This document shows, piece by piece, positions 1-64,000 of a stretch of DNA of 64,000 bases (its first letter is position 1; each line of letters begins with the position of its first letter). The notes under the pieces were generated by a model, which saw nothing but the letters and a program-made list of their open reading frames with translations, had not been told where the DNA came from and did no database searches. Origin of the DNA: an uncultured Clostridium sp. (GTDB lineage Bacteria; Bacillota; Clostridia; Clostridiales; Clostridiaceae); assembly GCA_903789665.1 (NCBI GenBank), contig CAIFEX010000014.1, positions 1 through 64,000 of the forward strand. Direction: 5' to 3'. The position numbers and the translations under genes were made by a program.

Positions 1-60
1 TCCAAATGGATTTTACTCTATCTATTCTATTTTACACAAATCTATGAACGTTCCCGAAAA

Positions 61-150
61 TATTTAAATTCAGTTAAGTATAGCTATTTATGAGAGTGAT
101 ATATTAGGGTACAATATGGTAAAAGATATATTTATCGGAGGGGAATCGTT
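61..150 (+). promoter_or_regulatory. promoter/leader of the zeta toxin-antitoxin pair (copy A of a dispersed module)
   Basis: A TACAAT -10 lies at 110-115 with a weak TTTATG -35 17 bp upstream, and a strong GGAGGGG ribosome binding site follows at about 138-144. Closely similar sequence recurs at 6436-6544 and 19616-19726, with a more diverged relative before 26366, so this is a repeated promoter/leader module and not a unique intergenic stretch. I infer that it drives the two overlapping-spaced genes that follow. Confidence 0.6.
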
Positions 151-321
151 ATGGAAAAAATAAATCAGCAAAGTAGTTTGTATAAGCAGTTTCTGGGGTA
201 TTCATATGAGGATTTAAAAGAATTGTTTAAAAAATCAAAGACAAAAGAAGAACAAGATTTTTATGCTGCTTTATCGGATTTAGTGCTTCAAAGAGAGCAA
301 AAAAAAGTGATAGGTAAATAG
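151..321 (+). CDS. small putative antitoxin upstream of zeta toxin
   Basis: This 56-residue, lysine- and glutamate-rich protein begins MEKINQQSSLYKQ and has no recognisable enzymatic motif. It starts at an ATG 6-7 bp after GGAGGGG and ends 2 bp before the ATG of the zeta-like kinase, so the two are almost certainly co-translated. Its position and size fit the antitoxin of a zeta/PezT-type pair, whose antitoxins are small and sequence-variable. Paralogues occur at 6545 (truncated by deletion) and 26366 (intact but without a toxin). The antitoxin role is inferred from context only. Confidence 0.7.
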   Translation: MEKINQQSSLYKQFLGYSYEDLKELFKKSKTKEEQDFYAALSDLVLQREQKKVIGK

Positions 322-323
322 TA

Positions 324-887
324 ATGACTATTTATACTATATTCGCAGGAGTAAATGGGGCTGGAAAAACGTCCATATATAGATCTATTTATTATAAAAG
401 AGATAAAAATCAAAAAAGAATAAATACGGATGAAATGGTAGCAAGAATAGGTTCGTGGAAAGATAATAATCTTCAAATTAGATGTGCAAGAGAGGCTATA
501 AGGCTTATAAATTATTATATTGAAAATCATATATCATTTAATCAGGAGACTACTCTTTCAGGTAAAAGCATTATCAGAAATATAAAAAAAGCGAGGCAGG
601 AAGGGTTTTATGTAGTTATGAATTATATTGGAGTTGATAATTGCGATATAGCAAAAGAAAGAGTTAAGATTAGAGTTATGAAAGGCGGACATGGCATTTC
701 TGAGAGAGATATAGAAAGAAGATACTATGAATCATTGAATAATTTAAAAAAGATACTAGGTATATGTAATGAAATAAATATATATGATAATACAAACGAA
801 TTTAAATATGTAGCCTATATATGCAACGGAACAGTTAAATGGCAAAGGAATACAATTCCCAACTGGAGTAGAAAGATTCTGCAATAA
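324..887 (+). CDS. zeta toxin family ATPase/kinase
   Basis: This 187-residue protein has a P-loop at residues 7-17 (AGVNGAGKTS), a conserved DE in NTDEM, the ETT motif in NQETTLSG and the C-terminal RVMKGGHGISE-x-DIERRY block. All are typical of the zeta-toxin/COG4185 group, which phosphorylates peptidoglycan precursors (UDP-N-acetylglucosamine) or related substrates in the cytoplasm. The gene is full length and has no frameshift. It follows the putative antitoxin gene by 2 bp. A second locus of the same family at 6545-6828 has lost most of this gene. Family membership is confident; the actual substrate is unknown. Confidence 0.85.
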   Translation: MTIYTIFAGVNGAGKTSIYRSIYYKRDKNQKRINTDEMVARIGSWKDNNLQIRCAREAIRLINYYIENHISFNQETTLSGKSIIRNIKKARQEGFYVVMNYIGVDNCDIAKERVKIRVMKGGHGISERDIERRYYESLNNLKKILGICNEINIYDNTNEFKYVAYICNGTVKWQRNTIPNWSRKILQ

Positions 888-999
888 GGGGGTACATCTT
901 TACGCAAAACCTAATATTTCTGCATAATTATATCGAAAGCTTGTCTACTGGCACGTGGAGTGTGTAGTAAGTATAATAAGGCAATAAGCTATTTTATAA

Positions 1000-1305
1000 G
1001 CATGCGTAAAGCAGAACTATAATGAAATTGCGGCTTTATGCAAATCTTTCGCTGAGCCTGTATATCTTACAAAAAAAGGTGAGGATGATTTCGTGGTTAT
1101 GGATATAAAAGCATTTAACCGCCGTGAAAAAATGCTGAAACTGAGAGAAGAGTTGTTGGCTGTTGAGGAAGACCGCCCGGCTGGTCGTGTGGGAAGTGCA
1201 CCAGATGAACTGGACACGTATCTGGACAGCATTATAGATGAGATAGAACATGGAAAAGAAATCTAAGCATAAAGTTATTGTTTCCAACCGTGCCCGTTAT
1301 GTTTA
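1000..1305 (+). pseudogene. remnant of a Phd/YefM antitoxin-RelE toxin pair
   Basis: An open frame from 1000 to 1266 reads YNEIAALCKSFAEPVYLTKK, then DDFVVMDIKAFNRRE, matching the Phd/YefM antitoxin core. The N-terminal start region is gone: a stop lies at 997-999 and no start codon precedes the conserved block. A second frame starts at 1250, overlapping the antitoxin end, and reads MEKKSKHKVIVSNRARYV before a stop at about 1305. That is the first strand of a RelE/ParE-type toxin with everything after it deleted. Both genes are broken. The 888-999 stretch before it shows nothing recognisable. Confidence 0.6.
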
Positions 1306-1449
1306 ATTGTAAGAAATGCAGGAATCATAGCATCTGAGTGATAAAGTTATCTGAAATATTATCCAGTAATTTAATAAATATTTTAAATAATGTATAATGA
1401 AACAAGGAAATATGATTTTTATTTATAAATGTAAAGGTGGAGATATATC

Positions 1450-1935
1450 ATGAAAATTGCTCTAATTTCTTGCACAAGTAAGAAAAAACAATATAAATGT
1501 AAGGCATCAGAACTTTATTTGGAGAGTCCGAGATTTGCTCTTGCATAAGAATATACAAAGAAAAACAGTGATAAAGTATATATTTTATCGGATAAGTATG
1601 GCTTGATTCCTGAAAATGAAATAATAGAATCTTATAATGAGACTTTTAGAGATAAATCTATATCTGAAAGAAAAGAATGGTCTTTAAAGGTTTTGAAGGA
1701 TTTACAAAGCAAATTCTCATTGAGAGATGATGAATTTTTAATTTTGGCAGGAACTGTTTATAATGAATATCTGCTTGAGCATATTAATAAATATGAATTA
1801 CCTTTAAAAGGTAAAAAATTAGGACAGTGGATATCAGCACTGAAGATCCTATTGAAAAAGGAAAGTGATGGAGGTGTATCATCAGATAATTATTGCTTTT
1901 TAGTCCATCAGATTTTTAATAAGATGCCCGTTTAA
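1450..1935 (+). pseudogene. DUF6884-like protein, interrupted by a stop codon
   Basis: Translation from the ATG at 1450 (good GGTGG-type ribosome binding site) gives MKIALISCTSKKKQY and then ASELYLESPRFALA. It meets TAA at 1546-1548 (codon 33) and continues in the same frame as EYTKKNSDKVYILSDKYGL to 1935. The N-terminus and the LSDKYGL block look like the DUF6884 family, small proteins often near mobile or defence genes. One nonsense substitution, with no frameshift, suggests recent inactivation. The 1603 start inside the frame would give only the C-terminal two-thirds. Confidence 0.6.
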
Positions 1936-2043
1936 ACTGGACTGATATTAATGATATTCCTTTTAATAATGAAATTTAGGAGTCAGTTAGGGTGAGCAAT
2001 CATCTTAATTGGCTTTTTTGCTTTTTACATATAGATAATTTTA

Positions 2044-2150
2044 TTGTTACTGACAGTCTATGTCATTATGATCGTATATAATATATAAATGCTGAGGACA
2101 GGGGTATGGCGTGAATTATGAAGATATGGACAAAAAACACTTATTAGATT
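2044..2150 (+). repeat. duplicated 5' region of the diguanylate cyclase gene (partner at 54250-54370)
   Basis: The stretch contains GTTACTGACAGTCTATGTCA, the same run found at 54251, then a TATAATATATAA-like segment. It ends in GTGAATTATGAAGATATGGA, identical to the start of the diguanylate cyclase gene at 54328. The reading frame then hits a stop after about 15 codons. This is a detached copy of the promoter and first codons with no GGDEF domain. The rest of 1936-2254 shows no gene. Confidence 0.6.
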
Positions 2151-2254
2151 TTTGATAAAAAATTGATGCTATTTTCCAATTTAAAAAAGATGCTGATGAA
2201 AATAAATGAGGAAAAGAAATTTATGAATTATCTTAAAAAAGCGAGGTGAACAAA

Positions 2255-3073
2255 ATGAAGAAAGTTATTATTGGGATTATCACATTATTGGTTATTGCTG
2301 CAGGTGGTTGTGGTTATTACTTTGATATATATTTACCGCGTGAAAAAGCTGTTACTCAGTTTGATACTGCAAAGAAAAAAGTTGAAACAAAGAATGAGAA
2401 ATTGCAAATATTGATTGATAATTCTGGAAAGTTGATAAATTCTAAGAAAGAAGCCTATGATACATCGACATTGGATAAGCTAAAATTGGCTGATGACAGT
2501 GCCAAGAAAGCATTAGTATCTATTCCCAAAATTCCTAAAAAGATTGATGCAATCGAAAAAGCTACCAAAGAATTAGAAAAGCCAATTGACTATTCAACAC
2601 AAATTAGTGAATTGAAATCAGCTAGCGAATCATATGAAAACAGCGTGAAGCAGCTTAAACAAATTACGAATCCAACAAGTGGTTTTGTAATTCAAAGATT
2701 GAAGGAAGTACCTTCAATCACAGGGACACAAGCAGCAACAGAAAATAACGATCCAAACGGTAATCTTAATAAACAAGGTGGATATACTGCTGCAGTTTAT
2801 TTCACTGACAAAGATGTAATTGAAGAAGTGGATGGCAAAGATATTGTTGGTAAAGGAACTGATGCAGGTGGATGTATTGAAGTTTATCCAACTAAGAAAG
2901 ATGCAGAAACTCGTAACGCTTACCTGGCAGCGTTTGATGGAGCAGAAATGTTTAATTCTGGTTCTCACGAAGTACATGGAACAGTTGTGATCAGAACCTC
3001 AACCAATCTAACAGCGGCGCAACAAAAGGATTTAACAAAACAAATTCTTGACAAGCTGATTGAGTTGAAATAG
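2255..3073 (+). CDS. membrane-anchored or lipoprotein-like surface protein, EbhA-like
   Basis: The 272-residue protein has one N-terminal hydrophobic segment (about residues 3-22) containing AAGGC. This is either a signal anchor or an imperfect lipobox, so export to the outer face of the membrane is likely. A lysine-rich, probably coiled-coil stretch follows (residues 30-150), then a globular C-terminal region rich in G, D and T. The ATG at 2255 is preferred over the in-frame GTG at 2246, because the GTG lies inside the ribosome binding site GAGGTGA. The architecture resembles proteins annotated EbhA in other Firmicutes; function is unknown. Confidence 0.65.
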   Translation: MKKVIIGIITLLVIAAGGCGYYFDIYLPREKAVTQFDTAKKKVETKNEKLQILIDNSGKLINSKKEAYDTSTLDKLKLADDSAKKALVSIPKIPKKIDAIEKATKELEKPIDYSTQISELKSASESYENSVKQLKQITNPTSGFVIQRLKEVPSITGTQAATENNDPNGNLNKQGGYTAAVYFTDKDVIEEVDGKDIVGKGTDAGGCIEVYPTKKDAETRNAYLAAFDGAEMFNSGSHEVHGTVVIRTSTNLTAAQQKDLTKQILDKLIELK

Positions 3074-3074
3074 T

Positions 3075-3345
3075 TTATATCAAGAGCGATGGGTCGGTGT
3101 TCGACTACCGGTTTATCCCGTGATTGGAAAAGGTCGGATAGTATTTCCATATCTTCTTCAACGGTATCTGATGAATAAACTCTGCCTGCCTTTATATTGT
3201 TCATACCTTTGTTAATTTCAGTATCAAATTGTTTTTTGGTAAGTGAACCAAAAGCAACCGGAGCATTTGCAGGCAGTTTCATTTCAAATGGAATACCGCG
3301 CTGAAGTACAATTTGTCTTAAAAACATTCCTATAGCATTAGACAT
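3075..3345 (-). pseudogene. remnant of a RelB/DinJ-family antitoxin
   Basis: On the minus strand the frame starting at 3345 reads MSNAIGMFLRQIVLQRGIPFE, then NNIKAGRVYSSDTVEEDMEIL. These are the ribbon-helix-helix tail and the C-terminal region of RelB/DinJ antitoxins. The first 15-20 residues of the DNA-binding domain are missing, because the frame begins exactly where the opposite-strand pRiA4b-like fragment starts. The C-terminus runs without a stop into the antisense of the preceding gene. No RelE/YafQ toxin is present. Confidence 0.6.
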
Positions 3346-3482
3346 ATGATATGGGAGATAACTGGAAGCACGAAATCCAGCTTATAAATGTAATAGATGA
3401 GTATGATAAGGAATCACCATATTTGCTAGAGGCAAGCGGCCAAACACTACCGGAGGATGTGGGAGGGGGATGTTGCATATAA
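3345..3482 (+). pseudogene. fragment A of a plasmid pRiA4b ORF-3-like protein
   Basis: The plus-strand frame reads YDMGDNWKHEIQLINVIDEY, then LPEDVGGG and a stop at 3480-3482. The [YF]D[FM]GD-W-H-I core and the PPEDxGG motif are hallmarks of the pRiA4b ORF-3/IS1096 passenger family. There is no start codon or N-terminus. The following part of the family fold is found on the opposite strand at 3541-3690. Confidence 0.55.
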
Positions 3483-3540
3483 TCCCCAAGTACTCCAAGG
3501 CAGCTGTTATCAAAGTTTTCCTTGGCGTTTTTTCATACTA

Positions 3541-3690
3541 GCACCATATAACTCTAGGACGCTTTTCCCAATCACTTAATTCTATAGTCCAATACCCCGA
3601 CCATTCCTTCATTCCTTCATATTCTTGGGAGTTAGGATTCATCATAATTTCATGAAAGTCAATAAATCCTGGTACCTGCCGGCGGGCAAA
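3541..3690 (-). pseudogene. fragment B of the pRiA4b ORF-3-like protein, inverted
   Basis: The minus strand encodes GFIDFHEIMMNPNSQEYEGM, then KEWSGYW and a stop near 3541. In complete family members a [WY]GY-E-F-L-D-P-H-EE-EW block directly follows the PPEDxGG motif, so this matches the piece missing from fragment A but lies inverted. The flanking 3691-4191 contains only degenerate sequence, apart from a TTGACA at 4124 that may belong to the promoter of the next gene. Confidence 0.45.
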
Positions 3691-4191
3691 TGAATTTTCC
3701 ATCCTCTTCCGACACGATGGTCGTTTCAGCAGAGGTCGGATTACTGTGTTTGATGGACTTTGCATATTCGTCAGTTTCGCCTTTCCTGACGTCGTTGTAT
3801 TCAGTCAGACCTGAAAAGAAAATGGAATTTCGGTAACATTGCCAACGGTAAAAACATTTACGAAAAGTAATACTTCAGAATTGCAGGGATTGAAAAGTCC
3901 GGCCCACGCATATATGTCTCCATTAGCAGCTTTTATCATTTATATATAAGTAAATGAATTCAAATACTTAATATCCCAATCATATGCTAACCACTGATTA
4001 TGATACATTGCTTAAAGAAACAACTATTAAATTTGGACGTAATTTTTTCATTTTACTTACCTAAGCAAAAAAGCCTGCCTATTCACAAAAAATTGGTCTA
4101 TTAGTTATAAATCATTAACAATGTTGACACTCAAATGCAATAATTATTCATTAATATTAGGAGTATACTATAGGAATGGAGATAATTTATT

Positions 4192-4623
4192 ATGAAACTT
4201 AAAGGCAAAAAAAGGTCAAGGAAATTTTCTATTTCAGTTATTCTATACACTGTTTCCATAGTCGTAGCGGTTATAGGAATTGCACTATTAGTTAATAATA
4301 TCATATTTTTTAGAACTACTGTTAATAACTATGTGGCACAGGGATATTCCTCTGCTGACGTTATTAAACAATTATTACTATCTCAACTGCTTCCTGGAAT
4401 ATTTGAACCAATTGCCGTATATGGAGGCATTTCAGTTGTTCTATTATCTATGGGAATAATTAATAAAAAAGTTTCAAAATACCTGGCACTGTTAGATAAA
4501 GGAGATACCTGCGATGTTACTGCTGAGAAAAATATTTCGAAGACAAATACTGAGCCTGTAGAAAATTCAGAAGCAAATAAGCAGATCGAATTTACCGAAG
4601 AGGCTAATATCAATAAAGCTTGA
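4192..4623 (+). CDS. small membrane protein, two or three predicted transmembrane segments
   Basis: This 143-residue protein has a basic N-terminus (KLKGKKRSRK) and a clear hydrophobic segment at about residues 14-36. A second hydrophobic region lies at about 60-90, and the C-terminal tail is hydrophilic and rich in E, N and K. I recognise no family. The start is supported by a purine-rich GGAGATAA ribosome binding site. A 13-bp perfect stem-loop follows the stop. It is one of few intact genes in this decayed stretch. Confidence 0.5.
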   Translation: MKLKGKKRSRKFSISVILYTVSIVVAVIGIALLVNNIIFFRTTVNNYVAQGYSSADVIKQLLLSQLLPGIFEPIAVYGGISVVLLSMGIINKKVSKYLALLDKGDTCDVTAEKNISKTNTEPVENSEANKQIEFTEEANINKA

Positions 4624-4640
4624 TATACAATGATCTAAAA

Positions 4641-4672
4641 ATTCCTTAGATAGACAAAACTATCTAAGGAAT
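4641..4672. terminator. perfect 13-bp stem-loop after the membrane protein gene
   Basis: ATTCCTTAGATAG at 4641-4653 pairs perfectly with CTATCTAAGGAAT at 4660-4672 around a 6-nt loop. There is no strong T run on the plus side, but an A run precedes it, so it could end transcription on either strand. Confidence 0.5.
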
Positions 4673-4719
4673 AAAATATCACGTTATTAATTAAAGAACA
4701 GTAATATTTTTATTACGTT

Positions 4720-4953
4720 AAGCTCGGTAAACTACACCGTAGGGACAAGATGATTTCCATGATTGATTGGAAAGGGTATGAAAAGGTTCTTGATATCGGT
4801 ACCGGGCGAGGTCTTTTAATGATTGGTGCTGCCCAAAAATTGACTGTGGGAAAGAGCATCGGCATTGATATTTGGAATCCGGGAGATATGCACAGCAATA
4901 CTTATCAAAGATGGATGAAAGAAAGCCTGCCAGGAAACAGCGATCATTACTGA
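4720..4953 (+). pseudogene. fragment of a class I SAM-dependent methyltransferase
   Basis: The frame reads GKLHRRDKMISMIDWKGYEK, then VLDIGTGRGLLMIGAA and GKSIGIDIWNPGDMHS. DIGTGRG is motif I and GIDIW is motif II of a Rossmann methyltransferase. The N-terminal part has no start codon in frame, and the C-terminal half of the domain is replaced by a short unrelated tail ending at 4953. What remains could bind S-adenosylmethionine only incompletely, so it is a remnant. The 4954-5141 stretch shows nothing recognisable. Confidence 0.55.
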
Positions 4954-5141
4954 TAAATCACACATAAAAAAATATGGTAAAATTTTCACAATGGAAGGGT
5001 TATCAGTGAAATTTTTTTACTTTTCTTTTGACGGCTCACTCCGCAGGATTGTAAAAGCGGTCAAAAAGTGAAGCTTATACATATTAATGCGGTAAATGTC
5101 AAAGAAAACATCCTTCTAAAGAAATAGCTTTTATCATTAAA

Positions 5142-5198
5142 ATGCTCTTCTTAAAGTGACAGATTTTTATTTTTTAATCTGTAACTTTAGGGAGAGCA
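5142..5198 (-). terminator. terminator-like inverted repeat downstream of the FMN reductase gene
   Basis: ATGCTC...TTAAAGTGACAGATT and AATCTGTAACTTTAGG...GAGCAT form an imperfect long hairpin around a T-rich loop. It lies immediately past the stop of the minus-strand gene at 5204. Confidence 0.5.
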
Positions 5199-5203
5199 TA
5201 TCA

Positions 5204-5761
5204 TTAATTATATCTTTCAATCAATTCTACAAAAGCATCAATGATTTTTTGGAAAAATTTCAAGGTATCATTATTTGTAATTTTTCCATTTTTATCAATT
5301 AATGAATTAATGTGACCAATATAAGCTTCAGGCTGTTGTAATGTTGGCATGTTTAAAAATACCAAAGATTGACGTAAATGATGATTAGCACCAAAGCCGC
5401 TAATTCCACCAGGTGAAACACTAACGATAGCAGCAGGCTTTTTGTCCCATACACTATGACCATAAGGACGCGATCCAATATCCAAAGCATTTTTTAATAC
5501 GGCAGGAACAGAACGGTTATATTCGGGTGTTACAAACAATATGGCATCAATTGATTGTATAGTTTTTCGAAATGTCTTCCAAGATTCGGGAACATGGTTT
5601 TCATCATCAAAATCTTGATTATAGATAGGTAGATCGTCAAGCTTAATGAATTTAACATTATAATTTTCCGGGAAAAGAGGTGCTAATGTTTCAGCAACAA
5701 GTTTGTTATAAGATTTCTTTCGTAGACTTCCGACAAGAATACCAATATTCTTGCTTGGCAT
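5204..5761 (-). CDS. NADPH-dependent FMN reductase (flavodoxin-like)
   Basis: This 185-residue cytoplasmic protein has the flavodoxin-like FMN_red fold. The FMN phosphate-binding loop is GSLRKKSYNK (residues 11-20), and FVTPEYNRSVPAVLKNALD (about residues 76-94) is the isoalloxazine and dimer signature seen in ChrR/YieF/azoreductase-type enzymes. The length matches the family. Such enzymes reduce quinones, chromate or azo compounds with NAD(P)H. The gene stands alone, with an AGGAGAT ribosome binding site and a downstream hairpin. The specific substrate cannot be read from sequence. Confidence 0.9.
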   Translation of the reverse strand: MPSKNIGILVGSLRKKSYNKLVAETLAPLFPENYNVKFIKLDDLPIYNQDFDDENHVPESWKTFRKTIQSIDAILFVTPEYNRSVPAVLKNALDIGSRPYGHSVWDKKPAAIVSVSPGGISGFGANHHLRQSLVFLNMPTLQQPEAYIGHINSLIDKNGKITNNDTLKFFQKIIDAFVELIERYN

Positions 5762-6435
5762 AATACCATCTCCTTAGTATGATACAAAATATATTATTTA
5801 TATTATATCACGTACCTGTTAGGAAATTGTTTTGAAGTATTAAGAAACAAAATATATTAATTGATGTGTCAAGCTGTGACGCGTGAACTGCCTGGTATAA
5901 TTTCCATGGTAAAAGTTGCCACTAATCAGGTAAAATGGCCATTTTGTCAGGATAATGCATTCATGCTAACGGATATTCAATACTCCGGAACAGTTATAGA
6001 TGATAACAAAGTCTGCCTAAGGGATTCTTTTCTGCAGGAGAGTTATTTATTTACGGTGCAAATAGTTTTCCATGATTAAAGCATTAAAAGAGAAAATTAA
6101 ATAAAATTGGATTTAACAAAAAATTGAATAGAGAATATGATTAAATCATTAGAGGTATGTAAATTGTGATTTGCTCAAAATAGTGAATTTTATGATCTTG
6201 AGTTATATAACTTAAAGGATATAGATAAATATCTGTGACAACCTGAAAAAGAAAAATTCCCGAAGAAGTATGAATAGTTATAGGAGAGGTGTCCTGATTG
6301 CAGATACAAAAGATAAGAATTTTGTCCACTTTATTGACTTATTAATTTGTGCCTTTTCCTTTATTTTATATTAGCATCAATAGAAAGATTGAGCATGTAT
6401 CAAAATGGTTGAAAAAGTTATTGCTCTCCAATAAA
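5762..6435. other. long non-coding stretch with unassigned protein-like scraps
   Basis: A plus-strand frame at 5861-6079 contains GTVIDDNKVCLRDSF and looks protein-like, but has no ribosome binding site and no family I can name. Scraps at 6170-6330 on the plus strand are broken by several stops. I see no intact gene, promoter or RNA in this stretch and read it as decayed sequence. Confidence 0.3.
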
Positions 6436-6544
6436 GAAAAGTGAGATTTCTGGAAATTTAAATTCAATTAAGTACAGCTATTTATGGGAATACTATATTA
6501 GGATACAATATAGTAAAACATATATTTATCGGAGGGGAATCGTT
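6436..6544 (+). repeat. copy B of the zeta antitoxin promoter/leader module
   Basis: The stretch runs from GAAAAGTGAGATTTCTGG through TTTATGGGAA, TACAATATAGTAAAA and TTTATCGGAGGGGAATCGTT. It matches 61-150 and, over a longer span, 19616-19726. The promoter and ribosome binding site are preserved although the genes behind them are wrecked. Confidence 0.7.
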
Positions 6545-6828
6545 ATGGAGAAAATAAATCAGCAAAATAACTTATATGAACAATTTTTAAAATATTCGTA
6601 TTGGGATTTAAAAGAACTATTTAAAAGGGCAAAAACAAAAGAAGAATAAATACAGATGAAATGGTAGCAAGAATAGGTTCATGGAAAGATAATAATCTTC
6701 AAATTAGATGTGCAAGAGAGGCTGTAAGGCTTATAAATTATTATATTGAAAATCATATATATGCAATGGAACAGTTAAATGGAAAAGAAATATAATTCCC
6801 AATTGGAGTAGAAAGATTCTGCAATAAG
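6545..6828 (+). pseudogene. doubly deleted copy of the antitoxin-zeta toxin locus
   Basis: The antitoxin frame begins MEKINQQNNLYEQFLKYSYW and runs to KAKTKEE-like residues. It then jumps to the middle of the zeta gene (TDEMVARIGSWKDNNLQIR) and again to its last codons and 3' flank (YNSQLE-type end, GAAAGATTCTGCAATAAGGGG). Compared with 151-900, two internal segments are missing. Each breakpoint falls in a short repeat (AAAGAA, then ATATAT). Neither protein can be complete, although a 34-residue N-terminal antitoxin fragment could still be made. Confidence 0.75.
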
Positions 6829-6916
6829 GGGTATATTTTTACGTAAAAATATGCTTTGTTGAAAAACTATAAGGGCGTTTTTGCAAGATTGTATAGAGTA
6901 TTTGACATGTTCTAAT

Positions 6917-6950
6917 GAAAGCCACTTAAATCAGTGGCTTTCAGCATTTT
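6917..6950 (+). terminator. rho-independent terminator
   Basis: GAAAGCCACT at 6917-6926 pairs perfectly with AGTGGCTTTC at 6933-6942 around a 6-nt loop and is followed by a T-rich tail (CATTTTTGTTT). It ends the deleted zeta locus or insulates the restriction operon that follows. Confidence 0.7.
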
Positions 6951-7055
6951 TGTTTAAATTAATGCTTAATAGTAAAAATGCACCAGAGGTGTGTAAAAGG
7001 GTGTAAGGTATGTTGACTTTTAGCAGAAGTAATTAGTGAAAAATAATCAAAGCGT

Positions 7056-7083
7056 AAAATGTAATTTTTAAAAATTACATTTT
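7056..7083. promoter_or_regulatory. 28-bp perfect palindrome upstream of the restriction operon
   Basis: AAAATGTAATTTTT is followed directly by its exact complement AAAAATTACATTTT. A promoter-like TTGCAA - 17 bp - TATGAT follows at about 7089-7117, so the palindrome sits just upstream of the -35. It could be an operator or a terminator stem; no regulator gene lies next to it. Confidence 0.45.
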
Positions 7084-7162
7084 TATAGTTGCAATAAAAT
7101 CTCACTTGTGATATGATTACATCATAGTAAATAAAGTTAATTTTAGAAAGGCACAATATTTT

Positions 7163-7738
7163 ATGAAAAAGTTGAGTGAATTGGTTGGATTAGTAAGTGG
7201 ATCTCCTCAGTTTAGGATTACTGAAGTGTTTGATGAGAAAACACCGCTTTTTACCTATTATAGTCAAACAGATTTAACAGATGATCTGGTAGGTATTGTT
7301 TCAAAGGGTGCGGACAATAAACAAGTTAGAACCAATGACAAAGTAAGTACCCTATGCGATGGTGATGTGGTGTTTAGTTTAATCACGGGAATTGCAGCAA
7401 TGGTAAGAAAAGAACACGAGGGATATCTTTATACGCAAAACTACGTTAAGTTGTTACCTGGCAATAACATTGATCCGAAGTTCTTGGTTTATCTCATTAA
7501 TGAAAACAAAACAATCAAGAAACAGTTTGTGCTTGGCCTGCAAGGCTCGCAAGTTTTAAAATATACTCTCAGGCAGCTTAAAGAACTTGAAATACCGAAT
7601 ATACCTTCCATAGATAAGCAAAAAATTATAGGACAAGTCTATTTTAATCAGTTGAGGTTGCAGGCCCTTAAAAATAGGGCAGCAGAACTTGAAACAAAAA
7701 TCATATTATCCAAGTTAGAGGAGGCAGGTGGAAAATGA
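7163..7738 (+). CDS. half-length type I specificity (HsdS-like) protein
   Basis: This 191-residue protein has one target-recognition-domain-like region (residues 1-140) and a helical C-terminal spacer (KIIGQVYFNQLRLQALKNR...). It is about half the size of a normal HsdS with two such domains. It overlaps the hsdR start by 4 bp, so translation is coupled. Its sequence has no close similarity to the two-domain hsdS at 11019. It may be a dimerising half-subunit or an accessory protein that alters HsdR recruitment. The HsdS-like assignment is good; the role is inferred. Confidence 0.7.
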   Translation: MKKLSELVGLVSGSPQFRITEVFDEKTPLFTYYSQTDLTDDLVGIVSKGADNKQVRTNDKVSTLCDGDVVFSLITGIAAMVRKEHEGYLYTQNYVKLLPGNNIDPKFLVYLINENKTIKKQFVLGLQGSQVLKYTLRQLKELEIPNIPSIDKQKIIGQVYFNQLRLQALKNRAAELETKIILSKLEEAGGK

Positions 7739-10700
7739 ATGAAGAGCAATTTGAAACTGAATTAATACAATATATTACCAGTGGAACCATAACTAAACCT
7801 GAACACCTGGAAGGAATCAGCAACTTTATGGTTAGTGAAAAATCTGCTGATTACTGTGTGAAAACAAAGTTGTGGAAGTATGAACCAAAAATTAAAACTA
7901 CAGACCAGCTTTGGGATAACTTCAAAGAAATTCTTGAGAGGCACAATCAAAGTACACTTGATCATCCGCTAAGTACTGTTGAATTTAATCAAGTTAAAAA
8001 GATTATATCTGATATTCAAACACCATATGAAGCTGGACAATTTTTATATGGACTCAATGGTGTATCGCAAATCGAAATTGATTTAGATGACGGTCGTCAC
8101 GTGTTTTTAACGGTTTTCGATCAAAAGCAAATTGGTGCTGGAGATACAGTTTATCAAGTAGTTAATCAAATTGAACGTCCTGCAGTTATTGCCGGGAAAC
8201 AAAATCGTCGTTTTGATACTACACTTCTTATTAATGGTTTGCCTATCATACAAATTGAAGAAAAACGTGATACGCATGATGTCAATGAAGCACTGAATCA
8301 AATGCATCAATATTCTGAAGAAAATCAATATCGTGATATTTTTTCCACCTTGCAGATATTGGTGGCAATTACGCCAAATAACGTGAAGTATATGGCAAAT
8401 ACCACGCCGGATAAGTTCAACAAGGACTTTGCTTTTAACTGGCAGCGTAAGAGTGATAACACTATTGTGCGTAATTGGAAGGAGTTTGCTGATTCAATGT
8501 TAAGTATTCCAATGGCGCATCAGATGGCTACTAATTATATGATTTTGGATGGCACAAAAAACAAACAAATGTTAAAAGTAATGCGTCCATATCAAGTATA
8601 TGCTACCCAGAATGTAATTGAAAAATTAAAGAAAGTTGATTTTGAACTCGGCACAAATAAAGTAGGTTATGTTTGGCATACCACTGGTTCTGGTAAAACT
8701 ATAACTAGTTTTAAAACAGCGTGGCTTGCAAGCCGTATGCCGAAAGTTGATAAAGTTGTCTTCGTAGTGGATAGAATTGCTTTAACGAAACAAACAAGTG
8801 AAAATTATAGGGCCTATGATCCGGATGCTGGTGAAGATATGATTGGCAGTGTTGAAGATACCGATAATACTAATGATTTGAGGCGTAAACTAAGGAGTAA
8901 AGATAATAATATCGTTGTTACTTCTGTTCAAAAGCTTGATACCTTAGTGAAACGTAAATCTTTTAAAGCACCTGATAAAAATATTGTATTTATCGTGGAT
9001 GAGGCACACCGTTCAACTGGCGGCGAAAGTTTTGCAAAGATACAAAAGGCTTTTAAGAAATCTGCCTGGGTTGGTTATACGGGGACACCGATGTTTGATG
9101 AAACAACCAGCGGCTTACGAACAGAAGATATTTTTGGACCTTTATTACACGCCTATACCATTCGTGAAGCAATAGCAGATGGAAATGTTTTAGGCTTTAA
9201 AGTTGATTTTGAAACAACAATTGATGAAAAACAAATGAAATTAAAATATCTACCAAATTTCTATCGAGAACGTTATCCGAAGTGGACTGAAGAAAAAATT
9301 AAAGATAAGATCAATAATCTAAGTCAGGAAGATATGGATGACGCAGTTGAACCAAGCTTTTATGATGAAAATCCGGATCATATCAAGTTAGTAGTTGAAG
9401 ATATTTTCAAGAACTGGAGAAATCGTTCAAATGAAGGTAAATATAATGCCCTCTTTACCACTCATGTTGGTGGCGGGAAAGCCAGTACTCCAATGGCAAT
9501 GATGTATTTTAATGAATTTCAGCGAGTAAATAATGAGAACAAGAAAAATGGTGGACAAACATTAAAAGTAGCAGTTACATTTAGCCAAAACTCATCCAAT
9601 AATGACAGTATGTTTGCCACTAATCAAGGCTTACATGATGCTATGAAGGTCTATAACAAAGAATTTGGTACAAGCTTTGGTATGGATGATGCAGCTGGAT
9701 ATACACAAGATGTTACTGAACGCTTGAAAAAAACTGCTGCCGACAAGAACTTCCTGGATATTGTGATTGTGGTAGATCAACTTTTAACTGGATTTGATGC
9801 ACCGGAACTTAATACCCTTTATGTAGACAGAACACTTAAAGGGGCCGGACTTATTCAAGCCTATTCAAGAACAAACCGTATTGCTGACATGCAGGAAAAA
9901 CCCTGGGGGCGTATTGTAAATTATCGCTGGCCTGCTCAAAATGAGAAGTTGATGAATGAAGCTCTCGCAATTTATGCCAATAAAAATTCTGCAATTTTAT
10001 CAGAAGATGAGCAGCGTAAATCCAACCAAAAAGATGGTATTATCGCTAAACCTTTTGAAGATGTATTTAATGAAGTCAAAGAGGCTGTTCAGAAATTAGA
10101 TGGCTTAACTGATGAGTTTCAGCAATTACCACCTTCTGAAAAGCAAAAAGAAGATATGTTTGATTTGCTGCGTGATTATAATGCCGGCGTGGCTAAATTA
10201 AAACAATATACACCTGAAGAAGTTGATGGGAATACAGTAGGTTTCAATTACGACAATCCCGATGAGTTAGTTGAAAAATTAGGCATGACAAGTGCTCAAG
10301 AAACCATGCTTACCACAGTTTTAACCAATGAGCTTAAACAGTATATGTCAAAGAAAAAGAGAATTCCTTTTTATCAAATTGAGTTGAAAATGACCCATGT
10401 CAAGGATGTGAAAATAGATTATGATTATTTAACTGAATTGGTGGAACAATTATTAAACCAGGTGCATGAGGGCAAAAGTCAGGAAGCGCAAGCTACGAAA
10501 GAGAAAATTGATCAGTTTGCCACTGGTTTGGAAGACAGAAATTATGCTGTAAAGGTCATGAATGCAGCAATCGCTATTATCAAAGGGCATTTTCCACCGG
10601 AAGGTTATAATCTTAAATATCCAGTAAAATTGAGAGATAGTGAACAAATTATTCAAGCAGCCAACAATGTCAGCCTTGATAGAATGTTCCTGGATTTTCG

Positions 10701-10944
10701 AGTGAAGTGGGGAATTACAGATATTATCACAAGTGCCCAGATGCGTGAATTATTTAGTTATCATCGTTATGGCATGCAGGATTTAGATGATACTGGCCAA
10801 ATCCGGGATATAATTGCCAAAGCAAGCGTTGACTATAAGATGTTGGCACATGACGAAAAGATACAATCTTTGTCTAAAATCAAGTATCGTAATGGTTTGC
10901 GTAAAGCCATTTATGAATTGGCTGATGAGCGTGCTAAAAGCTAA
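7735..10944 (+). CDS. hsdR: type I restriction endonuclease subunit R
   Basis: The 1069-residue protein is the motor and nuclease subunit of a type I restriction complex. The N-terminal nuclease domain carries an IEEKR (ExK) motif near residue 174. The helicase part has a Walker A (TTGSGKT) ending near residue 322, VDEAHRS near 421 and GYTGTPMF near 448, with RecA-2 signatures DQLLTGFDAPELN and QAYSRTNR further on. The C-terminal helical domain contacts HsdM. Length and motif order match complete HsdR, with no frameshift. It is followed after about 74 bp by hsdS and then hsdM, an S-before-M order that is less common. Confidence 0.97.
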   Translation: MNEEQFETELIQYITSGTITKPEHLEGISNFMVSEKSADYCVKTKLWKYEPKIKTTDQLWDNFKEILERHNQSTLDHPLSTVEFNQVKKIISDIQTPYEAGQFLYGLNGVSQIEIDLDDGRHVFLTVFDQKQIGAGDTVYQVVNQIERPAVIAGKQNRRFDTTLLINGLPIIQIEEKRDTHDVNEALNQMHQYSEENQYRDIFSTLQILVAITPNNVKYMANTTPDKFNKDFAFNWQRKSDNTIVRNWKEFADSMLSIPMAHQMATNYMILDGTKNKQMLKVMRPYQVYATQNVIEKLKKVDFELGTNKVGYVWHTTGSGKTITSFKTAWLASRMPKVDKVVFVVDRIALTKQTSENYRAYDPDAGEDMIGSVEDTDNTNDLRRKLRSKDNNIVVTSVQKLDTLVKRKSFKAPDKNIVFIVDEAHRSTGGESFAKIQKAFKKSAWVGYTGTPMFDETTSGLRTEDIFGPLLHAYTIREAIADGNVLGFKVDFETTIDEKQMKLKYLPNFYRERYPKWTEEKIKDKINNLSQEDMDDAVEPSFYDENPDHIKLVVEDIFKNWRNRSNEGKYNALFTTHVGGGKASTPMAMMYFNEFQRVNNENKKNGGQTLKVAVTFSQNSSNNDSMFATNQGLHDAMKVYNKEFGTSFGMDDAAGYTQDVTERLKKTAADKNFLDIVIVVDQLLTGFDAPELNTLYVDRTLKGAGLIQAYSRTNRIADMQEKPWGRIVNYRWPAQNEKLMNEALAIYANKNSAILSEDEQRKSNQKDGIIAKPFEDVFNEVKEAVQKLDGLTDEFQQLPPSEKQKEDMFDLLRDYNAGVAKLKQYTPEEVDGNTVGFNYDNPDELVEKLGMTSAQETMLTTVLTNELKQYMSKKKRIPFYQIELKMTHVKDVKIDYDYLTELVEQLLNQVHEGKSQEAQATKEKIDQFATGLEDRNYAVKVMNAAIAIIKGHFPPEGYNLKYPVKLRDSEQIIQAANNVSLDRMFLDFRVKWGITDIITSAQMRELFSYHRYGMQDLDDTGQIRDIIAKASVDYKMLAHDEKIQSLSKIKYRNGLRKAIYELADERAKS

Positions 10945-11018
10945 TTCATATCTAATAAAACTTTAAAATTAATTATTGAACTGCTAATTATCAATTGACA
11001 GTTAAGATAGGAGATAAA

Positions 11019-12251
11019 ATGGATAAAAATAAAGCTAATGTACCTAAAATAAGATTTCCAGGATTTACCGACCCTTGGGAACAGCGTAAGTATAGTGATA
11101 CCTTTACAAATATACCCAATAATACTCTTGCTAGAGCTGAATTGAATTATAATTCTGGTCTAGCTAAAAACGTACATTACGGAGATGTTCTAATCAAATT
11201 TGGAGAATTACTAGACGTCGAAAAAGATGAAGTCCCATATATTACAGATGACACTTTGTCGAACAAATTCAAGTCATCAAAGCTGCAAAATGGGGATGTA
11301 ATTATTGCTGATGCAGCGGAAGATGAAACAGTTGGAAAGTGCACAGAATTGGTAAATGTAGGCGAAGAGATAGTCATTTCTGGACTACATACAATTCCAT
11401 GTAGACCAACATTATCTTTTGCATCGGGATACCTTGGATATTTTATGAATTCTCCTGCATATCATAATCAGCTTTTACGATTGATGCAAGGAACCAAGGT
11501 GTCATCTATCTCTAAATCAGCACTGCAAAATACGGTTATCTTTTACCCATTTGATATTTTAGAACAAAAGAAAATTAGTGAGCTTTTCCAACAGCTAAAT
11601 AGCCTTATTACCCTTCATCAGCGTAAGTTAAATCACCTGAAGTATGAAAAGAAAGGTTTGTTACAAAAAATGTTCCCGAAAAATGGCGAAAATTTTCCAG
11701 AACTTCGTTTCCCGGGATTCACTGACCCTTGGAAACAGCGTAAGGTTAAAGATATATTCAAAGTAACCCGTGGATATGTCCTTGCAGCTACTGAAACGAC
11801 GGATAAGAAAACTGATGAAACACCTTATCCAGTTTACTCATCTCAAACAAAAGATAATGGTTTACTGGGGTATTACAAAAACTTTCTTTATGAAAATGCT
11901 ATCACTTGGACAACTGATGGAGCTAATGCTGGAACGGTTAACTATCGTGCCGGAAAGTTCTATTGTACCAATGTTTGCGGGGTTTTGTTGTCTGATGATG
12001 GATATGCAAATAAGATGGTTTCAGAAGTGCTAAATAATATTTCATGGAAGTATGTTTCAAAAGTTGGAAATCCAAAGTTAATGAATAATGTAATGAGTGA
12101 AATTGTTATTTTACTTCCTAAAACTATAGAAGAACAAAACACAATTTCTGATTTCTTAGATAGACTTGACGATCTTATCACCCTTCATCAACGTAAGTTA
12201 AATCATTTGCAGGAACAAAAGAAAGCATTACTACAACAGATGTTTATATAA
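11019..12251 (+). CDS. hsdS: type I restriction specificity subunit S, two recognition domains
   Basis: The 410-residue protein has two target recognition domains (about residues 15-190 and 225-400). Each opens with RFPGFTDPW[EK]QRK and closes with ITLHQRKLNHL, so the gene is an internal direct duplication at its conserved borders. It sets DNA sequence specificity for both methylation and cleavage. The ATG at 11019 follows AGGAG at 11008-11012; an upstream in-frame TTG at 10995 lacks a proper ribosome binding site. The same border sequences flank a start-less third domain at 14646-15212, next to a recombinase. Confidence 0.95.
   Translation: MDKNKANVPKIRFPGFTDPWEQRKYSDTFTNIPNNTLARAELNYNSGLAKNVHYGDVLIKFGELLDVEKDEVPYITDDTLSNKFKSSKLQNGDVIIADAAEDETVGKCTELVNVGEEIVISGLHTIPCRPTLSFASGYLGYFMNSPAYHNQLLRLMQGTKVSSISKSALQNTVIFYPFDILEQKKISELFQQLNSLITLHQRKLNHLKYEKKGLLQKMFPKNGENFPELRFPGFTDPWKQRKVKDIFKVTRGYVLAATETTDKKTDETPYPVYSSQTKDNGLLGYYKNFLYENAITWTTDGANAGTVNYRAGKFYCTNVCGVLLSDDGYANKMVSEVLNNISWKYVSKVGNPKLMNNVMSEIVILLPKTIEEQNTISDFLDRLDDLITLHQRKLNHLQEQKKALLQQMFI
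11074..11090 (+). repeat. 5' border repeat of recognition domain 1 (also at 11728-11744 and 14668-14684)
   Basis: CTTGGGAACAGCGTAAG occurs identically at 11074-11090 and 14668-14684, with one mismatch at 11728-11744. Each copy marks the start of a recognition domain, so these are likely crossover sites for domain exchange. Confidence 0.75.
11610..11635 (+). repeat. 3' border repeat of recognition domain 1 (also at 12180-12205 and 15168-15185)
   Basis: ACCCTTCATCAGCGTAAG and its extension end the first domain. The second domain carries the same segment with one change (CAACG) at 12180-12205. The silent cassette ends in ACCCTTCATCAGCGTGAG at 15168-15185, after which homology stops. Confidence 0.75.
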
Positions 12252-12325
12252 ACAGAGTGTGATGGAGGTATTACAGTTGACAGCCATCGGATAAAATAAT
12301 TTGAAAAGAGAAAGGAATTAAAACA

Positions 12326-13915
12326 ATGAGCAATAATATGCAAACAATTACTAGTAAACTTTGGGCTATGGCAAATGAACTGCGCGGCACAATGGATGCG
12401 TCGGAGTACAAAAACTATATCCTGTCATTTATGTTTTACAGATATCTTTCGGAACATCAAGAACAGTATTTGGTAAAAAATAATGTTATTGACGCTGCAG
12501 AGGGAGAATCTATCAATGATGCTTATCTAAAACAAGCGGCAGGTGTAGATTTGGCTGACTATTTACAAGATATTTCATCAAGTTTGGGATATGCAATTGC
12601 GCCGAATGATACATGGAAGTCTTTGATTAATAAAATTAATGATTCACAGGTTATTCCCAGCGACTATCAAACTATTTTTGATAACTTTAATAAGAATGCG
12701 GAATTAAATAAAGAAGCGGTGAAAGATTTCCGCGGTATATTCAACGATATTAACCTGGGAGATACACGTCTTGGAAGTTCTACAAATGAACGTGCAAAAT
12801 CACTTAACAATGTAGTTAAGTTAGTGGATGAAATTGAATACAAGGGAGATGATGGGAAAGACATTCTAGGTGAAATCTATGAATACTTAATCGGTAAATT
12901 TGCTGCAAGTGCTGGTAAAAAGGGTGGGGAATTTTATACACCTCATCAAGTAAGTAAGATTTTGGCTAAAATAGTCACCAGCGGTGTAGAAAAATCGAAT
13001 GAATTTTTCAATGTATATGACCCGACAATGGGCTCAGGTTCCCTGCTGCTTACTGTTGGACAAGAATTGCCTGATGGTACTCCTATAAAGTATTTTGGTC
13101 AAGAGTTGAATACAACAACATATAATTTGGCCCGTATGAACTTAATGATGCATAATGTGTCTTATAACAATATGACATTAAATAATGCTGATACTCTGGA
13201 AAACGATTGGCCGGATGGACCAGATGGAAAAGGGATTGACCACCCGCGCAATTTTGATGCAGTGGTTGCAAATCCACCGTATTCTGCGAAATGGGATAAT
13301 GATAAAACTAAATTAAAAGATCCGCGTTTTAGCGATTATGGGAAATTGGCACCAGCCTCAAAAGCAGATTATGCTTTTGTATTACACGGTATATATCATT
13401 TAAACAACACTGGCACAATGGCTATTGTTCTGCCTCACGGTGTGCTGTTTCGCGGTGCAGCAGAAGGCAAAATCCGTCAAACTCTGATTGAAAAAAATTA
13501 TCTCGATGCGGTTATTGGTCTGCCGGCTAACTTATTTTATGGGACAAGTATACCTACAATCATTTTGGTATTTAAGAAGAATCGTAAAACTAAAGACATA
13601 TTATTTATTGATGCAAGCAGTGATTTTGAAAAGGGAAAGAATCAAAATAACTTGAATGATGAAAATATAGATAAAATCATCAATACATTTAAGGAACGCA
13701 AAGATGTTGATAAATATGCTCACTTGGCATCAATTGATGAAATCAGGGAAAATGAGTTTAACTTGAATATTCCACGTTATGTTGATACTTTTGAAGAAGA
13801 AGCTCCAATTGATTTGGAAGAGGTAAATAAGCAATTAAAGCAAGACAATAAGGAAATCGCAGAACTCGAAGCAAAGATTAATGAACAATTGAAGATTTTA
13901 GGTGTAAAAATTTAG
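12326..13915 (+). CDS. hsdM: type I restriction N6-adenine methyltransferase subunit M
   Basis: The 529-residue protein has an N-terminal HsdM helical domain (residues 8-150) and an N6-adenine methylase domain. SAM-binding motif I is DPTMGSGSLL near residue 232 and the catalytic NPPYSAKW is near residue 316. The C-terminal tail (KQLKQDNKEIAELEAKINEQ) is a coiled coil that pairs with HsdS helices. With HsdS it forms the modification enzyme protecting the host genome. The ribosome binding site GAGAAAGGAA supports the start. The gene is complete, and its codon use looks like that of hsdR and hsdS. Confidence 0.97.
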   Translation: MSNNMQTITSKLWAMANELRGTMDASEYKNYILSFMFYRYLSEHQEQYLVKNNVIDAAEGESINDAYLKQAAGVDLADYLQDISSSLGYAIAPNDTWKSLINKINDSQVIPSDYQTIFDNFNKNAELNKEAVKDFRGIFNDINLGDTRLGSSTNERAKSLNNVVKLVDEIEYKGDDGKDILGEIYEYLIGKFAASAGKKGGEFYTPHQVSKILAKIVTSGVEKSNEFFNVYDPTMGSGSLLLTVGQELPDGTPIKYFGQELNTTTYNLARMNLMMHNVSYNNMTLNNADTLENDWPDGPDGKGIDHPRNFDAVVANPPYSAKWDNDKTKLKDPRFSDYGKLAPASKADYAFVLHGIYHLNNTGTMAIVLPHGVLFRGAAEGKIRQTLIEKNYLDAVIGLPANLFYGTSIPTIILVFKKNRKTKDILFIDASSDFEKGKNQNNLNDENIDKIINTFKERKDVDKYAHLASIDEIRENEFNLNIPRYVDTFEEEAPIDLEEVNKQLKQDNKEIAELEAKINEQLKILGVKI

Positions 13916-14033
13916 ATTTGCTGGTGGTGGGAACAGTGTGAGTTAGATGTGATTTTAAATTTTATATAAGTAGGATATTTTTATCCTACTTATGGTATAA
14001 TATAAACATATTATAGTATTAGGAGGAGTTTCA

Positions 14034-14279
14034 ATGCTGATAAATACTAAAAAGATAGTTTCAATGTCAGAGGCTAACCAGAATTTTTCTAAAGTAGCCA
14101 AGATGGTTGATGAGGACAAATCGGTAGTTATTATGAAAAATAACAAGCCCAAATATGTAGTTTTGGACTTTGAAGAATTCACTAAAGAAGCTGTATCTGA
14201 AGAACAGACCCTTGATAGGACTGCAGATAAAATTCTTGAAGAAAATATAGAAGCTTTTAAGGAACTGGCTGATAGATGA
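14034..14279 (+). CDS. Phd/YefM family antitoxin
   Basis: The 81-residue protein begins MLINTKKIVSMSEANQNFSK and contains KSVVIMKNNKPKYVVLDFEE, the Phd/YefM DNA-binding and dimerisation domain. A charged C-terminal tail normally wraps the toxin. The ribosome binding site AGGAGGAG is strong. The stop overlaps the start of a doc-like frame (ATGA), the normal arrangement of phd-doc, but Doc is gutted. The antitoxin is therefore probably orphaned and may still repress its promoter (TATAAT-like element at about 13997). Confidence 0.85.
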   Translation: MLINTKKIVSMSEANQNFSKVAKMVDEDKSVVIMKNNKPKYVVLDFEEFTKEAVSEEQTLDRTADKILEENIEAFKELADR

Positions 14280-14432
14280 AATATATATCTTTGGAATATA
14301 TAATAAAATTGCATGATAAGATGATAGATATTACAGGTGGATCAAAAGGAATTAGTCGATTTAGGTGTGGATATAGCATCCGGAAAGTTAAATCAGAAAG
14401 ATATAATATCCTGGATAGAAAATCATAAATAA
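14276..14432 (+). pseudogene. Doc (Fic-fold) toxin with its catalytic core deleted
   Basis: The first codons read MKYISLEYIIKLHDKMIDIT and GGSKGI, the exact beginning of Doc proteins. A shifted frame then reads ELVDLGVDIASGKLNQKD and IISWIENHK, the usual last helix of Doc, ending at 14430-14432. The central part, including the HxFxDGNKR active site, is absent and the two ends are out of frame. Toxicity should be abolished. Confidence 0.75.
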
Positions 14433-14489
14433 GTATTTACTTTTTTATGGTAGGTGCTTATTATTTATGCCTGAGAAAATGATGATACC

Positions 14490-14645
14490 ATGAATTCCAC
14501 AATGCTTATGGAGACAGTTAAACGGCTAAACGAATTTACAAGTATGATTATACCCAATTATGATATCTGTCTTTTAATTGATATTGCAAAATATAAGAAA
14601 CCAGAAGCTCCTGCTGATATAATTAAAAATTGGATCTGGAGCTAA
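14490..14645 (+). other. short unassigned reading frame (51 codons)
   Basis: The frame reads MNSTMLMETVKRLNEFTSMI and then CLLIDIAKYKKPEAPADI. It lies between the broken doc and the silent hsdS cassette. It has no good ribosome binding site and no family I recognise, so it may be a fragment at a recombination junction. Confidence 0.2.
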
Positions 14646-15212
14646 TGCGTTTACTTTCTCACACTTGCTTGGGAACAGCGTAAGCTGGGTGAAGTTGCTG
14701 AACGTGTTACTCGAAAGAACAAAGATTTAGAGTCAACATTACCACTAACAATTTCTGCACAAGATGGATTAGTAGACCAAAACATGTTCTTTAATAAGAC
14801 TGTTGCGAGTCGTGATGTAAGTGGATATTATCTAGTGAAAAATGGTGAATTTGCTTATAACAAATCATATTCAAATGGTTATCCTTGGGGTGCAGTTAAA
14901 CGTCTTGATCGTTATGATATGGGCGTATTATCAACGCTTTACATCGTTTTCAAGCTAACTGATGTGAATAGTGATTTCTTGACAAAATACTATGATACGA
15001 CATACTGGTATCATGAGGTTTCAAAACACGCAGCTGAGGGAGCAAGAAATCATGGCCTATTAAATATTGCCGCTTCAGATTTCTTTGAAACAGAATTAAC
15101 AATACCAAAAGATAAGGCTGAACAAGAGAAAATCGGACGATTTTTCAATAATATTGACCACCTCATCACCCTTCATCAGCGTGAGTCATTTTTGATAATG
15201 ATTCCTTGTTAA
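14646..15212 (+). pseudogene. silent hsdS cassette: one recognition domain without a start codon
   Basis: The open frame begins right after a stop at 14643-14645 and has no start codon before AWEQRKLGEVAERVTRKNKD. It encodes one complete recognition domain and ends DHLITLHQRES, then a short unrelated tail. Borders match those of the active hsdS: a 17-bp identical 5' repeat, and a 3' repeat that stops at 15185. It is in the same orientation as hsdS. Its stop overlaps the stop of the convergent recombinase gene. An ATG at 14784 would give a truncated domain and is probably not used. It is best read as a donor cassette, not a dead gene. Confidence 0.8.
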
Positions 15213-16135
15213 CTTAGCCCTGACAATGAACGCATAATTAAATCTACGTCCTTATTTTGAAGTTCCTGAATAATATGTAAATAGGTTTTTTGGCTTGTTG
15301 TCATACTAGCATGCCCCAACCTTCTTGCGACACTCGCAATTGATACACCAGCAAATAACAAAAGGGAGGCATGGGTGTGGCGTAATCCGTGAATTGAAAT
15401 TACTGGAACCTTTGCATTTTTACAGTGTCTTGTTAATATATTATTAACAGTTGAATTATATACTTTGTTTTTTGTAAATATAGGTTTATCTTCCGGCAAT
15501 CCCTTTAGTAATTCAGAAAACTGAATTACTGTTTGCCAGTCTATTTCTACTTTGCGTACAGAGGATTGATTTTTTGTCGGAAGAAAGCCGCCGCTTCCTT
15601 TATAATTCCATGTTTTACTGATTGAAAGAATCTGATGTGAAAAATCAAAATCTTTAGGTGTAAGTGCTAATGCTTCTGAAAAGCGCATCCCGTTTTTTGC
15701 AACTAATAGTATGAACCAATCCCAGCTTACTTCAGACTTTAAATCAAGATTGCTTAATAGAGTATGCAGCTCAAACTGATTCAGGTACTTTGTTTTTTTA
15801 TACCTTGGAGTTTTTCCCTTAATTATTGCTTTTCGCGTAGGATCCCTATCAATTAGACCTTCATCCACTGCATCCAAAATCGCAGCTTTTAATTGATGAT
15901 GAAAATCCATCGTTGTTTGACGCTCATGCCATGCAGCATAGTCATTAAGTAATTGTTGGTAGGTTATACGATTCAAATCGCAAATTATAAGGTCTGGAAT
16001 AAGTTTTTCAAGCCACTTTTTCGTCATAAGATATTTATCCATAGTCACTTTTCTTACAGCACCATCTTTGTAGACTGTAATCCATTGCCCATAATATTGG
16101 TAAAATAGATCAGTTTCTTTTACTTTTTCTAACAT
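15209..16135 (-). CDS. tyrosine recombinase/integrase
   Basis: The 308-residue protein has an N-terminal SAM-like core-binding domain (about residues 10-95) and a catalytic domain. The recombinase residues are R151 (NGMRFSEA), H249-x-x-R252 (IHGLRH), H275 (RLGHASM) and nucleophile Y285 (KTYLH). The ATG at 16135 follows GGGAGG at a good distance, and an upstream in-frame ATG at 16183 lacks one. It is convergent with, and overlaps the stop of, the silent hsdS cassette. In other Firmicutes such recombinases beside type I loci shuffle hsdS domains, and I infer the same here. A prophage origin is possible, but no phage genes or att repeats are visible. Confidence 0.9.
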   Translation of the reverse strand: MLEKVKETDLFYQYYGQWITVYKDGAVRKVTMDKYLMTKKWLEKLIPDLIICDLNRITYQQLLNDYAAWHERQTTMDFHHQLKAAILDAVDEGLIDRDPTRKAIIKGKTPRYKKTKYLNQFELHTLLSNLDLKSEVSWDWFILLVAKNGMRFSEALALTPKDFDFSHQILSISKTWNYKGSGGFLPTKNQSSVRKVEIDWQTVIQFSELLKGLPEDKPIFTKNKVYNSTVNNILTRHCKNAKVPVISIHGLRHTHASLLLFAGVSIASVARRLGHASMTTSQKTYLHIIQELQNKDVDLIMRSLSGLS

Positions 16136-16183
16136 TATTAATTCCTCCCTTTGATTTATCGAAAATTGCCTCACGCTGATCAT

Positions 16184-16503
16184 TTAAATGAGATATTGCT
16201 TGCTTAATTCTTTTTGAAATAATTAGTGTGTGCATAAATCAATAATTGGAAAAACGCACCTATTTTCTTAGTATAACCATATATTAGAATTTAGTAGTTA
16301 GTATTTTACCTCAGCGTTATTCTTAACAGGTATCTTAACCGAGGTTGGAGGTCTGCATCTAGTAATCACCGCACTAAAGGAAGCAAGTAAAAGAGGAATA
16401 GTGAAAAAGCATAGCCTTACTTATTGGATTGGCTCAATTAATGAAAGAATATATATAAACCTGCATATTTGCATAATAATATAAACTAGCAGAATTCCAA
16501 GGA
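16184..16503. other. intergenic stretch with a short degraded protein-like segment
   Basis: A plus-strand frame around 16330-16480 reads LTEVGGLHLVITALKEASKR, then GIVKKHSLTYWIGSIN. It vaguely resembles the last helices of a DnaD-type replication domain, but it has no start and is only about 50 residues long. I see nothing else. Confidence 0.25.
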
Positions 16504-16550
16504 GCTGTCGCATTAGCATAAAAAACAAGCTAACGCGGCAGCGTTTTTTT
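16504..16550 (+). terminator. strong rho-independent terminator
   Basis: GCTGTCGCATTAGC at 16504-16517 pairs with GCTAACGCGGCAGC at 16529-16542 (GC-rich stem, two G-U type mismatches) and is followed by a run of seven T. No intact plus-strand gene precedes it, so it is probably left over from a lost gene. Confidence 0.75.
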
Positions 16551-16651
16551 GTATTCAGGATATCACAGATTTTACCTGTAGTTCTGAACTACCATTTTTT
16601 TCATTGCAGAGAACTCAATTACATTTTTATAATGTACTTTAAGCATAGATT

Positions 16652-17218
16652 TTAGGTAATTTTAATACCATTGATGAAATATTTAAGGAGTTTTGTAGTT
16701 GCATCATCAATATGTTCAATTGATTCATCCTTTAAAAGGCCCAATATAATGTAATTTAATGATTTGGACATTAAAAGTGTATCTGTGTCCGGGCGAATTA
16801 AGCCCAGAGTTTTTCCTCGATTTAAATAGTCAGCTATATTTTGGGTCAATTTATTCATGCAGCTGCTAACCAATTCCTTGATTTTGGGGTATTCTTTGAA
16901 AAGGCTTCTTAACTGCGGTGTACCAAATTCATTGAGAAGGTCACAAAAGGCTTCACAAAGTGAGTTAATAGCCGAGAAAAAATCTGCATCAGAACATATA
17001 ATCCCTTCTATTTTCTTTTCATGACCTTCTAGAATCTCTTCAATTACTTCTGAAATTAAAATTTCTTTGTTTACTATAATTCTATATAATGTATCTTTTG
17101 CAATGTTTGCTTCTTCACATATCATGTCCATTGTCCAGCCTTTGGCACCATAAGTCTTAATCAATTTACAGGTTGCCAGGCGGATCCTGTGTCTAAATTC
17201 TTCATTGTTTTTTTTCAC
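16652..17218 (-). CDS. TetR/AcrR family regulator
   Basis: The protein has an N-terminal helix-turn-helix (ATCKLIKTYGAKGWTMDMIC, then EEANIAKDTLYRI) and an all-helical ligand domain, about 188 residues in all. The GTG at 17218 is chosen because AAAGGAG lies 9 bp upstream; an in-frame ATG at 17236 has no such site. The start overlaps the end of the amidohydrolase gene, so the two form one transcript from the promoter near 18560. It probably represses that promoter through the inverted repeat at 18537-18576. The ligand is unknown. Confidence 0.85.
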   Translation of the reverse strand: MKKNNEEFRHRIRLATCKLIKTYGAKGWTMDMICEEANIAKDTLYRIIVNKEILISEVIEEILEGHEKKIEGIICSDADFFSAINSLCEAFCDLLNEFGTPQLRSLFKEYPKIKELVSSCMNKLTQNIADYLNRGKTLGLIRPDTDTLLMSKSLNYIILGLLKDESIEHIDDATTKLLKYFINGIKIT

Positions 17219-18521
17219 TATTTTTACTCCTTTCATAGACGATATTACCATTTATTATAACAGATTTGATCTTGTCAATAGATGCAATATTATTTTCCAG
17301 ATTGGAGTCGATAATTAGCATATCAGCTCGCTTCATCGGTTCTATAGAACCAATCTCCTTTTGCATTCCAAATACTTTTGAAGAGTTTAAAGTAGAAGCT
17401 TTAATTGTCTCAGTCAAAGATAATCCAGCTTTCATGAGCAATTCTATCTCACGGGTCGGTGTATTATGGAGAGAAAAGCCCAGCGCGGAGTCCGTTCCCA
17501 TTGCTACAATTCCTCCCAATGCAATATATCTTCTGACATTTTCAAGTTGAATTGCAGAAACTTCTTCAAGTTGGGATTTAGGAAGTTTTACAAAGAAATC
17601 TCCAATAGGTTTGTTCGGATTACCATGGGTATATGCTTCCGTAAAATTACGCATATTTACTTTAATTTTTTCGTTAACAGCCGGATCATAGTCAGGCCTG
17701 AAAATCCATCTTTCTTTCAAACCTGTTACAATCAAGTCTACAAGGCTTAATGTAGGAACAAATATTATTCCTTTTTCTATCATTATTTCCAGTACATTAT
17801 TATCGGCAATTCCGTCAAATGCAGCGTGATGTATACTGTCTACTCCACATTTTGCAGCCTGCTCATAATCTTTAATGTATGTGATATGTGCGCATACATT
17901 AAGACCATAGCTGTGGGCCTCATCTGTAAGACATCTTAGCTCTCTATCTGTCCAGTTTACCTGCGGTCTATTATCAAAAGTTCTGCTGACCACAGCTGTT
18001 TTGATTACAGACACTCCTTTTTTATAGAGTTTCCGCACATTCCGTTTAATTTCATCTAATCCGTCACATTCAATCACCGATCCCATCTTATAAAACTTTT
18101 GCGGCATATATTCCTGTGGGTAACCTCCTTTACAGGTTAAAATAGAAATTGCATTATAAATTCGCGTTTTAGATCCAATTAATCTTTCTAAATAGGGAGC
18201 TATATTGGCAGAACCCAAATCAAGGACAGAGGTTACTCCTCCTTTTGATATTTCAGATAAATTTCTTTTTAGCTGGTGCAAATTGAATCCTACTTCGATT
18301 CCAAAGCCTCCGCAGTTCATAACGTGCTTGTGTGAGTCAATTAAACCCGGTATAATTGTACAATTTCTTGCATCAATTATGGGGATGTTCGGGTCAATCA
18401 GTGAAGAGTTTCTTTCAATTCTGGCAATATGATGATTCTTAACGATAACTATAACATCTTTCAATGGTGGTTTACCGGTACCGTCAATTAGTACTCCGCA
18501 TCTAATTCCATAAAAATTCAT
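17202..18521 (-). CDS. amidohydrolase family protein (imidazolonepropionase/prolidase-like)
   Basis: The 439-residue protein has the amidohydrolase metal sites. PGLIDSHKHV gives the HxH pair (here HKH). A central lysine stands in KTAVVSR, histidines in CAHITY and HHAAFDG, and the catalytic aspartate is in MGTDSALG. A small composite beta-sandwich is built from both ends (GVLIDGTG...ADMLIIDSNL). Such enzymes hydrolyse cyclic amides, dipeptides or related C-N bonds in the cytoplasm. The ATG at 18521 follows AGGAGG. A co-transcribed TetR regulator suggests induction by a small molecule, possibly the substrate. The substrate cannot be deduced. Confidence 0.85.
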   Translation of the reverse strand: MNFYGIRCGVLIDGTGKPPLKDVIVIVKNHHIARIERNSSLIDPNIPIIDARNCTIIPGLIDSHKHVMNCGGFGIEVGFNLHQLKRNLSEISKGGVTSVLDLGSANIAPYLERLIGSKTRIYNAISILTCKGGYPQEYMPQKFYKMGSVIECDGLDEIKRNVRKLYKKGVSVIKTAVVSRTFDNRPQVNWTDRELRCLTDEAHSYGLNVCAHITYIKDYEQAAKCGVDSIHHAAFDGIADNNVLEIMIEKGIIFVPTLSLVDLIVTGLKERWIFRPDYDPAVNEKIKVNMRNFTEAYTHGNPNKPIGDFFVKLPKSQLEEVSAIQLENVRRYIALGGIVAMGTDSALGFSLHNTPTREIELLMKAGLSLTETIKASTLNSSKVFGMQKEIGSIEPMKRADMLIIDSNLENNIASIDKIKSVIINGNIVYERSKNSEKKQ

Positions 18522-18536
18522 TGAATTTCCTCCTAT

Positions 18537-18576
18537 AATCAAACTAATCAAACTAAAATATATCGTTTGGTTTGAT
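18537..18576. promoter_or_regulatory. inverted-repeat operator upstream of the amidohydrolase-TetR operon
   Basis: AATCAAACTAATCAAAC on one side and GTTTGGTTTGATT on the other flank AT-rich sequence. AATCAAAC and GTTTGATT are exact complements, and the half-site is repeated on the left arm. The position between the promoter region and the ribosome binding site suits repression by the co-transcribed TetR protein. Confidence 0.55.
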
Positions 18577-18579
18577 TAT

Positions 18580-18838
18580 AATGTACTTTTTTATCAATGT
18601 CAATGTTTTTGATAACAAGTACTTTGCCATGGGCGTCCGTGATTTTATCCATCGAACGGAGCAGGGGTTCAATCTTTCCTTTGTTGAGTTCTCTCGATCT
18701 AATGAAAAGCCTCTCGATGAAAGGGATCGAATCTTCACGGCCTTTTGTGGGTTCAAGTTCCAAAATACTCTGCAGCTTTATATCCAGGTGATATTTTCTT
18801 TTCTTCTAGTATAGGTCATAAATTCATGTTTTCTAGAT
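18580..18838. other. unassigned, comparatively GC-rich segment between two minus-strand genes
   Basis: The minus strand has an open frame without a start containing GREDSIPFIERLFIRSRELN and GKIEPLLRSMDKITDAHGKV. It reads like part of a real protein but I cannot assign it. Two other frames are also open here. It is probably a gene fragment brought in by rearrangement. Confidence 0.25.
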
Positions 18839-19534
18839 TTACTTTAATATGATTTGGATTTTGGCTAGAAGTTGTTCTTGATTCATGAATTTGTAAAAAA
18901 CTTTATGAGCCGCTGATTCACGTGCAATGTCTAGTACCATTCCTTCTTTGACTGGTTTAATATAATTAACGGTAATTTGTTCAATTTGACTAACCTGTTC
19001 TGAGATTAAATCCAGATAGCGGGCATTATTCATATGCCCATAGTTATCAATATCCCGTCCTAAAACAGTGTATTGATGGATTTCTTCCTTTGCAGCCAAT
19101 GGCAACTGGATTTTTTCCCGCAAAACATGGCATTTCATATTTGGATCGATAATTTTGGATACTGGAAAATCCCTTGACAAACTGACTAAATTGTTATTTG
19201 AACGATCAACGACAAAAGCATCTTCTGTTTGTGTGGCTAACAATTCGTTCACATCATTTAAAATCTTAACTAACCGCGTAAATTTTCTTCTATTGGCATC
19301 GATAATGAAAGACTGAATAATTAGTTTATCAGATAAAAATGGCGGCTTCAAAATTTTAACTTTTTGATCGGATACAAAAAAACCGATGTTGGCATTTAAT
19401 TTAGGCAGTTTCTGCAGAATTGATTGCATATGCACCCATCCGACATCTTGAAATTTATCAATCAAGGATCCTGGCTTTATTTCAGAATTATAACCGACCT
19501 CTGACAAAAAAACTTCACTTTGACATTCTAACAT
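18839..19534 (-). CDS. acyl-ACP thioesterase (FatA/FatB-type double hotdog)
   Basis: The 231-residue cytoplasmic enzyme has two hotdog domains. The second carries DIDNYGHMNNARYLDL (residues 161-176), the Asn/His signature of bacterial and plant acyl-ACP thioesterases. It hydrolyses acyl-ACP to free fatty acids and so ends or diverts fatty acid synthesis. The length is typical of bacterial members. A perfect 23-bp palindrome lies just upstream of the ribosome binding site, so transcription is probably controlled by a lipid- or biotin-type regulator encoded elsewhere. It is a single-gene unit. Confidence 0.85.
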   Translation of the reverse strand: MLECQSEVFLSEVGYNSEIKPGSLIDKFQDVGWVHMQSILQKLPKLNANIGFFVSDQKVKILKPPFLSDKLIIQSFIIDANRRKFTRLVKILNDVNELLATQTEDAFVVDRSNNNLVSLSRDFPVSKIIDPNMKCHVLREKIQLPLAAKEEIHQYTVLGRDIDNYGHMNNARYLDLISEQVSQIEQITVNYIKPVKEGMVLDIARESAAHKVFYKFMNQEQLLAKIQIILK

Positions 19535-19551
19535 TATAAAATATCCTCCTA

Positions 19552-19574
19552 AGATATTGCAAATTGCAATATCT
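19552..19574. promoter_or_regulatory. 23-bp perfect palindromic operator before the thioesterase gene
   Basis: AGATATTGCAA and TTGCAATATCT are exact complements around a single central A. The palindrome begins about 4 bp from the CCTCCT (minus-strand AGGAGG) ribosome binding site, so a bound protein would block initiation or early elongation. Confidence 0.65.
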
Positions 19575-19615
19575 ATAAATTATAAATTTATTATAGATCT
19601 AAAATGTCTGTATGA

Positions 19616-19726
19616 AGAAAAGTGAAATTCTTGGAAATTTAAGTTCAGTTAAGTATAACTATTTATGGGAGTAATATATTAGGGTACAATATAGTAAAAG
19701 ATATATTTATCGGAGGGGAAAGCGTT
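19616..19726 (+). repeat. copy C of the zeta antitoxin promoter/leader, now upstream of a response regulator
   Basis: The stretch from AAAAGTGAAATTCTTGG to TTTATCGGAGGGGAAAGCGTT matches copy B (6436-6544) along its whole length, including the TACAATATAGTAAAAG -10 region and the GGAGGGG ribosome binding site. Instead of an antitoxin gene it leads into a two-component/ABC cassette. Confidence 0.75.
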
Positions 19727-19783
19727 ATGGAAAAAGTAAAACAAAGGATGGTGAAAATAAATGAAACGGATATTTTTGGTTGA
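19727..19783 (+). CDS. 18-residue leader frame: hijacked antitoxin start overlapping the response regulator
   Basis: The frame starts MEKVKQRMVKINETDIFG. Its first codons match the antitoxin (MEKINQQ...) and sit behind the antitoxin ribosome binding site, while its end overlaps the response regulator start by 23 bp in another frame. Reading through to the TGA at 19781 would bring ribosomes to the ATG at 19761, allowing translational coupling. It probably has no function as a peptide. Confidence 0.4.
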   Translation: MEKVKQRMVKINETDIFG

Positions 19784-20447
19784 AGATGATAAGGAAATCG
19801 CCAGAAACCTTGTCCTTTTGCTCCATTCAGAGGGATTTACAGTAACTCACGCTGCTACGCGGGATGACGCCCTTGCCGCACTTGCAGCAAATAAATTTGA
19901 CTTGGCGTTGATTGATATTTCTTTGCCTGATGGAAATGGATTTACAGTTTGCACGGAAATCAAAGAAACACAAGATTTTCCCGTTATCTTTCTGACGGCC
20001 TCCGGCGATGAAGCAAGTGTTGTTACCGGGCTGAACATAGGTGCGGACGACTATATTACCAAGCCCTTTCGTCCGCGTGAACTGATCGCACGAATTAGGA
20101 CAGCTCTGCGAAAAAGTGGACGTCCTCCATCGGCTTTTGAAATCTGTGGGCTTTATGTCGATATGGCAAGTGGTGTTGTGAAAAAGAACGGCAGTGAGAT
20201 TTTTCTTTCAGCCTTAGAATATCGCTTGCTGCTGGTATTTATTAGCAACCCCGAAAGTATTATCACGAGGAGCAGGCTGCTTGATGAATTGTGGGATGCT
20301 GCAGGCGAGTTTGTCAATGACAATACATTGACTGTGTACATTAAACGCTTGAGGGAGAAGATAGAGAACGATCCGGCAAACCCGCAAATAATTCTGACCG
20401 TTCGCGGGATGGGATATAGATTGGGTGACATGTATGCTTCAAAATAG
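19761..20447 (+). CDS. OmpR/PhoB-family response regulator (Bce/Van-like)
   Basis: The 228-residue protein has a receiver domain with acidic pocket EDD (residues 8-10), phosphoacceptor D in LALIDISLPDG (about residue 52), T in FLTASG and K in ITKPF. A winged-helix DNA-binding domain (ALEYRLLLVF...VYIKRLREKI) follows. It probably activates the adjacent ABC transporter. The stop overlaps the histidine kinase start. Base composition is clearly richer in GC than neighbouring genes, which with the captured promoter suggests horizontal arrival of the 19.7-24.8 kb cassette. Confidence 0.92.
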   Translation: MKRIFLVEDDKEIARNLVLLLHSEGFTVTHAATRDDALAALAANKFDLALIDISLPDGNGFTVCTEIKETQDFPVIFLTASGDEASVVTGLNIGADDYITKPFRPRELIARIRTALRKSGRPPSAFEICGLYVDMASGVVKKNGSEIFLSALEYRLLLVFISNPESIITRSRLLDELWDAAGEFVNDNTLTVYIKRLREKIENDPANPQIILTVRGMGYRLGDMYASK

Positions 20448-21423
20448 AGAGTTTCGGCAGCTTGCCATTTTGTTCTCCTTAATAACTGCCTCCGCTGTGA
20501 CGCTGGGATTTGCAATCAACAGATTGGCTGGAATTCTTGCTATTGCTTCCGCTGCCGCCTTTGGAGCAGCGTTTTTTGCGTTTACCAAAGCCCAATATGA
20601 AAGTATTGCGCGGATTTCAGATCAGATCGATATTGTGCTTCATAATGCCGACCGTCTGTATATTGGCGAATCGGAAGAGGGCGAACTTTCCATTCTGCAA
20701 AGCGAGATAACAAAAATGACGCTGCGTATCCGGGAGCAAAACGACGCACTAAAAAAAGAAAAAGAACGTCTTGCCGATTCGCTGGCCGACATAGCTCACC
20801 AGCTCCGCACCCCTCTCACATCGGTAAATCTCATTCTATCACTGTTGGAGAATAATCCTGACGAAAATAAACGGAAAGCATTGATACGGGAGATGAAGGA
20901 GTTGTTTTTACAAATGGATTGGCTGCTTACTTCCCTGTTGAAATTATCCCGCCTGGATGCAGGCATTGTTGTTTTCCAAAGCGAGCAGGTAGATGTGAAC
21001 ACTTTAATAAACGCCGCGCTTCACCCGTTCTTGATCCCAATGGAGCTGCACGATATTGCTCTGCAGATAGACGTGCCGAAAGGGATAATTATTCAGGGCG
21101 ATTCTGCTTGGTTTTCGGAAGCAATTCAAAACATCATCAAAAATTGCGTGGAAAGTGCAGGCGATAACGGGAAGATTGAGATTGTCTGCAGATCCAACCC
21201 GCTGTTTACCAAGATTGTCGTACACGACAGCGGCGCGGGCTTTGAAAAAGAAGATTTACCCTTCCTGTTTGACAGGTTCTATTGTGGAAAAAATACAGCT
21301 GCCACAGGATATGGTATTGGATTGGCTCTTTGCAAGATGATTATAACACGGCAGGGAGGTACGATTACTGCCCAAAATCATCCGCAGGGCGGTGCGATAT
21401 TTTCCATTCGTTTCCCAAAGTGA
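20434..21423 (+). CDS. intramembrane-sensing histidine kinase (BceS-like)
   Basis: The 330-residue kinase has two closely spaced N-terminal membrane segments (about residues 8-48) with almost no external loop. A HAMP-like linker and the H-box DIAHQLRTPLTSVN follow, then N (IIKNCVES), G1 (HDSGAGF) and G2 (GYGIGLALCK) boxes. Kinases of this architecture do not sense ligands themselves but read the state of a Bce-type ABC transporter. The ATG at 20434 overlaps the response regulator by 14 bp; an upstream GTG at 20425 is less likely. Confidence 0.9.
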   Translation: MLQNREFRQLAILFSLITASAVTLGFAINRLAGILAIASAAAFGAAFFAFTKAQYESIARISDQIDIVLHNADRLYIGESEEGELSILQSEITKMTLRIREQNDALKKEKERLADSLADIAHQLRTPLTSVNLILSLLENNPDENKRKALIREMKELFLQMDWLLTSLLKLSRLDAGIVVFQSEQVDVNTLINAALHPFLIPMELHDIALQIDVPKGIIIQGDSAWFSEAIQNIIKNCVESAGDNGKIEIVCRSNPLFTKIVVHDSGAGFEKEDLPFLFDRFYCGKNTAATGYGIGLALCKMIITRQGGTITAQNHPQGGAIFSIRFPK

Positions 21424-21505
21424 CGAATCTCTCACCTGAAAGTCACAGAGATGTAAGTTGAAAGTTCTATTATATGGGTAGACTGTGAAAAAGGAGGATC
21501 ACATA

Positions 21506-22189
21506 ATGGAGTTTTTAAAAACAGAAGATTTATGCAAGATCTACGGTAAGGGCGAGAACCAGGTTACCGCACTTGACCATGTTTCGCTTACAATTGAAAA
21601 AGGAGGATTTACTGCAATCATAGGCTCCTCCGGTTCCGGTAAATCCACATTGCTTCACATTATCAGCGGCGTGGATGTGCCGACAAGTGGAAAGGTGTAT
21701 TTGGACGGGCAGGATGTATATGCTCAAAGCAATGAAAAACTTGCCATATTCCGCAGGAGGCAGGTTGGACTGATTTACCAGTTTCACAACCTTATTCCAA
21801 CTCTGAATGTGGTGGAAAATATCACTTTGCCTATTCTGATGGACAAACGAAAAGTCAATGAGGAACGGTTGAATGAATTGTTGGATTTGCTTGGGCTAAA
21901 AGACCGTAAAATGCATTTGCCCAATCAGCTTTCGGGCGGACAGCAGCAGCGTGTTGCTATAGGACGCGCTTTGATGAACGCCCCGGCGGTCATGCTTGCC
22001 GACGAACCGACCGGCAGTTTGGACAGCAAAAATGGACATGAAATCATCAAACTGCTGAAAGAAAGCAATAAAAAATACAATCAGACTCTTATCGTCGTCA
22101 CACATGATGAAAACATTGCTTTACAAGCGGACCGCATTATCGGCATATCGGACGGCAAGGTAGTGCGGGATGAGAAGGTGAGATCATGA
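21506..22189 (+). CDS. ABC transporter ATP-binding protein (BceA/LolD/MacB-type)
   Basis: The 227-residue ATPase has Walker [10 protein letters not shown], the Q-loop in YQFHN, signature [15 protein letters not shown], Walker [14 protein letters not shown] and the switch histidine in VTHDENI. The ATG at 21506 follows AAGGAGG; an in-frame GTG at 21485 lies ahead of that site and is not used. Its stop overlaps the permease start (ATGA). It powers the FtsX-type permease in probable export or removal of antimicrobial peptides. A separate promoter may lie in 21424-21484. Confidence 0.95.
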
Positions 22190-24771
22190 ATATTTTTAAC
22201 AAGGTCACCCTGCAAAGTATGAAAAAGAGCCGCACACGAACGATTGTAACAGTGATCGGAGTTGCCTTGTCCACTGCGATGATTACGGCAGTTGCCACCT
22301 TTGGCGTTTCCCTGCTGAACTATATGGCAAACGGTGCGGCCCAGAAATACGGCGGCTGGCATGTGGAGTTTCCGAATGTTGATTCTTCTTTTGCAGCGAA
22401 ACAGGTAAGTAACGACAAAGTTGCAAGCACCGCAACATTTGAAAATATCGGTTATGCAAAACTTGATGGCGTGAAAACCCCCAACAAACCGTATCTTTTT
22501 ATAGCCGGATACGGAAAGAAAACTTTTGATACCTTGCCCATAACCCTGGTTTCCGGCAGGCTGCCGAAAACCAGTGGGGAGGTTCTTGCTTCGGGGAGCA
22601 TTGCGACAAGGGGCGGCGTTAAATTTGCGGTGGGCGATACGATTTCCCTGTCTGTAGGAAACCGCATGGATGGAAACAAGAAATTGGGTCAGAATAATCC
22701 GTACACATCGGGAGATGAAACTTTTGTTCCGCAGGACAAGAAAACCTATACGGTTGTAGGTATCTGCCAAACACCCGCTTTTGAGGAATCTTCCGCGCCG
22801 GGATATACCTTGATAACGAAAGCTGGTACACAAGATAAAGTGGATAGCTTCAGCCTGTTTGTCACGCTGAAAAATCCGCGGGAGGTTCATTCTTATGCAA
22901 GCAGTGTAGCTGGAAGCCGTGCTTATGTCTTGAATAATGATGTGCTGCGCTTCATGGGTCTTTCTGACGATAACGTATTCAACGTGCTTCTGTACTCCAT
23001 CGGGAGCATTGTGGTTGCCATCATCATGCTTGGCTCGATTTTTCTGATTTATAATTCGTTCAGCATATCAATGAACGAACGCACACATCAGTTTGGGATT
23101 CTCTCGTCGGTAGGGGCCACCGAAAAGCAACTGCGAAATTCGGTGCTGTTTGAGGGGCTTTGCATTGGTGCGGTTGGCATACCGATCGGTGTGATTGTCG
23201 GCATCGGCAGCATGGGGCTTGTACTTTCCGTTGTTGCCAAAAGTTTTGCAAACATTCTTTACAGCAATGTCCATTTAACTTTGACGGTGTCTACCCCTGC
23301 GATCGTTACCGCGGCGGCAGTCAGCATGGTCACTGTTTTGATCTCGGCCTATATCCCGGCCCGCAAGGCCGCCAGAACTCCGGTGATGGAGTGTATTCGC
23401 CAGACGAACGAGATCAAAATCGAATCCAAAGCCGTGAAAACTTCAAAGCTCGCGGAGCATATTTACGGCCTGGAAGGTACTCTTGCGTTAAAGAATTTTA
23501 AAAGAAACAAGAGATCCTATCGCAGCATTGTGCTGTCACTTGTTTTAAGTGTAGTGCTGTTTATATCGACCAGTGCTTTTGTAACAGATTTGAAACAGGC
23601 GTCGGAGAGGGCAGAAGTGTTCACTACCTATGACATCGGTTTTGGCACACAGGATATGGACGATAGTAAAATGCTGCAGCTTTATGACAAATTAAAAACT
23701 GCTGATGGTGTTACCAAAAGCTCATATCAAATTGTTATGAAATATTTATGCACTGTCAAAGCAAGCAATCTTTCAGATGATTACTGGAAATCTGCAGGGG
23801 CACATTCGCCGGACGAAACAGTGAGTCTGCCAATGACAATCCAGTTTTTAGATGATAACACCTATCTGAATATTATCAAAGGCTTGGGATTGCCCGCAGA
23901 GAAATATACCGGGCAAAATGCAAAAGTGATCGCCGTTGCCAAAATGCAGGGCCGCAGCAATCGGATGGAGGAGCTTGATCAGTTTAGTGATATGTTCACG
24001 AGTCCTTCCATGAGGTTTACCATCACTCCAGAAATAAACGGCGAGCCGAAAAAGGAACAAGGGCAAAATGTAAGCATTACGTTTGTCGCGACCGTTCCGC
24101 CTGATACACCGCCAATGGCAGGAACCTCCGGGCAGCGGCCATATACTTTTATGGTGATGGCTCCATATTCGCTCAAGGAGAAACTTGCGCCCTTCGATAC
24201 CTCGCCGGATATCATTGTGAAGGGAATGACCTTTCAGTCGAAGAATCCTTCACAGTCGACGGCTGAAATGGAAACTATGATTCAGGGTGCGGGAATTACG
24301 GACGAATACAACCTGTACAATATGGATAAAATACTTGATCAGAACCGCAATATGATATTTATTGCCAACGTATTTGCTTATACTTTTATCATTATGATTT
24401 CGCTGATTGCGGTTGCCAATGTGTTCAACACGGTTTCCACGAATATCAAGCTGCGCCGGCGGGAGCTTGCCATGCTGCGCTCTGTGGGGATGTCCGACCG
24501 CGATTTCAATAAAATGATGCGTTTTGAATGCGCCTTGTATGGTATGAGGGCACTGCTTGTCGGGCTTCCTCTGGCAATCATCTTTTCCTGGCTGATCTAC
24601 AAAGGGATGGTCATCGGCGGGGCGGAAAATATCGATTTTGTATTTCCGTGGTTCAGTATGGGAATCAGCGTGTTCAGTGTGCTTCTTGTCATCTTTATCA
24701 CTATGATATATGCCGTCAGCAAGATCAAAAAAGAAAATATAATTGACGCACTTCGGGATGACATGGATTGA
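22186..24771 (+). CDS. FtsX-family ABC permease, two FtsX domains
   Basis: The 861-residue integral membrane protein has a first membrane segment near residues 18-40 and a large external domain. A first FtsX unit lies around residues 265-400 (with the VGATEKQLR coupling motif). A second membrane anchor and external domain follow (about 435-710), then a second FtsX unit to the C-terminus (LRSVGMSDRDF). It is longer than BceB (about 650 residues) and closer to other peptide-resistance or lipoprotein-type permeases. With the upstream ATPase and intramembrane kinase it forms a sensing-detoxification module. The substrate is inferred. Confidence 0.9.
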   Translation: MNIFNKVTLQSMKKSRTRTIVTVIGVALSTAMITAVATFGVSLLNYMANGAAQKYGGWHVEFPNVDSSFAAKQVSNDKVASTATFENIGYAKLDGVKTPNKPYLFIAGYGKKTFDTLPITLVSGRLPKTSGEVLASGSIATRGGVKFAVGDTISLSVGNRMDGNKKLGQNNPYTSGDETFVPQDKKTYTVVGICQTPAFEESSAPGYTLITKAGTQDKVDSFSLFVTLKNPREVHSYASSVAGSRAYVLNNDVLRFMGLSDDNVFNVLLYSIGSIVVAIIMLGSIFLIYNSFSISMNERTHQFGILSSVGATEKQLRNSVLFEGLCIGAVGIPIGVIVGIGSMGLVLSVVAKSFANILYSNVHLTLTVSTPAIVTAAAVSMVTVLISAYIPARKAARTPVMECIRQTNEIKIESKAVKTSKLAEHIYGLEGTLALKNFKRNKRSYRSIVLSLVLSVVLFISTSAFVTDLKQASERAEVFTTYDIGFGTQDMDDSKMLQLYDKLKTADGVTKSSYQIVMKYLCTVKASNLSDDYWKSAGAHSPDETVSLPMTIQFLDDNTYLNIIKGLGLPAEKYTGQNAKVIAVAKMQGRSNRMEELDQFSDMFTSPSMRFTITPEINGEPKKEQGQNVSITFVATVPPDTPPMAGTSGQRPYTFMVMAPYSLKEKLAPFDTSPDIIVKGMTFQSKNPSQSTAEMETMIQGAGITDEYNLYNMDKILDQNRNMIFIANVFAYTFIIMISLIAVANVFNTVSTNIKLRRRELAMLRSVGMSDRDFNKMMRFECALYGMRALLVGLPLAIIFSWLIYKGMVIGGAENIDFVFPWFSMGISVFSVLLVIFITMIYAVSKIKKENIIDALRDDMD

Positions 24772-25168
24772 TTCAAAATTCTCTTCTTGGGCTGTGTCAC
24801 GAGCAATCATGTTTGCACCTTATTCAGCAAAACGCAGCGCAGTCCCGGTTCAATTTATTTAGTTACCTTTGCCCGTAAATAACTATTATACAGAAGGCAG
24901 TACGGCAGTATATTGACAAATTCTTGTATTTGATGCGGTGTTAGTGCTAATGGATAAATATATTTTATTGAATGAACACCAGTTAAGTGTATAATAAAAG
25001 AGCAGGTGAAGCATACACAATAATATCCAGTCTTGAATATAAAAAATAGAGGGGAATGAGTATGAATTTGTGTAAAATCAAATTTATATTTATTCCCAGT
25101 ATTTATTCAGGATTTAATTTGTGTGAGCATATCATAAAAATTTTAAAATACAATGGGGGGATACAACA
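24772..25168 (+). promoter_or_regulatory. intergenic region with promoter for the AEC permease
   Basis: TTGAAT at 24968-24973 and TATAAT at 24990-24995 are 16 bp apart and form a convincing promoter for the downstream permease. A short frame from 25062 behind GAGGGG (52 codons, overlapping the permease start) could be a leader, but its composition is not protein-like. The first 150 bp show nothing. Confidence 0.5.
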
Positions 25169-26131
25169 ATGTCTATTTTTTTATATATATTGGGAAATAA
25201 TATTATACCTATTTTTATATTGATTGGATTAGGATTCATAATAAGCAAAAAATTTCCTTTGAATGTGTTTACACTTAGTAAATTGAATTTTTACATATTT
25301 GTACCTGGATTCATATTTTATAATCTTTATACGACTAATTTATCTTATGGTATGCTTATGATTTTACTTTTTTGTATAGTGAATCTAATAATCAACGATT
25401 TGATATCCAGGGTTATTTCCAAAATTCGCAAATATGATTTAAGCCAGGAAAATGCCTTTAAAAATTCCATTATGTTTAATAACACGGGAAATATAGGTGT
25501 ATCTCTTGTTACTCTTATTTTTGGGAGTGCACCTTTCGTAATCAATGGTAAGACACCATATTTAGGTCAGGCCCTCACAGTTCAAATTATGATTCTTGTG
25601 TTTATGAATGTTACGATGAATACCATCGGTTTCTACAATGCTGGAAGAGCCAACATGAATATAAAACAGTCAATGCACCAAATATTTACTATGCCATCTA
25701 TATATGTGATACTCATTGCATTGTTGCTTAAATACATTAAGATTGACATAACTACAACACCATTATGGCCTGTAATCAAATATATAAAAGATGGACTGGT
25801 GCCAATAGCGTTATTAACGTTGGGAGTTCAGCTTTCAAAAACAAGATTTGATTTTAGAGACAGTGATGTAAATATAGCAGTTTTTACCCGACTTGTTATA
25901 GGACCCATGCTTGCACTGATCTTAATATATGTATTCAGGTTTAAGGGAGTTATTGCCCAAACAGCATTTATTTCTTATTCAGTACCAACAGCTGTCAATA
26001 CGGCTTTAATTGCCGTTGAATGCAATAATAAGCAGAACTTTGCATCTCAGGAAGTAATGGTATCAACTATTTATAGTGCTGTTACACTTACATCAGCCAT
26101 ATATATAGCTAGAATTTTATTTCCTGTTTAA
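25169..26131 (+). CDS. AEC (auxin efflux carrier) family permease
   Basis: The 320-residue protein has about ten hydrophobic segments in the two five-helix repeats of the AEC family, including the N-terminal FILIGLGFIISKKF and the NTGNIGVSLV core in the first half. Members export or take up malate, malonate, other organic anions or amino acids across the cytoplasmic membrane. The start follows GGGGGGA. It stands alone behind the promoter at 24968-24995. The substrate is not predictable. Confidence 0.88.
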   Translation: MSIFLYILGNNIIPIFILIGLGFIISKKFPLNVFTLSKLNFYIFVPGFIFYNLYTTNLSYGMLMILLFCIVNLIINDLISRVISKIRKYDLSQENAFKNSIMFNNTGNIGVSLVTLIFGSAPFVINGKTPYLGQALTVQIMILVFMNVTMNTIGFYNAGRANMNIKQSMHQIFTMPSIYVILIALLLKYIKIDITTTPLWPVIKYIKDGLVPIALLTLGVQLSKTRFDFRDSDVNIAVFTRLVIGPMLALILIYVFRFKGVIAQTAFISYSVPTAVNTALIAVECNNKQNFASQEVMVSTIYSAVTLTSAIYIARILFPV

Positions 26132-26365
26132 AAGATATACTTTAATAACACTATCATTGTCTGATAATCGGCTTTTGTGGTAGTTTTGTCCTTTTCCTTC
26201 TGCAGATCTTAGTATACTAGATAGAGAAGCATGTCTTTGAAGTGGGGAAAACTAATTTTGAGGTGACATTATCACAAGTTAACAACATGGTAGATAAAAA
26301 TTGTTTATATAAGTGATTTATTAGGCTATGATATAATAAAGATATTATTTGTTGGAGGGATTATT

Positions 26366-26515
26366 ATGGGGAAAATAAATCAACAAAATAGCTTATATGA
26401 GCAATTTCTGAAATATTCATATTGGGATTTAAAAGAATTATTTAAAAAGGCAAAAACGAAAGAAGAACAGGATTTTTATATGGATCTATCAAATAGGATA
26501 TTACAAAAAGAATGA
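26366..26515 (+). CDS. orphan copy of the zeta-associated antitoxin
   Basis: This 49-residue protein (MGKINQQNSLYEQFLKYSYW, then DLKELFKKAKTKEEQDFYMD) is a close paralogue of the protein at 151-321 and ends slightly earlier. GGAGGG precedes it and a TATAAT-like element lies at about 26330. The spacer GATAGGTAAATAG after the stop resembles the antitoxin-toxin junction of copy A, but no toxin follows. It could still neutralise the toxin encoded at 324-887. Confidence 0.65.
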   Translation: MGKINQQNSLYEQFLKYSYWDLKELFKKAKTKEEQDFYMDLSNRILQKE

Positions 26516-26580
26516 TAGGTAAATAGAGATGATTTTTGGTATGGGTACTGTGCTATAATGTGATTAAAAGTAGGTAAGAT

Positions 26581-26832
26581 GTACTGGCAAATGCAAAATT
26601 AAAGCTGCTTAAAATATTGGAAATCTTATGGTCGACGTATGAAGAACATCCTCTTACTGCAGTGCAGATTGGAGAAAAGCTTAAATTATACGGGATTGAG
26701 TCAGAGCGAAAATCTATCTGCAGAGATATAAATGTTTTAAAAGATAATGCTGGAATTGTGAATCCATATGCCCTTATCTGGCATGATGAACATTTCATAA
26801 ATCCAGCAAAATTAACTGATGACCTTTTATAA
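26581..26832 (+). pseudogene. internally deleted WYL-domain transcription regulator
   Basis: The frame without a proper start reads AKLKLLKILEILWSTYEEHP, then ESERKSICRDINVL, the N-terminal helix-turn-helix of WYL regulators. It goes straight to AGIVNPYALIWHDEHF, the opening of the WYL domain, and stops soon after. The linker and most of the WYL domain are missing. An ATG in another frame just upstream suggests a frameshift at the start. Confidence 0.55.
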
Positions 26833-26855
26833 TGAACATGCAGGGAGGTAATGTC

Positions 26856-27062
26856 ATGATAAATATATATAGTGAATTTTCCGATAAGAAGAATTCCGAA
26901 TCTTCTGATGAATTCAGAAAAAAGCTAAAAGAAGAATCTTATGGTAAGATAGGTTATGGTATCGGTTTTTTTGAAGTAGTCGTTATAATTCTCGGAATAT
27001 TTTTATTGTATCCCAGCATTCCAAAGTTCATAATTAAATTGATTATTTCTATATTTAAATAG
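26856..27062 (+). CDS. 68-residue single-span membrane protein next to a radical SAM enzyme
   Basis: The charged N-terminal half (residues 1-38) is followed by a glycine-rich entry and one long hydrophobic segment (FFEVVVIILGIFLLYPSIP), then a short basic hydrophobic end. The ATG at 26856 follows GGGAGG by 7 bp; an earlier ATG at 26832 precedes that site. It ends 25 bp before the radical SAM gene and is probably co-transcribed with it. It contains no cysteine. It could be a membrane partner or a peptide substrate of the enzyme; I recognise no family. Confidence 0.5.
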   Translation: MINIYSEFSDKKNSESSDEFRKKLKEESYGKIGYGIGFFEVVVIILGIFLLYPSIPKFIIKLIISIFK

Positions 27063-27087
27063 ATTTTATATTGAAGGAGTATATATT

Positions 27088-28212
27088 ATGAAAATTTCAA
27101 AGAAAGATGCACTAAAATGGTTTGAATTTTTTTCAAAGCTTCCTGAGGAAGAGGAAATTATGATAAAACAGCAGGAGGTAGTTTATTCTACCTTTGCACA
27201 AATTGAGGCAGCAGTTGATCGTGGAAACGATATATTGATGTCGAAAATCAAGGGCTTGAAAACTTTGAAGAATAGAACTTTTTTTGTGGGAGATGAGAGT
27301 AAATTTCCCAAAGGATGCCGTTCCTGTCTGCTGGGCAGTGGTTTGAATGCAATCAGGAAAACAAATAAGTGTAATATGGAGTGTAAGTTCTGTTATGATT
27401 ATGGAGAACTGGAAGATGTTCCTCCAATTGGTGAAGGTATGTGGGAAATCGGGGGAACAAGATTTTATGACAGGGATATTGATTTGCTTCTTTCCATCCA
27501 GAAGAAGCCCACCGGCATTTGCTACGTTTATTTAGAGCCGTTTATGGAAATTGAGAAATACTATCCTGTGATAAAGAAATTTAGTGATGCTCAAGTTTAT
27601 CAACACCTGTATACAAATGGTATTTTAGCTACAGAAAAAACATTGAAAGCGTTAGGTGAAGCCGGCCTTGACGAGATACGCTTCAACCTGGGTGCTTCTG
27701 AGTGCTCGGATAAAGTAATTCAAAATATTGGAACGGCGAAGAAATATATTAAAAATGTAGGTATTGAAACTCCAATGACTCCTGAGTTTTTCAAAGATTT
27801 TTCTAAGAAGAAACAAGCTATTTTGGATACAAAGCTTGATTTTATCAATTGTGCAGAACTGCATTTGAATGAAAACAACATAGATAATTATTACGGGGAA
27901 AATATGTATATTTCCAGACAGGGCTATATATCTCCGATTTGGAGCAGGCAATTAACTCTGAAATTCATGAAAATAGCCGATGAAGAAAAGTGGAATCCAG
28001 TGATTCATGATTGTTCAAACTATACAAAATTTGCCAGAGATTTAAATCTGGGCGGCAAAGAAGGCAAATGGTTCGGAGCCAGTAATTATGCCTGTGAGTT
28101 TTCCAGAATTCCATACGGAGCATTTTTGCCAGTACTGCGTGATGACAATTTCAAATTTTTAAGTGAAGAAGAATTGCCTGATGACTATAAACCGGGAAAA
28201 ATGATTTTTTAA
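27088..28212 (+). CDS. radical SAM protein, COG2108-like
   Basis: The 374-residue protein carries the radical SAM cluster motif at C95-x3-C99-x2-C102 (CNMECKFC). An extra CRSC pair at residues 77-80 just before it may bind metal. The remainder follows a partial TIM barrel, with QHLYTNGI and LDEIRFNLG resembling the SAM-binding strands of activase-like enzymes. It is likely a cytoplasmic oxygen-sensitive enzyme. The reaction and substrate are unknown. AAGGAG supports the start. The small membrane protein immediately upstream is the only obvious partner. Confidence 0.8.
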   Translation: MKISKKDALKWFEFFSKLPEEEEIMIKQQEVVYSTFAQIEAAVDRGNDILMSKIKGLKTLKNRTFFVGDESKFPKGCRSCLLGSGLNAIRKTNKCNMECKFCYDYGELEDVPPIGEGMWEIGGTRFYDRDIDLLLSIQKKPTGICYVYLEPFMEIEKYYPVIKKFSDAQVYQHLYTNGILATEKTLKALGEAGLDEIRFNLGASECSDKVIQNIGTAKKYIKNVGIETPMTPEFFKDFSKKKQAILDTKLDFINCAELHLNENNIDNYYGENMYISRQGYISPIWSRQLTLKFMKIADEEKWNPVIHDCSNYTKFARDLNLGGKEGKWFGASNYACEFSRIPYGAFLPVLRDDNFKFLSEEELPDDYKPGKMIF

Positions 28213-28237
28213 AGATTACTATATGTCTTATTTGCAA

Positions 28238-29233
28238 TTAGTTTTTTACAAAAATTATTATTATTACAAATAAAACATACAATAGGATATTACAGGCCAG
28301 TCTTTTATCGGATAAATGCCCTTTTTTCAAAGTTATCTGCAGAGAAAGAATAGCTATGAATGTTATAATAGCAGATATTATTAAATATTTATCAAATAGC
28401 CATGGTGTGAACATTATACCAAGTGCACTTGGTATAGTGGCTTGTATCATCATGGAACCACTAATATTGGAAAGAGCCAAACTTTCTTTTCCCTGTTTTA
28501 CCCATATAACTGCATTTAAAATTTCAGGCAATTCTGTTGCTATGGGACTTAATAATAATGAAACCATATGTGGGGCTATTCCAAGTGAATTGCTTAGGAT
28601 GTTCAATTTATTTACAAACATTTGGGATCCTATAAAAATAACTGCAAGTGCTCCTATCGTTTGAATTAAAATAAACGACTTTTTTGGTTCCTTATTATTA
28701 GATGTAATTTTCAATGGCTTCAATTTTTGGGCTACTGCTGAATTTTTAACATTCATTTCTTTATAAAAATAAATTCCATAGGCCGCTAAAAATAATATTC
28801 CAAGCCATGGTTTTATTGTAAAGGCTACCAACCCCAATGTGATTTTAAATGCAAAAATACACATAAACCATTCTTGATCTCTTGCCAATTTTTTATTATC
28901 GCATTTAATGTGTTCGCCTGATTCTCTCCTGCTGCTAAATATAAATATAGTTATTCCAATAACAGCATAGGCAATTGTGCTTAAAACAAGTGGTCCACCC
29001 AATGCAGCACCAACTCCAATGTCTTTTTGTTTTGGACTAGTACCGAAAACTACGGCTATAAATGTGACAATGCTTTCAGGCAGGGCTGTGCCAAAAGCAG
29101 CTAGAATAGAACCAACTGCACTTTGCGAAATATTAAAAGCCTTTCCAACCCATTCAACTCCATTTACGAAAAATTCACAGCTGAAGTAAATTAGAAGTGC
29201 TGATGCAATCATAATCAAAATCGTTGATATCAT
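28238..29233 (-). CDS. Ca2+/cation antiporter (CaCA family), probable Mn2+ exporter
   Basis: The 331-residue membrane protein has about ten hydrophobic segments in two inverted halves. Each half carries an alpha-repeat motif with the ion-binding glutamate: GTALPESIV (first) and SPIATELPEIL (second). YrbG-type exchangers extrude Ca2+ or other divalent cations. The ATG at 29233 follows AGAGG; an upstream in-frame ATG at 29272 lies ahead of that site. A yybP-ykoY element in the leader strongly suggests that manganese controls expression and may be the substrate. Confidence 0.88.
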   Translation of the reverse strand: MISTILIMIASALLIYFSCEFFVNGVEWVGKAFNISQSAVGSILAAFGTALPESIVTFIAVVFGTSPKQKDIGVGAALGGPLVLSTIAYAVIGITIFIFSSRRESGEHIKCDNKKLARDQEWFMCIFAFKITLGLVAFTIKPWLGILFLAAYGIYFYKEMNVKNSAVAQKLKPLKITSNNKEPKKSFILIQTIGALAVIFIGSQMFVNKLNILSNSLGIAPHMVSLLLSPIATELPEILNAVIWVKQGKESLALSNISGSMMIQATIPSALGIMFTPWLFDKYLIISAIITFIAILSLQITLKKGHLSDKRLACNILLYVLFVIIIIFVKN

Positions 29234-29274
29234 TTTTCTCATCCTCTTTAAATTATATTGAGTCCCATACAAAC

Positions 29275-29322
29275 AAAAAGACTTTCGACACAGTGATTTT
29301 CTATCTTAAAAGTCTTTTTTAA
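29275..29322 (-). terminator. terminator hairpin of the riboswitch expression platform
   Basis: On the minus strand AAAAGACTTT pairs with AAAGTCTTTTT around a loop of about 24 nt and is followed by T residues, about 40 bp before the exchanger start. Downstream of the aptamer this fits a transcription attenuator. Confidence 0.6.
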
Positions 29323-29339
29323 TGTGATAATTACACTAA

Positions 29340-29475
29340 AAAAGGCTTTTAGCACAACAATAGAATCATTGTGTTAAAAGTCTCGCTTGACCGGAATCCG
29401 CCATGACAAAACCAGATCAGAGATCAGTATGTTGACTTTGTCACCAATATATAGGTAGCTACTCCCTTTTAACTC
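29340..29475 (-). promoter_or_regulatory. yybP-ykoY (manganese-sensing) riboswitch
   Basis: The minus-strand RNA begins AAAAGGGAGTAGC, contains CAACATACTGA and CCGGTCAAGCGAGAC, and closes with a long AT-rich stem (CTTTTAACACAATG paired with TGTTGTGCTAAAAG). The GGGAGTAGC and AAGCGAGAC blocks in this order are the signature of yybP-ykoY aptamers, which bind Mn2+. It lies in the leader of the CaCA exchanger. A terminator follows, so manganese should allow read-through and export. Confidence 0.85.
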
Positions 29476-29532
29476 TAAAATTTTCATTTCTACTCATAAT
29501 ACCATAAAAATTACCCACAAGCAATATCAAAG

Positions 29533-30750
29533 TTAGATTTGTTTGCACTTTTGATTACGTATAACTCTGAATTTCATGTAAAACAAGAACATTAATATTG
29601 CAGCAGCCATAGCTATTGCCGAACTTAAATAAAAAGGAGCGCTATTGTTGACGTTATCATATAAAACACCAGCTATAAGACTTGCAGGGAGTAAGGTTAT
29701 ACCTATCAGTGAATTATATATTCCCAATCCCGTACCCCTCTTGTTTTTATCTATAAGGTCTGAGACCAGTGCCCTCTGTACCCCATCTGTTGCTGCACTG
29801 TAAAGTCCGTATAATACGAATAGCAAAATCACCGATATTTTATTATCTGTTCTTCCAAAACCGAAGTATATTGCAGAATAAAGTAAATATCCGAAGATAA
29901 TAAGTTTTTCCCTACCAAATTTATCTGAAAGAATACCCATTGGAACGGCGAATATTACTGATACTGAATTGAATATCAAGTATACAATTGGTATGAATAA
30001 AGCTTTTATACCAATGTCTTTGGCCTTTACCAGCAGTAGGGCGTCGGTTGAATTACCCAGGGTGAATATAAAGGCAATACCTAAAAACATGTAATATTTA
30101 TGGGAAAAGTCCCTGGGGGTAATTTTCTTGGGAAGGGAATCTTTGCTTTTCTTGGTTTCCTTTACAAAAAAAATTATGGTAATTAATCCGAGTATTCCGG
30201 GTAGAGCTGAAAATATAAATACCTTTCGATAATTATTGGGAAATATTGATAAAATTATAAAAGCAAGAAGAGGTCCTATTATTGCACCGCTGTTATCCAT
30301 AGCCTTGTGAAACCCAAAATTTTTTCCTTTCTCACTATCACTTGATGAAGCAGCCACAAGACTGTCTCTTGGAGCAGTCCTTATGCCTTTTCCAACCCTT
30401 TCGCTGAATCTTATAGCCAGCACCTGCAAAGGTGAAGTTACTATTGAAAATAATGGGGATAAAATAGCTGTAAATCCATATCCAATGATCATAAAGGGTT
30501 TGTTTTTGCCAATTTTATCGCTCCACCAGCCCGATATAGCTTTAAGGACCGAAGCCGTACTTTCTGCAATTCCCTCAATAAGAGATACCTCTGTTTTTGA
30601 TGCACCTATTGACATTAAAAATAATGGCATAATGGAATATATCATTTTTGTAGTTGTATCCGTTAAAAAGCTGGTCATACCGGTAAAGAAGATGTTGCGT
30701 TCAATTCCCAAGACCTTTTTATCTTTTCCATTATTAATATACACACTCAT
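29533..30750 (-). CDS. major facilitator superfamily transporter
   Basis: The 405-residue protein has 12 predicted membrane segments and the MFS loop motif between helices 2 and 3 (GWWSDKIGKNKPF). A second copy (GILSDKFGREKL) lies in the C-terminal half. Sequence such as RFSERVGKGIRTAPRDSLVA is typical of a subgroup often annotated as bicyclomycin- or drug-type permeases of unknown substrate. It starts 16 bp after the HTH gene on the same strand, so the regulator and transporter are probably co-transcribed. Substrate unknown. Confidence 0.85.
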   Translation of the reverse strand: MSVYINNGKDKKVLGIERNIFFTGMTSFLTDTTTKMIYSIMPLFLMSIGASKTEVSLIEGIAESTASVLKAISGWWSDKIGKNKPFMIIGYGFTAILSPLFSIVTSPLQVLAIRFSERVGKGIRTAPRDSLVAASSSDSEKGKNFGFHKAMDNSGAIIGPLLAFIILSIFPNNYRKVFIFSALPGILGLITIIFFVKETKKSKDSLPKKITPRDFSHKYYMFLGIAFIFTLGNSTDALLLVKAKDIGIKALFIPIVYLIFNSVSVIFAVPMGILSDKFGREKLIIFGYLLYSAIYFGFGRTDNKISVILLFVLYGLYSAATDGVQRALVSDLIDKNKRGTGLGIYNSLIGITLLPASLIAGVLYDNVNNSAPFYLSSAIAMAAAILMFLFYMKFRVIRNQKCKQI

Positions 30751-30765
30751 CCTACCTTTGAAATT

Positions 30766-31209
30766 CTATTTTTGATTTGCATCAATTTTGTATTCTTTTC
30801 TCTGAGGCCAGTATATTTTAAATTCAAGTTTTTCAATATCTCTTTTTTGTTTATAACTCATTCTTAAACTTGCATCTTCAGGAATATTTATGTCTTTGTC
30901 AAGGCCTTTTAAAATAAGTTTGATATTATTATTATTTTTTAGACTTGATATATTGGAACAAATATCATCTAACAGCTGCTTGTATTTACCAAATTCATCT
31001 GCTGAAATCTGATAGCTTTCAGCATTATTGACATAATTGCGTGAATCACCTGAAGACAGCCATTTTATTAATGCTTCTTTACTGAACCTCCATTCTCTGC
31101 CTATTTTTCTGGCAGGTATATGTTCTTCTCTAAGTAATTTTATCAGTGTTTTTTCACTTACACCTAGAAATTCAACTGCTTGTTCAACGTTTAATATATT
31201 ATTGTCCAT
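30766..31209 (-). CDS. excisionase-type HTH (HTH_17) regulator
   Basis: The 147-residue protein opens with a MerR/excisionase-like domain: LNVEQAVEFLGVSEKTLIKL, then IPARKIGREWRFSKEALIKWL. A predicted helical and beta C-terminal region with no named family follows. GAGGTG supports the ATG at 31209. It is the first gene of a two-gene unit with the MFS transporter and may regulate it. Isolated HTH_17 proteins are also found on mobile elements, but no phage genes are near. Confidence 0.8.
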   Translation of the reverse strand: MDNNILNVEQAVEFLGVSEKTLIKLLREEHIPARKIGREWRFSKEALIKWLSSGDSRNYVNNAESYQISADEFGKYKQLLDDICSNISSLKNNNNIKLILKGLDKDINIPEDASLRMSYKQKRDIEKLEFKIYWPQRKEYKIDANQK

Positions 31210-31599
31210 ATATTTTCACCTCGTATATATTATAGCAGAATTTATCTTTGACGCAATATATAAATGAATATAACATGAAGTTAATTGTATATAATATATA
31301 TTTGATTGTAGTTAATAGCAAAATTTTTGTAAAAAGGTGTAAGGCAGCCGCATCCGTTTCATGGATATATGATTTCATATTTTTGCAAATTAGTGCAATT
31401 TGTCTAAATATAGACAAAGTCTTTTATCTGACTCTTGATAAAATTTTTGCTTAAGTATAACGTAAAATTCAGGCACATGAATATCTGAAATATCTTTTGA
31501 AGGCACTATAGAGTAATATAAGTGTGACATAATTCTCTGGTGCCTTATTATCTAGGAATTGTAGTTTTACTATAAGGAGAATACAAATCAAAAAGGCTC
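31210..31599. other. AT-rich intergenic stretch between divergent genes
   Basis: A plus-strand scrap at about 31340-31380 (GTGTAAGGCAGCCGCATCC...) is of higher GC and may be a fragment of foreign sequence. Otherwise I see only AT-rich DNA carrying the promoters of the divergent HTH and Fur genes. Confidence 0.3.
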
Positions 31600-31651
31600 T
31601 TGATGTTTTAGTAAGGTACCTGTATAATATAATTAGTAAGGTACTTTACTA
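31600..31651 (+). promoter_or_regulatory. promoter with repeated operator for the Fur-family gene
   Basis: TTGATG at 31600-31605 and TATAAT at 31623-31628 are separated by exactly 17 bp. TAGTAAGGTAC occurs in the spacer (31609-31619) and again just after the -10 (31634-31644). The second extends into the near-palindrome TAGTAAGGTACTTTACTA. Two operators bracketing the -10 suggest tight repression, probably not by Fur itself since the motif is not a Fur or PerR box. Confidence 0.65.
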
Positions 31652-31695
31652 AAATTGAGGAATCAACCACGCTAAGAGAGAAGGTGATTTTGTAC

Positions 31696-32157
31696 ATGGA
31701 AAATGCAAGGTATCTCAGATATTTTGAAAAAATCATTGTAGGTAAAGGTATAAGAATAACTCCTCAGCGTAGAGTTATTCTGAACGTTCTCTTTAAAAAC
31801 AGGAATAAACATTTAACAGTTGAAGAAATATGGAACCAAGCCAAAAATATATTTCCACAAATAGGTATTCCAACAGTTTACAGAACTGTAATTCAATTAG
31901 AGAAGATTGGTATTTTGTACAAGGTAATGGTACAGGGAAACTGCTGCAAGTATCAGTTGATAGGCTGTGATGAAAAAAATAAGCACAGACATTTTATATG
32001 TACCAGATGCGGTAGTATTACTGACATATATTTACCTGAAATAAGCATGGAAGAACAGCAAATTGAAAAAAAGTACCATGTAAAAATTGAAAGCCAAAAT
32101 ATCATATATTATGGTTTGTGTGCAAAATGCATTCAGAGTATTCAGATGGCAAAATAA
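31696..32157 (+). CDS. Fur-family metalloregulator
   Basis: The 153-residue protein has the Fur winged helix (GIRITPQRRVILNVLF, then IPTVYRTVIQLEKIGI). Its C-terminal dimerisation domain has the structural zinc cysteines CTRC and CAKC and the KHRHFICTRCG histidines. It could be Fur, Zur or PerR type: the HRHF...C pattern is shared, and the regulatory-site ligands do not settle the metal. The ATG at 31696 follows AAGGTGA. The short-chain dehydrogenase 44 bp downstream may share the transcript. Confidence 0.88.
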   Translation: MENARYLRYFEKIIVGKGIRITPQRRVILNVLFKNRNKHLTVEEIWNQAKNIFPQIGIPTVYRTVIQLEKIGILYKVMVQGNCCKYQLIGCDEKNKHRHFICTRCGSITDIYLPEISMEEQQIEKKYHVKIESQNIIYYGLCAKCIQSIQMAK

Positions 32158-32201
32158 TTAAAGGAATTAATCGATTAAATATTTGAAGGGTAGGGTCTTC
32201 T

Positions 32202-32960
32202 ATGAAAAACATCTTGATTATAGGAGCGGCAAATGGCATTGGTTATTATCTGGTCAAGCAGCTTTTATCAGAAGGTTATAATGTAACTGTCCTCGATTTA
32301 AAGACCGATAATCTTGATAGTTTGTGTGAAAAATATGATTCTCTTCTTTCGCTGACTTGTGATGTTAGGGACTTAAAACAAATGAAAGTTTGCGTAAGTG
32401 AAAGTGTCAGAAAGTACGGCAGCATTGATTGCGCCGTACATAATGCCTGCATGTGCACATTTGGCAGTATGGAACAAACCGGGGAGCAGGTGTATCACGA
32501 TGTAATGGAAGTCAACTATTATGGTGCACTTCATCTATCCAGAGCTGTTTTGCCCTATATGAAAAGTTTGAGAAATGGCAAGGTTATATTTACGAGTTCC
32601 TGTGTTGGTATAATGGGGTTTATAAATATTAGTCCGTATTCCTCAAGTAAAGGTGCAATTGAAGCACTTGCCAAGTGTCTTAATATCGAATACCAAAATT
32701 ACGCTATCAGTTTTCATATTTTTCATCCACCTCTTATCAGAACGAAATCAGCGGAACCTCTGCCTGTACCCAAAGAATTTATGGCCGATCCGGAAAAAGT
32801 TGGGATAGGACTTGCAAAACACATACGAAGTAAATCCTTTATTATATGCCACAGTTTGGGACAAAAGATACAAATATTAATCTGTTGCCTGTTTCCTGTA
32901 AAAATGGGAAAACTCATGAGCAAGATGACTGCCGGGTATATGGAAGAAAAGGATAAATGA
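32202..32960 (+). CDS. short-chain dehydrogenase/reductase
   Basis: The 252-residue protein has the Rossmann cofactor loop GAANGIG (residues 8-14), DVRD (about 53-56), NAC (about 84), catalytic serine in FTSSCVG and YSSSKGA with Tyr and Lys. The C-terminal region with IRSKSFIICHSLGQKIQ, then a hydrophobic stretch, resembles 3-ketosphinganine reductase-like SDRs and may associate with the membrane. It is probably NAD(P)H-dependent, with unknown substrate. It follows the Fur-type gene on the same strand. Confidence 0.85.
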   Translation: MKNILIIGAANGIGYYLVKQLLSEGYNVTVLDLKTDNLDSLCEKYDSLLSLTCDVRDLKQMKVCVSESVRKYGSIDCAVHNACMCTFGSMEQTGEQVYHDVMEVNYYGALHLSRAVLPYMKSLRNGKVIFTSSCVGIMGFINISPYSSSKGAIEALAKCLNIEYQNYAISFHIFHPPLIRTKSAEPLPVPKEFMADPEKVGIGLAKHIRSKSFIICHSLGQKIQILICCLFPVKMGKLMSKMTAGYMEEKDK

Positions 32961-33094
32961 TAACTTTTTGAATGAACATACATTTTTAGCTTGATGAAAT
33001 TGGGTTTATTTGTGATTTTGATAGAACAGCATATATTTTTTATCTATTCTGATATATAATAGGATCAAAGTACATATTAGAAAAGGTGAGAATT

Positions 33095-33370
33095 ATGAAA
33101 CAATGTATGGATTCTGATAATTTGCACAGACGTATTAAAAAAATAATAGGTCAAATTAAGGCTATAGATAAAATGATTGATGAAGATATTCCGTGTGAAG
33201 ATATTCTGATACAGATCAATGCAGTTAAAAGTGCTGTTCATAAGGTTGGCCAAATAGTTTTGGAGGGACATTTGAATCATTGTGTTAGAGACGGAATTCA
33301 GCATGGAGATGCAGAAAAAACGATAGCACAATTTTCAAAGGCGCTGGAACATTTTTGTAGGATGTCTTAA
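33095..33370 (+). CDS. CsoR-family copper-sensing repressor
   Basis: The 91-residue all-helical DUF156 protein has the CsoR ligand set C34, H59 and C63, with the four-residue H-to-C spacing of Cu(I)-sensing CsoR. An additional N-terminal C4 is present. Cu(I) binding releases it from DNA. The ATG at 33095 follows AAAGGTGAG. It is followed by a terminator and then the promoter of the P-type ATPase, which carries a matching palindrome. I infer that it represses this ATPase and possibly itself. Confidence 0.88.
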   Translation: MKQCMDSDNLHRRIKKIIGQIKAIDKMIDEDIPCEDILIQINAVKSAVHKVGQIVLEGHLNHCVRDGIQHGDAEKTIAQFSKALEHFCRMS

Positions 33371-33377
33371 GGTATTT

Positions 33378-33413
33378 AAAACTGTTTATGTAAAACATAG
33401 GCAGTTTTTTTTT
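33378..33413 (+). terminator. rho-independent terminator after the CsoR gene
   Basis: AAACTGTTTATGT pairs with ACATAGGCAGTTT around an AAA loop with a small mismatch, followed by nine T. It separates the regulator transcript from the ATPase. Confidence 0.8.
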
Positions 33414-33414
33414 A

Positions 33415-33464
33415 TTGACAAAAGTATAAACAGATTATATTATACATATAGGGGTATATGTATA
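33415..33464 (+). promoter_or_regulatory. P1B-ATPase promoter with CsoR-type palindrome
   Basis: TTGACA at 33415-33420 and TATTAT at 33438-33443 are 17 bp apart. The palindrome TATACATATA-GGGG-TATATGTATA (33441-33464) overlaps the -10 and has the central G-run typical of CsoR operators (GGGGTAT half-sites). The position is ideal for repression. Confidence 0.75.
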
Positions 33465-33486
33465 ATATAAAAATAAGGGAGCGCTT

Positions 33487-35352
33487 ATGGAAAAAATAAA
33501 AAATTTTTTTAAGAATGAGGAAAAATGTGCTATTTTGTTTATATTTTTGTCAGGTATATCACTTGTTGTTAGTTTTTTTGATATTGGTAAATTACCTCTG
33601 GATGCCGCATGGATTTCAATTATTTTATGTGGAATACCAATTGTGAAGGAAGCTATTGTTGGATTTGTTACAAGATTTGATATCAAGGCTGATTTACTGG
33701 TGTCTATAGCGTTGATTGCCTCTATAGTGATTGATCAAATATTTGCTGCCGGAGAAGTTGCTTTTATCATGACTATAGGCGCATTTCTCGAGAAAAGAAC
33801 TGTCAGTAAAGCTCGTGCGGGTATTGAGAAACTTGTACATCTTACTCCCCAAGTTGCAAGAATCATAAGAAATGGTACAGAGCAAATAATTCCTGCAGAT
33901 AAAGTTCGGATAGGAGATATTATAAGAGTTCTGGCAGGAGAAACTATAGCTGTAGACGGAATAATCATAAATGGTGAAACTTCAATTGATCAATCAGTAA
34001 TGACAGGCGAATCACTCCCCGTTGATAAAGAAACTGGCGACAGGGTATTTAGTGGAACTTTAAATCAATTTGGAACTTTTGATATGAAGGCTGCAAAGCT
34101 TGGTGAAGATAGTTCTTTACAGAGAATGATAAAACTTGTAAAATCAGCGGATGCAAGTAAGGCAAAAATAGTTGGTATTGCAGACAGGTGGGCTACCTGG
34201 ATTGTGGCAGGTGCATTGAGCTCGGCAATTCTCACGTGGTTTGCTACAGGTGAAATAATACGTTCTGTAACAATATTGGTTGTATTTTGTCCATGTGCAT
34301 TGGTCCTTGCAACTCCTACGGCTATAATGGCAGGTATAGGCAATGCCACAAAATATGGTATCCTGATACGTGAAGGCGATGCTCTTGAAAGACTGGCCAA
34401 TGTACGGAGAATATCTTTTGACAAAACAGGTACGCTTACATATGGACAACTTTCCGTTACGACAGTTGAAAGTTTTGATTCAAGCATATCCGAGAAAAAA
34501 TTGTTACAATTGACGGCATCAGCAGAAATTCGCTCAGAACATCCTCTGGGGAAAGCGATAATTGAGCATATAAGAAACATTCCCAATATTTCAATTAATG
34601 AGCCTGATGAATTCAGGGTGATTGCCGGAAGAGGCGTACTGGCTGAAATAGGAAATTATTCAATTCTTGCTGGAAACATTGAAATGATGGAAGATAATAA
34701 TATTTCCATACCAGAACAAATGGAGGAAAAAGCCTCCAGATATAAAGGTGTCGGATGTACAATTATGTATATATCAATTAATGGCGATGCATCAGGATTC
34801 ATAGCACTTTCCGATACTCTCAGGGAAGATGCCGCTGACATGATTAAGGATATTGAGAGAAATGGAGTAGAAAGTGTTTTGCTTACAGGAGATAACCATC
34901 AGGCAGCATGTCATATCGCAAAACTTGCCGGAATAAATGACGTATGTTCCAATTGTATGCCGGAAGATAAAATATCTGCAATAGAAAAATACCAGAGTAG
35001 AAACGAGCTCGTATGTATGGTTGGTGACGGCGTCAATGATGCCCTGGCATTGAAAAAAGCCTATGTTGGAATAGCCATGGGCGGAATTGGAAGTGATATA
35101 GCAATTGATGCAGCCGACATTGCGCTTATCAGAGATGATATAAAATGTATACCTCATTTATTAAGCCTGTCTAAAAAAGTAATAAAAACCATCAAATTAA
35201 ATTTGACATTTTCCATGACATTGAATTTTATAGCTGTTGCTTTAGCTATATTGGGCATATTAGGTCCAGTAGTAGGTGCACTTGTGCATAATGCAGGATC
35301 AGTATTGGTCATTTTAAATTCATCATTATTATTAAATTGGAAGGGGAAATGA
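33487..35352 (+). CDS. P1B-type heavy-metal-translocating ATPase
   Basis: The 621-residue protein has the P1B layout: the transmembrane metal motif C268-P-C270 (VFCPCALVLATPT), phosphorylation site DKTGT near residue 312, actuator MTGES and hinge VGDGVNDALAL. It lacks the usual N-terminal metal-binding (GMxCxxC) domain. The last membrane helix reads LVHNAGSVLVILNSS, not the MSxST of typical copper CopA pumps or the DxG of zinc pumps. The CsoR gene and operator immediately upstream argue for Cu(I) or a similar thiophilic metal; the substrate remains uncertain. GGGAG supports the start. Confidence 0.93.
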   Translation: MEKIKNFFKNEEKCAILFIFLSGISLVVSFFDIGKLPLDAAWISIILCGIPIVKEAIVGFVTRFDIKADLLVSIALIASIVIDQIFAAGEVAFIMTIGAFLEKRTVSKARAGIEKLVHLTPQVARIIRNGTEQIIPADKVRIGDIIRVLAGETIAVDGIIINGETSIDQSVMTGESLPVDKETGDRVFSGTLNQFGTFDMKAAKLGEDSSLQRMIKLVKSADASKAKIVGIADRWATWIVAGALSSAILTWFATGEIIRSVTILVVFCPCALVLATPTAIMAGIGNATKYGILIREGDALERLANVRRISFDKTGTLTYGQLSVTTVESFDSSISEKKLLQLTASAEIRSEHPLGKAIIEHIRNIPNISINEPDEFRVIAGRGVLAEIGNYSILAGNIEMMEDNNISIPEQMEEKASRYKGVGCTIMYISINGDASGFIALSDTLREDAADMIKDIERNGVESVLLTGDNHQAACHIAKLAGINDVCSNCMPEDKISAIEKYQSRNELVCMVGDGVNDALALKKAYVGIAMGGIGSDIAIDAADIALIRDDIKCIPHLLSLSKKVIKTIKLNLTFSMTLNFIAVALAILGILGPVVGALVHNAGSVLVILNSSLLLNWKGK

Positions 35353-35358
35353 ACTTTA

Positions 35359-36144
35359 TTATTTAAATATCAGCATTCCACCCATTGTGGCAGTCATGAT
35401 GAAAAGTACCGGTCGAAGAACTTTTTCCAAATTTTTCTTATCTATGCGTTTGAGAAGGAACGGGCCTGCAAAAGCCCCACACATTGTGCCCACAGCTAAA
35501 AGCCCTACGAGTTTCCAATCAATATTTCCCAATCCAAGGTGCGTGATAAATCCGGTGACAGCTATGCCGAGAAGCACAAGTACTGAAGTCCCTACTGTTT
35601 CAAGTGCCTGACATCCTAAAATCATAAGCCCCGCTACAATTGGGCCTCCGCCGCTTAAGCCAACAAGCCCGGACATGACTCCTCCAAGAAGTCCGAAACA
35701 AACTGCCTTAATTGTATTGGACTTCTTAGCCTGGTCATTGTCCTGCATGTCATCATCTCTTTTTTTCTTTTTTCTTATATATGAAAAAAGCATTTGTACG
35801 GCCAGAAGCACCAGAATAATTCCGGTCAGTTTATTATACATATCCTGCGGCAGCAATCCGGAACACAGCGAACCTATGATTGAACCGGCTATGCCTCCAA
35901 TCAGCATGGTGAGTCCAAAATGCAAATTTACATTTCCGGCTTTCCAATGGCTGAAACTACCTACTGCAGTAGTGGGAATTGTGGTTGCAAGTGAAGTGGA
36001 TGCTGCAATGGCAGGAGGAATGTTAAAAAAGGCAGTCAAAATTCCAACATAAATGGCTCCTCCACCGCCGCCAAGTGAAATGATCAGCAGACCTACTATA
36101 AATCCTACGATAGGCAGGACAATATATCGAAACACGTCAATCAT
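35359..36144 (-). CDS. TauE/SafE family sulfite or organosulfur anion exporter
   Basis: The 261-residue membrane protein has about eight hydrophobic segments. GGGGGAIYVGILTAF and GLSGGGPIVAGLMIL are the paired glycine-rich TauE/SafE signatures. It is thought to move sulfite, sulfoacetate or related anions. It overlaps the TetR gene upstream by 8 bp, so the regulator and exporter share a transcript. It converges with the P-type ATPase gene, with stops 6 bp apart. Confidence 0.9.
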   Translation of the reverse strand: MIDVFRYIVLPIVGFIVGLLIISLGGGGGAIYVGILTAFFNIPPAIAASTSLATTIPTTAVGSFSHWKAGNVNLHFGLTMLIGGIAGSIIGSLCSGLLPQDMYNKLTGIILVLLAVQMLFSYIRKKKKRDDDMQDNDQAKKSNTIKAVCFGLLGGVMSGLVGLSGGGPIVAGLMILGCQALETVGTSVLVLLGIAVTGFITHLGLGNIDWKLVGLLAVGTMCGAFAGPFLLKRIDKKNLEKVLRPVLFIMTATMGGMLIFK

Positions 36145-36712
36145 CCTTTCCTGTGTCTAAAGCTGATATCAGGCATGAAACAAGCCGTTTGAAGCTTTTG
36201 CCAACATCGGCTTCGGCACTTCTGAAAAAACCTGCCTCCTCAAGAGAGACAAATCCGTGAAGGGCACTGCGGAATCCACGTACGAAATGGATGGTTTCTT
36301 TTTTATTGTAGTGATAGGGTTCCATGACCTGGTACAGAATACTGACGATAGCATGCCCCGATTTTTGAATACTGCTGTCATTGTAAGTGGGGAATCTTAA
36401 AATTGCCTTGTAGAGTTCCGGGTTTTCCCCTGCAAATTTACGATATGCCAAAGCAATTGCCATTAACGCATTATCTTTTGATTTACCGACTGCTGCATTG
36501 CGTATAGCATCTCCGAGTCTTGAAATGGCAAGTTTCGAAATACCCAATGAAAGTTCTTTGAATCCACTAAAATGGTTGTACAGTGATGGTGATTTTACAC
36601 CCAGTTTTTCTGCAACCTGAAGTAAAGAAACATTTTCAAGTCCGTTTTCTTCTGCTAATTCTGCAGCGGCATTCAGAATTGACTCCGTGCTCAATCTTCT
36701 TTTTGGACCCAT
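36137..36712 (-). CDS. TetR/AcrR family regulator
   Basis: The 191-residue protein has an N-terminal helix-turn-helix (ESILNAAAELAEENGLENVS, then LLQVAEKLGVKSPSLYNHFS) and a TetR_C ligand domain. GGGGG precedes the ATG. It is transcribed ahead of the TauE gene and divergently from a decayed MFS exporter. The intergenic region contains ACTAATATAATTAGT, a short palindrome suited to such a repressor. Confidence 0.88.
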   Translation of the reverse strand: MGPKRRLSTESILNAAAELAEENGLENVSLLQVAEKLGVKSPSLYNHFSGFKELSLGISKLAISRLGDAIRNAAVGKSKDNALMAIALAYRKFAGENPELYKAILRFPTYNDSSIQKSGHAIVSILYQVMEPYHYNKKETIHFVRGFRSALHGFVSLEEAGFFRSAEADVGKSFKRLVSCLISALDTGKDD

Positions 36713-36916
36713 TTAAATTCCCCCTATAACTATAATAAGGTTATTATAAACTAATATAATTAGTTTTTCAATACTTTAAATAGAATTCAACATTAATCTT
36801 GACGCTGATATTATAGTAGGATAAAATATATTTTATTGTTTATTACAAGAGCTTAGCATAAAGCCCTCTGGATAGAGTAGAAAACTGGAGAATTTAAAGC
36901 CGGAACAAATCAATAA

Positions 36917-38157
36917 ATGGAGATGACCTTAGTGAAAAAGAAAAATTATAAATGGATTGCTCTGTCTTGTACTACTATAGGAGCTCTTTTTTCCGTGCTC
37001 AGTGCAAGTACGCTCATGATTGCACTTCCTGTAATAATGAAGGATTTGAATGCAGGTGTAGGTATAATAATGTGGACGATAATGGGATATATGCTCTCAC
37101 TTACGATACTCGTTCCTTCAATAGGAAGGATAGCCGACATGTTCGGAGTGTAGCTGCAATTATAGGCCCTATCTTAGGGGGCGTTCTTATAAATTTCAGC
37201 TGGAGGGCCATATTTTATATAAATATTCCCATAGGTTTGTTTGGAACTATATGGGCTGCAGTATCCCTTGTGGAACTCCATAAGTCTGAAGGTAATGAAA
37301 AATTTGATTTTAAAGGCACTTTTTCCTTTACTTTTGGAATGCTGGCACTGCTTGTAGCACTTACAATAGGCGGGTTCGGCCAGTGGCTAAGCAAACCTGT
37401 AATAATACTGTTTACAATTGCAGCAATACTTATAGGATTGTTTACCTATATTGAAAATCATACGAAGTTTCCCATGCTGGATATGACTCTCTTAAAGACA
37501 AGACTTCTTTCTTTTGCATATATTAGCACGCTTTTAAACGGTATTGCAAGAGGAGCCGTCACTTTCCTGCTAATATTTTATTTCGAGGGAGACAGGGGTA
37601 TTGACCCGATTACGGCAGGTATGCTGCTATGTCCCTTTGCAGTGGCAATGATGGCTGTATCCCCCATAAGCGGTATATTGTGTGACAAATATGGTGCGAG
37701 GGCTTTAAGCTCCATAGGGCTTCTCATATCTGCCGCAGGACTACTTGGATTTATGAGGATAAATACAACTTCCTCCACGGCTTACCTGGTTGTATGCATG
37801 GTATTTACCGGAATAGGTTCCGGAATGTTCTTCTCTCCGAATACAAGTTCTATAATGGCAAATGTGCCCGAGGGCAATAGGGGAATTGCTGCAGGCGTGA
37901 GGACCATGTTCATGAATGCCGGAATGGTACTTAGCATTGCCATATCAATGGCAATAATATCTTCCAGTATATCACTTTCGGCTATGCAGGCACTGTTTGT
38001 ACACTCTCATGTTTCTACAAGGGGTATGGCTTCCGCTCAGTTTATAAGAGGGCTCAGGACAGCTTTTACAATTTCATTTGTATTTAGTCTCATTGCAGCT
38101 TTCATGTCGTATTTGAGGGGACCTGCACCAAAGTGGGAAAAACAGGCTGAAGGTTAA
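36917..38157 (+). pseudogene. EmrB/QacA-type MFS exporter with an internal deletion
   Basis: The first frame (36917-37153) encodes helices 1-2 (STLMIALPVIMKDL...) and stops right after SIGRIADMFG. The next frame continues AAIIGPILGGVLINFSWRAI and runs through the C-terminal two-thirds to 38157. About 80 residues around helices 3-4 are missing and the join shifts frame. The rest is well preserved, so inactivation is recent. The divergent TetR gene was probably its repressor. Confidence 0.8.
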
Positions 38158-38180
38158 TAATAAAGATAGGTAAATTATTT

Positions 38181-38245
38181 TATCCCAATTGTCAACATTA
38201 AATTTATTTAAAGTTGACAATGGGGATACTTTATTATAGTATTAT
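38181..38245 (+). promoter_or_regulatory. probable BirA operator and promoter of the BioY operon
   Basis: TTGTCAAC at 38189-38196 and GTTGACAA at 38213-38220 are exact complements separated by 16 bp, the size and form of Firmicute BirA boxes (TTGTTAAC-N14/16-GTTAACAA) with one symmetrical change. Flanking bases extend the inverted repeat to 16 bp with one mismatch. The right half contains the -35 TTGACA, and a -10 (TATAGT or TAGTAT) follows. The downstream operon contains bioY. Confidence 0.7.
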
Positions 38246-38283
38246 TCATGTATTGATTAATTCTTGAATTGGAGGGATATAGC

Positions 38284-38961
38284 ATAGAATATGATATTGA
38301 CGGGAATTTGTATTGTATCTTCAAGAAGGCTTTTTCACTAAGATATCACTGGAATATGGACAGTACACCTGTGATGATTTTCATTGAAGCTATGCATCAG
38401 CTTTTAGATAAGGTGGAGGATGGATATTTTATTGCCAAACAGGTTATAAAAATCAATACTCTGGATATCGGCAAAAAAGTTAGATTGGAATCCAATATAG
38501 AAAAATCGGGGAGACTTAAATCGATGTCCTATCTAATCTGCAATTGTGAAGTAAGGGACGGCCATAAAAACCTTATGGATCTTGAATCGACTTTGATTAA
38601 AAAGGATCAGTATAATTTAAAAGAAAAATTTATATGTACGGCCGATAAAAAATTTTTTAAGATTGTCACGAAAGACGATGTAAGACAGTTTTGTGATTTA
38701 AGCGGAGATTACAATTATGTACATAGGGGTGATAAACCGGTTGTACAAGCTATGCTTATATTGCTGCTTTTAGAGGATTATCTGGCTTTGAAAAAAATAT
38801 ACATGTATGATTGTAAAATAACTTATGTTAAACCAATATCAGCAGGCAGCAGCATATTTTTATACTGGAAAGGTAATAGAGAATTATTCGGGATAACGGA
38901 TAATAGAGTATGCTTTAAATTAGAATTACGCGGGGAAAACAGAGAGGGGAAATTAAGTTGA
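38284..38961 (+). CDS. MaoC-like (hotdog) protein of the biotin-controlled operon
   Basis: The roughly 225-residue protein has a divergent N-terminal hotdog half. Its C-terminal half contains DDVRQFCDLSGDYNYVH, the MaoC/enoyl-CoA hydratase signature with Asp and His. No ATG lies near the N-terminus. GGAGGG at 38271-38276 is followed after 7 bp by an in-frame ATA at 38284. The alternative TTG at 38269 overlaps that site and has none of its own. Similar small MaoC-like genes accompany thiolase and ligase genes in staphylococci (vraC). The stop overlaps the bioY start. Confidence 0.65.
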   Translation: MEYDIDGNLYCIFKKAFSLRYHWNMDSTPVMIFIEAMHQLLDKVEDGYFIAKQVIKINTLDIGKKVRLESNIEKSGRLKSMSYLICNCEVRDGHKNLMDLESTLIKKDQYNLKEKFICTADKKFFKIVTKDDVRQFCDLSGDYNYVHRGDKPVVQAMLILLLLEDYLALKKIYMYDCKITYVKPISAGSSIFLYWKGNRELFGITDNRVCFKLELRGENREGKLS

Positions 38962-39503
38962 GAAAAAAATTAGGAATAAGAGATATCATCTATTCATCAT
39001 TAATGGCGGCAGTAACTTCAATTTTAGGTTATCTTGTTATTCCACTGCCTTTTACTCCGATTCCCATAACCGGACAATCTTTGGCAGTTATGATTGCAGG
39101 CTGTGTTTTGACACCGGCTCAGGCGGCACTCAGCATGTTGATCTTTTTGCTCCTGGGATGTGCAGGTATTCCGGTGTTTTCCGGTGGAAGATCCGGAATT
39201 GGAATTATTGTTGGTAAATCGGGAGGATACTTTTTAGGGTACCTGATAGGTGTTGTTATAATAAGTGTTTTATCACACAGGAAGCAGTCATTTGTAAATA
39301 TGTTCCTGGCTTGTGTATTGGGAGGTATAGTAATAGTTCATTTCCTGGGAGCAGGGTGGCTTGGATTTATTACAAATGTCGGAATAAAAAAGGCCTTTGT
39401 ACTTGGTTCACTTCCCTTCATACCCGGAGATCTGTTAAAGGCCGTAGTGGCCGCATTTATTTCATTGAGATTGAATAAGGAGATGAGAAGACATTTGCAT
39501 TAA
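38958..39503 (+). CDS. bioY: biotin transporter substrate-binding component BioY
   Basis: The 181-residue membrane protein has six hydrophobic segments. PLPFTPIPITGQSLAVMIAG is the conserved BioY signature, and GCAGIPVFSGGRSGIG is the biotin-site loop. It is the S component of an energy-coupling-factor biotin importer. The start is TTG, overlapping the previous stop, with GAGGGG upstream. The BirA-type operator at the head of the operon fits repression by biotin. Confidence 0.93.
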   Translation: MRKKLGIRDIIYSSLMAAVTSILGYLVIPLPFTPIPITGQSLAVMIAGCVLTPAQAALSMLIFLLLGCAGIPVFSGGRSGIGIIVGKSGGYFLGYLIGVVIISVLSHRKQSFVNMFLACVLGGIVIVHFLGAGWLGFITNVGIKKAFVLGSLPFIPGDLLKAVVAAFISLRLNKEMRRHLH

Positions 39504-40668
39504 ACCTATATACAGAAGAGTTTATATAGTTGGAGGGCTGAGAACGCCCATAGGCAAGACCAATGGATGTTTGAAAGGTTTCCTCCCTGAAAAATTGGCG
39601 GCACATTTAATCGGAGGACTTCTATGCAAGTACAACCTTCCGGGAGATTCAATTGATGAAGTTGTTCTTGGAAATGCAGTGGGTCCGGGAGGAAATCTGG
39701 CAAGGCTCAGCCTGCTTGAAGCAGGGCTGCCGTTTAGTGTACCTGGGATGACTGTGGATTTTCAGTGCGGCTCCGGTCTAAAGACCATAAATATAGCTGC
39801 AAATCTAATAAACTCAGGTCAGAGAAATTTAGTGATAGCAGGTGGGACAGAGAGTACAAGTTTAGAACCTAACAGACAATATAATTCTAAAGATAGAAGG
39901 TATAGGGGAGAAGGTGTATTTTATAAAAGGGCACAGTTTTCTCCCTATTCGATTGGAGATCCCGACATGATAGAAGGTGCGGAGAATACTGCAAAATACT
40001 GCGGCATTGGGAGAAAATCTATGGATACTTGGTCTGTAGAAAGCCATAAAAAAGCTTTGAAAGCCAGAAGTAAGAATAAGTTAAAAGATATTATTCTAGG
40101 TGTAAAAACCGATAAAGGCATTGTCTCACAGGATGAAAATATCAGACGTCATCCTTCTTTGAAACTTATGGAGAGAGCGGCACCAATTTTGGGCAGGAAT
40201 GGAACTATAACTGCGGGAAATGCCTGCCTTACTAATGATGGGGCAGCTCTTACTGTAATTGCGTCAGAAAAAGCGGTACAAAAATATAAATTAAAACCTG
40301 AGGCACTATGGATCGGAGGAGACAGTGCAGGTGTTGATCCTAATTTGTTTCCCCTCGGTGCAATTGCAGCTTCGAAAAAACTATTGGAATCGTTGAACTT
40401 GAATATAAATTCCATGGATCTGATAGAAATAAACGAAGCCTTTGCAGTGAAAGTACTGGCTTTTCTAAAATATTTTAATTTTCCCGGTGATAGAGTGAAT
40501 GTATTTGGAGGTGCACTAGCTTATGGACATCCTTATGGAGCTTCCGGTGCTGTTATAATGCTTCATCTATTGGAAGCTTTGAAAGATAGGAATGAAAAAA
40601 TGGGAATGGCTGCTGTAGGTGTTGCAGGTGGTCTTGGTGTCTCAACCATTATAGAGAGGTGTGATTGA
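39493..40668 (+). CDS. thiolase-family acyltransferase (YhfS/VraB-like) lacking the second catalytic cysteine
   Basis: The conserved N-terminus VYIVGGLRTPIGK lies upstream of any ATG, and an in-frame stop at 39484-39486 limits the start to ATT 39493, ATT 39499 or ATA 39508. The nucleophilic cysteine is present (DFQCGSGLKT, about residue 92), as are NEAFAVK and GGALAYGHPYGASGA. The usual C-x-G-G-G-x-G near the C-terminus is GVAGGLG, so the base cysteine is replaced by glycine. It therefore may not do standard thiolysis or Claisen condensation. Neighbours BioY and a ligase recall the yhfUST/vraAB genes of bacilli and staphylococci. Confidence 0.8.
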   Translation: MCIKPIYRRVYIVGGLRTPIGKTNGCLKGFLPEKLAAHLIGGLLCKYNLPGDSIDEVVLGNAVGPGGNLARLSLLEAGLPFSVPGMTVDFQCGSGLKTINIAANLINSGQRNLVIAGGTESTSLEPNRQYNSKDRRYRGEGVFYKRAQFSPYSIGDPDMIEGAENTAKYCGIGRKSMDTWSVESHKKALKARSKNKLKDIILGVKTDKGIVSQDENIRRHPSLKLMERAAPILGRNGTITAGNACLTNDGAALTVIASEKAVQKYKLKPEALWIGGDSAGVDPNLFPLGAIAASKKLLESLNLNINSMDLIEINEAFAVKVLAFLKYFNFPGDRVNVFGGALAYGHPYGASGAVIMLHLLEALKDRNEKMGMAAVGVAGGLGVSTIIERCD

Positions 40669-40674
40669 TATAAG

Positions 40675-41988
40675 ATGCTGATTTATTCAGGAGTATTTAA
40701 AAATGCAGAAGAAAATCCCCAAAAAGTATGTATGATTTTTGGCGAAAGAAAAATAACTTATGGGGAACTTGTGGAAAGCATAAATAAAAGAGCGATATTT
40801 TTAGCGGGAAAATATACTATGGGTGAAAAAATAGTAATAGGGAATATGAACCCGTTTAATACAATAATTAATTTTTTGGCATGCTCCAGGGCAGGCTTGA
40901 TTTCCATTCCGGTGAATCCCAAAACTTCTTCATGTCAGATGGATGAAATCATGAAAAAGGTAAATGCATCCTTTATCATGGATGACAGATCCTGCTTTGA
41001 TTTAGATAAAGAGGGAGAAAACTTAAAACTTCCACATATTGAGGATTCGTATATTTTTCTTGGAGCTCTGAGTTCTGGGACCACAGGACACAGCAAAATC
41101 ATATGGCGTGATCATAAAAGTTGGACAAGTGCTTTTAAGTATCAAAGTGAAGTATTTCATATAAGCCGTAAGGACGTACTTTTTTTAGCGGGTTATCTTT
41201 CCTATACGGCAAACCTCAACAGTGCACTTCATATTTTAAATGAAGGTGGAAGTATAGTATTTTCTAAGAGCATTTATCCCAGAACATGGATTAAAGAGAT
41301 GAAACAAAATGACGTGACAAGTATATTTATGGTTCCGGCACATTATAGAATATTATTAAAGGAACTTGGAGAAGACCTTGATCAAATAAGATCGGTATTG
41401 AGTGCAGGGGATAAACTTGATGAAAAAACCGCCTGCAAGTTGAAGAATAGATTTAGTAATGCCCATATCTGTGAATATTATGGTGCCAGTGAATTAGGAC
41501 ATGTAGCTTATATGGATTTTACAGAAACTTACAGGGAGGGATGTGTTGGAAAAGCATTTCCACAGGTAAAATTTTGGCTGGAGAATAATTTAATATGGGT
41601 GAAAAGTCCATATATAGCTCCGAATTTCAGACCTAAAGCTACAGTTGGCGATATAGGTAAAATAGATGGGCAGGGAAATTTATACGTTCTGGGAAGGAAA
41701 AACAACACTATAAATAAGGGTGGTGTGAAAATACTTCCATATAATATAGAAAAAGTGTTGAATAACCATCCCTCGGTATTAAAATCGGTGGTATTCGGCA
41801 TAAAACATCCAGTAAAAGGAGAAGAGACAGGTGCGGTAATTTTGTCAAAAGATGATACTTTAACTGAAAAATACATCAGAGAATATTGTAAAACACACCT
41901 CAAGCCCTATTTACAACCCAGGAAGATAAGAATAGTTAAAAATTTTAAGCTGAACTCAAATGGGAAAATCGACATGAATGCCTTATAA
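40675..41988 (+). CDS. AMP-forming acyl-CoA ligase (YhfT/VraA-like)
   Basis: The 437-residue adenylate-forming enzyme has P-loop LSSGTTGHSK (about residues 130-139), YYGASELGH (A5), GDIGKIDGQGNLYVLGRKNN (A7-A8) and the catalytic lysine in NSNGKID at the C-terminus. It activates a carboxylic acid with ATP and transfers it to CoA. At 437 residues it is shorter than typical fatty acyl-CoA synthetases. As the last gene of the BioY operon it may activate a fatty or dicarboxylic acid linked to biotin side-chain supply; this is inference. Confidence 0.85.
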   Translation: MLIYSGVFKNAEENPQKVCMIFGERKITYGELVESINKRAIFLAGKYTMGEKIVIGNMNPFNTIINFLACSRAGLISIPVNPKTSSCQMDEIMKKVNASFIMDDRSCFDLDKEGENLKLPHIEDSYIFLGALSSGTTGHSKIIWRDHKSWTSAFKYQSEVFHISRKDVLFLAGYLSYTANLNSALHILNEGGSIVFSKSIYPRTWIKEMKQNDVTSIFMVPAHYRILLKELGEDLDQIRSVLSAGDKLDEKTACKLKNRFSNAHICEYYGASELGHVAYMDFTETYREGCVGKAFPQVKFWLENNLIWVKSPYIAPNFRPKATVGDIGKIDGQGNLYVLGRKNNTINKGGVKILPYNIEKVLNNHPSVLKSVVFGIKHPVKGEETGAVILSKDDTLTEKYIREYCKTHLKPYLQPRKIRIVKNFKLNSNGKIDMNAL

Positions 41989-42002
41989 AATAATGGTGTC
42001 AT

Positions 42003-43082
42003 TTATTTCCGGCTTTTGTTCAAAAGTTTCTTGCATGCAGATATGAATACATCTGGATGTTCAAGGTGGATGTCATGTCCGGATTTTATGTTGATTCTTT
42101 TACAATTACAGAGCAAACTTTGAACTTTATTTGCATCATCATCGGTATTGGCTGCATATAAAACATCGTCCTTTCCGTATTGTGTGTCTGCTTTCAGGTA
42201 GATGACGGGGCACTTAATGCTTTTGAGTATGTTTTCCTGATCTATATCTTTCATCCAGGATCCATCATAAAAAGCATCCCCAAATCTGGGATCATAATTA
42301 TCCATGTAAAGTAAAGGACGCAGCCATATGTGTGGAATCCAGAAAATTTTGATGGGTTTACCGGGATTTGACCTCCTGTATTTTGCCGCCGATTTCACGA
42401 TCTTATTTTGCAGACCGCCGAAGAGGGAAAGAATATAACTGTGTTTCAGGTAATAGAGTGTAAAATCAGTTTCAAAGTGCCTGCTTAAAAAGCTGTGGGT
42501 GACAAGGTACGTTTCATACCAGGCACAGGCACCTTTAGCTTCCTGCACTTCTTCCGGAGTCACGCTGAAAAAGGGTGGATCTTCTAAAAGGACACCATTA
42601 ACCTGATTTGGTGCATTTGCTGCAACCCAGGCTGCTAGAATGCCTCCGGAAGAATGACCTGATATGAAGCAATTTTCTTTGATAATATTGTCTATAAGCC
42701 AGATAAATGCATTTCCATTGGCCTGACAGGAATATAAAGCAGCCTCATGGCTTGATCTGCCGTGGCCGTAACAGTCCACTGCATATATATGAAAGGATTC
42801 CGATAATTTGGGCAGTACCGTATCGTAGTCCTTCCAGGCAGTGGTTTGACCATGGATCAACAGTAAAGCGGGACCATTATCTGGACCTTCTCCATACCTT
42901 ATTGTAGAACCATCAGGAAGTTTTATAAGTTTGTCATTAAAACCCGCCTGCCTTACTTTGCTGATAAGAGCTTCATCATAATGCATGTTGGCATGGAAAT
43001 ACCTTATTACAATAACTGTTCCGCAGATTAAAAGTATCAGGATAATTCCCAAAGAAATTGACATTTTTATCACTCTTTTCAT
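42003..43082 (-). CDS. membrane-anchored alpha/beta hydrolase
   Basis: The 359-residue protein starts with a single hydrophobic anchor (SISLGIILILLICGTVIVI). The hydrolase fold has oxyanion region LIHGQTTAWKD, nucleophile GHSSGG (Ser), a probable acid in YLKADTQYG and the histidine in KSGHDIHLEHPD. It is probably an esterase, lipase or haloperoxidase-like enzyme acting at the outer membrane face. Two start codons are possible (43082 or seven codons later); neither has a strong ribosome binding site. It converges with the acyl-CoA ligase gene. Confidence 0.8.
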   Translation of the reverse strand: MKRVIKMSISLGIILILLICGTVIVIRYFHANMHYDEALISKVRQAGFNDKLIKLPDGSTIRYGEGPDNGPALLLIHGQTTAWKDYDTVLPKLSESFHIYAVDCYGHGRSSHEAALYSCQANGNAFIWLIDNIIKENCFISGHSSGGILAAWVAANAPNQVNGVLLEDPPFFSVTPEEVQEAKGACAWYETYLVTHSFLSRHFETDFTLYYLKHSYILSLFGGLQNKIVKSAAKYRRSNPGKPIKIFWIPHIWLRPLLYMDNYDPRFGDAFYDGSWMKDIDQENILKSIKCPVIYLKADTQYGKDDVLYAANTDDDANKVQSLLCNCKRINIKSGHDIHLEHPDVFISACKKLLNKSRK

Positions 43083-43264
43083 ATTTTGTTCGTTTAATTT
43101 ATATTTTAACCGACTTTAGATGTCTTGTCTAACGTGTGATAATGACAGGGTACATGTTGTAAAAGATAGCTTAAATATATAAATATAAGAGATAAAAATT
43201 CGATACATATAATAATGGTTGTTCGAATTAAGAATCAAAATATATTATAAGGAGAATGAATTTT

Positions 43265-44086
43265 ATGAGCAGGGAAATTTTAGAACCTTTTTTGAAAGTT
43301 ATGCCCGTGTTAAAAGAAATACTACAGGAAGATGTTTTTGTTTCTGTTACAGATACTTCGACATTTTTATACTACAGACCCGGGAATAATGTTGATGTAA
43401 AAATAAAAATAGGAAGTAAAATTCCAGTTGAAGATCTATTGTATAAAACTGTTAAAGAGGGAAAGGGGTATAGTGCGGTTGTTCCAAAGGAAGTGTTTGG
43501 TATACCTTTTAGAGGTGTTACATATCCTGTTAAGGATGCGGAGAATAATGTTATAGGTGCTGTTGGCGTAGGAAGAAGTTTGGATAGACAGGTGAAATTG
43601 GAAGAATCTGCGGATACATTGTTTTCCGGTCTTGAAGAAACTAGCGCGAGCATTGAAGAGATCAATTCGGGATCTGAAGAAATGAATCGCATGATAACGA
43701 GTATGTCTGAAATTACAAAACAGGCAGAAAAGCAGATAGAGGAAAGTAATGAAATAATAAGCATGATTCAGAATATAGCATCACAGTCGAATCTGCTGGG
43801 GCTCAATGCGGCAATAGAAGCTGCCAGATCTGGAGAACAGGGAAAAGGATTTGCAGTGGTTGCGAGTGAAATGAGGAAATTGGCTCAGTCGAGCGGTGAG
43901 TCTTCACAAAAAGTTTCAAATGCACTGTCGCAGATAAATAACAATATAAAGAACATATTTGAAACGGTCAATCGGGTTCAATCTGTTTCAGAAAAACAGG
44001 TGACTGCAATGAAAGAAATTACTGCTACATTGGAAGAAATTACTGCAAGCGCTCAGACAATGACGGAAATTTCAAAGGTGGAGTGA
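43265..44086 (+). CDS. short soluble methyl-accepting chemotaxis-type transducer
   Basis: The 273-residue protein has no membrane segment. Residues 1-115 form a small sensory domain. A coiled-coil signalling domain follows with the conserved hairpin tip [37 protein letters not shown]. It is cytoplasmic and should pair with CheA/CheW. The ATG at 43265 suits the AAGGAG site; the ATG at 43256 is only 1 bp from it. Proteins of this length and ending are common in clostridia, so despite the decayed gene beyond its stop I consider it complete. Confidence 0.85.
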
Positions 44087-44786
44087 GTTGGATCTGCGAT
44101 GTCAATCCTAAAAGGAAAGTTCCCATTCCAGTTAGTATTGTACCAAAAATCATGTAAATTTTATATTTTCCAGTTTTTGAAATAAGATAGCCGGAAACTC
44201 CAGCTGTTACAGTTAAGCCCAGTAACTGCGGTATAGTAGCCAGGCCGGCTCCGAAGGCTGAAAGGTGAAATACAGTCTGGAGATACATAGGTACAAAAAC
44301 CATGCCTGCAATATCCAATTTGCCACTTTGTTCTGGTCTGGGTAAATGTAGTTTGAATGTAATCATAAAAAATGACAAGACACCGATTGGGATATTGATA
44401 TAGAAAATCCACCTCCATGAAATTTTGTCAGAAAATAGTCCTCCGACAAATGGACCCGAAATCAGTTCAAAAACTGCCATGGATCCAATATAGGCAAAGT
44501 ATTTGGAGCACTTGGAAGGTGGGACAATATCACCTACAATTGCCTGAGTCAGAGAATTTAACCCTCCTCCACCAATTCCCTGTAAAGCCCGGAATACGAT
44601 GAGCATTTTGACGCTCTGTGCAGTACCACATAAAATTGATCCAATTAGAAAGATAATGATGGAAGTTTGAAAAATGCATTTGCGCCCGTACATGTTACCC
44701 AGCTTCCTGAACAATAGGGTTGTGATTGCACTAGTCAGCAAATAGGCAGTTGCTATCCATGCACTGGAGGTATATCTTTTATCGCT
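44087..44786 (-). pseudogene. fragment of a second EmrB/QacA-type MFS exporter
   Basis: On the minus strand the frame picks up at SSAWIATAYLLTSAITT (helix 2) and runs through GNMYGRKCIF, RALQGIGGGGLNSLTQAI and WRWIFYINIPIGVLSFF. It then jumps from KLDIAG to MVFVPMYLQTVFHLSAFGAG (a later helix) and ends early at the border with the chemotaxis gene. The N-terminus, a middle block and the C-terminus are missing. Confidence 0.75.
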
Positions 44787-44917
44787 GCTGCAGTGTAATG
44801 AATCCGAGATGTCGGAAATTGAAAGAGCATATTTGGAAAAAAAGGAAGAACTGATTCGAAATATGCCTGAACTTGTAAAATTCATAAATGAGGCAATTGC
44901 GAATATTCTTAAATAAA
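44787..44917 (+). other. C-terminal fragment of an unassigned gene
   Basis: The plus-strand frame reads EMSEIERAYLEKKEELIRNM, then PELVKFINEAIANILK and TAA at 44915-44917. It has no start and is helical and charged. It abuts the exporter remnant and may be the tail of a lost regulator. Confidence 0.3.
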
Positions 44918-45039
44918 GACGAGAAAGTTTAGTATTTGGCTGTATTGACTAAAGCTAAAACATGGCATAATATAAATATATGAATGGATGTTTAAATGTA
45001 CATATGTTTTGAATATTAGCTGGAGCTGGAGGTGTTAAC

Positions 45040-45963
45040 ATATTAGGTATATTGGATTTTTTAAGACAGGAGAAAATTAGTGAGAAATTGATTGCTGAAA
45101 TAAAACATTATCGGAATTTCTATAAGGTAAATCCTGATGTAGAATACAGGATACCAACGCCCAAATATAATTATTATGGAAAGGAAATTTGGGAGGAGGC
45201 AATTACAGCTATTATTTGTGGCGAAAATCTTCTCCTGGTTGGTCCGAAGGCAAGCGGGAAAAATGTTTTTGCAGAAAACCTGTCAGCTGCTTTTGGGAGG
45301 CCGCTCTGGGATATTTCCTTTCACGTTAACACGGATTTTTCATCTCTTATTGGGGAGGATACATTTAAAAACGGGCAGGTTGTTTTAAGGCATGGCCCAA
45401 TTTATGAATGTGCAGCCTTGGGTGGATTTGGAGTCCTTGATGAAATTAATATGGCAAGAAATGAATCCATTGCACTTCTTCATGCTGTCCTGGATTTCCG
45501 AAGGGTCATTGACATACCCGGTTATGACAGGATTCCCCTGAAGGATTCAACTAGATTCATTGCTACGATGAATTATGGATATGCAGGTACGAGAGAACTC
45601 AATGAGGCTCTGGTTTCCCGTTTCATGGTTATTGATATGCCTACTATTTCTTCTGAAAATCTTATGAAGCTGCTTAGGCAGGAGTTCCCCAATATGAAAG
45701 ATAATTATGTTGAACAATTTACAGGACTATTTAAGGATCTACAGAAAAAAAGCGAAAACTCTGAGATCTCTACAAAGTCTGTAGATCTGAGGGGTCTTCT
45801 TTCTTCCATTCATCTTATCGACAGGGGATTGAAGGCATCTAGAGCTTTGGAGATGGGTATTGTAAATAAATCCTTTGACAACTTTGAAAGGGAGATCATA
45901 GAAGATGTTATTCATCTCAGAATACCGGAAAATGTGGAAAGAAGTGAGATTTTTTCAAATTGA
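45040..45963 (+). CDS. MoxR-family AAA+ ATPase
   Basis: The protein has a Walker A-type loop VGPKASGKNVFAENL (K-N replaces the usual K-T/S), Walker B GFGVLDEINMA, sensor 1 IATMNYG and the arginine finger region LNEALVSRF. MoxR ATPases remodel or insert cofactors into target proteins together with a von Willebrand factor A partner. The GGAGG site at 45028-45032 is 7 bp from ATA 45040. The first canonical codon, TTG 45052, is 19 bp away, so the start is unusual. Overlap with the next gene is 4 bp. Confidence 0.85.
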   Translation: MLGILDFLRQEKISEKLIAEIKHYRNFYKVNPDVEYRIPTPKYNYYGKEIWEEAITAIICGENLLLVGPKASGKNVFAENLSAAFGRPLWDISFHVNTDFSSLIGEDTFKNGQVVLRHGPIYECAALGGFGVLDEINMARNESIALLHAVLDFRRVIDIPGYDRIPLKDSTRFIATMNYGYAGTRELNEALVSRFMVIDMPTISSENLMKLLRQEFPNMKDNYVEQFTGLFKDLQKKSENSEISTKSVDLRGLLSSIHLIDRGLKASRALEMGIVNKSFDNFEREIIEDVIHLRIPENVERSEIFSN

Positions 45964-47666
45964 CTGTGCAGAAGGAAAATAATGAAGCAAAGAGAGCTGA
46001 CAATATTATATGGAATGCTTCGTCTGATTACTCATTTAATTCAAAAATAAAGGCATATGATGAAAATGGAAAGGCTGATCTTTATTTGAATTATATTATA
46101 GGCGCCGTTCATAAGTACTATGATTGTTCACTTTTAAATAATTTTTTCAAATACCTCAGGAAGGATGTCAATTGCGAGTCCTTGAAAGAATTGACCTGGA
46201 TAGGTCTGGAAAATTGTACTTATGGGAGAGGAAGATGTGAGCGGCCGGTCCTTGAGAGTCTCCGTCGGGATTATTCAAAAAAATTTCTCGGCAGGTGTAA
46301 TCCAGCTTTGTCTTTTGATATTGTGGATCAGGTCAAAATAGCACATTTTCAAAGGGCGCTGGGCGAAAAGACAAATATGCCGAAATCGGTAATTGATATT
46401 TTAGATGATTTGGAATTTGACGAGAATATGGATACAGGGCAGATTATATCCCGTATGAACAGAATAATAGATGTGTATTTTTATCATAGGTCTGCACATC
46501 TTTTACACGGGAACATGCCGCCCGGGATTCAAAACAGCAAAGGCAGCCTTCAAATAAATAATAAAAAATCAAATTCTTGGCGCAGTTCGTTTTTAAAACA
46601 TTTTAATTTGATACCTTCTGAATTAAACAGGGCTTTCAGTTGGTTTAAATCTGTGGATCAGATCAACAGATACGACAGGAAGTTCATGAGCGGATATTAT
46701 GGGGCTTCTGTTTTGCAGGAACCGCAAATAAAGTCTGTAGAGAAAAATCTGTGTATTGGAAATCATAGGAATTGTCATATCTATTTTACAAAGGGTAATT
46801 TTAATGCTGATTCTGAAAGCAATAGGAGCATGCTTAAACATCGGGACGATGTTTTAAAACAGAGAGAAAAAAATAGTTTATATTACAATAAAAACCTCAC
46901 CAGAAATAATAATAGTATCATGAAACTGACAAATAAAATCAAAAATGTGATGCTTGTTGATCGTGAATCCTCCTGCAGATCGGAAACAGGGAAACTTGCA
47001 GCAGGAAAGGTCTGGAGAAATCTTTATCTTTATGACAATAAGATTTTCATAAAAAAGATTGAAAATGATGTAAGAAATTTAACTGTTGACATAATGCTGG
47101 ATTCATCATTGTCTCAGGAAAGTCGTCAGGAAATTATTGCAGAGGAAGGGTACGTCATAGCTGAAAGCCTTACGCGGTGTCAAATTCCTGTAAAAGTCTA
47201 CTCTTTCTGCAGTTTTCACGATTATACGATTCTCAATCTTTTCCGTGACTACAATGAAACTGATAAAAATAACAGAATTTTCAATTATACTTCATCAGGC
47301 TGTAACAGGGACGGTTTAGCTGTACGTGCCGCACTTTACATGATGAGAAATTCAAACTGCAGCCATAAGATGCTCATAGTCCTGTCCGACGGAAAACCAA
47401 ATGATATGCAGTGCATCCCGGGTCAAGCCAATGATGTCGAGTACAGTTATGCAGATAATGTTGGCGTGAATGACACTGCCCTGGAAGTCAGAAAAGGAAT
47501 TCAAAGTGGAATTTCAATTCTCGGTGTCTTTACAGGGCGAAAAGAAGATCTCCCTGCCGCTCAAAAAATATACGGCCGCAATCTGGTATATATAAAATCT
47601 CCAGGGAGATTTGCCGATACAGTTGGAGTCATGCTTCAAAATGAATTGAATAATTTATATGATTGA
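45960..47666 (+). CDS. von Willebrand factor A domain protein, partner of MoxR ATPase
   Basis: The 568-residue protein has a poorly conserved N-terminal region (residues 1-370). The C-terminal VWA domain has metal site DIMLDSSLSQESR (DxSxS), a threonine/serine in NYTSSGCNRDG and VLSDGKPND. Its TTG start overlaps the ATPase stop, so the two are translationally coupled. The pair resembles NorQ-NorD or CbbQ-CbbO, chaperones that activate metalloenzymes, but no client gene is fused or overlapping. The client could be encoded elsewhere or be the oxidoreductase at 50.6 kb. Confidence 0.82.
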   Translation: MTVQKENNEAKRADNIIWNASSDYSFNSKIKAYDENGKADLYLNYIIGAVHKYYDCSLLNNFFKYLRKDVNCESLKELTWIGLENCTYGRGRCERPVLESLRRDYSKKFLGRCNPALSFDIVDQVKIAHFQRALGEKTNMPKSVIDILDDLEFDENMDTGQIISRMNRIIDVYFYHRSAHLLHGNMPPGIQNSKGSLQINNKKSNSWRSSFLKHFNLIPSELNRAFSWFKSVDQINRYDRKFMSGYYGASVLQEPQIKSVEKNLCIGNHRNCHIYFTKGNFNADSESNRSMLKHRDDVLKQREKNSLYYNKNLTRNNNSIMKLTNKIKNVMLVDRESSCRSETGKLAAGKVWRNLYLYDNKIFIKKIENDVRNLTVDIMLDSSLSQESRQEIIAEEGYVIAESLTRCQIPVKVYSFCSFHDYTILNLFRDYNETDKNNRIFNYTSSGCNRDGLAVRAALYMMRNSNCSHKMLIVLSDGKPNDMQCIPGQANDVEYSYADNVGVNDTALEVRKGIQSGISILGVFTGRKEDLPAAQKIYGRNLVYIKSPGRFADTVGVMLQNELNNLYD

Positions 47667-47668
47667 TT

Positions 47669-49474
47669 TCATTTCAATGCACTGTCTATGAGTGATGTCA
47701 GAGTTTCAACCCCTTCAGGTTTTAGATGTACACCGTCAGGTTCAAAATATTCGGGATGGGAAACTGCCCGTGAATGCCAGTCGATTAATGTGACATTGCT
47801 GTTTTCCTCAGCTTTTCTGCTCAAAATTTTATTTACATCTTTCTCCCAGCGGCGCGGCACACGTGTATTTATTAGATAAATGTGAGATTTGGAAAAACAT
47901 TTAATCAGCTTGTCAATCTGAGCGTCTGTAAAATAACCGTTTGTTCCCAGTTCAAGTATGACTGCGTTGTTTGAATTATTAAACTCCGTATAGGAAGATG
48001 CCAGTCCTATTGCTTCATTGAGCTGCCTTCCAACTTTGGCATCAATCGTAAAATTGGAATATCTTTTATTTAAACTCGGGGTAATGTCCAGCATGATGGA
48101 ATCTCCGATGGCCAGTACTTTTCTGTAGGGGTTGACGGAATGCGGAGAATTTAAACTGCCATTTTTACAAGTGCTTGTCCCAGATTCTTTATTTGTCTGA
48201 GGCTGCTGTAAACTGTTTGTCCCTGCCTTATTACCTGTATGTGCCTGAGTTTTATCCATGTGGATGCTTTTAACACAGGCTGTCAGAAGTCCGACGCCTA
48301 AAGTCATCAGTATCATAACTGAAATTAATCTGGAAAAAGCCGGCTTTCTTGAACTGGCAATATTGCCCGACAAATATTTTTTGAAAGTTTTTTGGAATCC
48401 ATTTTTACGGATGGGCATTTCAATGAACCGATATGAAATTTCAGCAATAATAAATGTGACGGCCAACTGCAAACCGGCACGCCAGTAAGTTGGATTTCCC
48501 ATTTCGTAAATTGGAGTACTTAAAACAATAATAGGGTAATGCCAGAGATAGATTCCGTAGGATCTTTTACCAATCCAGCTTAAAGGTTTCCAGGAAAGTA
48601 AATGTCCAAGATAGCTTTTGGAATGACAGATGCATGCTATGAGTACGGCTGCATTTAAACTAAAAAGCAGCATACCGCCTCTGTATAGAAATGAATTGTA
48701 TTCATTCACAAAAACGACACTGATGATAAAAATAGAGAGGGTAATTGCACTTGTGATATTCAGTTTATTTTTTTGCCTGGTGGAAATTTTTCCAGTATAT
48801 GTTTTTTTAATAGGATATATGATAGCCAGCCAGCCGCCTATAAGAAGTTCAAATGCACGTGTATCTGTCCCATAGTATACACGGCTCGGATCTTCTCCCG
48901 GTTTGTATAGTACGGCCATTAGTACTGCAGAACACAATGCTGCTATAAACACAGCGTTAGAAAGCTTTGCCCTTTTTTTAAAAATCTTTATACCTGCTAT
49001 CAGCATAAGGGGCCATATGATATAAAATTGTTCTTCTATGGACAGCGACCAGAGATTTTTCAAAGGTGAAGGTGATCCAAAACTGTCAAAATAAGAGATC
49101 TTATGAAAAATAAACCACCAGTTGCTTACATAAAAAATGGAAGCTGCTGCGTCACCTTTAAGTGTGGCTGCTATTTCTGATTTAAACATTGTTGCCCAAA
49201 TAAAAATACCAGTTATTGCTATATAGGCGGCTGGCAGCAGTCTTCGAATACGCCTGATCCAAAATCTACGCAAACTGAAATTGAGTTCACTTTTTTGAGT
49301 TAAAATGCTGGATGTTATGAGATAACCGGATATCACAAAGAATATATCAACTCCTAAAAAGCCTCCTTCAGCCCAGTTAAAGTTGAAATGGTAAGCCATT
49401 ACAGCTAGTACTGAAAAAGCTCGGAGCCCGTCCAATCCAGTTATATATCGGTGATTTTGTATATTTTTTGACAT
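47669..49474 (-). CDS. OatA-like acyltransferase (acyltransferase-3 plus SGNH domain)
   Basis: The 601-residue protein has an N-terminal acyltransferase-3 membrane domain of about 10-11 helices (GLDGLRAFSVLAVMAYH, FFVISGYLITS). After residue about 430, an external SGNH-type esterase/transferase domain has AIGDSIMLDI (GDS serine) and the C-terminal DGVHLKPEG (D-x-x-H). OatA proteins O-acetylate peptidoglycan muramic acid and give lysozyme resistance. The start follows AAGGAGAG. It converges with the VWA gene with a 2-bp gap. Confidence 0.92.
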   Translation of the reverse strand: MSKNIQNHRYITGLDGLRAFSVLAVMAYHFNFNWAEGGFLGVDIFFVISGYLITSSILTQKSELNFSLRRFWIRRIRRLLPAAYIAITGIFIWATMFKSEIAATLKGDAAASIFYVSNWWFIFHKISYFDSFGSPSPLKNLWSLSIEEQFYIIWPLMLIAGIKIFKKRAKLSNAVFIAALCSAVLMAVLYKPGEDPSRVYYGTDTRAFELLIGGWLAIIYPIKKTYTGKISTRQKNKLNITSAITLSIFIISVVFVNEYNSFLYRGGMLLFSLNAAVLIACICHSKSYLGHLLSWKPLSWIGKRSYGIYLWHYPIIVLSTPIYEMGNPTYWRAGLQLAVTFIIAEISYRFIEMPIRKNGFQKTFKKYLSGNIASSRKPAFSRLISVMILMTLGVGLLTACVKSIHMDKTQAHTGNKAGTNSLQQPQTNKESGTSTCKNGSLNSPHSVNPYRKVLAIGDSIMLDITPSLNKRYSNFTIDAKVGRQLNEAIGLASSYTEFNNSNNAVILELGTNGYFTDAQIDKLIKCFSKSHIYLINTRVPRRWEKDVNKILSRKAEENSNVTLIDWHSRAVSHPEYFEPDGVHLKPEGVETLTSLIDSALK

Positions 49475-49677
49475 GGGACTCTCCTTTTTTTTAACGGACT
49501 TTAATATGCTGACATATGGGTTTAATTTATACCTTTTTTTCCTACTTTCAACATTAATAGCCTAAATTTTCACTTAAAGTTAAGTTTAACAAAATATTTT
49601 TGTGAAGTCAAGACAAGAATAAAAATCATGGGAAATATCATAAAATGTGATAAAATCATAATAAGGTGAGTTTAAAC

Positions 49678-50601
49678 ATGGAAAATGAAAATTTTAATAT
49701 AAAACCATTTTTAAAGTGGGCGGGAGGAAAGACACAGCTTCTAAATGAAATAATTGCAGAACTGCCTCAAAATGTAAGACAGCTTAAAAAGTATGTCGAA
49801 CCCTTTGTAGGAGCAGGTGCTGTATTTTTTTATTTCCTGGAAAATGATTATTTTGAATATTATATTATAAATGATATAAATTTCAAATTGATAAATTTAT
49901 ATGAGATTATCAGGGACAGACCGGGGGATTTAATCTTTGAAGTGCAGAGATTGAGATCCGAGTATCTGAAACTGGATATTGAAGGTAAGGAAAAATTATT
50001 TTATGAAATAAGAAGCAAATTCAATAATGGCTGCAGCAGTATAGAATCGGCTTCATACTTTATTTTTTTAAATAAGACATGTTTCAACGGTCTGTACAGG
50101 GAAAATTCAAAAGGTAATTTCAATGTGCCTTTTGGAAAATATGAAAATCCGAGTTTTTTTAATGAAATACAGTTGATGGAAATTTCCAGACTGTTGAATT
50201 TAAAAAATAAAGACGGGAAATTTAAAGTTAAGATTTTAAATGGGGACTTTGATGAGCTGAATGAATATATTGACGGCAGTACTTTTGTATACTTTGATCC
50301 CCCGTACAGGCCTGTGACAGTTGGGGGATTTACTTCCTACAGCAGGAGCAGTTTCAATGACAAGTCACAGATTTTGTTAAGGGATTTTTATAAATTGATG
50401 GATGTCAAAGGCGCAAAACTAATGTTGAGTAATTCGGATCCCAAAAATTTAGATGAGAGTGATACTTTTTTTGACGATTTATATTCTGATTTCAATATAA
50501 AAAGGGTTTATGCCAAAAGAAATATAAATTCTACGGGAAGTAAAAGGGGAAAAATCACAGAGCTTCTGATAACAAATTATAAAGAGGTGAAGGCCAGATG
50601 A
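49678..50601 (+). CDS. Dam-type (D12 class) DNA adenine methyltransferase
   Basis: The 307-residue enzyme has motif I FLKWAGGKTQLLNEI at the N-terminus, KTCFNGLYRENSKGNFNVPF in the target-recognition region and catalytic DPPYRP. These are characteristic of the D12 class that methylates adenine in GATC-like sites. The ATG at 49678 follows AAGGTGA; the GTG at 49666 lies inside that site. No cognate endonuclease is adjacent. Its stop overlaps the start of the molybdopterin oxidoreductase gene (ATGA), an unexpected coupling. Confidence 0.92.
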   Translation: MENENFNIKPFLKWAGGKTQLLNEIIAELPQNVRQLKKYVEPFVGAGAVFFYFLENDYFEYYIINDINFKLINLYEIIRDRPGDLIFEVQRLRSEYLKLDIEGKEKLFYEIRSKFNNGCSSIESASYFIFLNKTCFNGLYRENSKGNFNVPFGKYENPSFFNEIQLMEISRLLNLKNKDGKFKVKILNGDFDELNEYIDGSTFVYFDPPYRPVTVGGFTSYSRSSFNDKSQILLRDFYKLMDVKGAKLMLSNSDPKNLDESDTFFDDLYSDFNIKRVYAKRNINSTGSKRGKITELLITNYKEVKAR

Positions 50602-52940
50602 AAATTGACAGAATAAAACTTTTGAATATAGATAAAAATACCCTTGAATTTATAGAAAAATCCTGTCAGAGAGACGGTTTCTATACTTTCTCATCTGAAG
50701 ATGCTCATGATGAGAGGGAGAGAATAGTTTCCACTTCTGGTTCACATAACTGCGGCGGGAGATGTGTTATAAAAGCACATGTAAAATACAACCGAATTGT
50801 GAGAATATCCACGGAAGACGATATTCCTGATACGGAAAAAGTTCCGCAGCTCAGAGGATGCCTGAGATGCAGGGCTTATCGCAATAGAATATACAACTGT
50901 GACAGGCTTAAATACCCCATGAAGCGCATAGGAAAGCGCGGTGAAGGAAAGTTCAAGCCTATAACCTGGCAGGAGGCACTGGATATTACCGCTGATAATT
51001 TGAAGAGGATAATGCATAAGTACGGTCCTGATTCCATATATATTCAGTATGCTACGGGAAATGAAGGAAAGCTTTCGGAAAAAGCATGGATGAAAAGGCT
51101 TCTTGGAATGTATGGAGGGTATTTATCATATTATGGAAACTATAGTACGGCTTGTACTCAGACGGCTACTCCATATACTTTTGGAACAATATATACTGGT
51201 AACAGCAGGGAAGACTGGGTTAATTCAAGACTGATTATCCTGCTTGGGTTTAATCCTGCGGATACCATACATGGTACCAATACCGCATATTATCTTAAAA
51301 TGGCAAGGAATGCAGGAGCTAAGATAATAAGCATAGATCCCATATATTCTAATACGGCAGTTGCTCTGGCGGATAAATGGATACCTGTCAGGCCCACTAC
51401 GGATAATGCCCTGATGGATGCCATGGCTTACGTTATGATAGAGGAAAACCTTCAGGATCAAAAATTTCTGGACAGGTACTGCGTTGGTTTTGACGAGTCA
51501 CATATGCCTTCGGGCATTCCCGGAGGGAATTCCTATAAAAATTATATATTGGGAGAAGACGGGAGCAAAATATCTAAAACCCCCGCTTGGGCGGAAACCA
51601 TCACCGGAATTCCAAGGGAGACCATTGTGGAGCTGGCAAGGGAGTATGCGCTGACTAAACCGGCAGCACTTATTCAGGGGTTTGGCCCTCAAAGACATGC
51701 TTATGGGGAACAGGTGGCAAGAGGCGGAACTGTTTTGGCAGCTATGACCGGCAACATAGGTATCAGCGGAGGATGGGCATCGGGTACGGGATATCCGGTA
51801 GAGAACATATATGCAGCATCAATTCCATATTACAATCCAAATAAAAGCGAAATTTCCATGTTTAGCTGGCCAGATGCCATAGTCAGGGGAAAGGGTATGG
51901 GAGCTGATTTAAGTGTCAGAGGGGCAAAAAAATTGTCTTCCAGTATAAAACTTATTTTCAATCTGGGTGGAAACTGCCTTGTAAACCAGCATACGGACTC
52001 CAACGGTACCGCGGGAATCTTGAGAGATGAAGATCTTGTGAAGTTTATTGTCACCAATGATCAGTTCTTTACTGCAAGTGCGAAGTTTTCAGATATAATA
52101 CTGCCTTCAGATGACATGATGGAAAGGGAGGATATTGTCACACCCTGGGACGTCGGCAGTTATCTCCTGTTTATGAATAAGGCAGTGGATACTGTATTCC
52201 AGTGCAGAAACGGATATGACTGGATAGGTGAACTGGCCAAGAGGCTTGGACTTTTTGACAGATTTACAGAGGGAAGATCTTTAAACGAATGGGTGGAATA
52301 TCTTATAGAAGAGACGGCAAAGAAGAATCCTGATTTTCCATCCTGCAGTGAATTTAAGAAGAAAGGAATATACCGCAGATCTTATGAAAAGCCTTCTATT
52401 GCTTTTAAAAAGCAGATTGAGGATCCGCTGCACGACCCTTTTCCAACTCCTTCCGGTAAAATAGAGATTTTTTCCAATAGGTTGTGGGGGATGAATAATC
52501 CCGAAAAAATACCTGCAGTTCCTAAATATATTTCTGCATGGGAAGGCCCTGAGGATCCCATCTCGAGGAAATATCCGATTCAATGTATAGGCCATCACTC
52601 CAAAAGGAGAGTACATTCCACTTTTGACAATATGGGCTGGATGGAGGAAGTTGAGCGGCAGCAGGTTTTTATGAATTGTGAAGATGCAAGAGTGAGGCAT
52701 ATTTCAGATGGGGACATGGTAAAGGTGTTTAACTCCAGAGGGACTGTCATAATACCTGTAAAAGTCACTGCCAGAATTATGCCTGGAGTTGCATCAATAC
52801 CTCAGGGAGCCTGGTGGACTCCGGATAAAAATGGAGCTGACAGGCGTGGATGTATAAATGTTTTGACCAGATATAAGCCCACTCCGCTGGCTTTTGGGAA
52901 TCCATCCCATACGAGTCTGGTTGAAATAAAAAAAGTATAA
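50598..52940 (+). CDS. molybdopterin oxidoreductase, DMSO reductase family catalytic subunit
   Basis: The 780-residue protein has an N-terminal [4Fe-4S] segment (HNCGGRC, then RGCLRCRAY) and molybdopterin domains (GFNPADTIHG, MTGNIGISGGWASG). A C-terminal MGD-binding domain carries NSRGTVIIPV and SIPQGAWWTPD. It resembles DmsA/YnfE reductases. There is no twin-arginine signal, so it is probably cytoplasmic, unlike E. coli DmsA. It shares an operon with the Dam-like gene upstream and the Fe-S and chaperone genes downstream. Substrate (S- or N-oxide, selenate or similar) is unknown. Confidence 0.92.
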   Translation: MKIDRIKLLNIDKNTLEFIEKSCQRDGFYTFSSEDAHDERERIVSTSGSHNCGGRCVIKAHVKYNRIVRISTEDDIPDTEKVPQLRGCLRCRAYRNRIYNCDRLKYPMKRIGKRGEGKFKPITWQEALDITADNLKRIMHKYGPDSIYIQYATGNEGKLSEKAWMKRLLGMYGGYLSYYGNYSTACTQTATPYTFGTIYTGNSREDWVNSRLIILLGFNPADTIHGTNTAYYLKMARNAGAKIISIDPIYSNTAVALADKWIPVRPTTDNALMDAMAYVMIEENLQDQKFLDRYCVGFDESHMPSGIPGGNSYKNYILGEDGSKISKTPAWAETITGIPRETIVELAREYALTKPAALIQGFGPQRHAYGEQVARGGTVLAAMTGNIGISGGWASGTGYPVENIYAASIPYYNPNKSEISMFSWPDAIVRGKGMGADLSVRGAKKLSSSIKLIFNLGGNCLVNQHTDSNGTAGILRDEDLVKFIVTNDQFFTASAKFSDIILPSDDMMEREDIVTPWDVGSYLLFMNKAVDTVFQCRNGYDWIGELAKRLGLFDRFTEGRSLNEWVEYLIEETAKKNPDFPSCSEFKKKGIYRRSYEKPSIAFKKQIEDPLHDPFPTPSGKIEIFSNRLWGMNNPEKIPAVPKYISAWEGPEDPISRKYPIQCIGHHSKRRVHSTFDNMGWMEEVERQQVFMNCEDARVRHISDGDMVKVFNSRGTVIIPVKVTARIMPGVASIPQGAWWTPDKNGADRRGCINVLTRYKPTPLAFGNPSHTSLVEIKKV

Positions 52941-52963
52941 AGCATGTTGAAAGGGGTTTTAGA

Positions 52964-53545
52964 ATGTGCGGACAACTGGCGTTTTATTTTGAACAAAAAA
53001 GCTGTACGGGGTGCAGTACCTGCAGTATAGCTTGTAAAGATAAAAATAATCTTGAAGTAGGACAGAATTTCAGGAAGGTGTATGAAGTATCCGGTGGAAA
53101 TTATAAAAAAAGGGGCAGTGCCGTTTTCCCTCAGGTATATGCTTTCTGGGTTTCAATTAGCTGCAATCATTGTCTTGATCCTGCATGTATGAAAAGCTGT
53201 CCTACAGGGGCAATTAGAAAGAGAAAAAGAGATGGGATTGTTTATATTTGTGAAGAAAAATGCACCGGGTGCCGCAGGTGTATAAAAAGCTGTCCCTACA
53301 AGGCACCTCAGTATGACGAGCGCATCAAAAAGGTTAGAAAATGCGATTTCTGTATGGATTTGCTGGATGAGGGCAAGGAACCTGCCTGTGTAGCTGCATG
53401 CCCTATGAGAGCTTTAAAATATGGACCTTTGCAATTGATTAGGGAAAGATATGGGAAGGTGAATGAAGTACAGGGTATGCCCGGAAGTCATATCACAGAG
53501 CCTGCCCTGGTCATTTCGCCCCACAGGGATGCAGTAAAAAAATAA
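52964..53545 (+). CDS. four-cluster ferredoxin subunit (DmsB-like)
   Basis: The 193-residue protein has the cysteine groups of DmsB/PhsB-type subunits: CTGCSTCSIACKDKN, CNHCLDPACMKSCPTG, CTGCRRCIKSCPYKAP and CDFCMDLLDEGKEPACVAACP. It holds four [4Fe-4S] clusters that carry electrons to the catalytic subunit. AAAGGGG precedes the ATG. No membrane anchor subunit (DmsC) follows, so the electron donor is probably a soluble ferredoxin or similar protein. Confidence 0.93.
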   Translation: MCGQLAFYFEQKSCTGCSTCSIACKDKNNLEVGQNFRKVYEVSGGNYKKRGSAVFPQVYAFWVSISCNHCLDPACMKSCPTGAIRKRKRDGIVYICEEKCTGCRRCIKSCPYKAPQYDERIKKVRKCDFCMDLLDEGKEPACVAACPMRALKYGPLQLIRERYGKVNEVQGMPGSHITEPALVISPHRDAVKK

Positions 53546-53560
53546 GGAGATTTTTATACA

Positions 53561-54190
53561 ATGGATGATATTAAGCTGTGGTTTAGAGAAAGAAAAGCTG
53601 TATATTCTACAATGTCTCTGCTTTACAGGGGAAATTTAAAAGACGGATTTGATATTTTAAAAAATACTGATTTGCTTGAGAAACTTGAAAACTCTAATCT
53701 GTATCCGGAAGCCCGGGCAATATTGAATGAAATATCTAAAGACAACTTTAATTCCAAATATACTGGAGAATTAATAGAAGACTATTATAGACTTTTTTTT
53801 GGACCTTCGCATATTCTGGCACCTCTCTGGGAATCCACCTATGAAAGCCGCGACAGGTTGATTTTTGGAAGGTCGGAACTTTCTGTAAGAATGTTTTACC
53901 ATGAATTTGATTTGGAAGTGAATCCAAAAGAAGCGGCAGATCATCTGGCTTTTGAATTGTCGTTTATGTCAAGGCTTTGTGATCTTGGCTTCCGGGGCGA
54001 TTTGAAAAACGTCATGAAAATTTTAGGTGCAGAGGAGAAATTTTTGAGGGATCACCTTTGCAGCTGGGTTCCGACTTGGGAAAGTTCTGTAAAGCACAAT
54101 GCCAAAACAATGTTTTGGATTGAGTTCTCAAGTATGACAAAAACCTGGGTGGAAGAAAACCTCCGGGAGCTAGAAAAAATGGAAAGTTGA
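53561..54190 (+). CDS. TorD/DmsD-family molybdoenzyme chaperone
   Basis: The 209-residue all-helical protein contains YYRLFFGPSH and APLWESTYESRD, then HLAFELSFMSRLCD, the conserved blocks of TorD/DmsD. Such chaperones bind the apo-catalytic subunit and assist cofactor loading. It is the last gene of the operon, 15 bp after the Fe-S subunit, with an AAGGAG site and followed by a terminator. The presence of a dedicated chaperone without a Tat signal on the enzyme suggests a folding role, not export proofreading. Confidence 0.88.
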   Translation: MDDIKLWFRERKAVYSTMSLLYRGNLKDGFDILKNTDLLEKLENSNLYPEARAILNEISKDNFNSKYTGELIEDYYRLFFGPSHILAPLWESTYESRDRLIFGRSELSVRMFYHEFDLEVNPKEAADHLAFELSFMSRLCDLGFRGDLKNVMKILGAEEKFLRDHLCSWVPTWESSVKHNAKTMFWIEFSSMTKTWVEENLRELEKMES

Positions 54191-54237
54191 AAAATCCAGT
54201 TAAGTGTGGCTTTTGCTTGCCTTAACTGGATTTTTAT
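54191..54237 (+). terminator. rho-independent terminator of the reductase operon
   Basis: AATCCAGTTAAG at 54193-54204 pairs perfectly with CTTAACTGGATT at 54221-54232, followed by TTTTATT. Confidence 0.85.
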
Positions 54238-54240
54238 TAA

Positions 54241-54327
54241 GAAATTTTGCCGTTACTGACAGTCTATGTCATTAGCATAATATATAATTAAAGTGTGATA
54301 TATAAATGTCAAAGGAAGGGGTACTGC
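54241..54327 (+). promoter_or_regulatory. promoter/leader of the diguanylate cyclase gene (duplicated at 2044)
   Basis: The region holds GTTACTGACAGTCTATGTCA and a TATAATTA element at about 54283, then AAGGAAGGGG before the GTG start. The first half and the start region recur at 2044-2140. Confidence 0.5.
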
Positions 54328-54909
54328 GTGAATTATGAAGATATGGACAGGGAAACTCTCATTAAGATTTTAAGGGAAAAGGACATCATGCTTAAAAGAT
54401 TGTGCATGGAAAGAGAAAGGTTGAATTATTATGCAGGTACGGATGTCATGACTGGAGTGTTGAACAGGAGATCCGGTCTGGAGCTGCTGAATAAGGAATT
54501 CAATGTTTCAAAGATGGGTAATAAAAATTTTGTTGTCTGCTTTGTTGATGTAGATGAATTGAAAACAATAAATGATAAATTTGGCCATCAGGAAGGGGAT
54601 AAAGTTTTAATAGATACAGCCGAGATTTTAAAGGAAAGCATTAGAAAAACTGATTTTATAATTAGGATGGGCGGTGACGAATTTTTGATGGTTTTTCCGG
54701 AGACTACAATTAAAGAAGCTTATAGAATTTGGAACAGAATTGACAGAAGATTGAAAAAATTTAATAAAAATAGCAAAAATTATAATTTAAGCTTGAGTTT
54801 TGGATTTTGCGAATATAAAAAAGGTCATAAAATGTCTGTCGAAAGTTTGATAAAAACTGCTGATTTTAAGATGTATAGTGATAAATTACATAAAAAGAAA
54901 AGATTATGA
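54328..54909 (+). CDS. GGDEF-domain diguanylate cyclase
   Basis: The 193-residue protein has a short helical N-terminus (residues 1-35) and a complete GGDEF domain: TDVMTGVLNRRSG, FVDVDELKTIND, the active site RMGGDEFL, and an RKTD inhibitory-site motif a few residues before it. It should make cyclic di-GMP and be product-inhibited. It has no membrane or sensory domain. The GTG at 54328 is preferred, since AAGGAAGGGG lies 6 bp upstream and the same start context is conserved in the duplicate at 2044. Confidence 0.9.
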   Translation: MNYEDMDRETLIKILREKDIMLKRLCMERERLNYYAGTDVMTGVLNRRSGLELLNKEFNVSKMGNKNFVVCFVDVDELKTINDKFGHQEGDKVLIDTAEILKESIRKTDFIIRMGGDEFLMVFPETTIKEAYRIWNRIDRRLKKFNKNSKNYNLSLSFGFCEYKKGHKMSVESLIKTADFKMYSDKLHKKKRL

Positions 54910-54966
54910 AAATATATTTATAATTAGCTGGCAAAGTATTCTGGGAATATAAGGAAGGACTGCAGC

Positions 54967-55947
54967 ATGAAGAAATTTAGATCTGATGTATTGTTATTTA
55001 TTTACGACAAATTAAAAGAGGGAAAAGTAGTTGTAAAGAATGACATATTATATAAATTTCACGTTAATGAAAGGACGTTTTATAGATATATTAAAAATAT
55101 AAAGGATTTTGTAGAAAACACATACTTCGGAGAGGAGATCGTATCCGACAGAAAAAAAGGGGGATATATTTTAAAGGGAAGCTGTGATAAAAACTTGAAT
55201 GAAAAAGAAGTCCTTGCAGTTTCAAAGGTACTTTTGGAAAGCAGGGGTTTCATAAAAACGGAAATAAAGGGCATAATCGATAAACTCCTCGATAACTGCA
55301 TATGCGGAGACAAAGAAAATATCAAATATATAATAGGGAACGAATTCATGAATTATGTTCCTCCAAGACATGGGAAGGAGCTTCTAGACAGTCTTTGGAA
55401 AATAAGTTCTGCAATAAAGAATAAAAGCGTACTGGAGATTGGATACTTTAAAATCGGAACAGACGGAAAACTGCAGAGAAAAATTTCCAAAAGATTTGTC
55501 TATCCTCAGGGAATATTGTTTTCTGAATATTATTTTTATCTTATAGCTTTTATTGAAGGGGCAAGTTATGAATTCCCCGCTATTTACAGAGTGGACAGAA
55601 TTGAAAATTTGACTGTCACGGCTAGAAAATATAAAGAGGATTACAGAAGGAGGTTTAAAGATGGGGAGTTCAGAAAGCTTATTCAGTTTATGCAGGCAGG
55701 TGAACTTGAAAGAGTGAAGTTCAAATACACCGGCAGATCTATAGAGGCAGTTCTGGACAAACTGCCCAATGCCAGAATAATAAGGGAAAAACCGGGCGAG
55801 TATATAGTGAAAACCAAGGTATTTGGAAGGGGAATAAAAATGTGGCTCTTGAGCCAGGGAGATTCCGTAGAGGTACTGGGCTCGGATAAATTCAGGAAAG
55901 AAATGATAGAGACCATAGACAGGATGAGAGAGATGTACAGGCTTTGA
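54967..55947 (+). CDS. WYL-domain transcriptional regulator
   Basis: The 326-residue protein has an N-terminal winged helix (VVVKNDILYKFHVNERTFYR, then YIKNIKDFV). A WYL domain begins near residue 150 (VLEIGYFKIGTDGKLQRKI, FVYPQGILFSEYYFYLIAF) and a C-terminal extension WCX-like region (IKMWLLSQGDSVEVL) follows. WYL domains bind nucleotides or nucleic acids and often regulate defence genes. It lies between the cyclase and the defence-type island that begins at 56096 and may control the latter. Confidence 0.88.
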   Translation: MKKFRSDVLLFIYDKLKEGKVVVKNDILYKFHVNERTFYRYIKNIKDFVENTYFGEEIVSDRKKGGYILKGSCDKNLNEKEVLAVSKVLLESRGFIKTEIKGIIDKLLDNCICGDKENIKYIIGNEFMNYVPPRHGKELLDSLWKISSAIKNKSVLEIGYFKIGTDGKLQRKISKRFVYPQGILFSEYYFYLIAFIEGASYEFPAIYRVDRIENLTVTARKYKEDYRRRFKDGEFRKLIQFMQAGELERVKFKYTGRSIEAVLDKLPNARIIREKPGEYIVKTKVFGRGIKMWLLSQGDSVEVLGSDKFRKEMIETIDRMREMYRL

Positions 55948-56095
55948 ACTGTTGATATGGAATTTATTGGTATTATAAAAATTCCAAAAGAATATTGTTA
56001 AAACATAAACAAGTAAGGAAAAAATATGAGGAAGAAGAACAAACAGTTATAGATAATTTATTGAATAATAACTAATAATAGGGGATCATTTTATA

Positions 56096-57232
56096 ATGAA
56101 TTTAAAATTTTTGTATAATCATCATGGTATATCTAATTCAATTGGAGAAGAATTAAAACATTTAGTAGTTAAGGCAAAAAATGAAGTTATAATTGTTTCA
56201 CCGTATATTTCAAGTAACCCTTTAATAGATACGATTTATGACTTAAATAAAATAAGAATAAGAATATTAACACGATTTTCTCTGGAGGATTTTTTAAATA
56301 ATTCCTCAGATGTAAATACAATTTGTAAGTTAGTTAAAAATCCAAACTCGGAAGTGAGATATTATTCTAATCTTCATGCCAAAATTTATATTATTGATAA
56401 ACAGAAAGCTGTATTGACTTCAGCTAATTTTACTCAAGGTGGTATGTACAATAATTTAGAATATGGTGTTTTAATTGAAGACGATTTGAGTAATATGCTA
56501 AAAGACATAAATAATTTATGGAATGAAGCCGGTGTAATAAATAATAAAAAAATAGCTTTGATAGAAAAGAAACTTAATGTTTTTAAAAAAAATAAAAATC
56601 AGATGGATAATATAAAGGAACAAGTTATTAAAATGGATAAAAAAATTATAAAACAGAAGAAAAGTCATCAATATAAACAAAAGAATCAAACTGCGAGTAG
56701 TAAGAAATACGATCAAAGTGATAAAATTGTTCATGATATTTCAGAATATAAAGCTTTAAATTTAATGATGGATGAATTTAATATGGTAAAGTTTAAACAG
56801 GAAATTTTTAAAATTTATGATCTAATTAAAAAAAATATACCTGAAAGTATAAGAAACTCTTGTAAATTTAAGCTCTTAAAAAGCAGAAACATATCTATGA
56901 ATATAATGAATTATAGAATTTTATCTTTCCCGGATGGAAAGAAACCGAGGATTCAGATAATTTATCCTAAAAATAATATATATGATTTGAGATATATGAT
57001 TTCAAAGGAACGATTAACTAATATTTCAAGCCCATGGACATTTAAAAATATTGAATGTTATATCCTGCACTTTAGTTTTGATGAGATATTGAAATTTAAA
57101 AAACAAAATTGGAAGTCATTTGCCAAAGCTTGTCTAATTGCTTATAATGGCAAGAAGACTAGAATGAGAGATTCAAATATGATAGTTGACTGGAGTTGTA
57201 GTGGAAATGGTGATTTATGGCAAAATGAATAG
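56096..57232 (+). CDS. phospholipase D-like domain protein
   Basis: The 378-residue protein has a PLD-like N-terminal domain (residues 1-150) with one HxK motif (SNLHAKIYIIDKQKAVLTS, SANFTQGGMYNNLEYGV). A very lysine-rich linker (about 155-215) and an unassigned C-terminal domain follow. Single-HKD proteins dimerise and act as nucleases or phosphodiesterases; in helicase neighbourhoods they usually serve as nucleases. The A+T content is extreme. The last codons overlap a SWIM-protein pseudogene, and a Z1 ATPase lies downstream. Confidence 0.8.
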   Translation: MNLKFLYNHHGISNSIGEELKHLVVKAKNEVIIVSPYISSNPLIDTIYDLNKIRIRILTRFSLEDFLNNSSDVNTICKLVKNPNSEVRYYSNLHAKIYIIDKQKAVLTSANFTQGGMYNNLEYGVLIEDDLSNMLKDINNLWNEAGVINNKKIALIEKKLNVFKKNKNQMDNIKEQVIKMDKKIIKQKKSHQYKQKNQTASSKKYDQSDKIVHDISEYKALNLMMDEFNMVKFKQEIFKIYDLIKKNIPESIRNSCKFKLLKSRNISMNIMNYRILSFPDGKKPRIQIIYPKNNIYDLRYMISKERLTNISSPWTFKNIECYILHFSFDEILKFKKQNWKSFAKACLIAYNGKKTRMRDSNMIVDWSCSGNGDLWQNE

Positions 57233-57979
57233 AAATAATTTTGAAAATTATGTTGATATAAAGATACTGAATAGAGGATATAATTATTATATTAATGAAA
57301 ACATAGTCGAGCCCCATAAAATGGATAATAATGAATATTTTTTTATAGTATAAGTAAACGACAAGTATAGTGTAGATATAAAAATAGGTGAAAGTGAAGA
57401 AATACTGTACCCAAATTGTGATTGCCTCTATGATTTTGGGCCAATATATAGGCGTCAGGCTGCTGCTTATTTTAAGTTAAATGAAATTTTAAATGGGAAA
57501 TCAATGGGTGTAAGAAGTTTATGAATTCAGTAGTGCAAAAATATAAGGTAAGAGAGATTTATTTCCTAAAAATTTATGGAGGAGAACATTGAATTTCCAT
57601 CTTTCAGAAAAATGCTGATAGATAAGTTCATGAAGGCAGAAAACTATTTGAAAGTTATAGATTCGGCTCTTGAAGGTGAAAAACAGGATAAAAATCATGC
57701 CGAATTGGTGTTAAAATGGAAAGAGATAAGGTATACTGCCTACAAAAAACTCTTATTCAAGAAAGAACAGGAGAAGTTGTAAGTTTATATGAAAAAGATA
57801 TTAGGGAAAAAGCAAGATCAGCCTCAAACAGGGTGCAGTACAAAGAAGTTTGTAAAATTATAAAGAGATACAAAAAGATAGCTGGGAAAGGGAAAGCAAA
57901 AGAAATTATAGATGCACTTAGAAATATCTACAGAAGACGACCGGCATTTCTTGATGAGATGGGAAGGATCAAGTGTTAA
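57225..57979 (+). pseudogene. decayed SWIM zinc-finger protein gene
   Basis: The frame from 57225 reads NNFENYVDIKILNRGYNYYI, then a TAA at 57351-57353, and after it CDCLYDFGP with the later zinc ligands missing. Frames at 57576-57782 (WKEIRYTAYKKL) and 57716-57979 (SNRVQYKEVCKIIKRYKKIA, then YRRRPAFLDEM) supply the C-terminal part typical of SWIM-domain proteins, in different frames. At least one nonsense codon, one frameshift and loss of zinc ligands make it non-functional. Confidence 0.65.
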
Positions 57980-58171
57980 TTTCAGTGGTATAGATGAATT
58001 TGAAGCTGAATTAATGTGTTGTATGTAGTGTGGAAAAACATGCATATGCGGATTATGGGAAAGTTGCAGAAAATGAAAGTAAGTATAGAGTTTAATAATA
58101 TAGGGCTATTTGTGAATTATATGGAGGTAAAAAATAAAATTTGGTATTGATAAATGGAGGGTATTTTATTA

Positions 58172-60382
58172 ATGAAGACAGATGGGAAATTTTATAGCTA
58201 TAAAAAGGCAGAAGGTACAGGTTATAATGAAGAATTAAAAAAATGTATAGAAGACACTTGCAAGTATTGTATTGATGACACTTGGCTGGATTCACAGGAA
58301 AAAATAAACAAACCAATTATGATGCTTGGAAAAATACAAAGTGGCAAGACAAGAGCTTTTATTGGTGTGATTTCGCTTGCTTTTGATAATAGTTTTGACA
58401 TGGTTTTTATTCTCACGAAGAACAGCAGAGCACTTATACAACAAACTATTTCACGAATGAAAAAGGAGTTCAAATCATTTATAGATGAGTATGAAGTAGT
58501 TGTTACAGATATTATGAAAGCAAATACACGAATTAGTGGTTATCAGCTTGAGCAAAAGAATATTATTGTAGCAAAAAAGGAAAAAAATAATATAGATCGG
58601 TTGATTGAATTTATAAATAATTATTCAATTAATGAGAATAAAAAATGCCTTATTATAGATGATGAAGCTGATACCACTGGTATTGGATATAATAAAATTA
58701 AGGGTGTTGATAAATTCACATTAAGAACTGTTTCATCTAAAGTTAATGAAATGCGAGGTACATTGGATGGGTGTGTATTTATTGAAGTTACAGCTACACC
58801 TTATGCATTGTATTTACAGCCTGATTTTGATGAAACAAGTCCATTACAGCCTATAAAACCATTAAAAACCGTCCTTGTTCCTCATGGAAAAGGATATATT
58901 GGTGGTGAGTATTATTTTATTGACAGTAGAGATGAAACTCATCCAGCTTCATTGTTATTTGAGCCTATAAGTCAAGATGAAGGTGATATTGTTTCTGATC
59001 AGAAACGGAAAGGTAAAAAATCTAAAATTGAAGATAGACGTACTTTTAAGGAAGAAGAGATTTTAATTAGGGAAGATAAACTGACAGTTTTCAAAAAAGG
59101 AATTGTTAACTTTATTATTGGAGCTATTGTTCTAAGAAAACTCTATAAGAAAAAAGATCATTATGCGTATGTAATTCATACTGCAACGCAAAAAAATTCT
59201 CATGTGAATTTGCAGAATGTTGCTGAAATTTTTATTCAACAGATCAAAAATAGAAGTAAGGATGTTCTAACAATTATTGAGAAATTGGTGCGAGAAAGCT
59301 TTAAAGATATCTCATCTTCCGTTACCGCATATGGTTATACTATGCCGGATTATTCATTTATTAGAAATGAATTTTATTCCTATATTGATAGAGGGTATTA
59401 TAGTATTAATGTTGTGAACGCAGATCAGGATGTAGATATATTGTTGAATGAAGAAACTGGCGAACTTAATTTAACTACACCATGTTCCATCTTTGTTGGA
59501 GGTCAGGTTTTAGACAGAGGGGTTACCATTCCTAATATGATTGGATTTTATTATGGAAGAAATCCAAAAACTATGCAACAAGACACTGTACTGCAACATT
59601 CCAGAATGTTTGGATATCGTAAAGCATTGCTTCCAGTGACAAGATTTTATACGACTTCTCGAATACACAGCAACATGGAAAAAATTACTGAAATTGATAG
59701 TGTTTTGCGTGAGGATATTAAAGAGGGTAAACAGGGAAATGGTGTATACTTCATTACGAAAAAATATCAAGATAATGTTTATGGAGTCGGTGGTATAAGG
59801 CCTTGTTCCCCAGCAAAAATACGTATTTCAGATATTATATTGCTCGAATCGCAAAAACGAATCTTACCGATTGGATTTACTCCAAAAATCAAAACTATAT
59901 CAGTAGGGTGTAATAATACTATGAAGAAATACTTGAAGGATTTCAATATCAGTGAAAAATCTGATGGAGTAATGGTATCTATTAAAAACGCTGAGAAATT
60001 AATAAATATTGCTTATTCTGCTATTGATAAGGATGTAGATGACAGCAGGTTTATCCCGGAAGATGAGTTCCTTATGATATTGCGTTATATGGCAGATAAC
60101 AGCAAAAATATTCCCGTTATAGTTCGTACTAAAAGAACTTTATCTAAATATAAAAAGCACGGAGGAATTAAAACTTTATCTGATTCACCGGATACACCAG
60201 CACCTTTAGATATAGCTAAGGAATTAGCAATTAACGTGCCTGTACTTATGCTGATTCAGGAAACAGAGAATGCAGAAGGTTGGGGTCATAGACCTTTTTG
60301 GTGGCCTGTGATTGTTGCTCCTGAAAATATTGCTAAAACTATTTATGCGGCGAAAGTGGCTGGAGAAAAAATTAGTATATAG
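58172..60382 (+). CDS. Z1-domain ATPase/endonuclease-type defence protein
   Basis: The 736-residue protein has helicase-like motifs: LGKIQSGKTRAFIG (Walker A, about residues 50-63), CLIIDDEADTTG (Walker B), VTATPYALYLQ and the motif VI-like QHSRMFGYR. They match the Z1 family, found beside MORC-type ATPases, methylases and nucleases in restriction-like systems. The ATG at 58172 follows GGAGGG; the ATG at 58154 overlaps that site. The usual partner genes (methylase, GHKL ATPase, PD-(D/E)XK protein) are absent, leaving only a PLD gene and remnants nearby. Confidence 0.85.
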   Translation: MKTDGKFYSYKKAEGTGYNEELKKCIEDTCKYCIDDTWLDSQEKINKPIMMLGKIQSGKTRAFIGVISLAFDNSFDMVFILTKNSRALIQQTISRMKKEFKSFIDEYEVVVTDIMKANTRISGYQLEQKNIIVAKKEKNNIDRLIEFINNYSINENKKCLIIDDEADTTGIGYNKIKGVDKFTLRTVSSKVNEMRGTLDGCVFIEVTATPYALYLQPDFDETSPLQPIKPLKTVLVPHGKGYIGGEYYFIDSRDETHPASLLFEPISQDEGDIVSDQKRKGKKSKIEDRRTFKEEEILIREDKLTVFKKGIVNFIIGAIVLRKLYKKKDHYAYVIHTATQKNSHVNLQNVAEIFIQQIKNRSKDVLTIIEKLVRESFKDISSSVTAYGYTMPDYSFIRNEFYSYIDRGYYSINVVNADQDVDILLNEETGELNLTTPCSIFVGGQVLDRGVTIPNMIGFYYGRNPKTMQQDTVLQHSRMFGYRKALLPVTRFYTTSRIHSNMEKITEIDSVLREDIKEGKQGNGVYFITKKYQDNVYGVGGIRPCSPAKIRISDIILLESQKRILPIGFTPKIKTISVGCNNTMKKYLKDFNISEKSDGVMVSIKNAEKLINIAYSAIDKDVDDSRFIPEDEFLMILRYMADNSKNIPVIVRTKRTLSKYKKHGGIKTLSDSPDTPAPLDIAKELAINVPVLMLIQETENAEGWGHRPFWWPVIVAPENIAKTIYAAKVAGEKISI

Positions 60383-60574
60383 CAGTTGGATAAATTTACT
60401 GTATTATTGATACACTTTTTTGTGAGAAAAGTAATGAATCAGACAAATCTAGAAGAAACTGAAAAGAATATGATAATTAAATTCTTATATGCTGCTGTAA
60501 TATTTAGCAGGGATATAGCTATTTTAAGTGAATAAAGTAATTATACAGTAATGATTGCAAGGGGGTATGTTATA

Positions 60575-61297
60575 TTGAAGCTTAAAGAAATTTTAAATGT
60601 TATAAAAAATGATTTTCCAGATAAGTCGATAGATATTTCTGAAAGTTTAGGACTCTTAATGGATACTATTGATGACCTTATAAATAGGATTAATGATAAA
60701 ATGGGTCAAGCTTATTTAAATAGAGATTTTTCAAGTGCTGAAAGATATATTGACATTGGTAAATCGATTAATTTTTATGAAAATAAAATTGATAAGATAA
60801 TTAATTTTACGAGAATAGAAGAAGATGGAACTTTTAAAGAAGATGATCCAGAAAATAGTAGTATAAAATCTTTGCCTAATTATGAAAAATATATTGTTGA
60901 TAATAAAGTAGAGCATACATTATATGAAAATTTTACTCATATAAGGCCTTTTGGATTTAAAATTGACGGGGAGGAACTTATTGAAGCTAAGACGTGGCAG
61001 GAAGTATTTTTAAAAACTTGTGAGATACTTTTTGTAAAGATAAGAAAAAATTTTTACAATTTGAAAATAAACCTAATATGAATGGTAAGAAAAATAAATA
61101 TTTTTCAATTAGTAGTAAAGGGATAAGGAAAACCAGAAATGATTTCAGGTAGCATATACGTAGAGACTAATATGAGCAGTAATTCCATAAGAAATATTAT
61201 AATTAAAATGCTTAAAGAATATAACATTAAAATAAGTGATTTTAAGCTTTACTTCAGAGCAGATTATACAAATATGAATATGGAAAATTCATACTAA
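60575..61297 (+). pseudogene. frameshifted gene of an uncharacterised family
   Basis: The first frame, from TTG 60575 behind GGGGG, runs to 61081 and contains VEHTLYENFTHIRPFGFK and EAKTWQEVFLKTCEILF. A second frame then continues NGKKNKYFSISSKG, meets a stop, and goes on IYVETNMSSNSIRNIIIKML and KISDFKLYFRADYTN to 61297. The pieces read as one protein of about 240 residues broken by a frameshift and a nonsense codon. I recognise the pattern as a recurring hypothetical family but cannot name a function. Confidence 0.5.
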
Positions 61298-61417
61298 TTT
61301 GAATGATTTTAGTTTAAATTAAGGAATTCAAATATAATATAGAGTTATTAATGTTGTGGGAATATACAATGATTGAGTAATTAAATTTATGAAATAATAA
61401 ACTAGGTGGTAAATAAA

Positions 61418-62350
61418 ATGAAGTATCCATTTTCTAAAGAAGAATTTTTAAGTATTCAAGATAAACTATATGACGCAATTGAAGACATACTTAAAGAGAA
61501 TATTATAGCTAATATAGATTATAAATTAGTTGAACGAGAAATACTTTATAAACCAGAAAGAAATATTATTAATAGCAGGAAGTATACTGCTAATACCTAT
61601 GCTTGGCTGCAGGAAATAGAATTTTTAAAGGGTAATATAATTGTAGAACTATTATTATGCTTGGCATATGACAGAATATATAATAAATTTCCCAAACCTT
61701 TGAGTGGTACATTAAAATTTGTGAATAGAGAGCGTTATTTAAAATTAACAGTATATGATTTATTTACTTTTAGAGAAAAGTTAGCCTTCTTAATTTATGA
61801 AGTATTTAATAGAAAAATAAAAATTTATGTTAATAATAAGATAAAAAAGACAAAAAAATTAAGGAACCTAAAAAGAAATGAAGTTAGTTTTGATAAAATT
61901 AATAAAGGACTAAAAATTATTGATATTTCTAATGATAATATCTTTTGGATTAATAATGATGAATTTAAATTAATAAAAAATATTATGGAACAATTTAATA
62001 CTGATGAACATGTGAAGATCTTTAAAGAAATCAGGAATCCTTTTACACATAGAAGCAATCCAGGAATAGATTGCATTCCACTAGAAAGTTTTGAATATAA
62101 AAAACCAGATCCATTAACACGAAAAATGCTTTTGCAAATAGATGAAGAACTGGGAATAAAAAATGCAAAGAAATTGAATTACGTAATTACTTCAGCCGCT
62201 CCGCTAGAAAAACAAATGAAATTTGAAGATATTATAGATGATCTTATAGCTATATGGAAATTATTTATTGGTGGATTGGAAAGCTTACTTAAAAATGTAG
62301 CAATATTAAAGGAACAGATAAGTGAATTTGGGAAAATAGAAAATGAATAA
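61418..62350 (+). CDS. HEPN-like protein (Cthe_2314-type), candidate RNase
   Basis: The 310-residue, very AT-rich protein is mostly helical. EIRNPFTHRSNPG near residue 207 carries the R-N-x-x-x-H arrangement of HEPN ribonucleases, and the overall shape resembles the Cthe_2314 family. HEPN proteins act as toxins or abortive-infection effectors by cutting RNA. The ATG at 61418 follows AGGTGGT. It stands alone between a pseudogene and an XRE gene, so any antitoxin partner is not obvious. The HEPN assignment is tentative. Confidence 0.55.
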   Translation: MKYPFSKEEFLSIQDKLYDAIEDILKENIIANIDYKLVEREILYKPERNIINSRKYTANTYAWLQEIEFLKGNIIVELLLCLAYDRIYNKFPKPLSGTLKFVNRERYLKLTVYDLFTFREKLAFLIYEVFNRKIKIYVNNKIKKTKKLRNLKRNEVSFDKINKGLKIIDISNDNIFWINNDEFKLIKNIMEQFNTDEHVKIFKEIRNPFTHRSNPGIDCIPLESFEYKKPDPLTRKMLLQIDEELGIKNAKKLNYVITSAAPLEKQMKFEDIIDDLIAIWKLFIGGLESLLKNVAILKEQISEFGKIENE

Positions 62351-62669
62351 AGATAAATAATATTATCATTTTTATCAAGGACATTAAAAGATTTTTTATA
62401 GCTGGTAATCTTTTCGAAATTTAAACAGTAAATATTCTGTTATCAATACTAACAAATAGAGTTGATAATTAATGTAATTTATTCACAAAATTACCATCTT
62501 TCGAGAGTAATGAAGAAATTTACTGACTGCAGCCCTGTATAATTAGCATTAATCCAAACAGAATATCTTGCTGGTGGCTGTGAATGGATATACAGCACTT
62601 GTGTAATCCGGTTAGACAGCATCATTGTGAATTGATAATAGCAATATTATTTTATGAGGAGGTAATAAT
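62351..62669. other. 319-bp intergenic stretch
   Basis: The sequence is AT-rich with a moderately GC-richer patch at 62530-62630 whose frames are all broken. It contains no clear gene. The promoter of the XRE gene must lie in its last 100 bp. Confidence 0.3.
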
Positions 62670-63068
62670 ATGATGGATATAGCCCAAAAGTATTGTAAAA
62701 TTTATATGTATAATAATAGATATAAAGTAGGTTCTAATATTATTCAATTTATTAAAGATAATGGATATACCAAGTCATCTTTTTCAAAATTAACTGGCAT
62801 TTCCAGGCCAACTATTGATAAAATGATTAAAGGTGAAATAGACAATAATACAACACTTAAAAAACATGTAAATAAAATTATTGCGACCTTTAATATAAGA
62901 CCTGAAGAATTGATAAACTACAAATGTATGAAATCAGAAAATAAACTTAGAATTGTAGCATCTGATAATGCACCAGAGGAATATGAGTTAAGTGACAGTG
63001 CTAAAAAAATGTTTGGATTTTTGGATGATATAATAGATCTTTATGAAGTCTATAATGAAAATAGGTAG
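62670..63068 (+). CDS. XRE-family helix-turn-helix regulator
   Basis: The 132-residue protein has a lambda-repressor-like HTH at about residues 22-75 (IIQFIKDNGYTKSSFSKLTG, ISRPTIDKMIKGE). A hydrophilic C-terminus contains SDSAKKMFGFLDDIIDLYEV. AGGAGGT precedes the ATG. The next gene, an ImmA/IrrE-type protease, starts 10 bp downstream. This order matches regulator-protease pairs of phage and stress-response elements, where the protease cleaves the XRE protein. Confidence 0.82.
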   Translation: MMDIAQKYCKIYMYNNRYKVGSNIIQFIKDNGYTKSSFSKLTGISRPTIDKMIKGEIDNNTTLKKHVNKIIATFNIRPEELINYKCMKSENKLRIVASDNAPEEYELSDSAKKMFGFLDDIIDLYEVYNENR

Positions 63069-63078
63069 GTTGATAAAT

Positions 63079-63897
63079 ATGTCTCAATATATAACTTCTC
63101 AGAATTTAAATGAAGTTATAGAAGCAAATAAAAAAATAAATGATGAAATTGAAAATTTTAAAAAAGATTTTTTTATTAATTATAACAAGGTTGGAATAAC
63201 GGGTTCTGATAAATTAGCCTTTGAAGTTCTCAAAAAAAATTATAATTTAATACAAGTGCCCATAGATGATGAATATTGGGGAGGAGCCATATTTATTAGG
63301 AATAATTTAAAAATACCTGTTATTAACTCAGCACAGCCTTGAGTTTATCAATTTTTTGTTGCATGGCATGAAATATTTCATTTATTTTATGATAATTCTA
63401 TAGTTAAAGGACAGCACAATATACAGGTAGAAAAAATGAAACTGAATGAGAGAAAAGCAGATTATTTTGCTGCTAGAATGTTGTTGGGTGATGTGTATAG
63501 ATATTATTATTCACTGGAAAATGATAAATTTATAAATAAAATTGTCAGGTGCATGAATGTATTTAAAGCACCTTATAAGGCTGTATTAATTCAGCTATAT
63601 GAGGATGCTATAGATGTATTCAATGATATTGGATTAAAAAGGCTTGTAATTGAGAATTTCGATAAGAAGCCAGAAAATCTAATTGAATTATTTGAAAAAC
63701 TGGAATTGGATACTGATTTGGTTAAACCATCTAATATAATAAGTTTTGGTGGATTAGATAAAAAAATAGAATTGCTATCAAAAAAGGAACCGGATGTTGA
63801 TTATCATAAGGATAATTTGAAATTTTTGAATAAACTCAAGGATCTAATGAAAGGAGAATTTAATAATGGAATTGATTCAGATAGAAAAATTCATTGA
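63079..63897 (+). pseudogene. ImmA/IrrE-family metallopeptidase with an in-frame TGA
   Basis: Translation from ATG 63079 reads to PVINSAQP, meets TGA at codon 88 (63340-63342) and continues in the same frame as VYQFFVAWHEIFHLFYDN and KMKLNERKADYFAARML. HEIFH is the zinc site (residues 97-101) and ERKADYFAARML supplies the third ligand region. TGG to TGA is the simplest change. The gene is otherwise complete to 63897, so it is a fresh pseudogene or requires read-through. Confidence 0.75.
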
Positions 63898-64000
63898 AAT
63901 TTTAAATTCCGATGCTCCTAAGAAAATTGGGATCCTTGATAATAATACAGTTAGTTTTTTGATAAATATAAATAAAGATATTTGTGTAGAAAAAATATTG
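63866..64000 (+). CDS. partial gene running off the window, PIN-like start
   Basis: The frame starts at ATG 63866 behind AAGGAGA, overlapping the protease gene by 32 bp. It reads MELIQIEKFIEILNSDAP, then KKIGILDNNTVSFLININ. ILDNNTVSFL resembles the first strand and Asp of PIN-like nuclease domains that accompany XRE-ImmA pairs. Only 45 codons are visible, so the assignment is tentative. Confidence 0.45.
   Translation, partial: MELIQIEKFIEILNSDAPKKIGILDNNTVSFLININKDICVEKIL

Follow-up and report, generated by a model that had tools for sequence, protein, structure and literature searches.

In the window (the whole 64,000-nt stretch of DNA that was analyzed), a mobile, Bce-like sensing and transport operon appears to have been joined to the start of a zeta-type toxin-antitoxin (TA) copy, amounting to a basal promoter swap that would require no control by the TA system. 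We assign this reading a probability of about 72%. The sequence at this locus is chimeric, with parts missing, followed by four open genes and a conserved box region (Table 1), and the junction is known from one assembly (3.03 Mb, 63 contigs).

Table 1. Features of the fused operon and of the TA copies, in window coordinates.
Feature	Position	Strand	Basis and remarks
Antitoxin of copy A (56 aa; leader-donating family)	151..321	+	Homologues adjoin zeta genes in the family
Copy A zeta-type toxin gene, 187 aa	324..887	+	Pfam Zeta_toxin, 30.5 bits (cutoff 22.3)
Copy B: TA leader, truncated antitoxin, toxin fragments	6431..6848	+	Self-blastn, tblastn
Leader C: TA-derived upstream region, promoter, ribosome site, first three antitoxin codons	19612..19735	+	blastn, alignment, shuffles, per-position parent match
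Predicted TA promoter	19662..19690	+	-35 TTTATG (19662-19667), 17-bp spacer, -10 TACAAT (19685-19690)
Shine-Dalgarno GGAGGGG of antitoxin start	19712..19718	+	Same in A and B
18-codon chimeric upstream ORF	19727..19783	+	Sequence, per-position parent match; 23-nt overlap with regulator start
Tail of native small HTH gene, with ATGA overlap and regulator ribosome site	19736..19764	+	
OmpR-type response regulator, 228 aa	19761..20447	+	Pfam Response_reg, Trans_reg_C; dN/dS 0.10-0.13 against 4 relatives
Sensor histidine kinase, two membrane segments, no extracellular domain	20425..21423	+	Pfam HisKA, HATPase_c; hydropathy
Bce-type regulator box TCACA-GAGA-TGTAA	21443..21456	+	Exact TNACA-N4-TGTAA
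Proposed -10 TATTAT of transporter promoter	21468..21473	+	By eye; -35 position lies within the box
ABC transporter ATPase, ATG start after AAAGGAGG	21506..22189	+	Pfam ABC_tran; start conserved in alignment
FtsX/MacB-type permease, 861 aa	22186..24771	+	Pfam FtsX, MacB_PCD; 8 predicted membrane segments (hydropathy)
Copy D: leader, 49-aa antitoxin, toxin absent	26304..26515	+	Self-blastn, translation

Alignment confirmed the region ahead of the regulator gene as a diverged copy of the window's zeta-type TA leader (87 to 92% identity). Positions 19637-19743 matched leader A (62-167) at 92% over 107 columns (blastn, E = 5e-36) and 19612-19743 matched leader B (6431-6561) at 87% over 132 columns (E = 1e-38), while the local alignment scores of 167 and 177, respectively, lay far above the maxima of 35 and 38 reached in 1000 dinucleotide shuffles per comparison. 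The original prediction, which had placed an antitoxin promoter, ribosome site, and start directly upstream of the response regulator and had named an alignment of the three leaders as a check, is thus borne out. The 18-codon remnant frame that it described as overlapping the regulator start is likewise present, running from an ATG at 19727 to a TGA at 19781-19783 across the regulator ATG at 19761. The "first codons" of the antitoxin come to about three (Met-Glu-Lys, to 19735), and the later codons of the frame are operon sequence read in a different frame. Leader C carries one base more before the ATG than leaders A and B. The window also holds a fourth leader-like copy that was absent from the earlier list, copy D, whose leader resembled leader C weakly (score 47 against a shuffled maximum of 41).

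Leader A has the same hexamers as the predicted TA promoter, with the same spacing. Inspecting the leaders by eye, we found TTTAT(A/G) 17 bp ahead of the -10 in six of the seven same-genus TA homologues with a readable leader (three further rows had none), and a -10 of TATAAT in five and TACAAT in two of these seven. The promoter assignment rests on this conservation because a consensus scan left 19662-19690 unflagged; the -35 is weak. The same scan listed + strand sites further upstream, at 19514-19542 and 19520-19547, inside or beside the divergent gene, and its three sites in all represent no excess over shuffles (mean 2.3). That gene (18839-19534) adjoins the operon on the opposite strand, which excludes read-through from it into the operon. 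RNA folding of the leader indicated no special structure (z = 0.79). The closest TA leaders were found in Clostridium luticellarii DSM 29923 (G001) and Clostridiaceae bacterium BL-3 (G091), names assigned partly from identical operon upstreams. To the left of leader C, likeness to a G091 locus extends to 19629, and a TA leader sought in that locus was not found.

The break between TA leader and operon, as read from a position-by-position comparison with both parents, sits at 19735-19744, at a shared TAAA. The window follows the three TA parents up to 19735 (one of them deviates at 19732), carries the operon base at 19736 (45 of 52 operon upstreams, 0 of 3 TA parents), and then runs through the TAAA at 19737-19740, which is common to both, and through a base at 19741 that is rare in both. 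From 19744 it tracks the operon (44 to 52 of 52), with TA parents agreeing only sporadically, and most positions from 19743 onward agree with 51 or 52 of the 52 upstreams. This comparison was aligned on the antitoxin ATG, and left of 19723 its register is shifted by the extra base of leader C. Operon alignments of the window with G091 and G136 started at 19735 and ended at 24779 and 24778. Among 146 family genomes (drawn evenly from a larger group, five candidates scored per genome), all matches at E < 1e-6 outside the window's own genome ended at query base 129-133 (19740-19744) or earlier. This point was crossed by eight weak matches of no more than 41 bp (E between 7e-5 and 9e-4), of which the one from G092 was examined and proved to be an operon upstream without a TA leader. 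The exact 24-nt junction pattern had no occurrence in viral contigs.

What lies to the left of the regulator in related operons defines what the window has lost. We collected 51 upstream sequences (43 distinct), 32 by a pattern that requires the tail of the preceding gene and covered one genome per species, and 19 by permease matches, leaving out G020 contig 47 and G120 (no regulator found) and a duplicate of the G136 sequence. In 27 of the 43 distinct upstreams, the regulator is preceded by an intact 64-aa HTH gene that ends in an ATGA on the regulator start, where intact denotes a frame of at least 62 codons from a (M/V)(D/N)Y motif. Its product is excisionase-like: one member scored 28.4 for HTH_59 and 28 for HTH_17, just over the cutoff of 27, and fell below the cutoff of the NCBIfam excisionase domain while matching a PHROG excisionase family at E = 3e-11. 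A promoter near -241 of the regulator was present in 19 of the 27 intact upstreams under a strict pattern (TTG-type -35, 17 bp, TATAAT or TACAAT; the -10 form is also given as TA(C/T/G)AAT), a pattern that also fits 8 of the 16 broken upstreams, at varied distances. Because pairwise matches among intact relatives mostly stop 240 to 265 nt upstream (some reach 300 to 350), we take the native unit to start about at its promoter. Sorting by eye the 16 upstreams with a broken HTH gene gave nine internal deletions with the native promoter kept, one marginal case, four upstreams affected by stops, frameshifts, or decay, and two in which other sequence had wholly replaced the upstream. The differing end points of these breaks, judged by eye, suggest repeated loss. 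By this comparison, the window is a further replaced-upstream case, one in which the donor is known.

In the window, ~25 nt of the small HTH gene's tail remain, and the native ATGA overlap with the regulator start has become a 23-nt overlap. The regulator ribosome site, GGATG(A/G)TGAAAATAA, was kept in 17 of 19 loci; this conservation was judged on the permease-found loci because the pattern set of 32 demands the tail sequence. A new promoter arising within 19727-19761 was considered and set aside as improbable, this 34-nt stretch being mostly conserved tail. The arrival of a complete unit was also rejected, since ~215 nt of the operon's own 5' end, comprising the promoter and most of the HTH gene, are absent. 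The proposal that an incoming cassette landed just after an antitoxin start accordingly holds in part: the unit is richer in GC (0.45 to 0.46 across the four genes, 19761-24771, against 0.34 to the left and 0.31 to 0.36 to the right, as had been predicted), has plasmid-borne relatives, and is fused at its 5' end to the TA start, but it is not whole when measured against intact relatives. Among ten plasmid records with an operon match, two begin at 19737 and eight inside the operon genes or at the edge; in a C. difficile plasmid copy, the position of the small HTH gene is occupied by an annotated ORF of 40 aa. Phage records gave two matches only, both inside the regulator. A search for an antitoxin or toxin remainder between the operon and copy D, and in the 3.6 kb to the left of leader C, yielded nothing above chance (one 16-aa toxin match had E = 0.79), and because of this, insertion and deletion cannot be distinguished.

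Each of the four operon genes has an uninterrupted, full-length frame, and their dN/dS values are 0.05 to 0.26 against 4 of 20 relatives; such values indicate that the operon has been kept, mostly reflecting its history before the fusion. Hydropathy peaks of the kinase are confined to residues 13-31 and 34-52. The permease found its best PDB sequence matches in YtrF, LolF, and MacB, with PsdB at E = 0.0019, and the next best permease match in the window's genome, among the matches listed, has 26% identity. A tail beyond the permease stop, present in some relatives, is missing in the window. At one related locus (G104:C2:2682981-2685558, L082), the permease appears as two separate matches, each containing a stop, and other sequence has replaced the upstream. 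We consider it probable that the operon senses and resists antimicrobial peptides.

A second control region lies between the kinase and ATPase genes. In this 82-bp gap (21424-21505), 51 of the 82 columns are invariant in 21 sequences, and its mean identity to 20 relatives is 0.88; the short coding stretches on either side reach 0.95 and 0.88. It contains an exact TNACA-N4-TGTAA, given as the consensus for regulators of bceAB-type genes in PMC9020739, which is exact in 16 of the 20 relatives and deviates in G092, G105, G074, and G122. Since the first 32 kb of the window contain two more occurrences of the pattern, it is conservation, rather than the pattern alone, that supports the box. When sought in forward orientation in 52 sequences from upstream of the regulator (43 distinct), it was not found. 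The consensus scan left the proposed -10 at 21468 unflagged and flagged a site at 21479-21507 instead. Most likely, judging from these conserved elements, the regulator switches the transporter on from the 21443-21473 region. Because the ABC genes keep this conserved region with its box, a direct dependence of transporter expression on the TA promoter is unlikely, and we rejected the idea that the TA promoter controls the whole operon.

These observations can be assembled into the following sequence of events. Recombination or deletion at the 4-nt microhomology TAAA, at the start of a zeta-type TA copy, would have joined the operon to the TA leader, to the exclusion of its native promoter and almost the whole 64-aa HTH gene. 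RNA polymerase would then start from the TA promoter, at ~19697, and ribosomes would bind at the TA ribosome site and translate the 18-codon frame, with the regulator presumably still served by its own ribosome site. Since the transporter genes keep their own box region, the TA promoter probably sets only the basal levels of regulator and kinase; the phosphorylated regulator would then activate the transporter genes from about 21443-21473. The net result would be one basal promoter traded for another, together with the loss of a small HTH gene. Most likely, the fusion leaves the path from regulator to transporter unchanged, with the TA promoter now supplying the basal input. Against this account, the 23-nt overlap of the 18-codon frame could lower translation of the regulator.

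A different outcome, in which antitoxin autoregulation governs the operon and the state of the TA system sets resistance expression, had been suggested in the original prediction, and we regard it as very unlikely. Leader C does keep what leaders A and B share upstream of the start, copy A is an intact TA pair on the same contig, 19 kb from the operon, and PezA of the related PezAT system is described as autoregulating its transcription (PMC4803016). The same source, however, assigns epsilon and zeta no role in transcriptional regulation (PMC4803016). Family profiles, Pfam included, gave no match above cutoff for the antitoxins of copies A and D, and thus no DNA-binding family for the 56-aa protein; the sub-threshold matches were to T4_Rnl1_C for A (E = 0.048) and to the HTH domain of TFIIF-beta for D (E = 0.026), the latter being a point in favor. 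An epsilon family match in Pfam was absent up to E = 10. The best PDB profile match had E = 0.36, and a three-helix model (mean pLDDT 86.7) retrieved nothing significant in a PDB fold search (best E = 2.3). Leader A contains no inverted repeat of at least 7 nt, and the ABC genes are preceded by a conserved region of their own. With no DNA-binding family above cutoff, no significant fold match, and no inverted repeat of this length in leader A, the suggested link between resistance and antitoxin autoregulation is not supported, and antitoxin control of the operon is unlikely.

That the fusion is instead a dead remnant, with the operon weakly expressed or silent and decay yet to come, we judge to be rather unlikely. 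Relative to fuller relatives, both the 5' end and the tail after the permease have been cut away, the -35 of the TA promoter is weak, an upstream frame overlaps the regulator, and other TA copies nearby are decaying: copy B is a decayed locus with internal deletions, and copy D lacks the toxin gene. Yet the four genes are intact under the dN/dS values given above, in contrast to the G104 relative with its split permease, and neither the regulator ribosome site nor the stretch ahead of the ABC genes departs from what relatives have. A misjoin during assembly at a repeated leader is extremely improbable. The window does hold four leader-like copies, and the leader A match lies 61 bases from the start of the contig, but leader C differs from A and B at 8 to 13% of positions and is therefore no exact repeat, and a junction-spanning query matched only three leader places in this genome. 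The reading that we prefer remains that of a joined operon with an exchanged basal promoter.

Relatives of the zeta toxin occur in 56 of the 146 family genomes, many of the listed matches being fragments. In BL-3 (L083:10294-13566), a TA leader and an antitoxin cut after nine codons are followed by an ABC-F gene over the Lsa-family NCBIfam cutoff (762.8 against 750 bits) and then by a methyltransferase gene over the Cfr-family cutoff. C. luticellarii (L084:14430-15693) has the same leader, again with the antitoxin cut at nine codons, and then an ABC-F gene (start read), and the two leaders stand in corresponding places. The BL-3 resistance block is not a promoter capture because a TTGACA-like promoter of its own is present (by eye). 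Two cases in one genus are no rule, and a leader-based search favors finding such remnants; it is quite improbable that resistance-type blocks repeatedly become joined at zeta-type antitoxin starts in this genus. If this were true, TA debris would provide incoming genes with a stock of ready-made promoters and starts.

Several other features of the window were noted in passing. The 49-aa antitoxin ORF of copy D is complete (26366-26512, stop at 26513-26515) and is possibly free-standing. A palindrome, GATATTGCAA-A-TTGCAATATC, lies at 19553-19573 ahead of the divergent gene 18839-19534, which looks thioesterase-like by eye and could be regulated by the product of a TetR-like gene (by eye) at 16652-17251. 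A type I restriction-modification locus, named by eye, spans 7163-16183; in it, a partial second specificity-type gene (14784-15212) adjoins a tyrosine-recombinase-like gene (15209-16183), and parts of the locus are rearranged in relatives; it is perhaps a switching specificity system.

As a natural promoter swap, the locus presents an acquired regulatory operon standing behind the promoter of TA debris, with the join and the losses resolved to near base level. Two traits of a widespread Clostridial operon also come to light, namely an often-broken small HTH first gene and a Bce-type box ahead of a non-BceB transporter. With Bce modules, the operon shares the row of regulator, two-TM kinase without extracellular sensor (a layout described as Bce-type in PMC7864038), ABC ATPase, and permease, as well as the box ahead of the transporter genes. 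It differs from them in the small HTH gene before the regulator in 27 of the 43 related upstreams and in the permease, which is MacB/YtrF-like, whereas BceB is a 10-TM protein (PMC10314905). By kinase layout and box, the operon would work like a Bce module, but we do not class it as one because its permease has 8 predicted segments against the 10 of BceB. Compared to epsilon/zeta and PezAT systems, the TA family of the window shares the Zeta_toxin match and the small antitoxin gene directly upstream of the toxin gene, and differs in the sizes of its proteins (187 aa for the toxin, 56 aa for the antitoxin) and in an antitoxin that matches neither epsilon nor PezA in Pfam, PDB sequences, or PDB folds. 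Deletion or recombination can join the promoter and start of one gene to another unit (PMC12803068). Searches of the open-access literature on promoter capture, TA promoters, zeta systems, and Bce modules turned up no paper on the present arrangement. A further paper on deletion-born fusions and promoter capture (PMC11111574) is reportedly similar in kind. What sets the fusion in the window apart from such cases is the nature of its two partners: a TA locus as donor and, as recipient, a mobile two-component/ABC operon minus its first gene.
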